DNA of 33,803 bases from a virus: positions 1-33,803 of the IMG/VR virus record IMGVR_UViG_3300023278_002279. One strand, given 5' to 3'. This document shows positions 1-33,803 of this stretch, in pieces (the stretch's first letter is position 1; each line of letters opens with the position of its first letter). Below the pieces are notes generated by a model. The model searched no databases. It saw only the letters and a list, made by a program, of their open reading frames with translations, and was not told the origin of the DNA. A program made the position numbers and the translations under genes.

Positions 1-1
1 G

Positions 2-172
2 GGCGCGGACTTGAGAGGCGCGGACTTGATAGCCGCGAACTTAGCATCCGCGAACTTGAGAGATGCGGACTTGAGAAGATCAATCTTGAGAGATGCGAAC
101 TTGACAGGCGCGAACTTGACAGGCGCGAACTTAGAATCCGCAGACTTGAGAGGCGCGAACTTGGAAGGCACA
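2..172 (+). repeat. Tandem 15-bp repeats encoding pentapeptide repeats
   Basis: About eleven consecutive 15-base units of the type TTGAGAGGCGCGGAC run in frame from the window edge. They diverge mainly at the second and third codons and keep the pattern TTR-N6-GCG-RAC, which encodes L-x-x-A-(D/N). The repeat is explained by the protein and has no spacers, so it is not a CRISPR array. It continues upstream of the window. Confidence 0.9.
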
Positions 173-385
173 CCGATTATTTATATGGACAATGTCGGTG
201 ATTCTAATCGTCGCCCATTCTTGCATGAAGAATTAGTCCATGCAGGATGTTTTCAAGATACACCTGATAAGCTAAAAGAGGCTGTAAAAATAAAATACAA
301 TGTTGGTAGTGACGGTTATAAGGAATATATGGCATTCATTGAAATGTGCAATGCTTATCTCTATGGCGAGGGGGGGTTAGAATGA
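2..385 (+). CDS. Pentapeptide-repeat protein, 5' end outside window
   Basis: The frame is open to the first base of the window and the repeat pattern already runs there, so the gene is partial and the TTG at position 11 is not a convincing start. The visible part has about 11 A-(D/N)-L-x-x repeats, which in this family fold into a right-handed quadrilateral beta helix, followed by a non-repeat C-terminal part of about 70 residues (from TPIIYMDN) that I do not recognise. Pentapeptide proteins include DNA mimics such as Qnr and MfpA, but nothing here shows that function. The stop overlaps the next start as ATGA, so the two genes are translationally coupled. Confidence 0.85.
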
Positions 386-807
386 AAACTATGAAGCTAG
401 TTAAAAATCCAACCGGGCGGCGCTATGGTTATATTGACCATGATTTTGATAGAGCGAGAGAAGATGGCCTATTAGTCAATAAACCTATACCGATGGATAA
501 AGAAGATTGCGTTGCTTCCGTTGAACGCTGGCAACGTTTTGCTAATACGCACCCAGAACCTCAGAAAAAGTTGGTCGCACAGCGTAGAATAGCGAGAGCA
601 TTGATTGCTTACCAAAAGCTAATTACACCAAAATTTGCCGTAGGCGATAAGGTGCAAGTGCTTAACAAAAAACGAAAAGCCCTCATGCAGGAAACCTATT
701 TGATAACGAAAGTGATCGAATTGAATGGGGCAGCATGGTATGCGCTAAAGAATGCAGTTGGGCTAACATTGTCGCCCTGCAAGGCTTCTCAATTGGAGGC
801 GGTATGA
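382..807 (+). CDS. Hypothetical phage protein, 141 aa
   Basis: I do not recognise this protein. The start at 382 was chosen because a G-rich Shine-Dalgarno stretch (GAGGGGGGG, around 369-377) lies just upstream and the ATG overlaps the preceding stop; the frame is open further upstream but without a better signal. The protein is basic and soluble. A middle segment (about residues 60-85, with [20 protein letters not shown]) is probably helical, and the C-terminal part ([13 protein letters not shown] onward) looks like a small beta barrel of SH3/KOW type. It overlaps the next gene by four bases (ATGA), consistent with one polycistronic message. Confidence 0.7.
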
Positions 808-1028
808 GACATTATCTAATAATACAAAAGAATGCTGGTAACGGTTGGGAGAAAGACGGTAGCGCGATTACAGACCTTTCTATTTTGCATGATGATTTAG
901 ATAGCGATGCTAGACATAACGCAGGTGTCGCTTATCGGGCTATTGATAGGCACACACACGAAATCGTTATCCCAGCTATCGTTTATGTTGAAATTGTCGA
1001 AACCGAAAAGACTACTATAAAGTGGTAG
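804..1028 (+). CDS. Hypothetical small protein, 74 aa
   Basis: Starts at ATG 804, inside the preceding stop codon, with a strong GGAGG at 795-799. An upstream in-frame GTG at 735 would lie deep inside the previous gene and lacks this signal, so the shorter form is preferred. The sequence begins [19 protein letters not shown] and has alternating hydrophobic residues typical of a small alpha/beta fold. No family is recognised. It is the last gene before an inverted-repeat-rich non-coding stretch that may end this transcript. Confidence 0.7.
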   Translation: MRHYLIIQKNAGNGWEKDGSAITDLSILHDDLDSDARHNAGVAYRAIDRHTHEIVIPAIVYVEIVETEKTTIKW

Positions 1029-1035
1029 CAACATC

Positions 1036-1095
1036 CTTGACCGCTGCGCCTTAACAATCGAATTTAGTAAATGAACCAGTGGCGGTCAAGTTTTT
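1036..1095 (+). terminator. Possible intrinsic terminator with long loop
   Basis: The arms CTTGACCGC (1036-1044) and GCGGTCAAG (1082-1090) are perfect 9-base complements and are followed directly by TTTTT at 1091-1095. The U-tract argues for a terminator of the small-gene operon above, but the 37-base loop is long, so a different structured element is possible. Confidence 0.5.
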
Positions 1096-1114
1096 ATTGA
1101 GAAGTTTTGTAATC

Positions 1115-1148
1115 TAAGGTGCGTGAGATTAGCGTCCGTTGCACCTTA
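1115..1148 (+). other. Inverted repeat / hairpin
   Basis: TAAGGTGC (1115-1122) is perfectly complementary to GCACCTTA (1141-1148) with an 18-base loop. The segment TGCACCTTAACAA (1140-1152) is a 12-of-13 match to TGCGCCTTAACAA (1045-1057) in the preceding inverted repeat, so the two elements look related. There is no U-tract, so this is more likely an mRNA structure or protein site than a terminator. Confidence 0.4.
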
Positions 1149-1224
1149 ACAACTATATACAAAGCGACGGGCGATGCAAATAATGAGGCATTGCCCAATT
1201 ATTCAAGGAACGCGAGGGCAAGTG

Positions 1225-1440
1225 ATGGATATGTATTTAATTGATTGTGATTATGGCGGATATGACACATATGGCGGTTTTGTAATAGCTGCAAAAAATG
1301 AGGCTAATGCGATAGCGATAGCTCAAACCTATCAATCAAATGTATTTACTGATGATGAAAGTACAATCAAAATAATAGGAAAAGCAAGCGATGATATAAC
1401 AGAAGAAGGTTTATTGCTTGCTAGTTTCCACGCTGGATAA
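1225..1440 (+). CDS. Hypothetical small protein, 71 aa
   Basis: Starts MDMYLIDCDYGGYDTYGG. The ATG at 1225 follows GAGGGCAAGTG, one of several copies of the same ribosome-binding cassette in this region; the longer frame from 1174 has no such signal and runs through the hairpin zone. The protein is acidic, with an alternating strand-helix pattern (YLIDCDYGGY, FVIAAKNEANAIAIAQTY) like small phage proteins that sense or handle an amino-acid patch, but no family is recognised. It is separated from the gene above by the two inverted repeats and so may be the first gene of its own unit. Confidence 0.65.
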   Translation: MDMYLIDCDYGGYDTYGGFVIAAKNEANAIAIAQTYQSNVFTDDESTIKIIGKASDDITEEGLLLASFHAG

Positions 1441-1477
1441 GACAAATAGTTAAGCTAAAAGAAAATGAGGGCGAGTG

Positions 1478-1720
1478 ATGGCAGACGTTACCAGAGAGAA
1501 AGAGACACTTAATTTTTTATGTAATCATTTCGATATTGGTCACGGAGATTTGTTGAGTGTTGAATATGTAACTCATAATTTCCATCAATTCAGAGTATTT
1601 AATCCAATTAGCGCTGAAAAAATTAGCGTGGTGATGCAAGAGTTTCACGGGAACGGTGAATTTTTCTTAGCTGGATATTGTAAAACAAACAAGCGGCTTT
1701 ATATTCGAGATAATAGTTAG
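1478..1720 (+). CDS. Hypothetical small protein, 80 aa
   Basis: Starts MADVTREKETLNFLCNHF. The cassette GAGGGCGAGTGATGGCAGAC precedes and includes the start; the adjacent GTG at 1475 could also serve, adding one residue. The same cassette with the same first residues (MAD) starts the gene at 1990, which suggests exchange of start regions among these small genes. The protein is soluble, with no motif I can name. An 81-base spacer with two short hairpins follows. Confidence 0.65.
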   Translation: MADVTREKETLNFLCNHFDIGHGDLLSVEYVTHNFHQFRVFNPISAEKISVVMQEFHGNGEFFLAGYCKTNKRLYIRDNS

Positions 1721-1801
1721 TGAGAATAACGCATTATAACGGCTAACTAATGGAAATTTTCCTTTTCGTTAGTACATTTTCACGAGTGAAAAAGAGGGAA
1801 T

Positions 1802-1987
1802 ATGTTAACAGTCAAAAAGCTACAATTAAAGATAGATGATAAGTTGGAAGAAATTAGGGATCTTCAAGCTGGGATAGAACATCTGCAAAACGAGTGTGAG
1901 CATGAAAGCGCACATAAGGAAGATGTTTGGTGGATTTGTGATAAATGTGAATTAGCAATGATAGGTTTCAAAGAAAGCGAGGACTAG
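1802..1987 (+). CDS. Small coiled-coil, zinc-ribbon-like protein, 61 aa
   Basis: An N-terminal helix (about residues 1-32) has heptad-like leucines and isoleucines (LQLKIDDKLEEIRDLQAGIEHLQ). The C-terminal half carries C-x-H (CEH, residues 32-34), another His and the pair C-D-K-C (about residues 46-49), a pattern able to hold one zinc ion. AAAGAGGGA lies before the ATG. The stop overlaps the next gene's GTG-ATG start. A role in nucleic-acid binding or as an adaptor is plausible but is inference only. Confidence 0.6.
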   Translation: MLTVKKLQLKIDDKLEEIRDLQAGIEHLQNECEHESAHKEDVWWICDKCELAMIGFKESED

Positions 1988-1989
1988 TG

Positions 1990-2226
1990 ATGGCAGACTT
2001 GTTTACAGCAGGTCAGATACACCTCAATTTGGACAAGGTAGTGACGTGGAGTTTTTCTGAGGGCGAGTTTCTTCATGATGACTCCGCACTAATTGTCGAA
2101 TTCGATCACGAGATAGAGTCTAGCCATAATTCGCAAGGGCGTAGGCGTTGGTATTATCGTAACGAGTATGGAGACGATATTGATATTGCCTACGCTAAAC
2201 TGGCTGAAGAAAACGAGGGCGAGTGA
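1990..2226 (+). CDS. Hypothetical acidic protein, 78 aa
   Basis: Starts MADLFTAGQIHLNLDKVV at an ATG directly after GTG at 1987, using a variant of the local ribosome-binding cassette (GAGGACTAGTG). The protein is acidic with several aromatic residues (TWSFSEGEF, RRRWYYRNEYGDD), consistent with a small beta-rich domain. No family recognised. Its last codons (GAG GGC GAG TGA) double as the ribosome-binding site of the next gene. Confidence 0.65.
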   Translation: MADLFTAGQIHLNLDKVVTWSFSEGEFLHDDSALIVEFDHEIESSHNSQGRRRWYYRNEYGDDIDIAYAKLAEENEGE

Positions 2227-2227
2227 T

Positions 2228-2539
2228 ATGAGTGGTGGATCGTTTAATTATTTTTGTTATGACAGCGTTGGGAGTGGAGCTTTAGATAATCTTGATGATT
2301 TACGTGATATGGAGTCTTATTGTCGCAAGCTAGGAAAACATGAAGCGGCAGATGAATTATATGAATACCTCCTGTTTCTTGAGACAGTCGAGCGTAGAAT
2401 GGCAGTACAACATAAGCGGATACAAAATTTATGTCGTGCTGTTGAGTGGGAAGCATCGGGTGATATAGGGATTGAAGGTATTGATATAGCTTATCGTAAA
2501 TTGATAGGTAGTGAAGATGGAAAAGGTGAGGGCGAGTAA
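2228..2539 (+). CDS. Phage protein of the MSGGSF type, 103 aa
   Basis: The N-terminus MSGGSFNYFCYD matches a recurring phage protein type that begins MSGGSF(D/N)Y; its function is unknown to me. The start at 2228 is chosen because the conserved motif begins there and GAGGGCGAG sits just upstream; an in-frame ATG at 2168 lies inside the previous gene. The rest is largely helical (LDDLRDMESYCRKLG, DELYEYLLFLETVERRM). It ends GEGE-stop, so the end of the gene again carries the GAGGGCGAG cassette although no gene follows directly: a terminator comes next. Confidence 0.75.
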   Translation: MSGGSFNYFCYDSVGSGALDNLDDLRDMESYCRKLGKHEAADELYEYLLFLETVERRMAVQHKRIQNLCRAVEWEASGDIGIEGIDIAYRKLIGSEDGKGEGE

Positions 2540-2563
2540 CTTGACAATCTCTAGCCATTTCGC

Positions 2564-2588
2564 AAGCCGCCCGTGATAGGCGGTTTTT
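2564..2588 (+). terminator. Intrinsic terminator (copy 1 of 3)
   Basis: Stem CCGCC / GGCGG (2567-2571 and 2579-2583), extended by flanking A-T and G-T pairs, with loop CGTGATA and a TTTTT tail (2584-2588). Nearly identical hairpins occur at 4005-4029 and 4199-4223, each followed by a promoter. Confidence 0.88.
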
Positions 2589-2610
2589 ACAACTTCTTTA
2601 CTATTGGTAC

Positions 2611-2639
2611 TTGACAAGGTATACACTATGGTATATACT
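2611..2639 (+). promoter_or_regulatory. Sigma70-type promoter with overlapping dyad
   Basis: TTGACA (2611-2616), a 17-base spacer and TATACT (2634-2639) give a near-consensus promoter. The spacer and -10 region contain an imperfect dyad with arms GTATA (2619-2623) and TATAC (2634-2638), well placed for a repressor. The stretch from the -10 to the start codon at 2674 is almost identical to the leader of the - strand operon at 7665-7727. Confidence 0.88.
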
Positions 2640-2673
2640 TTAATTAATCAAGTAAACAAAACGGAGCGACACA

Positions 2674-3120
2674 ATGAATAACGAACTAGTGAAACAAGAA
2701 ATTGAAAAAATTATAGCAAGTGAAGTCGACGCAGCATGGCGACAATACCCCGCAGGCGTAGCACAGAAAAAAGAGCTAACAGAACTTGGCATTATCGACC
2801 TTATGCCAGCAAACTTCGGTCACACGGACGCTAAAGTAGTTCTGGAAGCATTGCAAGAAAAAGTTACTGGAAATTTTGATGATGTTGTTACATTCAAAAG
2901 CAAACTCATGGAATTAATCAATGAGGTTGAAGAAGAAGTTGAAGAAGAAGTTGAATTAACATCACACCAAAAACAAGAAATCGCAAACTGTTATGCCCAG
3001 ATAGAAATGTTGAAGAGTGACATTCGGCGGCGCGGTCATAAAGGGGGTTACATTTTATCAGACCTTCGGCATAGCATTGAAATGTATCATGATGAAATCG
3101 CAAAGATAAAAAAGCTATGA
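2674..3120 (+). CDS. Hypothetical acidic helical protein, 148 aa
   Basis: First gene behind the 2611 promoter; the start follows CGGAGCG. The protein is predicted mostly helical and charged. A run near residues 89-96 (EEEVEEEVE) comes from a short imperfect 12-base repeat (GTTGAAGAAGAA, about 2926-2953). The C-terminal third looks like a helical hairpin (HQKQEIANCYAQIEMLK, LRHSIEMYHDEIAKIKK). No known family. The strong, probably regulated promoter suggests early or switch-controlled expression. The stop overlaps the next start (ATGA). Confidence 0.72.
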   Translation: MNNELVKQEIEKIIASEVDAAWRQYPAGVAQKKELTELGIIDLMPANFGHTDAKVVLEALQEKVTGNFDDVVTFKSKLMELINEVEEEVEEEVELTSHQKQEIANCYAQIEMLKSDIRRRGHKGGYILSDLRHSIEMYHDEIAKIKKL

Positions 3121-3521
3121 AGAAGCAACATAACTTCAAATTCTATGAGCATGTGATGGATATGCTCAGAGGACTAGCAACATCAAACGGAATGAGCAAC
3201 ACGGCTATTTTAGAATTACTTATCATTCAAGCTAGGAGTAACCCTATGTATACCGAAACATTTGAGCATGTAGAATATAAAGATGACTCACAATGCGAAA
3301 CGTTAGTTGTCCGCGTGATGAGTGACGGAAATCTAAATGCTTATCGGAAAATTGAGAACTACGAACATAATCCGATACTCGAAATTGAAGAAATCACAGA
3401 GCAAGAAATTCGCTTGTGCCTGGCGATAGGACATGATGTAACACTACGTTATGACATTGCTAAAGAATATGCAAACGATACATCCAAAATCAAACAGAAA
3501 CGCACGGCGACTAATATTTAA
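3117..3521 (+). CDS. Hypothetical protein, possible ribbon-helix-helix N-terminus, 134 aa
   Basis: Coupled to the preceding gene by ATGA. Residues about 5-42 (a short strand NFKF, a helix around YEHVMDMLRGLATSNG, then MSNTAILELLIIQA) resemble the strand-helix-turn-helix plan of Arc/CopG-type DNA-binding proteins, but this is a weak by-eye match. The C-terminal 90 residues are unrecognised and acidic. Part of its N-terminal coding sequence is repeated directly after its stop codon. If the ribbon-helix-helix reading is right it could regulate its own promoter or the matching one at 7699-7727. Confidence 0.65.
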   Translation: MKKQHNFKFYEHVMDMLRGLATSNGMSNTAILELLIIQARSNPMYTETFEHVEYKDDSQCETLVVRVMSDGNLNAYRKIENYEHNPILEIEEITEQEIRLCLAIGHDVTLRYDIAKEYANDTSKIKQKRTATNI

Positions 3522-3629
3522 ACATCAAACGGAATGAGCAACACGGCTACATTAGAAATGCTGAATTCAAGAACATGGGAGCAAGAAAATGAGAGAAATA
3601 ACTATTGTTCTAAACAAAGATTATTATGA
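3521..3629 (+). pseudogene. Remnant duplicate of the 3117 gene
   Basis: Positions 3521-3549 repeat 3179-3207 exactly (29 bases), in the same reading phase, and similarity continues weakly for about a dozen bases. The copy reads as codons 24-32 of the upstream gene, then diverges. It contains ATG at 3534 and an open frame of 31 codons to 3629 that runs into the next gene out of frame. It looks like the scar of a tandem duplication or of a replacement event, not a working gene. Confidence 0.5.
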
Positions 3630-3948
3630 TAAAAATACTATAACTCGTAACCACTTAAAAACGACCCTCCCTATCGCAATCAAGGTGGGATGGGTTGAGC
3701 TAGGTGCGATGATATTTCCAGAAGAAATAAGCGATACGAAAAAGAAAGATTCTCTGGGGAGAACGATATATCAGTATGATAGCGTTAAGTTTGTTATCCG
3801 ACGCAAAACGGGGAGTGTGTCGTCACTGGGGTTCTTTGGACTCGATAGGCCCGAAACAGAGTTTTATCAAGACCAACGAAACGCGAGGGCGCTTAGTTAT
3901 GAAGCGCGCAGACATAAAGCATACGCTTGGCTGAAAAACAAAACATAG
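3589..3948 (+). CDS. Hypothetical basic protein, 119 aa
   Basis: Starts MREITIVLNKDYYDKNT after GGGAGC with normal spacing. It is basic, with a positively charged C-terminus (ARRHKAYAWLKNK), and no transmembrane segment or named motif. Last gene of the unit that begins at 2674; a strong terminator follows about 60 bases downstream. Confidence 0.65.
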   Translation: MREITIVLNKDYYDKNTITRNHLKTTLPIAIKVGWVELGAMIFPEEISDTKKKDSLGRTIYQYDSVKFVIRRKTGSVSSLGFFGLDRPETEFYQDQRNARALSYEARRHKAYAWLKNKT

Positions 3949-4004
3949 AGATGCCAGAACGTGTTTCTTGTTTCGCAAAGTGAAAAAACGAAACCCAAAG
4001 CCCC

Positions 4005-4029
4005 AAACCGCCCGTAATAGGCGGTTTTT
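4005..4029 (+). terminator. Intrinsic terminator (copy 2 of 3)
   Basis: AAACCGCC (4005-4012), loop CGTAATA, GGCGG with TTTTT (to 4029). Stem and loop match the copy at 4199-4223 and differ by one loop base from the copy at 2564-2588. Confidence 0.9.
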
Positions 4030-4033
4030 GCGT

Positions 4034-4062
4034 TTGACAAAATGGCAATTATTGGTTATGAT
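4034..4062 (+). promoter_or_regulatory. Sigma70-type promoter for the gene-less transcript
   Basis: TTGACA (4034-4039), a 17-base spacer and TATGAT (4057-4062), five bases after the U-tract of the preceding terminator. No gene begins in the next 190 bases other than a start-stop. Confidence 0.85.
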
Positions 4063-4068
4063 TAAGTT

Positions 4069-4223
4069 CCCGACATCAATCACGGAGTAATCTTATGTAG
4101 CATAAAAAGGGTTTGGCAGTGTCCCCTCTGAACAACTGACCAACAGATAAAATATAGAGGTTGACGGCAAAAACCCTCATAATAAATATCCCGTCCCCAA
4201 GCCGCCCGTAATAGGCGGTTTTT
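4069..4223 (+). ncRNA. Candidate structured small RNA (promoter-to-terminator unit)
   Basis: A consensus promoter ends at 4062 and an intrinsic terminator ends at 4223, so a transcript of about 155 nucleotides is expected. It has no useful reading frame: GGAG at 4084-4087 precedes ATG at 4095, but the very next codon is TAG (4098-4100). Further on AGGGTTT (4108-4114) can pair with AAACCCT (4171-4177), enclosing CCTCT (4125-4129) with AGAGG (4156-4160). I read this as a phage small RNA or a regulatory leader for the next genes. No known RNA family is recognised. The exact 5' end is an estimate. Confidence 0.5.
4199..4223 (+). terminator. Intrinsic terminator (copy 3 of 3)
   Basis: CCGCC (4202-4206), loop CGTAATA, GGCGG (4214-4218), TTTTT (4219-4223). 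It shares stem, loop and the trailing GCGTTT with copy 2, so the terminator and its downstream edge were probably duplicated as one unit. Confidence 0.9.
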
Positions 4224-4250
4224 GCGTTTACAGCCAACTTGTGCTATGAT
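4222..4250 (+). promoter_or_regulatory. Extended -10 promoter
   Basis: TGCTATGAT (4242-4250) is an extended -10 element. A partial -35 TTGCGT (4222-4227) lies 17 bases upstream, overlapping the terminator tail. Transcription should start near 4257, which is also an in-frame ATG of the next gene. Confidence 0.65.
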
Positions 4251-4286
4251 TGAGGCATGATTGATAATATGGAAGGTGGAATGCCT

Positions 4287-4631
4287 ATGTTAATAGAGGC
4301 AATTTGTTTACACTTGATAGCCGATTGGATATTCCAAAATGACTGGATGGCAAAGAATAAAGGGTCTCTCGCACATCCTGCCGCTTGGGTACATGGAGGT
4401 ATCCACTTTCTAGCTATGCTGATATTGTTTGCCCCAATGGTAGCAGGTGCTATTGCACTCGTTCATATGCTTATCGATACACGTAAACCTCTAGGTGGGT
4501 GGTCTAAATTCTATCGCCAAACGACTGAGGGCGAATACGCTATCCATGTCAGTATATGGCTTGACCAAGTAGCACATATTGTCGTTCTTTATTTAGCGGT
4601 AAAAATAATTGAACTGTTAGGACGGGCATGA
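4287..4631 (+). CDS. DUF3307-like small membrane protein
   Basis: The N-terminal pattern H-L-x-A-D-W-x-x-Q-x-D-W-M-A-x-N-K is the hallmark of DUF3307 phage and bacterial membrane proteins (function unknown). Hydrophobic segments cover the N-terminus, the HFLAMLILFAPMVAGAIALVHML stretch in two parts, and a C-terminal VAHIVVLYLAVKIIEL. The start at 4287 is supported by GGTGG seven bases upstream and by the family's usual short N-terminus. ATGs at 4257 and 4281 are in frame; use of 4257 would make the mRNA leaderless given the promoter position. The stop overlaps the next gene (ATGA). Confidence 0.75.
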   Translation: MLIEAICLHLIADWIFQNDWMAKNKGSLAHPAAWVHGGIHFLAMLILFAPMVAGAIALVHMLIDTRKPLGGWSKFYRQTTEGEYAIHVSIWLDQVAHIVVLYLAVKIIELLGRA

Positions 4632-5332
4632 AACAATTATCATTTTGGGATGACTGCTGGATGTGGGGTAGTGAACCGCTTGTTAAGCATCCCCATTCCG
4701 ATGCTCGTTATTTTCATGGTGTCTCCGATACACTACTCCGAAAGATTATAGATCGTGAGTGGATACGCACTTATTCTTTATGGCGGCGCGATATGATTGC
4801 TATCAAGACTGATGAAAATGAGCTACTTGAGGTCATGGCTTTATTTATAGAAGCACATCAGGGCAATTATAAAAATGTTCAAGATTATATTGCGGTGCGG
4901 ATAGGCTGTAGTCAACCGCGTGTTTCGCGTCTTTTGAGAATGATTAACATTGATATTTTTCTCGATGAAATGAACAATTATGAATATATTAACCAAAATA
5001 TGGCTTTCATTAGTAGTGAGGCAATAGATTCAACGTGGAAACCATCCGAGAAGGTCATACAGCGCAAAAAACTAAGTATGCCTCGTATTTGTGCTGGAGG
5101 GTTTGAAGGATGCACAGGGGATAGCACGTCTGGTAAAATTCCTTTGTGCTTACCGTGCCATAAGAAAGCAAGTCAAGACTATGGGCTGATGATCTCGTAT
5201 CCTCATTGGCTATTGGCAGAGATAGAACGTATCCGCAATGAGCATTACAAGGCGACAGTAGATGCGTGCTATGAAGATCATCATGGTACAATGTCGATAG
5301 ATGAACTTGAATCATACTTAGACGCTGGATAA
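4628..5332 (+). CDS. HTH and zinc-finger-like DNA-binding protein, 234 aa
   Basis: Residues about 82-105 (VQDYIAVRIGCSQPRVSRLLRM) read, in two parts, as a helix-turn-helix with the Q-P-R-V-S-R-L recognition-helix pattern. Residues 155-178 carry Cys155, Cys162, Cys174, Cys177 and His178, a likely zinc site; the LCLPCHKKA segment is reminiscent of the end of HNH-type zinc sites, but the catalytic HNH pair is not visible. I infer a transcription regulator or other DNA-binding protein. It is coupled by ATGA to the DUF3307-like gene and followed by the structured 327-base gap, whose downstream operon it might control. Confidence 0.65.
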   Translation: MKQLSFWDDCWMWGSEPLVKHPHSDARYFHGVSDTLLRKIIDREWIRTYSLWRRDMIAIKTDENELLEVMALFIEAHQGNYKNVQDYIAVRIGCSQPRVSRLLRMINIDIFLDEMNNYEYINQNMAFISSEAIDSTWKPSEKVIQRKKLSMPRICAGGFEGCTGDSTSGKIPLCLPCHKKASQDYGLMISYPHWLLAEIERIRNEHYKATVDACYEDHHGTMSIDELESYLDAG

Positions 5333-5344
5333 TATTCTTACATA

Positions 5345-5655
5345 GGTCACACGACCATTTAGAAATCTGGGCAACCATGCCTAACTTTTCTTCTTAAAAT
5401 AGAGCCATTGTCTTCCCAATGGCTCGAAACATTTCTAGGCATAGTAAACGCTTTGGCAATAGCTACTATAAAAACACAATCCATAGATGGTCGCCTAACG
5501 TAGTGAACGCACTCAAGATACTGAATACGGTTTGTTAGTAATTATTATCACGTAATTGAGAATACACGGATTCAGAGAACCGTGTACAAATAAACGGTAA
5601 GGCGTAACAGGTGCAATTCCTGATATTGTGACTTCAAAAACGTTAGGGGGCTAAC
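5345..5655 (+). promoter_or_regulatory. Structured intergenic RNA, possible cis-regulatory leader
   Basis: The 327-base gap 5333-5659 has no gene of any size I would defend. It holds a nested set of perfect inverted repeats: CGACCAT (5352-5358) with ATGGTCG (5487-5493), inside it ATGCCTA (5377-5383) with TAGGCAT (5436-5442), inside that GAGCCATT (5402-5409) with AATGGCTC (5418-5425). Downstream are AGTG-AACG-CACT (5502-5513), TACACGG with CCGTGTA (5563-5586, 10-base loop) and CAGG with CCTG (5608-5622). CTAACG (5495-5500) could pair with CGTTAG (5641-5646), competing with the hairpin that holds the next gene's ribosome-binding site. No clear promoter was found inside, so it is probably read through from 4250. 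Its class is unknown. Confidence 0.5.
5642..5655 (+). promoter_or_regulatory. Hairpin sequestering the ribosome-binding site
   Basis: GTTAG-GGGG-CTAAC: the G-run that must serve as Shine-Dalgarno for the ATG at 5660 forms the loop and upper stem of a perfect 5-base-pair hairpin. This would lower initiation unless the stem is opened, for example by pairing of CGTTAG with CTAACG at 5495-5500. Confidence 0.5.
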
Positions 5656-5659
5656 ACAC

Positions 5660-5950
5660 ATGCCTATAAAAAATATGATTGAAGAATTGAGAGCAGTCAG
5701 ACAATCACGACCTGCTAGCGAACCTCGTAATATTGACATCAAAGATTACGAAGGCGAGTATGAAAAATACTGGGTCAATACAAGGTGGGAATACTACGCT
5801 GTGCTAGAGGGATTCTTATACGAATTTTCAGCTTGTGAGAGCAGGCGTAACAGCCTAGCCCAATTGCTAGAGGATGCAAAAGATGCCGGGTACGATCTGC
5901 CAGATGTAGAGGGCTTGCAAGAGCTATTGGGTAGTGTGCTAGATGACTGA
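5660..5950 (+). CDS. Hypothetical acidic protein upstream of methyltransferase, 96 aa
   Basis: Starts MPIKNMIEELRAVRQSR behind the hairpin-embedded G-run. Acidic and mostly helical; the segment YWVNTRWEYYAVLEGFLYEF is rich in aromatics. No family recognised. It overlaps the methyltransferase start by 8 bases, so the two are made from one message and this protein may be a partner or a translational gate for the enzyme. Confidence 0.7.
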   Translation: MPIKNMIEELRAVRQSRPASEPRNIDIKDYEGEYEKYWVNTRWEYYAVLEGFLYEFSACESRRNSLAQLLEDAKDAGYDLPDVEGLQELLGSVLDD

Positions 5951-7334
5951 ACAAGCCAAGATTACAGATTTCACACCTGACAAGCATAACGCGAATAAAG
6001 GCACTGAGAAGGGCGCGATTGTCCTTGATGATAGCATTCAATTACTTGGCTTAGGGCGTTCTATTGTAGTCGATAAGCACGATAATATTATCGCTGGCAA
6101 CAAGACTCAAGAGACAGCCGTTCAAAATGGTCTTGAGGATGCCATTGTAATTGAAACTGATGGTAGTAAGTTAGTCGTCGTCAAGCGCACGGATTTAGAT
6201 TTATATGATGATGATGATGATAGAGCGCGAATGCTGGGTATTTATGACAATCGGTCAAGTGAACTTAATCTTGAATGGGATAAAGACAATCTTGATTTGA
6301 TGTTACAAAATATCAATTCGGATAGTATCAGCGTGCAAGCGGCGTTATCTGAGTTGGCACAAGAGAATGATTTATACTTTGGTGAAGAGCCTGAACTTAT
6401 AGACCCAGAACCACAGATAGACCGCGCAGAAGAATTACAAGAGAAATGGCAAGTTAAGCGGGGTGATTTATGGCAGATAGGGGAGCATAAGCTGCTTTGT
6501 GGGGATAGTACGGTTGAGGGGGATGTGAGTAGGGTTATGGGGGGTGAATTAGCACAAGGATGTTTCACTAGCCCACCGTATGCTGAACAGCGAAAGAGAC
6601 AATACGGAGGAATCCCATCTGATGAGTATGTAGATTGGTGGGAGGATATACAAAAACAAGTGAAAAAATATTTAACTGACAACGGTTGTTTTTTTGTGAA
6701 TATAAAGCCTCATGTCGAAGATATTGAGAGAACCCTATATGTATTTGATTTGGTTATTGCAATGAAGCGTCAATGGGGATGGTCTTATATTGATGAATTT
6801 TGTTGGTTACGTGCTGGAATGCCTAAAATTGTACGCTATCGTTTTAAGAATGCGTTTGAACCTATATATCAATTTTCAAAGTCCAAAAAAGATTTTGTGT
6901 TTAATCCTAAAGACGTTATGCACTATTCCGAAAATGTTCCTATTGCTATAGGTGAAGGGGCCGGAAATACGAATTGGGCAGGGTGGCAAGGATCTGCTGT
7001 TGCTAATATGCAAGGTGAAATCAGCGATTCCTTTAATGGTAGAATTGAAGCGGGTATGGCATACCCATCAAATGTATTAAAAGCATTTTCTAATAATAAA
7101 TCATTAAGTCATCCTGCCGCCTTTGCTATCCAATTGGCAGAGTTTTTTATTAAATGCTATTCAAATGATAAAGATATTTGGTATGAACCATTTGCTGGAA
7201 GTGGTACAGTTGCAGTTGCTTGTGAGCAGTTAAACCGCAAATGTCGGATGATAGAGATTTCCGAAAAATATTGTGCTGTGATATTGGAGCGGATGAGTGA
7301 GATGGGTTTAGAACCTGAATTAGTAGAGCAATAA
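5943..7334 (+). CDS. ParB-like domain / DNA methyltransferase fusion, 463 aa
   Basis: Residues about 5-145 resemble the ParB/Srx-like N-terminal domain found on phage methyltransferases (GRSIVVDKHDNIIAGNKTQ and the following helices). The C-terminal part is an N4/N6-type DNA methyltransferase of the beta arrangement: catalytic TSPPY at residues 209-213 comes before the SAM-binding FAGSGT at 417-422. The SPPY form is more typical of N4-cytosine enzymes, although adenine cannot be excluded. No restriction endonuclease lies nearby, so it is an orphan enzyme, probably for protection against host restriction or for marking phage DNA. It converges on the - strand operon ending at 7343, with only eight bases between. 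Confidence 0.88.
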   Translation: MTEQAKITDFTPDKHNANKGTEKGAIVLDDSIQLLGLGRSIVVDKHDNIIAGNKTQETAVQNGLEDAIVIETDGSKLVVVKRTDLDLYDDDDDRARMLGIYDNRSSELNLEWDKDNLDLMLQNINSDSISVQAALSELAQENDLYFGEEPELIDPEPQIDRAEELQEKWQVKRGDLWQIGEHKLLCGDSTVEGDVSRVMGGELAQGCFTSPPYAEQRKRQYGGIPSDEYVDWWEDIQKQVKKYLTDNGCFFVNIKPHVEDIERTLYVFDLVIAMKRQWGWSYIDEFCWLRAGMPKIVRYRFKNAFEPIYQFSKSKKDFVFNPKDVMHYSENVPIAIGEGAGNTNWAGWQGSAVANMQGEISDSFNGRIEAGMAYPSNVLKAFSNNKSLSHPAAFAIQLAEFFIKCYSNDKDIWYEPFAGSGTVAVACEQLNRKCRMIEISEKYCAVILERMSEMGLEPELVEQ

Positions 7335-7356
7335 AAACCTCGCTATTTACGAGGTT
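7331..7356 (-). terminator. Terminator of the - strand regulator operon
   Basis: AACCTCG (7336-7342) and CGAGGTT (7350-7356) form a 7-base-pair hairpin around the stop codon of the - strand gene. Read on the - strand it is followed by a T-rich tail (TTTTTATT, 7330-7337). On the + strand no U-tract follows, so termination is expected mainly for leftward transcripts. Confidence 0.7.
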
Positions 7357-7501
7357 CGTCCTGTTCATGATATAATTGGGCTAATGCTATTCGCCAGACT
7401 TCGGAACGTTTAACATTCAATAGCTTGGCTAATTCTTTGACCTTGACCTTATCATCTTCACTAACGCGCAGGTCAACTCGTTTATTTAATTCGGAGGTCA
7501 T
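7343..7501 (-). CDS. Ribbon-helix-helix regulator, 52 aa
   Basis: This frame reads MTSELNKRVDLRVSEDDK and continues with helix VKVKELAKLLNV, turn KRSE and helix VWRIALAQLYHE: the beta strand, helix, turn, helix plan of CopG/Arc-type DNA-binding proteins, at a typical length. Preceded by GGAGG-free but tightly coupled context: its ATG shares a base with the stop of the upstream gene (TAATG). It is the second gene of a leftward operon whose promoter spacer contains a perfect 12-base palindrome (7710-7721), a plausible binding site. It may be an autoregulator, the antitoxin half of a small toxin-antitoxin pair, or a phage switch protein. Confidence 0.8.
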   Translation of the reverse strand: MTSELNKRVDLRVSEDDKVKVKELAKLLNVKRSEVWRIALAQLYHEQDEPRK

Positions 7502-7665
7502 TAGGCTATACGTTGCGCTCCGCTGATGACCATATTTTTTGTGAAGGCCATTTTGTAAACCGCAATGATTTGAAAATTGCTATTGTAAACTGTCCATGTG
7601 TTGTTTTCAAAAATGATTGTTTCATTTTTATGTAATTGTTCAATTTGATGAGTTTTATAAAACAT
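7501..7665 (-). CDS. Small protein upstream of the RHH regulator, 54 aa
   Basis: Starts MFYKTHQIEQLHKNETIIF after CGGAGC, the same Shine-Dalgarno and leader as the gene at 2674. A longer frame reaches TTG at 7734 but would run through the promoter, so it is rejected. The protein has strand-like alternation (ETIIFENNTWTVYNSNF, IIAVYKMAF) and a basic tone. No family recognised. Its place directly ahead of an RHH gene resembles small toxin-antitoxin or regulator-cofactor operons, but no toxin fold is identifiable. Confidence 0.65.
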   Translation of the reverse strand: MFYKTHQIEQLHKNETIIFENNTWTVYNSNFQIIAVYKMAFTKNMVISGAQRIA

Positions 7666-7698
7666 TTTGTTGCTCCGTTTATTTATTTGATTAATTAA

Positions 7699-7727
7699 AG
7701 TATAAGCTATTGTACGTACAAAAGCAA
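7699..7727 (-). promoter_or_regulatory. Leftward promoter with palindromic operator in the spacer
   Basis: On the - strand: TTGCTT (7727-7722), a 17-base spacer, TATACT (7704-7699). The spacer contains the perfect palindrome TTGTACGTACAA (7710-7721). The -10 and everything to the start codon (TATACTTTAATTAATCAA, then A-rich sequence, CGGAGC and the ATG) nearly copy the promoter-leader at 2634-2676. The operator half of the promoter differs, which suggests related promoters with different or shared repressors. Confidence 0.75.
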
Positions 7728-7781
7728 TAGGCAATATTCCATTTTTACAAGTTTTTTGTTATTCAAGATGGCGATTAAATA

Positions 7782-8279
7782 ATGGCAAGCGAACTATGGC
7801 AACGTCAAGATAGCGATACTAAAAAATCATATGAGGCGTTCCATATTTACCTAACGATGGGCAGGAAGCGTTCACTGCGAAAAGTTGCACAACAGTTAGA
7901 CAAGAGTTTGACAATTATTGGGCGCTGGAGTGAGGCCCACAATTGGCAAGCCCGTGTTGCTGCATACGATGCACACTTAAACGCTATAGACTTGTTAGAT
8001 TACGAGGATAAGCGGTTAGCTAGTAGACATAAGCGTCAAGACATTGTGCAGGGCTTAGAGAGCTTATTAGGGCGTGTAATGACTGAATATCAGAAAGAGT
8101 TAAACCCTCAAACGATTAGCCAAATCGCAACGGCAGCAAAAACCATCATGGGGGAGTCACGCGCTGAATTTAACGATGAACCAGCGAAGCGCACAGAACT
8201 AACTGGCAAAGACGGCGGCGCTATTGAACAAAAGATAACATGGGAGCAAATGTTTAACCGTGATACCGACAGCGAATGA
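7782..8279 (+). CDS. terS: Terminase small subunit
   Basis: At 165 residues it has the usual size. Residues about 28-60 (RKRSLRKVAQQLDKS, then IIGRWSEAHNWQARV) match the small-terminase helix-turn-helix with its W-S-x-x-x-x-W-x-x-R-V-x-A-Y-D signature. It binds the packaging initiation site and recruits the large subunit. It is divergently placed from the RHH operon with about 115 bases between start codons; I see no convincing rightward promoter there, only T-rich sequence. The 3' end overlaps the large subunit gene by 20 bases. Confidence 0.88.
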   Translation: MASELWQRQDSDTKKSYEAFHIYLTMGRKRSLRKVAQQLDKSLTIIGRWSEAHNWQARVAAYDAHLNAIDLLDYEDKRLASRHKRQDIVQGLESLLGRVMTEYQKELNPQTISQIATAAKTIMGESRAEFNDEPAKRTELTGKDGGAIEQKITWEQMFNRDTDSE

Positions 8280-9675
8280 GCTAGTACATGATACAATAGC
8301 ATTTGCTGAAAATATGCTGATGGTACAAGATAAGGCGCGCAAGCTAGTCCCGCTGCGATTGAACAAAGCACAATGCCATTATTTAGCACACAAAACGAAA
8401 CGCGACCTCATATTAAAAGCGCGGCAGCTTGGTTTTAGTACAGCTATACAAGCAGAAATGTTCAGGCTCTATACAACGGGCGCGGAGAGTGTGCTAACGA
8501 TGGCAGACAAGCAAGATAATACCGACAAGCTACGGCGCATGGCGGAGCGCTACTATGATAAATTACCGCCTAACTTTATACCTCCTGTTCGCAGCGAGGA
8601 TAACGCAAGCATGACAGTTTATCCCAATATCGGCAGTGAGGTACAAATCGCCACAGCAGGCAGCCGAACTTCTGGGCGAGCGAGTACCTATACTAGATTT
8701 CATGGTAGCGAGGTTGCCTACTGGCGTAATGCCGAGTGGGTTATTTCCGGCGCGTTGCAAGCGATACCCGAACATTTAGACGATACATGGGTAGTATTTG
8801 AAAGCACAGCCAACGGTGCAAGCGGTTGGTTCTTCGATGAATGTACTGCCGCCTTAGCAGGTGATAGCGAATGGACGCTACATTTCTATGCGTGGTGGTG
8901 GGAATCTGAATACAAAATAGCTTTGTTACCAGATGAAATATTAGAATATTCAGATGAAGAATTTGCATTAGCTGAAAAGCATAATCTATCGCCAGAACAA
9001 ATTAAATGGCGGCGTAAGAAACAACGCGACTTGAAAGAAATGTTTCAACAAGAGCATCCCGAAAGTCCAGCGCAAGCCTTCCTAACGACGGGGGACGCGG
9101 TCTATACCATCACTCAAGATATGCTCTATGCACCGACGGAAACAGAGGCAATCAAAGGGCATACTTACGCAATGGGGGTAGACTGGGCAGCCAATATAGA
9201 CGGGGATAGTACAGCCATCTCTATCTATGATGCTACAGATTACCGTGAAGTTTTTGTTTGGCATACGAAAATGCGTGATGATGATGCCGTACTTGATGAT
9301 ATTGTAGCATTTGCAAAACAGTGGAATGTATCGTTAATCCGACCCGAATACAACGGGCTAGGCATTCCATACGTTAGTCAATTATGGAAAAAGATAGATG
9401 CCCAACAATGGGACGATGTATATCCGATTGTTGATAAGTTTACCATGACTCAACGTGGTAAGGATAAGTTAGTTAAAATGTTAAAATTGGGGCTGAATGA
9501 AGGGTTACAATTAGTTGACGATGCCTATGCCAATGCAGAATTACGGATATATAAGACCGTGAAACAATCTGCAAACGGGATGTATTCATACGGACACCCA
9601 AGCGGAAAACATGACGACACAGTAGATGCACGATTGTTAGGACATGAAGCCTGCTATCGTTTGAAAGATTATTAA
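8260..9675 (+). CDS. terL: Terminase large subunit
   Basis: At 471 residues it is the ATPase-nuclease motor that packages DNA through the portal. The ATPase motif is the non-classical K-A-R-Q-L-G-F-S-T (residues 53-61), as in many large terminases; the FESTANG segment after WVVF is the region of the second ATPase motif. The nuclease half has GVDWA (Asp308) followed by D-S-T-A, and KHDDTVDA (Asp452, Asp453, Asp456) near the C-terminus. The GTG at 8260, within the small-subunit gene, is the longest start; the first ATG (about 8314) would remove 18 non-essential-looking residues, so the start is not settled. Confidence 0.92.
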   Translation: MIPTANELVHDTIAFAENMLMVQDKARKLVPLRLNKAQCHYLAHKTKRDLILKARQLGFSTAIQAEMFRLYTTGAESVLTMADKQDNTDKLRRMAERYYDKLPPNFIPPVRSEDNASMTVYPNIGSEVQIATAGSRTSGRASTYTRFHGSEVAYWRNAEWVISGALQAIPEHLDDTWVVFESTANGASGWFFDECTAALAGDSEWTLHFYAWWWESEYKIALLPDEILEYSDEEFALAEKHNLSPEQIKWRRKKQRDLKEMFQQEHPESPAQAFLTTGDAVYTITQDMLYAPTETEAIKGHTYAMGVDWAANIDGDSTAISIYDATDYREVFVWHTKMRDDDAVLDDIVAFAKQWNVSLIRPEYNGLGIPYVSQLWKKIDAQQWDDVYPIVDKFTMTQRGKDKLVKMLKLGLNEGLQLVDDAYANAELRIYKTVKQSANGMYSYGHPSGKHDDTVDARLLGHEACYRLKDY

Positions 9676-12120
9676 ATGGTATCAATTTTGCAGAGAGCAT
9701 CAAGCGCTATAAAAGCATGGCAAAACCCTAGCGCTGACAATTCAATCAAATATTCTGGTTGGTCATTATACGATACGATGGGCGGCCTATCTTCGCGTAA
9801 TAATGACATCCTGTATAGCGAACAGGGCGCAGCGCAAGCCTACGGCGTGATGGTCGGTGTTCAGGCTGCTATCCGCTTTTATATGGACGCTATCGGCTTG
9901 CTAACATTACAGCTAAAAGATAGCAATGATGAAGTGCTATGGGATAGTACACAATCCACACCGAAAGATGCAAATGATTTTGAAGGCGCAGCGCTTGTTA
10001 TTGCAATGGATGATTTTCATACAACGTATTACCATGACTATCGGTCAAGTATCGTGTTTTCCGATCTGTTGTATGCCGAAACTTATACCTTCACAATCCC
10101 TAATAAATTCAACCAGCATACCGTGTTAGAGTGGATTAACCCACTTCACATAACACCGAACATCCAACGCGGTATTATTCAAAATTTTCAGGTTTCAGGT
10201 GACAAGGGGTTTAGCAACTTACCACCTGATAGCATAGCTTACCGGGTTTATAACCGTAGCCCGTACAATGATTTACGTGGGCAGTCACGGGTATTAACTG
10301 CGATAGATGCAATCAATATTGAACGGAACGCAAAACGCGCTGTCAGTGGATATTTTGCTAATGGCATGATTTTAGGTGGTGTGGTATCTCCAGCGACAGA
10401 TGACCATCTTGCACCGCCTGAAATTGACAAAATGCGTAATGATATGAGGCGTGGTAATGGAGGCGTAGCTAAAGCATTCTCATGGGTATTTACTCCTGTG
10501 AAAATGAATATAGAAGCATTTACCGCGCAAGATATGGATAAGCATTATGAGATCGTAAAATCAACTCGTAATGAAATCATGATGGCATTGGCAGTGCCAA
10601 AAGAATTAGTAGGCGATAGTGAAGGCGTAAGCTATGAGAACGCAAAACCTGTTATGGAAAACTGGTTACGCATTCAAGGTCGCGCGTATGCTGATAGCCA
10701 ACTGCATTATTTGAATAAGAGTTTACTACCTAAGTTTGAAGCCGATACAGATGTTACTTTTAGTTATGACTTCACACAGATAGATAGACGTGATGCGGCG
10801 CTGGTTCATGCTGATATGGACAAAGGTGTGATTACATTAGGTGATGCTGCAAACGAGCGCGGGTTTGAAGCTGACAAGGATATTGTGGCAGCCAATATTC
10901 GCATCATCGGCGGTGTGCCTTATACGAAAGAACGCTTACTCGCAATTGCAAATGGTGAGGTTGCATCAGTCATGACTCGCCCTGATGGTACAAGTACGAC
11001 AAGCGGCGGCAGTAATGATCCTGTCGAATTAACAAACATCCCGAATGAGCAAGTATTCGGTTATCATATTGAAAGCGGCATTGTTGATATAAATGAAGCA
11101 CGAGCGCAAATTGGATTACTTCCTAAAGCGCCCGAAGAATCGAATAAACTACAAGCCTTACAAGCTCAATTCGCTGTCATGGTGACAGCGAATCAGGCAG
11201 GTATCCCCCCTGCTATATCGGCGCAAATGGTAGGCGTAGTAATTCCAGAACTAAAACCAGCGCCTGCGCCAGATGATGACAGTGAACCGATAGAAGCAAA
11301 GCATATTCACATTGGTGAACATCCTGTCTTTATCAATAATGTAAAATCAATACATAAGACCGACCTTGATGAGTTGATTGCTTGGAAGCGAGTCGTTAGC
11401 AAGAATAGCAAGACCGTTTTTGAACCTATTCGGGTACGAGGCGATTTAGGCGATACAATCCAATTAGGCCTAGATAATGCTAAGGGTGATATAAAAGCTA
11501 TACGCGCCGTATTTGATGATGCTAAGAAGGCGCTAGAGGATAGAATAAAGACTATTCAGGCCACAAGGTTACAATTTGAAGACAATTTCGATAACCTTCT
11601 AAAAAGAGCGCGTGATGAAAAGATGACACGTTCTAGTTGGTCGGCATCTATGCGAAAGATTATTCGTAGTTCTGGGAAGAAAGCATTTAGCGATGGTTTG
11701 ATAGATTTTGGTGTATTAGATGGAATACCTAGTGAGGAAGACCAAGACGAAATTGTGCGTTTAATAGCTGAACAATCTCCGCATGTGACCGCGTTAGGGA
11801 ACGTGCTTTACAAAGAGGATGGTATCACAGATGATTTGGCAGATATTAAAGCCGCGATGTGGTATGTTAAATCTATTGCACCATTTTTTGACGCTGGCCG
11901 TTTGTCAGCTAATGGTAATCAGATGGTAGAATTTGCTGGCGATGATGGCGAGGATAGTTGCAACACTTGCCAGCGCTTAGATGGTCAAAGACATCGATTC
12001 AAAGTATTTGCCCGTAGGGGGCTGAGACCGGGAGTAGACACTGAAAACTTTGATTGTAATGGGTACAACTGCGACCATAAACTAGTGCCTGTTAGCGCAC
12101 GCGCTAGGGGGCGTATTTAA
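9676..12120 (+). CDS. Portal protein fused to MuF-like head morphogenesis domain, 814 aa
   Basis: Residues 1 to about 430 look like an HK97-family portal (AAIRFYMDAIG, the stem-wing region, and SYENAKPVMENWL near the clip). The ring lets DNA in and out of the head. Portals of this family are usually around 400-550 residues; here about 300 extra residues follow. The C-terminal end resembles MuF/gp7-type minor head proteins: C-x-x-C at 762 and 765, then Cys794 and Cys799, then KLVPV, a likely zinc site. A charged helical linker joins the halves. The ATG directly follows the terminase stop. Confidence 0.85.
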   Translation: MVSILQRASSAIKAWQNPSADNSIKYSGWSLYDTMGGLSSRNNDILYSEQGAAQAYGVMVGVQAAIRFYMDAIGLLTLQLKDSNDEVLWDSTQSTPKDANDFEGAALVIAMDDFHTTYYHDYRSSIVFSDLLYAETYTFTIPNKFNQHTVLEWINPLHITPNIQRGIIQNFQVSGDKGFSNLPPDSIAYRVYNRSPYNDLRGQSRVLTAIDAINIERNAKRAVSGYFANGMILGGVVSPATDDHLAPPEIDKMRNDMRRGNGGVAKAFSWVFTPVKMNIEAFTAQDMDKHYEIVKSTRNEIMMALAVPKELVGDSEGVSYENAKPVMENWLRIQGRAYADSQLHYLNKSLLPKFEADTDVTFSYDFTQIDRRDAALVHADMDKGVITLGDAANERGFEADKDIVAANIRIIGGVPYTKERLLAIANGEVASVMTRPDGTSTTSGGSNDPVELTNIPNEQVFGYHIESGIVDINEARAQIGLLPKAPEESNKLQALQAQFAVMVTANQAGIPPAISAQMVGVVIPELKPAPAPDDDSEPIEAKHIHIGEHPVFINNVKSIHKTDLDELIAWKRVVSKNSKTVFEPIRVRGDLGDTIQLGLDNAKGDIKAIRAVFDDAKKALEDRIKTIQATRLQFEDNFDNLLKRARDEKMTRSSWSASMRKIIRSSGKKAFSDGLIDFGVLDGIPSEEDQDEIVRLIAEQSPHVTALGNVLYKEDGITDDLADIKAAMWYVKSIAPFFDAGRLSANGNQMVEFAGDDGEDSCNTCQRLDGQRHRFKVFARRGLRPGVDTENFDCNGYNCDHKLVPVSARARGRI

Positions 12121-12129
12121 CATATAATC

Positions 12130-12138
12130 TGGTATAAT
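12130..12138 (+). promoter_or_regulatory. Possible extended -10 promoter, upstream copy
   Basis: TGGTATAAT (12130-12138) fits an extended -10 element; no -35 is evident. A 14-codon open frame (ATG 12145 to stop 12189) rich in Arg follows, without a good ribosome-binding site, and I do not call it a gene. Confidence 0.4.
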
Positions 12139-12201
12139 AAGTCGATGCTAAAGAATAGCGTGAGAGCAAGGGCAAGGGGCAATTTCTAATATCATTCCTT
12201 G

Positions 12202-12224
12202 ACTACCTATGTTATAATGGTAGT
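12202..12224 (+). promoter_or_regulatory. Extended -10 promoter inside a dyad
   Basis: TGTTATAAT (12210-12218) is an extended -10 with perfect TATAAT. It is flanked by ACTACC (12202-12207) and GGTAGT (12219-12224), a 6-base inverted repeat centred on the -10, a natural position for an operator. It should drive the two small genes that follow. Confidence 0.55.
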
Positions 12225-12250
12225 ATCGAAATAACTAAGGGGAGTTGATA

Positions 12251-12466
12251 ATGCTCGACAAAATTAGGGTTGTTGCCTATCTTGATGTGGCGATTAGTGT
12301 TGCAGACATAGCGCTAAAAGAATATGACGAATTGTCATATGTGGATAGTCTGAGAGTAACGGCTTCTGAACGTGCTAGTGAGAAGAAAATACGAAAAATT
12401 AAGGAATTGTTATTGAAGGTTTATAGCGATTTGCATGTACAAATTGAAAAAGACTCAAAGGCATAA
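12251..12466 (+). CDS. Hypothetical helical protein in inserted cassette, 71 aa
   Basis: Starts MLDKIRVVAYLDVAISVAD after AAGGGGAGTTGATA; the same ribosome-binding sequence precedes the next gene. Predicted all-helical with a charged C-terminal helix (KKIRKIKELLLKVYSDLH). No family recognised. Together with the next gene it forms a promoter-to-terminator unit wedged between portal and capsid genes, where structural operons normally have none, so it is probably a moron-type accessory gene. Confidence 0.65.
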   Translation: MLDKIRVVAYLDVAISVADIALKEYDELSYVDSLRVTASERASEKKIRKIKELLLKVYSDLHVQIEKDSKA

Positions 12467-12477
12467 GGGGAGTTGAT

Positions 12478-12834
12478 ATGAGGCGACACGTTCATGCTGA
12501 CTGGACACAAGTTAATATTTATAGAGACAATGATTTGTTTCGTACATTTTATTCTAACCCTGAGTGGGATGGTGCGGTAACTGATATGCACTTAGGACTT
12601 GGCGACATTGAAATACATATCTACGGCAAATCCCATACAAAGTTGATTACAATAATAGAGTCTCCTAGAGGCAAGATACAAACTGTCGTGGGTTGGGGGT
12701 GGATAAAGTCACAATGGGTGCGTATTAATAACGAATGGTGGAAATTAAAAAAGGACGGTAGCGCCCATAACCTACTAAGTGGCTTAAACGCAACGTGGGG
12801 CGGTAGCCATTGGGTTGAAAGTAGTATCGAATAG
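12478..12834 (+). CDS. Hypothetical Trp-rich protein in inserted cassette, 118 aa
   Basis: Starts MRRHVHADWTQVNIYRDND behind AAGGGGAGTTGAT. Rich in Trp, with about ten residues including GWGWIKSQW and NNEWWKL, and with alternating hydrophobics, so a compact beta fold is likely. No transmembrane segment, signal peptide or known family. An accessory role (for example host-physiology or superinfection) is typical for genes in this situation but is not shown. Confidence 0.65.
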   Translation: MRRHVHADWTQVNIYRDNDLFRTFYSNPEWDGAVTDMHLGLGDIEIHIYGKSHTKLITIIESPRGKIQTVVGWGWIKSQWVRINNEWWKLKKDGSAHNLLSGLNATWGGSHWVESSIE

Positions 12835-12870
12835 AAACTTAGTCGAACAGCCACATATCGTTAATATCCT

Positions 12871-12900
12871 AACACTTGCCAAGCGCAGGTGTTTTTGTTT
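12871..12900 (+). terminator. Terminator closing the two-gene cassette
   Basis: AACACTTGC (12871-12879) pairs with GCAGGTGTT (12885-12893), nine pairs with one G-T wobble, loop CAAGC, then TTTGTTT. It lies just before the ribosome-binding site of the capsid gene. Confidence 0.75.
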
Positions 12901-12911
12901 GGAGTGATAGC

Positions 12912-15155
12912 ATGACTAAACAAGATACATCAGTAAAGTTTATAGGTGATGGGAAAGTTGGCGGCTATCTAGTTGTCTTTGGTGATGTCAACACCCGTGA
13001 CCTACAAGGCGAATATTTCACAAAAGACACTGAATTTAATTTAGACTGGTACGAAGTCCGCCCTGCCTTATATCATCATGGGCTAGACGGCGAACTTGCT
13101 GCCGCGCCTGTTGGCAAAATTAACAATCTTAAAGTTGATAAGGTCGGTATTTGGGCAGAAGCGCAATTAGATATGCACAAAGAATATGTGGAAGCGGTCA
13201 ACAAATTAGTTAAGAAAGGTATTTTACACTGGTCATCAGGAAGTCTTGCACATCTTGTAGAGGTTACGAAAGATGGGCAAATAAAGAAATGGCCAATTGT
13301 AGAAGGTAGTTTGACACCAACGCCTGCTGAACCACGAAAAACCGATATTCATTCTATTAAGAGTGCGTATGCGGAACTTGGGTTAGATACAAGCAAATTG
13401 AGTATCCCAGCGCAAGCGCGTAAAGATGCAAGCAATGAGCATAAAGACGCGATAGCTGATGAAACAAGCAAGATACATGAAGACACTGAAAACATAGATG
13501 AGGAAAATATCATGCCAGAAGAACTTATGGCACTATTGGAAAGCATGCAAGCACAACTTTCTGAAATCGCAGCCAACATGGGCGCAAGTGACCCTGAAAA
13601 AGTTGCTGAAGAAGTTGTGGACGAAATTAAAGCAGAAGACGATGATATGAAAGAAATTCCAGAAGACGAAAAAGCTAAAGCATTTGCTGAAAAAGCTATG
13701 CCTATCCTAACTCGTATCGTCGAAAAACAACTTAAGATGCGAGATGATGCTAAGAAAACACTTAGCGAAGCAGCAAAAGCCTATGGTAAGAATGTGAAAA
13801 CACAGCAACCACTGGGCGCTTATACGGGTAACGACCCGAATAAAGCAGACTCTCGCATTCAAGTCGGTGACAACCTTCGCACAGCGCACCTAAGCGCTTC
13901 CGATATGGCACTAGCTGTTGTAATGCGAACAACACCCGCGAAATCACAAGGCATTCCTGTGCGTTTGGAAAACTATTTTGATGAACCATTTTTCAAAGAG
14001 ATGGCTCACAAAATGCACCTTCACGCAGATAGCGAACCGTACACAAAAACCCGCCGCGCACAAAAAAGCGGCTATCATATGGATTTAGGCAGTCGTGCCA
14101 ATTATCATGTAAAATCTACTATTCCATTCAAAGCGGATGAATTGAACGCGGCAGTGATTACAGGGCAAGGCGCAGAGTGGGTAGCGGAGTGGTGGTCAAC
14201 TGACCTTTGGGAACGAGAACGTTTTGCAACGCATTATGACACAATGGTATCGAAAGGGATGCAGGTTCAGATGTTGCCGCAAGGTGTCGATATTGCACGG
14301 TTTAGTACCGAAGGCGCGGACCCTATTGCATATGTAGCAGGCGAAGCCCGTTCAACTGACGCTACAGGACGGCCCGAAACAACGTTAAATATCAACCCAT
14401 TCGCAACGGGAACAGTTTCGATTACACCGAAAGAAATCAAAATAGCAACCAGCACAACAACTGTTCTTGAAGAGGATAGCATTATTAATGTTGTCACTCA
14501 AGTTAATCGGCAACTGTCAGAAAAAGCATTAGCAACACGCGACCAACTGATGGTGAATGGCGATAACTCAACAGGAACGACAAATATCAATAGCGACGGA
14601 ACAGCGCCAGCAACGGGGCTGAGTACACCTTACTATATCGCGTCTGATGGTTTCCGCTTGGTTGGTTTAGCCAATGGTCGTGATGCTTCTAACGTTTTGA
14701 ACTTGGCACAATATCGTTTGACATTAGAGCAGATGGATGGCGAGTTGCGTCAATTCTATGATCGTATGGTGTTCATGATTGACCCGCAAACCGAAATGGC
14801 TTCCTTAGCGATTACCGAAATTGCAACCGATGATGTGCGTCGTACAATGGCAACCGTCACAAGCGGCCGTCTTTTGAATATTCATGGCATTGACGTTTTG
14901 GTGAATGGTTGGATACCTCAAACGGACACCGACGGTAAAGTTACAGGGACAGGGAACGTGTCAAATCGTGGCTCTATCTTGCTAAATTATGCTCCATATT
15001 GGGGCGTAGCTTGGAAACGTCAAACTACGCTAGAGACTGCACGCGATATTTATAGCGGTAGCAATATCTATGTGATGTCTATGCGACTTGGCTTTATTGA
15101 ACGCGGTACAAACGCTTCTGCATTGTCCTACAATGTCGCTACAACAGCAACTTAA
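12912..15155 (+). CDS. Prohead protease, scaffold and major capsid protein in one polypeptide, 747 aa
   Basis: Residues about 5-170 match the HK97-type prohead protease (S78): conserved N-terminal GGYLVVFGDVNTRD, catalytic His in YHHG (55/56) and Ser in WSSGS (108-111). Residues about 175-300 are charged and helical (from the acidic KIHEDTENIDEEN stretch through LTRIVEKQLKMRDDAKK), as in scaffold/delta domains. Residues about 330-747 look like an HK97-fold capsid protein. In most phages these are separate genes; here they are continuous, so the protease must cut itself from the shell protein. The start follows GGAGTG; an upstream in-frame ATG at 12876 lies inside the terminator. An internal start at 13512 is possible. 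Confidence 0.88.
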   Translation: MTKQDTSVKFIGDGKVGGYLVVFGDVNTRDLQGEYFTKDTEFNLDWYEVRPALYHHGLDGELAAAPVGKINNLKVDKVGIWAEAQLDMHKEYVEAVNKLVKKGILHWSSGSLAHLVEVTKDGQIKKWPIVEGSLTPTPAEPRKTDIHSIKSAYAELGLDTSKLSIPAQARKDASNEHKDAIADETSKIHEDTENIDEENIMPEELMALLESMQAQLSEIAANMGASDPEKVAEEVVDEIKAEDDDMKEIPEDEKAKAFAEKAMPILTRIVEKQLKMRDDAKKTLSEAAKAYGKNVKTQQPLGAYTGNDPNKADSRIQVGDNLRTAHLSASDMALAVVMRTTPAKSQGIPVRLENYFDEPFFKEMAHKMHLHADSEPYTKTRRAQKSGYHMDLGSRANYHVKSTIPFKADELNAAVITGQGAEWVAEWWSTDLWERERFATHYDTMVSKGMQVQMLPQGVDIARFSTEGADPIAYVAGEARSTDATGRPETTLNINPFATGTVSITPKEIKIATSTTTVLEEDSIINVVTQVNRQLSEKALATRDQLMVNGDNSTGTTNINSDGTAPATGLSTPYYIASDGFRLVGLANGRDASNVLNLAQYRLTLEQMDGELRQFYDRMVFMIDPQTEMASLAITEIATDDVRRTMATVTSGRLLNIHGIDVLVNGWIPQTDTDGKVTGTGNVSNRGSILLNYAPYWGVAWKRQTTLETARDIYSGSNIYVMSMRLGFIERGTNASALSYNVATTAT
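13499..13514 (+). promoter_or_regulatory. Possible internal translation start for scaffold-capsid
   Basis: TGAGG (13499-13503) lies eight bases before an in-frame ATG (13512, Met201), exactly at the border between protease and scaffold-like region. Initiation here would give a protease-free scaffold-capsid protein of 547 residues, providing the large excess of shell over protease that assembly needs. Confidence 0.5.
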
Positions 15156-15167
15156 TCGGAGGATAAT

Positions 15168-15665
15168 ATGGCTACACAAGCAATTCATCACACAGTCAAA
15201 GGTAAGCCTGCCGAATTAGGTGACACTGATATTGATGGGGCGTTAGAAGTTACTGGCGCGTCAACTCTAACAGGTGCAATAACCGCAACAGGCGGCGTTA
15301 TAGGCGGCGTTACAGGTGATGTTACAGGTGATGTTACAGGTGAGCATACTCATAGCACACAAGAATTGACAGCAAGTGGTGCTGTCACACTTGGAAGCGG
15401 CGTATTGCTTTTGAATCATGCAACTGTCGTTATCGCAGCTACCTTAGCCGCGCCCGTCGCGGGTGCAGAGCTATATATAATCGACAACGCCGCAAGCGGT
15501 ACGGCGGCGCACACAGTGACAACAGCCGCAGGTGTGACGTGGGATGGTACAAATAATACCGCCACATTTAACGCAGTCGGTGAAGCGTTACATGTCGTAG
15601 CTATTAGTGCAACGCGATGGTTCATACTCGAAAATATCGGCACAGTCGGTTTGTCGTCAGTCTAA
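15168..15665 (+). CDS. Decoration-like structural protein, 165 aa
   Basis: Starts after CGGAGGATAAT, right behind the capsid gene, where head decoration proteins usually sit. The N-terminal half has Gly/Thr-rich repeats (GGVTGDVTGDVTGEHTH). The C-terminal 95 residues form a beta-rich module (LTASGAVTLGSGVLLL to TRWFIL) that is clearly related to the next gene's product and, more distantly, to the proteins at 24356 and in the fibre genes. Decoration or capsid-spike function is inferred from position and fold type only. Confidence 0.65.
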   Translation: MATQAIHHTVKGKPAELGDTDIDGALEVTGASTLTGAITATGGVIGGVTGDVTGDVTGEHTHSTQELTASGAVTLGSGVLLLNHATVVIAATLAAPVAGAELYIIDNAASGTAAHTVTTAAGVTWDGTNNTATFNAVGEALHVVAISATRWFILENIGTVGLSSV

Positions 15666-15681
15666 TCCATAGGAGGATATT

Positions 15682-16038
15682 ATGGCAGTAACAACTCAAA
15701 CGAAGTTAATTCCTGATGGTTTACCAAATCCATCAAGTCCACAGTTCGCATATCAAGAAATTACAGCCGCAGGTGCGATTACAATCCCATCGGGAGTTGT
15801 CGTAATCAACGGAACGACTCTTACTGTGACCTTAGCAGCACCTCGTCACAATGGGCAAGTTTTGTTTATCACATCTCAAAACGCATCGGCTCACATCGTA
15901 GACTTAGCCACAACAGGCATCAACGGGGGGTCAGGCGATGAAGGCACTTTTGGCGGCGCTGTCGGTGACTGTGTTACAATCTTTAGCTATAATAGTCATT
16001 GGTGGCAAGCTGCAAACGTAAATGTCACTTGGGCGTAA
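15682..16038 (+). CDS. Decoration-like structural protein, paralogue of preceding gene, 118 aa
   Basis: Starts after AGGAGGATATT. Its body (ITAAGAITIPSGVVVINGTT through LAAP and on to HWWQA) aligns by eye along most of its length with the C-terminal module of the 15168 protein, so the two probably arose by tandem duplication. It lacks the Gly/Thr repeat head. A strong hairpin follows 18 bases after the stop. Confidence 0.65.
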   Translation: MAVTTQTKLIPDGLPNPSSPQFAYQEITAAGAITIPSGVVVINGTTLTVTLAAPRHNGQVLFITSQNASAHIVDLATTGINGGSGDEGTFGGAVGDCVTIFSYNSHWWQAANVNVTWA

Positions 16039-16055
16039 TTTGCATAGTTGTAATT

Positions 16056-16085
16056 GACGGTAGGCTTGTTGTCTACCGTCTTCTA
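16056..16085 (+). terminator. Terminator-like hairpin after the decoration genes
   Basis: GACGGTAG (16056-16063) and CTACCGTC (16073-16080), eight perfect pairs with a 9-base loop, followed by TTCTAT. The weak U-tract suggests a partial terminator or mRNA-stability element that would reduce expression of connector genes relative to the abundant capsid genes. Confidence 0.55.
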
Positions 16086-16100
16086 TAAAGGACATGAGAT

Positions 16101-16547
16101 ATGGCAATAACAAGACGAATTATTCCGACAATCTCAACAGGCGCTTATGCAGATGGTGATGTCATCGGGGGTGAACTATCAATCGCTGTTGATATTGGGA
16201 TAAGTGGTTTTTTGAATTACATCACTATCTTTGATAAAGATGGTAAGGATGCACCTATTGATTTCTTTTTCTTCAAGACAAGCCTAGACGGTACATATAC
16301 AGATAACGTCGCTTTTGCATTAGATAGTGACGATGAAGACAAATTGTTATTTGTTGTGACGATTGTAGCTGCTGATTATGTAGCAGCAGGTGCAGATAGT
16401 GTCGTTACAGTCAGCCCGTCAATCCCGTTAGGTATAGCTCCAAGTGTTGCAGGCGATAATGACTTGGTGGCAGTAGGAGTTATTCGAGCTATCCATACTT
16501 TCACAGCAGCAACCGATTTACAAATTACATTTGGGATAAGTAAATGA
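16101..16547 (+). CDS. Probable structural protein near the head, 148 aa
   Basis: The pattern GAYADGDVIGG, a strand-rich middle with FFKTSLDGTYTDNVAFALDSDDE, and a final VGVIRAIHTFTAATDLQITFG match a small virion-protein type I have seen beside phage capsid genes, without a defined role. No transmembrane segment. AAAGGA precedes the ATG. It overlaps the next gene by ATGA. Confidence 0.6.
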   Translation: MAITRRIIPTISTGAYADGDVIGGELSIAVDIGISGFLNYITIFDKDGKDAPIDFFFFKTSLDGTYTDNVAFALDSDDEDKLLFVVTIVAADYVAAGADSVVTVSPSIPLGIAPSVAGDNDLVAVGVIRAIHTFTAATDLQITFGISK

Positions 16548-16735
16548 AAATCAACTTGTTACATCGTTACCAAAGCGCTGCTACAAATGAAGAGGCGTTG
16601 CAAGCGGGCGAACATGATTTAGATGATACCATTGCACAATATCTGATTGACAATGGCCATGCAGTTATTGTCGAAGCCCCACAAGATGAAATCATTGTAA
16701 GCAAACCAAAACGCAGACGGCGTAAGACTAGCTAA
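16544..16735 (+). CDS. Small basic-tailed protein of the connector region, 63 aa
   Basis: Starts MKINLLHRYQSAATNEEAL. An acidic middle is followed by a strongly basic C-terminus (KPKRRRRKTS), which could contact DNA or the portal. Short proteins at this position often belong to head assembly, but no family is assigned. Coupled to neighbours on both sides (ATGA and TAATG). Confidence 0.6.
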   Translation: MKINLLHRYQSAATNEEALQAGEHDLDDTIAQYLIDNGHAVIVEAPQDEIIVSKPKRRRRKTS

Positions 16736-17283
16736 TGGTCATTCGTATGACAGGTTCATTTGATTTTGAAGCGATAGATGATTTAGCAACATTCACTCAA
16801 GTAGTAAACATTATTCATGAAGAAATACTTGAGGAAGTGTTAGATGAGATTGAACCTGATTTGATAACTGAATTATCAGAAGATGCCCCGCCCGTTGCCC
16901 GTCCGATCCAATGGACTAGCGAGCGGCAAAGACGCGCTTATTTTGCAACGGATGGTTTTGGCGCTGGTATACCTTATCGAAGAACAGGCAAGCTAAGGAA
17001 AGCGTGGATTGTGGAAATACGAGGCAACGCAATCGTAGTAGAAAATCCATCAGAAGTTTCTAAATTTGTTTATGGTTCATTAGCACAAAATAGAAGCCAA
17101 GCCTTGCGATTTCAACAAAGATTCCATGTCAACACAGGATGGCAACCTGCTACCGATACTGTTAAAAAGCATCTTGACCGAGCAGGTGATTTGTATATCG
17201 AAAAGTTTGATGACAGATTAGCAGGCATGGCAAGCGGAAAAACAAAACGCCGCGCCTTCACGAAAGGGGCACGCAGAACATGA
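16735..17283 (+). CDS. Probable tail-completion / HK97 gp10-like protein, 182 aa
   Basis: The order in the operon and the segment RTGKLRKAWIVEIRGNAIVVENPSE, read in parts, resemble HK97 gp10-type and minor tail-completion proteins, in which a R-T-G-x-L-x-x-S/A-W motif is followed by a strand hairpin and a Y-x-x-x-x-x-Q-x-x segment (FVYGSLAQNRSQ here). It probably acts at the head-tail joint. N-terminal third is acidic and helical. Start is TAATG-coupled. Confidence 0.65.
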   Translation: MVIRMTGSFDFEAIDDLATFTQVVNIIHEEILEEVLDEIEPDLITELSEDAPPVARPIQWTSERQRRAYFATDGFGAGIPYRRTGKLRKAWIVEIRGNAIVVENPSEVSKFVYGSLAQNRSQALRFQQRFHVNTGWQPATDTVKKHLDRAGDLYIEKFDDRLAGMASGKTKRRAFTKGARRT

Positions 17284-17579
17284 ATAAAATGACTGGAACA
17301 TTAGTAATCACTGAAACTCAATCAAGAGATTTTTGCACATCGAAACCTTATGACTTTTACGATAAGGATAGGGATTGTTACATCACCATTACACATGAAG
17401 GTGGTGATGTGATCGGGATTAGCAAAGAAATCTTAGAAGATGCACATGAGTGGGCTTTGATACCCTTAAATGATAAAGATTATCAGTGGGGGAGATACCA
17501 CCTAGCTTGCATAGGATGGGAATACGACGATTGCCGTACCATGTTATTTAGTTTATCCTCCACCGATGCGGACGAATAA
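17280..17579 (+). CDS. Hypothetical protein in connector region, 99 aa
   Basis: Starts MNKMTGTLVITETQSRDF, overlapping the preceding stop by ATGA. Contains five cysteines and many aromatic residues, with a beta-like pattern. No match recognised, and it does not resemble usual connector proteins, so it may be a small insertion in the operon. Confidence 0.55.
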   Translation: MNKMTGTLVITETQSRDFCTSKPYDFYDKDRDCYITITHEGGDVIGISKEILEDAHEWALIPLNDKDYQWGRYHLACIGWEYDDCRTMLFSLSSTDADE

Positions 17580-17591
17580 GGCGACAGAATA

Positions 17592-18500
17592 ATGACATAC
17601 TACGCAACGCCGCTTACAACTTTAGATGATGTCATCAGACAATCGCGCTTACAAGATGCTAATGCGGCGACACCAACGGCCACAGTCCAGACAACAATTG
17701 ATAGCGCTGATGCGAACACATTATCATATCTTAAAGTTTTGCTAAATGGTGTATCTGATGCAATGCAAAAAGCGTTAAATCGTAGGCTTACACCTTACGA
17801 TGAAACCAAAACATTCTATATGCGCTATATTCGCGATGGTGGTCTAATCTATGACCGTGATTGGGCTATGCGTATCTTCACTTTGAACAATGAAGGGGGT
17901 GATGATAGCTTAGAAATCACATCACTAACGTGGGTAGGGACAGCATTTACGAGTTCTGATTATCGTTATGCACTACCGAATAGTTCACCTAATCATGAAT
18001 TGGTTTTCAATCACCAAACAACATTGGCGGCATTAGACGACTTTACCGATAGCGTGTCGATTGTCGGGACGTGGGGTTATCATGATAATTTTGCTGCGAT
18101 GTGGTTAGATAGTGGCGATACTGTGCAAGATAATCCATTGTCCGCAAGCGCGACTAGTTTAACCGTTGTTGACGCTGACGTTTTTGAAACCTACCAACTT
18201 ATTCGTATTGAGAGTGAATATCTATTCATTAGCTCATTGAATACCACAACCAATGTATTGACGGTTGAGCGCGGCAAAAATGGCAGCACCGCAGCAAGTC
18301 ATGTTACGTCAACTCAGATAGATACATTCGTTCCGATGCCAGCAGTAGCCAAAGAATGCCGACGGCTTGTTATCAGAGCATGGTTTTTACGTAATCCAAT
18401 TGGGAATGTCGTAGTCAGTAATGAACAAATCAAAGAACTCGTTGAAGGTGAAATGAATTTATCGTCAATTCCACGTCTAATGAGGACATATTCTATCTAA
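17592..18500 (+). CDS. Head-tail connector (adaptor) protein, 302 aa
   Basis: The N-terminal helices with LNRRLTPYDETKTFYMRY and the C-terminal VAKECRRLVIRAWFLRN fit the gp6-like adaptor architecture, in which a helical bundle binds the portal. In between sits a beta insertion (about residues 175-245, LSASATSLTVVDADVFETY ... LTVERGKNGS), a small barrel also seen as an insert in other phage connectors. AAGGCGAC precedes the start. TAATG overlap with the next gene. Confidence 0.65.
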   Translation: MTYYATPLTTLDDVIRQSRLQDANAATPTATVQTTIDSADANTLSYLKVLLNGVSDAMQKALNRRLTPYDETKTFYMRYIRDGGLIYDRDWAMRIFTLNNEGGDDSLEITSLTWVGTAFTSSDYRYALPNSSPNHELVFNHQTTLAALDDFTDSVSIVGTWGYHDNFAAMWLDSGDTVQDNPLSASATSLTVVDADVFETYQLIRIESEYLFISSLNTTTNVLTVERGKNGSTAASHVTSTQIDTFVPMPAVAKECRRLVIRAWFLRNPIGNVVVSNEQIKELVEGEMNLSSIPRLMRTYSI

Positions 18501-19009
18501 TGTTACAAGAACAAAAAGAACGTATCATTCAAATTATTGAAAATATGGGAACGGCGCAAGGCTTACCGTCAGGCGTAGCTATTGAATCTTTGGCACACGG
18601 TGTAATCAGCCTTGAAAATGTGACCTTGCCAGCAGTTTTAAGTGTCCCTGCAAACATTACCTATAGGCGACAAAGTGGTGACCAGTTCCTTGTAACGTGC
18701 CAATGGAATCTATATTTATATATTCGTCAGGTAGGCACGGGGAATCAGCCGCAAGCAGAATTTGAACCGCTTGCCTTATTAGATATTTTTGCAAGTGAAT
18801 TTTTAACTAGACCCCAATTACAATTTAGCGATAACGGATTAACAGGGATTGTCGAAAATGCAGAGTTTAACAATCCGCAAAATTTAGCCCGTCCGATTAC
18901 CTATCCACCTACCGATAGTAGAGGGGCGCGGTATTGGGGTGCATTATTTACATTAACAGTCACGCAACGTCAAACACACACGCTTAATGAATCAGGAGCA
19001 TTAACATGA
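18500..19009 (+). CDS. Probable tail terminator / minor tail protein, 169 aa
   Basis: Position between adaptor and tail tube, a length near 170 residues, and an N-terminal helix followed by alternating strands (FLVTCQWNLYLYIRQV) and a late helix (LALLDIFASEFL) fit tail-terminator-type proteins that cap the tube and join it to the head. No diagnostic residue motif is available, so this is by position and overall pattern. Overlaps the tube gene by ATGA. Confidence 0.6.
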   Translation: MLQEQKERIIQIIENMGTAQGLPSGVAIESLAHGVISLENVTLPAVLSVPANITYRRQSGDQFLVTCQWNLYLYIRQVGTGNQPQAEFEPLALLDIFASEFLTRPQLQFSDNGLTGIVENAEFNNPQNLARPITYPPTDSRGARYWGALFTLTVTQRQTHTLNESGALT

Positions 19010-19866
19010 GTAAAGATTTTCTATATGGTGTTTTCTATGTGCAATACGCATTTCGAGACAATTCAGGCTATCCTATGGGTAGTACGATTGCCCCCGATGC
19101 GGTTGCAGACGGCACGACTACCCATGCCGTATTGATGACTAACCCAGTCGCATTTACACCCCCTGCACCAACTTTTGAAACCGCTATCGATTTTGGTGGT
19201 CAGAAGATTTTAGCGCAAAAAGATTTGGGCGTGTCAGGGTTCGGGACGGGTACTCTAACATTATCTGAATTTGATGACTCATTCCACACGCACGTAACAG
19301 GCGGGACAGTCGATAGCGCACAAGTTAGCGGTTGGCGCTCGGTTGGTTTGAATGTTAATCAGGTAACTAGCCCTTCATTTGTACTTATCGTATCAACAAA
19401 AGCATTCGATACAGTCGCGAGTGCGGATAAATGGTCACATTGGATTTTCCCCAATTGCCAGATTAAAGTTACACCTCCGGGCGCTTCACAATCAGGCGGT
19501 GTTAATCCAACGCCTCTTGAATATACAATTGTACCGAATACCTCAATTCGTGATGCAAGCGGCGAATTATTCAGTGGTATGACAATGACCTTGCAAGATA
19601 ACGCCGATATTCTTATTCGCAAACAAACGGGCAACCCACTAGGGCTTACAACCTATGTAGAAGCGGCCACCCCCGCGAACACTTTCATAACAGGCTATCG
19701 CCCTGTCACAGCAACAGTCGATGATAGCGATAAAATATTCACAGCCGATGGCTTGGTTATTGCAGCTTCATCACATAATGTAACGACTGGCGTTGTCGTA
19801 ACAACCAGCATTACACAAAGCCAGAAAGTGGTATCTTTGTACGAAACCGTTTATACAGCTATCTAA
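19006..19866 (+). CDS. Major tail (tube) protein, 286 aa
   Basis: It lies between the terminator-type protein and the chaperone pair, as major tail proteins do. The sequence is strand-rich, with Gly/Thr/Ser-rich loops and the pattern GFGTGTLTLSEFDDSFH and ELFSGMTMTLQDNADI typical of tube beta sandwiches. Its 286 residues leave room for a C-terminal surface domain beyond the core fold. It would polymerise around the tape measure to form the tail tube. Confidence 0.7.
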   Translation: MSKDFLYGVFYVQYAFRDNSGYPMGSTIAPDAVADGTTTHAVLMTNPVAFTPPAPTFETAIDFGGQKILAQKDLGVSGFGTGTLTLSEFDDSFHTHVTGGTVDSAQVSGWRSVGLNVNQVTSPSFVLIVSTKAFDTVASADKWSHWIFPNCQIKVTPPGASQSGGVNPTPLEYTIVPNTSIRDASGELFSGMTMTLQDNADILIRKQTGNPLGLTTYVEAATPANTFITGYRPVTATVDDSDKIFTADGLVIAASSHNVTTGVVVTTSITQSQKVVSLYETVYTAI

Positions 19867-19876
19867 GGAGACCTAA

Positions 19877-20116
19877 ATGATTAAGAATGACCGCATAGGA
19901 ACATTTGAAGAATGGCCTAAAGTCACCATATCAGGTGCTAAATACATACGCCCCTGCTCCACGATTGTTTTGGGACATGGCTATTTTGCAGTATTAGATA
20001 ATGCAAATAGCGCTGATGATATTGAAGAATTGAAAGGCATTGTTGAAAAGGCAATGGCAAAAGACAACTTAAAACTAAGGGTGGAAAATGTACAAACCAA
20101 AGACAAAAAATCATAG
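19877..20116 (+). CDS. Hypothetical protein between tube and chaperone, 79 aa
   Basis: Starts MIKNDRIGTFEEWPKVTISG after AAGGAG. The phrase IGTFEEWPKV recalls IGTFEMLEGVPF in the next gene's product, so the two N-termini may be related. A helix follows (IEELKGIVEKAMAKDN). Possibly an extra assembly factor. Its 3' end overlaps the next gene by 29 bases. Confidence 0.6.
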   Translation: MIKNDRIGTFEEWPKVTISGAKYIRPCSTIVLGHGYFAVLDNANSADDIEELKGIVEKAMAKDNLKLRVENVQTKDKKS

Positions 20117-20510
20117 TACCGAAATAGGGACGTTTGAAATGTTGGAAGGCGTTCCTTTTCGTGTTAATTTGCTAAACAGAGTTGTTGAGGGTAATGGGGC
20201 GGATGGTACAAGCCTATCCACGTCATTCATTATTATAGAAGGCTATATGTATGATTTTATAGCCAATGGTGATAGTGATATAGGCGAATATGTCAAGACC
20301 CGCGCAGGATTAAGTTTGCAAGAACGTTTTGATTTGTTTGGTGTGGCGGTGGATTTTGAACGCAATGAAATTATTTATGAAGCATACAAGGCAACCCGTG
20401 ATGATGCTCATAAAAAAGAAGCTATACCAGATGATGATACAGGCGAAAAAAAAGACGTATCACAGAACTCGAAAACACCATCAAAAGCACCATCAAAGGA
20501 AAAAATTTAA
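20088..20510 (+). CDS. Tail assembly chaperone, zero-frame product (G-like), 140 aa
   Basis: Its place between tube and tape-measure genes is that of phage lambda G and G-T. Near its 3' end the codons GAA AAA AAA contain the slippery heptamer A-AAA-AAA (20447-20453). A -1 shift there leads, without any stop, into the reading frame of the 20537 ORF; the fused product would be 122 plus 102 residues, 224 in all. In the zero frame the tail after the slip site is low-complexity and basic (NSKTPSKAPSKEKI), as expected for a dispensable end. These proteins hold the tape measure and tube subunits during assembly. Confidence 0.78.
   Translation: MYKPKTKNHSTEIGTFEMLEGVPFRVNLLNRVVEGNGADGTSLSTSFIIIEGYMYDFIANGDSDIGEYVKTRAGLSLQERFDLFGVAVDFERNEIIYEAYKATRDDAHKKEAIPDDDTGEKKDVSQNSKTPSKAPSKEKI
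20447..20453 (+). promoter_or_regulatory. Predicted -1 ribosomal frameshift site
   Basis: A-AAA-AAA in the correct phase (third base of GAA, then AAA AAA), within a run of eight A, followed by G. After the slip, codons AGA CGT ATC and onward stay open through the ATG at 20537 and end at 20761. No clear downstream stem was worked out. Confidence 0.8.
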
Positions 20511-20536
20511 GCCGAAAGTTAAAAGTAGGCGATAAC

Positions 20537-20761
20537 ATGATAGCAGTCGCGCCGCCTCAATATGACACGTTAGTCAGTTGGGATATTGAATTGTTAGACA
20601 GGGCGGTTCGCTATTGGCAAATATCAGGGTCGCCATTCCCTCCCAGCATTGATGAAATTCTATATCGTGATATGACTTGGGATGATGCTTGTTATGAGTA
20701 TCGGTATGCAATAGATTTCTATGAAGACTATCAGAAACGAAAAAGCGCAGGGTTAATCTAA
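20537..20761 (+). CDS. Tail assembly chaperone, -1 frame extension (T-like domain)
   Basis: Read alone from ATG 20537 it is 74 residues with only a weak AGGCG before it. Its frame is open back to the slippery site at 20447, so it is best seen as the C-terminal part of a G-T fusion (frame entry at 20453). The sequence (TWDDACYEYRYAIDFYEDY) is helical and acidic with aromatic residues, as in chaperone C-terminal domains that bind the tape measure. Independent initiation at 20537 remains possible. Confidence 0.75.
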   Translation: MIAVAPPQYDTLVSWDIELLDRAVRYWQISGSPFPPSIDEILYRDMTWDDACYEYRYAIDFYEDYQKRKSAGLI

Positions 20762-20762
20762 T

Positions 20763-20996
20763 ATGCTAATGATAATATCACGTTTTTATCAAAGTTTATC
20801 GGCACTAACAATATTGGGTACTTTTATAGCAATGATAAACAGCCCTGATCGTTTTTTTGTGTTCATTGTTGGCTTCATGAGTTCGTTAATATTGCTAACG
20901 GTAGCAATGGTAGTGAGTGAATTATCAGACATGAAAATACAATCAGAACTGCAAATCAGGTTCGTGAAACGGTTGGCTAAAAAACGCAATGGTTGA
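20763..20996 (+). CDS. Small two-helix membrane protein, 77 aa
   Basis: Two hydrophobic stretches (SALTILGTFIAMI, about residues 13-26, and FFVFIVGFMSSLILLTVAMV, about 31-50) followed by a charged, basic tail (RFVKRLAKKRNG). A membrane protein between the chaperone pair and the tape measure is out of place for tail assembly. It could be a holin-like or superinfection-type accessory protein, but neither is shown. The start codon follows the preceding stop by one base, and the 3' end overlaps the tape-measure start. Confidence 0.6.
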   Translation: MLMIISRFYQSLSALTILGTFIAMINSPDRFFVFIVGFMSSLILLTVAMVVSELSDMKIQSELQIRFVKRLAKKRNG

Positions 20997-23415
20997 TGAA
21001 ACTCGCTCCGTAGAGCTTGCAATTGATAATAAAAGAGCGCTTAAAGAACTAGCGGAACTTCGCAAAAGTCAAGAAGACCTAGCGAAGTCAGCTGCTAAGG
21101 GTGATAAGGCATTTGATGAAGCCGCCAAAAGTATCAACAAATTGCAAAAGCAAGAACGCGATTTAATAAAAACACAGCGTGTGTTAGATGATAGTTTCGA
21201 TAAAGGAACAAAATCGCTTAACGAACAAGAACGTGCGGCGCGTGATTTATCCGATGAATTAGATAGATTAGACCAACAAAAAAGCAAGACCGCGCAGCAA
21301 GTCGGTTTAGCCGGTGATGTTGGTAGTGCAGGACGTACAATCGGCGGTGCTGTTGGCGCGTTAGGTGGGGATGTTGGCGGGTCGATTGAAAGTGCCATTA
21401 GTGCATTATCTGAATTGCCTGATACATTGGAAGCCTTACCATTATTGAAAGATTCATTTTCTGCATTACCAGCGATTACAACAAAGGTCACAGATAGCAT
21501 TGGATTAGGCGGTTTCGCTGGTAGCTTACAATCTGCTATACCCGCATTAGGTGGGGCAGGCGCGGCGGTTGCGGCATTGGCTTTGCCAGTTATCGCAGTT
21601 ACGGCAGTAGTCGGTGGGCTAATTGCTATATTTAGCGCATTAGCAAAACAAAGCGAGGAAGTTAGAGAAGTCACTCGCTTACAATTTGAAGCCCAACAAG
21701 ACGCTGAAAAGTTAATCCGTGAAGGTGCTACGAGTACCGAATTTTTAGAAGCAAGAGCCGCAGTGGAGCGTGATTTAGCGGACGCGGAAAGCAAATTAGC
21801 ACAAGCCCAAGAGGATCGGGCTAATGCAGGGTCTTTTGCAGCAGCGCAAGAATACGAAGAACTTATTGCTGAAAGTGAATCAACAATACGTGAAACAACG
21901 TTACGTCTAGGAGAATATAACGAGCTAGTTTTCGACAGTGGGTTAGCCGCTAATGATACTGCATTAGCTGAAGAAGATTTGGCAAAAGAACGCGCAGAAA
22001 ATGCAGAGGCTTTGAATAATGAGATAGCTGCAACCGAACAACGAGCAACCGCCGCCGCTAGACAAGAATTAGCACTAGGGCAGCAAATAGCAGATGCCAC
22101 TACAGATAGATTACAGGCGCAAGCGGACGCTCAAGAATTAGCAACATTAGAAGCAGAATTTGCAGCTGAAGACCAAGAGAAACAAGAGCAAAAGCATCGT
22201 GATAATTTAGATAATATTGCAAGTGCGGGGCGCGATAACTTAGAACAATTACAAGCTGGCTTCGGTGAGCTTGCAAAAAAACGAGCCGAATCACTTGCCG
22301 ATGTTGATGCAAAGGGGAACGAAAAATTATCCTCATTGCGAAATGATTTCTTTGAAAGTCAATTAGAATCTACGCAAGACTTCCAGCGCGAAACTGCTAA
22401 GATAGAAACCGATACCGCTAAAAAGCGCACCAAACTATTAGAGGATTTGAACGCTAGATTATCCGACGCGGCGCGTGATAATAACGTGATTGCATTCCTT
22501 GAGGCACAGCGCGAAGGCAATAAGAAATTAGCCGATGATGCGATAAACGCCCAAGATGCCGAAAAGCAACGAGTAGAAGAATTTGCTAGACAGCGCGAAA
22601 ATGAGCGCCAAATATTCCTAGAGAAACAAGCTGAAACATTATCAGGAATACAGACTGAAAAAGTTGCGATTGTCGAAGCGTTCAATGAACGACGCATAGC
22701 ACTAGCCCAACAAATTGAAACTGAAAAAGCCGCTATTGAGGAACGGTTAGTGCAAGAAAGAACACGGTTTGCAGAACAGGAAGCGCGGGAAGCTGAACAA
22801 GCCGAAAGAGCAAGGCGACGGGCTGAAATTAGAAATCGTCAAGAACAGCGTGACTTCAATGAACGTTTGGCTGCATTACGTCAAGAGCAAGATATAAAGC
22901 GTCAAATAAACCGTGATGAGTTAGCAGCATTAGCCGCGTTACAATCTCAGATAGCACAATTACAAGCCGCCGCAAGCCGGCCAGTAGGGGCAAGCAGTAG
23001 AGGGCGTAATAGGTTGGGGCAACGTGGGGCTAGTCGTAGCGCGGGGCGTGGTGCAAGTGGCGCTAGTCGGTCTTCACAGCGTAGACCAAATTCGGGAAGC
23101 GCTGGCCGAGCTTTTCATGAAGGTGGTATTATTGATTTTGCAGGTAGTCAGAGTGAAGGTTTTGCACTTGTCAAAGCTGGCGAGATTGTAATAAATCCTG
23201 ATATGCTTGCTAAAAACAATAGCGCTGGATTACCGTTATCAATATCAGATAGTTTAAGCAATAATAAACCAGATGTTAATATCACATTCTCGCCTAATTT
23301 TTCACCTGTAATTGGAGACATTGCCAGCGTTAGCGAAGTTGAAAACGCATTCAGGGCTAATAATCAAGTGCTTATGGACAATTTAGTTAGGACAATTGAG
23401 GTTGCAACGGCATGA
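20989..23415 (+). CDS. Tail tape measure protein, 808 aa
   Basis: Long, helical and Ala/Glu/Gln-rich. Coiled coil covers about residues 5-105, a Gly/Ala hydrophobic segment with ALALPVIAVTAVVGGLIAI lies near 190-220, then a second coiled coil of about 430 residues. After it comes a Gly/Ser/Arg-rich linker (near residues 660-705) and a conserved-looking end with EGGIIDFAGS and ALVKAGEIVINP, seen at the ends of many tape measures. The protein fills the tube and sets its length; at about 0.15 nm per residue this suggests a tail near 120 nm. Start ATG overlaps the preceding gene by 8 bases. Confidence 0.92.
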   Translation: MVDETRSVELAIDNKRALKELAELRKSQEDLAKSAAKGDKAFDEAAKSINKLQKQERDLIKTQRVLDDSFDKGTKSLNEQERAARDLSDELDRLDQQKSKTAQQVGLAGDVGSAGRTIGGAVGALGGDVGGSIESAISALSELPDTLEALPLLKDSFSALPAITTKVTDSIGLGGFAGSLQSAIPALGGAGAAVAALALPVIAVTAVVGGLIAIFSALAKQSEEVREVTRLQFEAQQDAEKLIREGATSTEFLEARAAVERDLADAESKLAQAQEDRANAGSFAAAQEYEELIAESESTIRETTLRLGEYNELVFDSGLAANDTALAEEDLAKERAENAEALNNEIAATEQRATAAARQELALGQQIADATTDRLQAQADAQELATLEAEFAAEDQEKQEQKHRDNLDNIASAGRDNLEQLQAGFGELAKKRAESLADVDAKGNEKLSSLRNDFFESQLESTQDFQRETAKIETDTAKKRTKLLEDLNARLSDAARDNNVIAFLEAQREGNKKLADDAINAQDAEKQRVEEFARQRENERQIFLEKQAETLSGIQTEKVAIVEAFNERRIALAQQIETEKAAIEERLVQERTRFAEQEAREAEQAERARRRAEIRNRQEQRDFNERLAALRQEQDIKRQINRDELAALAALQSQIAQLQAAASRPVGASSRGRNRLGQRGASRSAGRGASGASRSSQRRPNSGSAGRAFHEGGIIDFAGSQSEGFALVKAGEIVINPDMLAKNNSAGLPLSISDSLSNNKPDVNITFSPNFSPVIGDIASVSEVENAFRANNQVLMDNLVRTIEVATA

Positions 23416-23837
23416 TAGATTTTGATTTAGATACTATCCCCATAGGGACGGTAACTCACGATGATAACGTTTTGTATTTTCATGCTGATGGCATGTCCGC
23501 CTCGATTATGTATTATAATAAAAAAATGGTTGAATCAATGCGCCCCTTTTATCCTCATTATGTAGCTGAACGGGATGGTGATAGGATTATCTATTTTAAG
23601 GATGTCGTGCCAACAAATGTAAAAATAGAAGTGCTGTTTAGGAATGATACCCTAAAAGATACTCTAAGGTTTTACATTCAAAACTTTCGACAATCTTTTG
23701 GAGACTTTATTTATCCCCACGATTTACCCATAGCGGAGTGTGATTATTCAATTAGAAAACGCATTGCAATGGCTACAATGATTATACTTAGCAAGGTATA
23801 TGTTTTTTTGGAATCATTAGAGTATCGGTATGAGTAG
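23412..23837 (+). CDS. Tail-tip region protein, 141 aa
   Basis: Directly follows the tape measure with ATGA overlap, the usual place of distal-tail components. Starts MIDFDLDTIPIGTVTHDD; strands dominate, and the C-terminal part has a hydrophobic stretch (AMATMIILSKVYVFLESL) that is likely core, not membrane. No family match by eye, so only the tail-tip assignment by position is offered. Confidence 0.6.
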   Translation: MIDFDLDTIPIGTVTHDDNVLYFHADGMSASIMYYNKKMVESMRPFYPHYVAERDGDRIIYFKDVVPTNVKIEVLFRNDTLKDTLRFYIQNFRQSFGDFIYPHDLPIAECDYSIRKRIAMATMIILSKVYVFLESLEYRYE

Positions 23838-24354
23838 ATTAATTCGTTTGTGGAATGGCACAATTAGCGAGAATGATTTACTCAATACATCGTCTTATCT
23901 AGTGACCAGCTATACACGTCAAACAGATATGGCAGCAGCTACACAATGGCAAGCCTCGCAACCTGAATTTGGGGTAACGCAAGAATTAGCCGCAGGTTTA
24001 GAAGTTGGCAGCGGCAAATTCTATGGCGGTGTGTCGGGTATTATTCAATTTTTCTATCTTACAGAAGACATGAGGCAATTCATAGACGATAACATTATGA
24101 GCAACGCGCCAATTGCGGCGGTCACGGCTTATTTACATCATCCAATTGATGGCTTCCAAGTTTATCAAGGCGAATTAGTTACCCCTTTTGCTGCAAATGC
24201 CGAAACAAGCTATACACGATTTAGTGATGCGATTTATTCAAACAATCAATATCTATTCCGACGGGGTACGAAGATAAGTGATAGCTATCTTATTGATGAA
24301 TCTAGTAATTTCATTGTCGATGAAGACGGAAACAAAATCATAACAAAGGTTTGA
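23830..24354 (+). CDS. Tail-tip region protein, 174 aa
   Basis: Overlaps the previous gene by 8 bases. Beta-rich (SGKFYGGVSGIIQFFYL, AVTAYLHHPIDGFQVYQGEL) with Asp/Ser loops; the C-terminus holds the near-duplicate phrases YLIDESSNF and IVDEDGNKI, a short strand-turn repeat as often found in phage tail proteins. Function beyond tail tip is not assigned. Confidence 0.6.
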   Translation: MSRLIRLWNGTISENDLLNTSSYLVTSYTRQTDMAAATQWQASQPEFGVTQELAAGLEVGSGKFYGGVSGIIQFFYLTEDMRQFIDDNIMSNAPIAAVTAYLHHPIDGFQVYQGELVTPFAANAETSYTRFSDAIYSNNQYLFRRGTKISDSYLIDESSNFIVDEDGNKIITKV

Positions 24355-24355
24355 T

Positions 24356-24787
24356 ATGGCAAATAAAAATATTAACGCGTTTGACGAGAAGACTACTATC
24401 ACTGATGGGGATTTTGTGGTCTTATGGGATACAGCAGGGGCGGACACAAACAAGCAAGACGTGGCAACGTTACGCCGTCCAGAAATTCGGTCAGTAGTAG
24501 GAAGCGGCACTCAGTCGGGGGCAGGGGCAAGTGATTTACATATTGCATTAGAACACGCAAGCGCTACGAATTACACGATTACGGGCGCACCAACCATAGG
24601 CGATACTTTATCAGTTATAGTTGATACCACAGCCGCGCACACCATCGTTTTAAGCGGGTCTGTGACATTTGACGGTAGCAATAAAACCGCAAACCTAGCA
24701 ACGGCTCTCGATAGCTTTATCGCAGTCGCTAGAACTGCAACTCGTTGGGATATTGTAAGCAATAATGGCGTAACATTAAGTGCATAG
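24356..24787 (+). CDS. Virion protein with decoration-type beta module, 143 aa
   Basis: Residues about 65-140 (PTIGDTLSVIVDTTAAHTIVL, read in parts, to ATRWDIVSNNG) align with the C-terminal module of the 15168 protein, including the G-x-x-T-F-D-G-x-x-x-T-A core and the A-T-R-W end. The N-terminal 50 residues (NINAFDEKTTITDGDFVVLWDTAG) resemble the short segment that precedes such modules in fibre proteins. A small tail appendage or adhesion subunit is likely. A terminator-type hairpin follows the stop. Confidence 0.65.
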   Translation: MANKNINAFDEKTTITDGDFVVLWDTAGADTNKQDVATLRRPEIRSVVGSGTQSGAGASDLHIALEHASATNYTITGAPTIGDTLSVIVDTTAAHTIVLSGSVTFDGSNKTANLATALDSFIAVARTATRWDIVSNNGVTLSA

Positions 24788-24810
24788 CTAGGTATCATCA
24801 AGTAAACTAG

Positions 24811-24831
24811 ACCGCCTTACGGCGGTTTTTT
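24811..24831 (+). terminator. Intrinsic terminator
   Basis: ACCGCC-TTAC-GGCGGT (24811-24826) is a perfect 6-base-pair hairpin, and its final T begins a run of six T (24826-24831). It lies just ahead of a large tail gene with no visible promoter, so it may attenuate, not block, transcription. Confidence 0.8.
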
Positions 24832-24837
24832 GATTGG

Positions 24838-27800
24838 ATAAAGCTAATAGCTACTACTAGTATATCAGCAGGCGACTTATCAAACCTGCGCTCTGACCAA
24901 TACATTAGCGATATAGCGCTACACATAACGCCGCTTACTGCTGTTCAAACAGGAACAATCACCGCTGTTCCTGCCCTGTCGCCATTCGTAGATATTACTT
25001 GGGATGGTAGCACGACGGGAATAAGTGTCGGGCAATTTGTTAAAATTGTTTCGGGTTCAACGTTAAAAACCTATGGGATTATTCGCAAAGCGCCAGTAAG
25101 CACCACGCTATATATCAGCACTACCCCATTAGGGTCACCGGGTTCAGCCACGCGCATTGAAACCGCTATAGCTGTAAATGATACGGTCACGGTTTATAAC
25201 CATCGTCCGCTATGGAATAGCTTCTCTCGCATAAGCGAAGGTTCGTTCTTTAAGCAATGGGATATCACCTATACAAACCAGAACTCGCAACCTCCACCAG
25301 TAATGAATACGGGCGCATGGCAAGCGGTCAAGTTGGCAACGGGCGTAAGCACGCACACATTTACATTACCGCGTTCAGGCGTGAATACTTCATTTGCTTT
25401 TGGTTCAGCAACCATTACAAGCTATGCGTGGACATTACCGAGTGGCGTAACTTATGCTACAGGATTTAGCACGACTGATGATGTGATAAATGTTGTAGCC
25501 ACCGCAGGTTATCACCAAGTATCTTGTCTCCTGACAGATAGCAATAGCGCCACACATACAGCCTATGTGTGGTTATTCGTTTCTGATGGTAGCAGTACAG
25601 GATTAAGTTTATCAGAGCGTTATGGCGTAACAATTGATAGCGACAGTCAAACGCGCAAAGGGCGCGAGATTAGTTTTACAGTGACAGGTGATAATTTACA
25701 AGATGCCATTTACCCTAGCGCTGGTATTATGCTTCGAGAATTTCCAATACATGGCGGGACAACTCTAACTAATGGTGTGTCAATTGATACATTCATTGGC
25801 TATATACATCCTGACGGCTTAAATTTTTCGCACGATGGGAACATAGGAAAAGCGACGGTTCGCGCAGTATCCCCTTTTTTGTATGCTGAAAAAATAGGAC
25901 AGCCATCACAAGCATTAGAGGAAGTGTCAAGCCCATCACATTGGGCAGAATGCACTTCTGTCTTGAGCAATCCACGCGGTATCTTATATTATGCTATGAA
26001 GTGGCATTGCTTAAACTTTTTGGACATGCACGATTTGGACGCGACACAAACCACACCTCGCAAGCATTTCACGCAGTACAATACCAATAGCTTGTCTGCG
26101 GCTATGGAGGTATCAGCAGCTACTATCGCTGGCAATATTGGAAGCGCAAGCGATGGCACGACCATGCTAAAAGATAACCCGCTTTATATGGATAACACAG
26201 ACAGGAACGCATTAGCGGTTATTCTGACATGGCAAGAACAAGATTTGAAACCATCGCTTAATTATTTGATGCGATTCGGTAGCACGTTTGCAGAATCACG
26301 TACAGGAGCTTTTGCTTATGATGGTACGACAGATAGTGCGTGGCTCGCGGGTAAACGCTGGCATCAAGGTATTGGCAAAACTGAGTTATCAAATTTTACT
26401 GTCACAGTTGCGGACGGTGTGACAAGAATAAAAGAAATGTCAGGACATTATCTAGCTGAACAAAACGCAGACATTCAAGAAATTACAATCGACTTAAACG
26501 CTAATCAAGATGTGATAGACCCTGCGCTTATGCTATGGAATAGATTAAATGTATCCTCAACATTTGACCCTAACGGCGTAGGATTTAGTAATGAAAGAAT
26601 GCTACCTACTCAAGTAAACCGAACATGGGAATTAACAAACAATGGATGGATGAAACGTCTATCGTTAGGCTTGCAACCTGAAACATTCGGGCAACCCGGT
26701 GAAGAAATTCCAATTTCATCCGCAAATACTTGGTTATCAGGTGGTTGGTCATCTTCATTACCTGTCCAATTTGAACCATTCCAAGATGATAGCGCATTAG
26801 GAAGTCTGGGGATTATCGTCTTGAATGATGATAATGGTAAGCTGGCAATTTGTTACAATATGTTTGCATCAACTTTAGCTTATACGGATTTATCTTCATT
26901 CGTGGATAGTGAAACAGTACACGACTTCGCTATCGATTGGAATAGCGCCTATTTTACAGGCAATGATGCGACGGCAAAACTTGCGGCTTATGCTCTGACT
27001 AGTTCAGGCTCTACGCTTAAAGTGTGGCGGTTTAACGATATTCTCAATAGTGCAATTGCCACCGAATTGACAACATATACGATGGCAGATAGCTCATGTA
27101 CTAGCGAGGCAAGGATTGAGTGTTCCGAGACCACACCGACCTATGTCGGGGTTGGATGGCATGACCAAACAGGGGTAGAGTTTGGATATTCTGATGATGG
27201 TGGAGCAACTTGGCAAGCAAAGGCAAATGTAGGTAACGCGGTCTCCGATACTGCTAACGATAACGCACCGCTTGGCATGGCAATTGATGGAAACCTGACT
27301 TTGATTAGCGCTCCTGATAGTACGCCCGAATATGGTGTCTATAAAGCGACTACCGTAGGCGGTGCATTTAGTGAAGTCACGAATACAGAACGCACAGACG
27401 CACCGCAACCGATGATTAAGATTGAACCTGCAGGAACAGTGGCTTATGCTTCATCTGTTGGCAGCGCTGGAAACGATACGGTAACATTTGATGCTGGTGG
27501 GTTAGCTTATTCATTATTGGCTGGACAATCAGGGACAGTTCAATCAGGTGGTAATCCTAACAATCGTTTACGCCATGCTGCTCTAACAGGTGGTTTATAT
27601 ATTGGTATAACAGTTGATTTTGGTTCGCCAATTTCAATAACAAATGTCATCTTTGATAGAAAAAGTGTAACAGACGTTGCCGATGTTTCTATAACCGTTG
27701 ATTCCGTATTATTTATGGCCGCCAATTTTGCAGGTGATTCGCTTGGTGTTTGGGTAAATCATGATTTAGACGGCGAGGGCGCAGCGACTTTCCCAAAGTC

Positions 27801-28266
27801 GGGGCAAGTTTGGGATATTAAAATACAAAAAGGCGGCGGTACATCAGATAGTAGCTTAGACAATATCCAATTTGTAGGCGCACCTGCTGGTACGACCTCC
27901 GAATTATTCAGTGTTGACCCGATTACAGGAAGTGCGGTATGGACGGACATCACACCTGCTAGCGCTGAAGCGCCAGAACGCCCGCACGATTTAGCAATCG
28001 ATTTAATTGATATTCTAGTAATTGACACCGTATCTGATAATAGCAAAAATTGGTATACATCTATTGACGGCGGTTCAAACTGGAGTACAAGTGAATCATC
28101 TAGCAATAAACGCGCCTTCATAAATGCAGGTGATACCTTATTAGAAGGTGGTAACGCAGAAGTCAAGATTAGTTATGATGCAGGTTCATCATTTACTGAT
28201 TTTACAGGTAATTTAGCGAGCATTTGGGGTACTGTTGGTGTGATTAAGCGGATAATGTCACTATGA
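24838..28266 (+). CDS. Large tail protein (tip or appendage), non-canonical or lost start codon
   Basis: The frame is open from 24811 to the stop at 28266. The first ATG is at 25303, with no ribosome-binding site, yet the 160-odd codons before it read as normal phage protein (ATA-AAG-CTA-ATA from 24838, then SISAGDLSNLRSDQ ... FFKQWDITYTNQN). No ATG, GTG or TTG occurs in frame in that part. I place the 5' end at the ATA at 24838, which would give 1142 residues, as the most start-like N-terminus (I/M-KLIATTSISAG); ATA at 24847 is an alternative. After the N-terminal part comes a PKD-like segment (ITSYAWTLPSG) and a long middle. The C-terminal half has three Asp-box motifs S-x-D-x-G (27190, 28060 and 28171), typical of sialidase-like propellers. 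Confidence 0.75.
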   Translation: MKLIATTSISAGDLSNLRSDQYISDIALHITPLTAVQTGTITAVPALSPFVDITWDGSTTGISVGQFVKIVSGSTLKTYGIIRKAPVSTTLYISTTPLGSPGSATRIETAIAVNDTVTVYNHRPLWNSFSRISEGSFFKQWDITYTNQNSQPPPVMNTGAWQAVKLATGVSTHTFTLPRSGVNTSFAFGSATITSYAWTLPSGVTYATGFSTTDDVINVVATAGYHQVSCLLTDSNSATHTAYVWLFVSDGSSTGLSLSERYGVTIDSDSQTRKGREISFTVTGDNLQDAIYPSAGIMLREFPIHGGTTLTNGVSIDTFIGYIHPDGLNFSHDGNIGKATVRAVSPFLYAEKIGQPSQALEEVSSPSHWAECTSVLSNPRGILYYAMKWHCLNFLDMHDLDATQTTPRKHFTQYNTNSLSAAMEVSAATIAGNIGSASDGTTMLKDNPLYMDNTDRNALAVILTWQEQDLKPSLNYLMRFGSTFAESRTGAFAYDGTTDSAWLAGKRWHQGIGKTELSNFTVTVADGVTRIKEMSGHYLAEQNADIQEITIDLNANQDVIDPALMLWNRLNVSSTFDPNGVGFSNERMLPTQVNRTWELTNNGWMKRLSLGLQPETFGQPGEEIPISSANTWLSGGWSSSLPVQFEPFQDDSALGSLGIIVLNDDNGKLAICYNMFASTLAYTDLSSFVDSETVHDFAIDWNSAYFTGNDATAKLAAYALTSSGSTLKVWRFNDILNSAIATELTTYTMADSSCTSEARIECSETTPTYVGVGWHDQTGVEFGYSDDGGATWQAKANVGNAVSDTANDNAPLGMAIDGNLTLISAPDSTPEYGVYKATTVGGAFSEVTNTERTDAPQPMIKIEPAGTVAYASSVGSAGNDTVTFDAGGLAYSLLAGQSGTVQSGGNPNNRLRHAALTGGLYIGITVDFGSPISITNVIFDRKSVTDVADVSITVDSVLFMAANFAGDSLGVWVNHDLDGEGAATFPKSGQVWDIKIQKGGGTSDSSLDNIQFVGAPAGTTSELFSVDPITGSAVWTDITPASAEAPERPHDLAIDLIDILVIDTVSDNSKNWYTSIDGGSNWSTSESSSNKRAFINAGDTLLEGGNAEVKISYDAGSSFTDFTGNLASIWGTVGVIKRIMSL

Positions 28267-29531
28267 GCAAAATTAATATACCAACTGACGTTATTGAACA
28301 AGGGATGAATGCTGTTCAAAAGCGGATAGGTAACAATATACGCAATAAACGGTCTGTATTTTTGGGTAATCCGTTAAATGTAGGCTCTATTTATGCAGAT
28401 ACCAATGAGTCACTTGTTTTTGTACATGGTTTAGGCAACGAGCCAGACTCAATTACTACTATTTCGTCATCTGGCATACCAAAAGACAAGCTAATTTATA
28501 AGCAACCTATGCTTATAGAGCAATTAGCCAATGGTAGCTGGCGATTTTATAGCGTAGACATAGAAGCTGATACACAATTCAGCGCTGGCATCACTGCGAT
28601 ACAAGACCAAACGCCTATTAATTTATCTCAATTAGATTATGGCACTTTGCACCCTAGCACAGGCTTGGTTTTGTTAGCAAAAGGTGCTATATATGGCACT
28701 GATTATGTAGTGGATACCCTCACAGGCGATTTTGCTACAGGAACGGTTCAAGATACCAGCGCAGCGAATATCGTAGTACCGACTACGAACAACCGCGCCA
28801 TTGGTGTATTGATTCAAGTCACGCCGTCAACAGGCGTTCTAAGTTATAAACAATCGTCAGAATTTAGCGCCACAATTAGCTTACCATCAGCTTATGCCAG
28901 CGATTTATTGCCATTACCTGATAGCGGCGCGTATAGGATGGGCTATGCAAAATTAGTTAAGGGCATAACCCAATTTAATTATTCACATCTGTGGGTAGTA
29001 CCTGAATTTTTGAGCAAGGGGGATTTGTGGCCTAACCCAATAGCAGAAGAAATAGAAATACCATCAGGTAGACAGCAGCACGCTATTGAACAAACACTCA
29101 GCGTGACTGGTGTGCTAACCGTAGCTGGCGAGTATTGGTTAGACAATTATCTCATTATTGAGGACGGCGGTCAGCTAATTATTGAAGACGGGGGTCGGAT
29201 GGTTATTCGCCCTCATATCACTGACCAACCATCATTAATTGCAGCTTCAAGAGAGGTGTCTGCAAATTACACTGTGACGTTAAGTGATGGTAGTATCATG
29301 GTAGACACGAGTGCAGGGTCTGATATAACGATCACATTATTACCAGTCGCTAGTTTTGCGCCGCGTTCAGTGCGTATCGGTAAAGCAAACGCAAGCGGAG
29401 GGAATGTGATTATAGATGGTGATGGAAGCGAAACTATCAACGGAAACTTAACCGAAACACTAACGGCACAATGGAGTAATGCAATCATCGTAGCTTACAA
29501 TACCGCATCTGTAGATTATGCAATAGGATAA
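28263..29531 (+). CDS. Tail appendage / fibre protein, 422 aa
   Basis: ATGA-coupled to the large tail protein. The N-terminal part contains the phrase GIPKDKLIYKQPMLIEQ and a following beta-rich body, a layout I associate with tail proteins adjacent to PKD-containing ones. Around residues 285-315 lies a short beta-solenoid-like repeat (LIIEDGGQLIIEDGGRMVI). The last 90 residues (ANYTVTLSDGSIMVDTS onward) resemble the shared decoration-type module. Likely virion surface, function in adsorption inferred. Confidence 0.65.
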   Translation: MSKINIPTDVIEQGMNAVQKRIGNNIRNKRSVFLGNPLNVGSIYADTNESLVFVHGLGNEPDSITTISSSGIPKDKLIYKQPMLIEQLANGSWRFYSVDIEADTQFSAGITAIQDQTPINLSQLDYGTLHPSTGLVLLAKGAIYGTDYVVDTLTGDFATGTVQDTSAANIVVPTTNNRAIGVLIQVTPSTGVLSYKQSSEFSATISLPSAYASDLLPLPDSGAYRMGYAKLVKGITQFNYSHLWVVPEFLSKGDLWPNPIAEEIEIPSGRQQHAIEQTLSVTGVLTVAGEYWLDNYLIIEDGGQLIIEDGGRMVIRPHITDQPSLIAASREVSANYTVTLSDGSIMVDTSAGSDITITLLPVASFAPRSVRIGKANASGGNVIIDGDGSETINGNLTETLTAQWSNAIIVAYNTASVDYAIG

Positions 29532-29533
29532 TT

Positions 29534-30985
29534 ATGAGCTTTTATGAAGATGTAAACATAGCTAACCCTATAGCAGCATTTGGGGGTGTAAATGTTATTA
29601 ATGAAACGCCAAAAGTCCAAATCAAAGCAACCTATGGATTTATGGATAATGTAGAATCGTTTGTATCTACGACTGCGGGGGGAACGGTGGATACAACGCC
29701 CGCCGGTTTTGAATGTTCAACAGGTACAACAGTAGGCGGTTTTGCTGTCATTCGTTCTAAACGTCCGATCATTTACCGTCCCGGTCAAGGTTTGTTAGGC
29801 AGAATATCTACAATATTCGGCACACCTGCTGCACTTTCCACACAACAAGCAGGCATGTTTTCAGTTCAAGACAGTCTGTCATTCGGTTATGATGGTTTGG
29901 ATTTTGGGATATTGCATAAATTCGGCGGTGCGGTTGAAATCCAACGTTTAACAGTGACAGGCGCAGCAGGGGGTAGTGAGAATGCAACCGTGACAGTTAA
30001 TGGCACGGGTTATACCGTACCTTTGACATCTGGAACAGTACAACATAATGCCTATGAGATTAATGTCTCACTGAATAGTCAAATAGCTGATTGGACATTT
30101 ACTCAAAATGACGATACGGTTGAAGGGCTTGCACAAATTGATTTGGATTTGGTGGGCGCGTTTACTTTTTCGTCAGCAACCGCAACAGGCACTTGGGCAG
30201 AACTCCAAGCGGGCAATGTTTCAACTGAAAACTGGACACCGCAAGCTAATTGGGATGCACAACCTTATAGCGGTTTCGACCCTGCGTTAAATAACGTATA
30301 CCAAATTGATACACAATTTTTAGGCTATGGTAATCCTGCTTTTTATATTGCCAATGCTACAACCAGAGCTTTTGAAAAAGTGCATACAGTAAAATATCTA
30401 AATACCACAACCGCAGAAACTAATCTTAAAAATCCATCACTTAACGTTGGATGGGTAGCGGCTTCATTAGGTAGCACGACAGATATAACCATGTATGGGG
30501 GTAGTGCAGCATTATTCACACAAGGCAAAGACGAATTACTGACAACTCCAAAATCAATCAGTAATACAAAAACAATCGGCACAAGCGAATTAAGTATATT
30601 GACAATTCGAGATCGCTATATATTTGGTGGCGCACAATCAAAAGCTGAAATAATACCAAACGCTCTAACAGTCGGTAATGAAGGCAATAAGATAGCAATT
30701 ATTCGCCTCGTTAAAAATGCGGTTTTAGGTAATGAGACGAATTATCAATATGTTGATGAGCAATTTTCAGTAGCAGAATTTGATACTGCTGGGACTACTG
30801 TTAGCAATGGCGCTGAATTAGGAATTATACAGGTAGCTCCCGGAGGTGGAATTGAATTAAATTTACGAGAGTTTCTTGGTGATTCTGCACTTGAACCCGG
30901 CGACACCTTGACAATTTCTGCCATATTCTTATCAGGCGCGGCAGCAGACATAGGTGTTAGTATCAACTGGCTACCAAACATTTAG
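29534..30985 (+). CDS. Virion structural protein with RPGQG-type domain, 483 aa
   Basis: The N-terminal half contains IIYRPGQGLLGRIS and later SFGYDGLDFGILHKFGG and IQRLTVTGAAGG. This order (Y-R-P-G-Q-G, then F-G-Y-x-G, then a G-G-x-x-E-I-x-x-L strand) recurs in structural proteins of several large-genome and environmental phages and viruses. The rest is beta-rich with many Asn/Thr. No enzyme motif. Starts after AGGATAATT. Confidence 0.6.
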   Translation: MSFYEDVNIANPIAAFGGVNVINETPKVQIKATYGFMDNVESFVSTTAGGTVDTTPAGFECSTGTTVGGFAVIRSKRPIIYRPGQGLLGRISTIFGTPAALSTQQAGMFSVQDSLSFGYDGLDFGILHKFGGAVEIQRLTVTGAAGGSENATVTVNGTGYTVPLTSGTVQHNAYEINVSLNSQIADWTFTQNDDTVEGLAQIDLDLVGAFTFSSATATGTWAELQAGNVSTENWTPQANWDAQPYSGFDPALNNVYQIDTQFLGYGNPAFYIANATTRAFEKVHTVKYLNTTTAETNLKNPSLNVGWVAASLGSTTDITMYGGSAALFTQGKDELLTTPKSISNTKTIGTSELSILTIRDRYIFGGAQSKAEIIPNALTVGNEGNKIAIIRLVKNAVLGNETNYQYVDEQFSVAEFDTAGTTVSNGAELGIIQVAPGGGIELNLREFLGDSALEPGDTLTISAIFLSGAAADIGVSINWLPNI

Positions 30986-30993
30986 GATGAATT

Positions 30994-31272
30994 ATGAGTT
31001 ATAGAGTTATCAACAGAAAAAACCAAATTGTTCTTGAAAACGCGACATTAGAAGAGGCTCGTAAAGAAGTAATTGATTTGATTAATAAACGCCAAGATAG
31101 ACAAGCGACTAAGGATAATAAAAATAGACAAGTTCGCGCAACAATAACCCCATTTTTTAATTATGATGAGGACGGCGGACTTCTTGAGGAATTACGTATT
31201 ATAAATCATGAAGATATTGACAAACGTGTGATATTCGCGGCAATTAAACACGATAGCGTTTTAGAGGAATAA
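30994..31272 (+). CDS. Hypothetical helical protein among fibre genes, 92 aa
   Basis: Starts MSYRVINRKNQIVLENAT. A basic helical middle (EEARKEVIDLINKRQDRQA) is followed by a strand and acidic end. It does not look like a virion surface protein and may be a small chaperone for the neighbouring fibres. Good ribosome-binding site (GGATG). No family recognised. Confidence 0.6.
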   Translation: MSYRVINRKNQIVLENATLEEARKEVIDLINKRQDRQATKDNKNRQVRATITPFFNYDEDGGLLEELRIINHEDIDKRVIFAAIKHDSVLEE

Positions 31273-31275
31273 GAA

Positions 31276-33285
31276 ATGACAAAAGCCCCGCTTAATATTA
31301 CAGAACAAAGTACAGTCCCTACCACAGACATTGTAACTAATGATATATATTTAGATGATGGTACGAACACGTCATCGGCGCAACCGGGTTGGAGGCGTTA
31401 CAATGGGTCATTTTGGGAAGATATAAGCGCCGCAGCAGGGGCAAGTTTGCCAGTTGTGGATACAACGGGCATAGCAAAAGGAAGCGCAGATGCTACCAAA
31501 ATCGCACGTTTAGAAGTCGACGGGCTAACAACTGCTACGACTCGCGTGCTAACAGTCCAAGACGTTGATGGCACAATATTAGTTACGGGCGGTAGTGATG
31601 TTGTCGTTGCTGATGGTGGTACGGGTAGAAGTTCACATACTGCATACGCTGTGATTACAGGCGGTACGACTAGCACCGCAGCACAGCAAAGTATCTCCAG
31701 CGTTGGCACTAGTGGTCAAGTGCTGACTAGTAATGGTGCAGGCGCGTTACCTACTTTCCAAGCTGCTGCGGGTGGAGGAGGTGATGTCACAAAAGTAGGT
31801 ACACCTGTCGATAATCAAGTTGGTGTGTGGACTGGTGATGGCACGCTGGAAGGCGATACTGCACTCACATTTGACGATGCTACCGACATTTTAGCAATAG
31901 GCGCAAGCGGGGGACTAAGTTTTGGCGCGATAGCTATTCTTAATGACACCGCAGGAGCTATGGAATTATCGAATATTGATTCTATTGATGCCACTACAAA
32001 AGCAACATTCCAAGCGGCAATAACTAATCTAGCGAATTTAGTAGAAGTTGGAACAATTGCAGCAGGCGTTTGGAACGGGACAGATATAGCGGTTGCTGAT
32101 GGTGGTACGGGTGCAAGCGATGCAGCAACAGCACGAACAAATTTAGGGCTTGCTATTGGTACTGATGTACAAGCACAGGAACTAAATCTAACAAACGCAA
32201 CTGAATTGACTATCGCGACTGGCGTGATTACACGTACTCAAACATACCACACAGTCGATACAGAAGCCGATGCTTCTTCTGACGTACTAGCTACAATTAA
32301 TGGTGGGACTCAAGGCGATATTTTAGTAATACAAGCTGCAAATGATGCCCGCACAATCCAAATTAACAATTCAGGTAATATTCGCACATACTTAGCAGGT
32401 ACAATAAATTTAGATGAGGATCACAAAGTTGCGTCTTTCATTTATGATGGGACGAACTGGTTAGAGATTAGCAGTATTGACGCTGTAGTAGCTAGTGCAA
32501 CATTTCTTAGTGAAGGTGTTGTGGAATTAGCGACTGCTGCTGAAACTCTGACAGGAACGGATAATGCGAGAGTTCCGCCAGTGTCATCTATCGTGTCCGC
32601 TATACAAGGCAACGCTTATACATATGCTGCTGACGCACAAGCCGATGATACATATAAAATATTTCTAACACCTGCGCTGACGGATTATGTAGATGGTGAT
32701 ATATATCAATTCAAAGCAAACACGGCGAACACGGGTGCAGCCACACTTAATATCGATTCATTAGGCGCAATATCTATACTAAAACGTCATGACCAAGCTC
32801 TAGCGGATAATGACATTGAAGCAGGTGCAATGGTCGCTTTGATGTATGATGGCACAAATTTCCAAATGATGTCTCAATTAGGGAATACACCGGGCGGTGG
32901 TGCATCAACACACGTCGAAAATCTAGACGATATAGGCTCTACATCAACCACGTCTACAACAGGTGTTGATGTGGCAAACTCATCTTTTTCTTATACTGTC
33001 GTTGGTGGGAATCTATTAGTTACTTTTCATAATACACAAAGTAGTGGCAGTACCGGAAACCCGCCACAGGTGCGAATTGTGGTGGGAGCAACAAATGGCG
33101 CGTGGCAAGAAACAGCACAAGGCGCGACTGCTTTAACATCGACAGTGACTGAAGCATTTACAGGCATTTCGGCAGGCGCAGCAACAATCAAATTGCAGAT
33201 AAAATCAACAACAGGGGTAAGCGTAACGATAGATACGTTATCGGCCACCTCTACACATGTGATGGCAAGCGTAGTAGATGGATAA
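31276..33285 (+). CDS. Tail fibre protein, 669 aa
   Basis: Two copies of the VADGGTG fibre motif, encoded by an identical 21-base sequence at 31606-31626 and 32092-32112, each followed by the usual A-x-T-x-L-G or TA-rich stretch (ASDAATARTNLGLA). Near residue 145 lies the SSVGTSGQVLTSNGAG phrase common in phage fibres. A middle part (about residues 325-400, HTVDTEADAS to NWLEI) contains another decoration-type module. An adaptor-like WRRYNGSFWEDI is at the N-terminus. Expected to trimerise and contact the host. Starts after GAGGA. Confidence 0.8.
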   Translation: MTKAPLNITEQSTVPTTDIVTNDIYLDDGTNTSSAQPGWRRYNGSFWEDISAAAGASLPVVDTTGIAKGSADATKIARLEVDGLTTATTRVLTVQDVDGTILVTGGSDVVVADGGTGRSSHTAYAVITGGTTSTAAQQSISSVGTSGQVLTSNGAGALPTFQAAAGGGGDVTKVGTPVDNQVGVWTGDGTLEGDTALTFDDATDILAIGASGGLSFGAIAILNDTAGAMELSNIDSIDATTKATFQAAITNLANLVEVGTIAAGVWNGTDIAVADGGTGASDAATARTNLGLAIGTDVQAQELNLTNATELTIATGVITRTQTYHTVDTEADASSDVLATINGGTQGDILVIQAANDARTIQINNSGNIRTYLAGTINLDEDHKVASFIYDGTNWLEISSIDAVVASATFLSEGVVELATAAETLTGTDNARVPPVSSIVSAIQGNAYTYAADAQADDTYKIFLTPALTDYVDGDIYQFKANTANTGAATLNIDSLGAISILKRHDQALADNDIEAGAMVALMYDGTNFQMMSQLGNTPGGGASTHVENLDDIGSTSTTSTTGVDVANSSFSYTVVGGNLLVTFHNTQSSGSTGNPPQVRIVVGATNGAWQETAQGATALTSTVTEAFTGISAGAATIKLQIKSTTGVSVTIDTLSATSTHVMASVVDG

Positions 33286-33288
33286 ATC

Positions 33289-33681
33289 ATGAAACGATTT
33301 GATAGGACAAGCAACGCACAAAAATTGTACGAAGAAATAGAGGCAATACAATCGGGTGTGGTTATCACGTTTACACGAGATTATATAGAATACGATGAGA
33401 CACCATTCTCAATAGAAATTCAAAACACCATTGATGCTGCAATTGTGGCGCACAATGAATCTGATTTGACATCTGAACAGCAAGAGAAAATAACCGATAG
33501 CAATTCATTTGATGATTTGCTGGCAACGGCACAAGCAGGTATTGACCAAATAGTAAACGATAAAATTACAGTTAATAACGCTGCTATTCCTGCTGATATT
33601 AAAATAGTGTTGAATAATCTACTAAATCGTCAAACTAAGGAAATCAAAGCATTAGCGGGCATAATCAGGAAGCTATCGTGA
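33289..33681 (+). CDS. Hypothetical protein after the fibre gene, 130 aa
   Basis: Starts MKRFDRTSNAQKLYEEIEA. Predominantly helical and acidic in its second half (IDQIVNDKITVNNAAIP, ADIKIVLNNLLNRQTKEIK). Helical proteins just downstream of fibres can be fibre-assembly chaperones, but no family is recognised. Its stop overlaps the GTG of the following small membrane peptide. Confidence 0.6.
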   Translation: MKRFDRTSNAQKLYEEIEAIQSGVVITFTRDYIEYDETPFSIEIQNTIDAAIVAHNESDLTSEQQEKITDSNSFDDLLATAQAGIDQIVNDKITVNNAAIPADIKIVLNNLLNRQTKEIKALAGIIRKLS

Positions 33682-33767
33682 AACGCACAATCGCCAAAAT
33701 ATGCGGTATTCTGCCATTTGCAGCTATACCGCTTGCGATTGTACTATATCAATGGCTATATCTATAA
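33678..33767 (+). CDS. 29-residue single-pass membrane peptide
   Basis: GTG at 33678 overlaps the preceding stop (GTGA) and opens a 29-codon frame to TAA at 33765-33767. After a basic N-terminus (MKRTIAK) nearly all residues are hydrophobic (ICGILPFAAIPLAIVLYQW), one membrane span. Position at the end of the structural operon, where lysis genes usually follow, suggests a holin-type or accessory lysis peptide, but length alone cannot prove it is made. Confidence 0.45.
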   Translation: MKRTIAKICGILPFAAIPLAIVLYQWLYL

Positions 33768-33803
33768 ATTGATTGTTGAATACAGTTTGCGTAGGCGTTG
33801 ACC

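Follow-up and report, generated by a model that had tools for sequence, protein, structure and literature searches.

The window analyzed here, a 33803-base virus record, contains on its plus strand a frame (frame 1) that is open from 24811 to 28266 (1151 codons), starting after a TAG at 24808-24810, in which the first in-frame ATG, GTG or TTG is the ATG at 25303, 164 codons in. Based on the genome's own codon use, the probability of 164 codons without any of these three codons was estimated at 5e-4. This is the only gene of the window with such a long start-less stretch; the other plus-strand open frames of at least 90 codons have their first start at most 33 codons after the preceding stop. 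The features of the region are as follows.

24356 to 24787, plus strand: gene of 143 amino acids located after the tape-measure region and before the hub gene, occupying the place of the relatives' coupled gene (weak tail match in PHROGs)
24809 to 24831, plus strand: terminator-like hairpin with a six-T run (24826-24831), directly upstream of the ribosome-binding site
24836 to 24841, plus strand: GGATAA Shine-Dalgarno, 5 nt before ATA 24847 (hexamer recurs at other starts; only Shine-Dalgarno-like motif in place)
24845 to 24849, plus strand: TAATA, equal except for its last base to the TAATG stop-start junction of many relatives
24847 to 24849, plus strand: ATA at the initiation site, aligned with the canonical starts of all relatives
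24847 to 25302, plus strand: conserved beta-rich N-terminal domain of 152 codons, lost if ATG 25303 is used (alignment A5; AlphaFold2 models)
24847 to 28266, plus strand: gene of a tail hub-like protein, 1139 codons, first codon ATA (29 distinct homologues start here with ATG or GTG; intact open frame)
25303 to 25305, plus strand: ATG, the first in-frame canonical codon, rejected as start (no Shine-Dalgarno; no homologue starts there)
25340 to 25600, plus strand: PKD-like insertion domain of the hub protein, with approximate limits (residues ~165-250)

The stretch upstream of ATG 25303 is coding, based on the codon scores of frame 1 (log-odds of +0.03 per codon compared to -0.56 and -0.67 for the other two frames) and on homologues that align over all of it from residue 1. 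The initial annotation of a large tail gene with some 150 N-terminal codons that lack a canonical start was borne out by open frame, codon use and homologues alike. Its figure of about 160 coding codons counted from 24811 held for the presence of the coding stretch and not for its limit: coding starts at 24847, so that 152 codons precede 25303, and most of the hairpin, together with the ribosome-binding site, falls within 24811-24846. From 24847 the gene runs for 1139 codons without a stop and with in-frame codon use. ATA codons are found at 24838, 24847 and 24862.

The position of the start was examined by comparison with homologues. By simple searches, one distant relative was found, Rctr41k_44 (APU89255.1) of an enrichment-culture virus (Virus Rctr41k, KX853513.1), whose ATG falls on the residue that corresponds to 24847. 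Twelve IMG/VR contigs were retrieved with a DNA pattern built on the common motif RKAPxxxT(L/F)YI; 11 of them were significantly homologous by tblastn, and the twelfth (L012), though truncated, has the motif and its surroundings in common. A profile search yielded 28 loci, some of them on contigs already found, and an Anaerolinea MAG. After removal of duplicates, 29 distinct homologues with a readable start were available. All 29 carry a canonical start codon (26 ATG and 3 GTG) at the equivalent of 24847-24849, to within a few residues. A start at the position corresponding to 25303, which would have refuted the initial annotation, was looked for and seen in none of them. The window reads IATTSISAGDLSNLRSD where relatives read MARAITADELVKLRSD. 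For the best loci, tblastn E values were 1e-12 to 2e-16 with query residues 1-247, and homology to the Rctr41k_44-like tail protein family extends over the N-terminal domain with its (I)RKAP motif (tblastn, alignment A5). In this family the canonical start lies ~82-87 residues before the motif, compared to 78 residues for the window ATA in the gapped alignment.

Rctr41k_44 and the uncultivated IMG/VR relatives resemble the window gene in their homology over the N-terminal ~600 residues, in their placement after the tape measure region and in starting at the same residue, and differ from it in their canonical ATG or GTG. ATA stands at the start in none of the 29 relatives, all of which are remote (only 20-31% identical over the aligned region), and no conservation of the unusual codon is seen. 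Scans of proteins from viral contigs and of genome contigs yielded no near-identical sister genome, and a narrower DNA pattern gave a single match (L044) that was a chance one. A 14 kb contig among the relatives (L003, IMGVR_UViG_3300020045_005545) bears two divergent copies of the tail gene, at 8850 (plus strand) and 13812 (minus strand), so that the contig has two tail modules or is a chimeric assembly.

The product of the gene looks like a tail hub of the gp44/gp27/VgrG-like fold with a PKD insertion, as judged from structural models. An AlphaFold2 model of residues 1-630 was of moderate confidence (pLDDT 67.7, pTM 0.71). By Foldseek it matched 7b5h, 3d37 and 3cdd with E values of 1e-11 to 1e-9 and a probability of 1.00. 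Its matches comprise hub proteins of the Mu gp44-like, VgrG and Milano baseplate types. The best fold matches of this region are to the Mu gp44-like/gp27/VgrG tail hub fold (PDB 3d37, 3cdd, 7b5h and 8fqc), to which the window protein is ~10-12% identical in sequence and from which it differs by its PKD insertion. When the N-terminal domain was modelled alone, strands 31-91 and 113-118 were scored best, and the N-terminal 162 residues alone gave weak barrel matches only. The PKD-like part noted earlier downstream of the start-less stretch was recovered as a PKD domain at residues ~165-250, and ATG 25303 lies at the border between this domain and the beta-rich one. The loci L002-L043, located next to the tape measure gene, encode a family of tail hub-like proteins of ~960-1150 aa that carry a PKD insertion. 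Members of this family occur in 29 or more distinct phages or proviruses, all uncultivated and one of them in an Anaerolinea MAG; PKD models aside, any given other Pfam or PHROGs family is matched by at most one member.

Of the near-cognate codons in the start-less stretch (n=29), only the ATA at 24847 has a Shine-Dalgarno-like motif in place. The hexamer GGATAA lies 1-7 nt before 5 of the 40 other starts of the phage compared to 0.24 expected, and these other Shine-Dalgarno uses are at 15161, 16534, 28250, 29526 and 33280 of the window. Its duplex with the anti-Shine-Dalgarno was calculated at -3.1 kcal/mol, which places it in the weaker third, with only 12 of 40 genes as weak or weaker. The RNA accessibility of the site is ordinary, with an opening cost of 8.4 kcal/mol compared to a mean of 8.8 for the other starts and a random value of 11.0. 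Homology and the ribosome-binding site, independent of each other, indicate the same codon and place the start site of the tail gene at 24847.

The initial annotation had proposed an ATA start at either 24838 or 24847, and only the latter stands, by homologues and Shine-Dalgarno. ATA 24838 is located inside GGATAA, the hairpin stem contains its sole Shine-Dalgarno candidate, and opening it would cost 19.2 kcal/mol, more than at any of the 40 other starts. Recoding of ATA as methionine was also rejected, with internal ATA codons aligned with M in 4% of cells (ATC 5%, ATT 2%) and with I, V or L in 55%. In the read-through RNA, the T run and some of GGATAA are able to base-pair with 24793-24802 (z -2.4), a pairing that could tie initiation to the open state of the hairpin foot.

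Elsewhere in the window, the fused protease/major head-like gene at 12876-15155 has a listed TTG start without a Shine-Dalgarno, and ATG 12912, preceded by GGAG, is its likelier start. A DNA methyltransferase with an N-terminal ParB-like domain is encoded at 5943-7334, just before the terminase genes.

The region upstream of the tail gene is organized differently from that of the relatives. In 27 of the 29 relatives, the upstream frame stops at -1 to +8 nt from the start, mostly as TAATG or a four-base overlap. This junction type is, by analogy to RNA phage GA, where coupling at a stop-start junction is established (PMC9955659), an arrangement of translational coupling. The relatives overlap their upstream gene in this manner and so have no intervening hairpin, while in the window 59-60 nt separate the start from the end of the previous gene (24787), the stop-start arrangement is absent, and a hairpin intervenes. 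This structure, which the initial annotation had described as a terminator hairpin, is terminator-like with its six T, and is the strongest such site in 14000-33803 when G-C pairs and T run are combined. The TAATA at 24845-24849 may be a remnant of a TAATG junction that was separated by insertion. By blastp and hhalign, no similarity of 23412-23837, 23830-24354 or 24356-24787 to the relatives' coupled upstream gene was detected, and searches revealed no relatives of 24356-24787 or 23830-24354. A promoter between hairpin and start was rejected, 15 nt being too little space, and a promoter-like match at 24770-24798 was at chance level.

The explanation we favor for the ATA, at a probability of roughly 0.55, is weak but genuine AUA initiation at 24847 from an independent Shine-Dalgarno site. 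The most serious competitor, which we consider possible and clearly less probable, is a sequence or assembly error, whereby a single miscalled consensus base would hide a canonical start codon of the true phage at 24847. The codon is read from one contig only, all relatives are canonical at exactly this position, the remainder of the initiation region is ordinary for the genome, and an initial scan of the kind used here favors oddities, errors among them. By contrast, ~40 other genes have open frames and canonical starts, there is no sign of poor quality elsewhere, and an error would have to strike one of very few bases. An indel near the six-T run, raised at the outset, was not needed to account for the frame.

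An unlikely alternative is that a genuine start-codon mutation occurred recently in the sampled virus or provirus and left a weak or defective copy. The absence of ATA from the relatives is consistent with such an event, and ATG-to-ATA start variants do arise spontaneously in bacteria (PMC12864459); against it, the gene and the window have no other decay, and the ATA is a consensus reading from a population that has to produce tails. Translation from ATG 25303 with an untranslated upstream stretch is highly improbable: this codon is the first canonical one in frame, but it has no Shine-Dalgarno (duplex energy 0), as had been remarked, its use would remove the conserved beta-rich domain that homologues retain, and the codons upstream of it are used as coding. 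Equally improbable is that ribosomes reach the frame by shifting or reading through from the upstream gene, or through the out-of-frame TTG at 24830 or 24834 followed by a shift; although the upstream gene ends only ~60 nt before and a hairpin and T run lie between, the block at TAG 24808-24810 that had been noticed is reinforced by TAG 24787 and TAA 24803-24805, both TTG frames reach stops within a few codons, and the homologues have independent starts.

According to the favored explanation of weak AUA initiation, the GGAUAA Shine-Dalgarno would place the 30S subunit, the initiator tRNA would read AUA 24847 with a third-position mismatch, and translation would proceed at a reduced rate under IF3 control to yield a tail hub or tail tip protein with a PKD insertion. 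In the relatives, the gene is translationally coupled to the preceding gene by a 1-4 nt overlap; since the window phage has an extra gene and the terminator-like hairpin directly upstream, its start site must work alone. Tail hubs such as those of the gp27 type are usually needed in few copies per particle. A weak start would be tolerable for a product required at such low copy number per virion, and initiation at a few per cent of the normal level could be enough. More tentatively, and in our judgment doubtful, the dosage of an essential hub may be kept low by the independent weak AUA site after the inserted gene and terminator broke the ancestral coupling, possibly with sensitivity to host IF3 and to the pairing between Shine-Dalgarno and hairpin foot.

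AUA initiation of this type has precedents. AUA is the start codon of infC, ccpN and citZ in S. aureus, where the AUA/AUU sites measured had ~10% of AUG activity, with up to 30% for ccpN (PMC13009471). Like the window gene, these three have an AUA start with a Shine-Dalgarno upstream, from which reduced initiation is expected; they differ in being supported by ribosome profiling (PMC13009471), whereas the window provides one case with a modest Shine-Dalgarno. For infC and ccpN, an extended Shine-Dalgarno pairing has been described that is absent at the window ATA, and the ccpN start is conserved between S. aureus and B. subtilis (PMC13009471). A spontaneous ATG-to-ATA variant of rpoS reduced the protein at most five-fold, with at least one fifth kept (PMC12864459). 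The Streptomyces sigR GTC and infC AUU/AUC starts are similarly non-canonical and mis-placed by gene callers, but encode regulatory proteins, with IF3 control shown, compared to a virion structural gene in the window (PMC5472188). The UAAUG coat-lysis junction of RNA phage GA is of the stop-start type found in relatives of the window gene; its UAAUA variant, measured without a Shine-Dalgarno, gave 0.4% of upstream reading compared to 24.7% for UAAUG (PMC9955659). Coupling in phage GA occurs without a Shine-Dalgarno (PMC9955659), and the TAATA of the window is not the end of any long upstream frame. The low UAAUA value counts against use of the AUA, as do the lack of ATA among the relatives, the modest Shine-Dalgarno and the single metagenome contig. 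No published phage case of an AUA-initiated virion structural gene was found in the literature searched.

Callers restricted to ATG, GTG and TTG would annotate this protein 152 residues short, as had been anticipated for its N-terminal part, and the same error may hide further cases. If the ATA is a sequence error, the true N-terminus is still fixed for a tail protein family of which Pfam and PHROGs cover little apart from the PKD domain. AUA starts are already known in bacteria, and the window gene would add another case; if real, it would be an AUA-initiated virion structural gene, and would mean that tail hub dosage can be held low by the choice of start codon.
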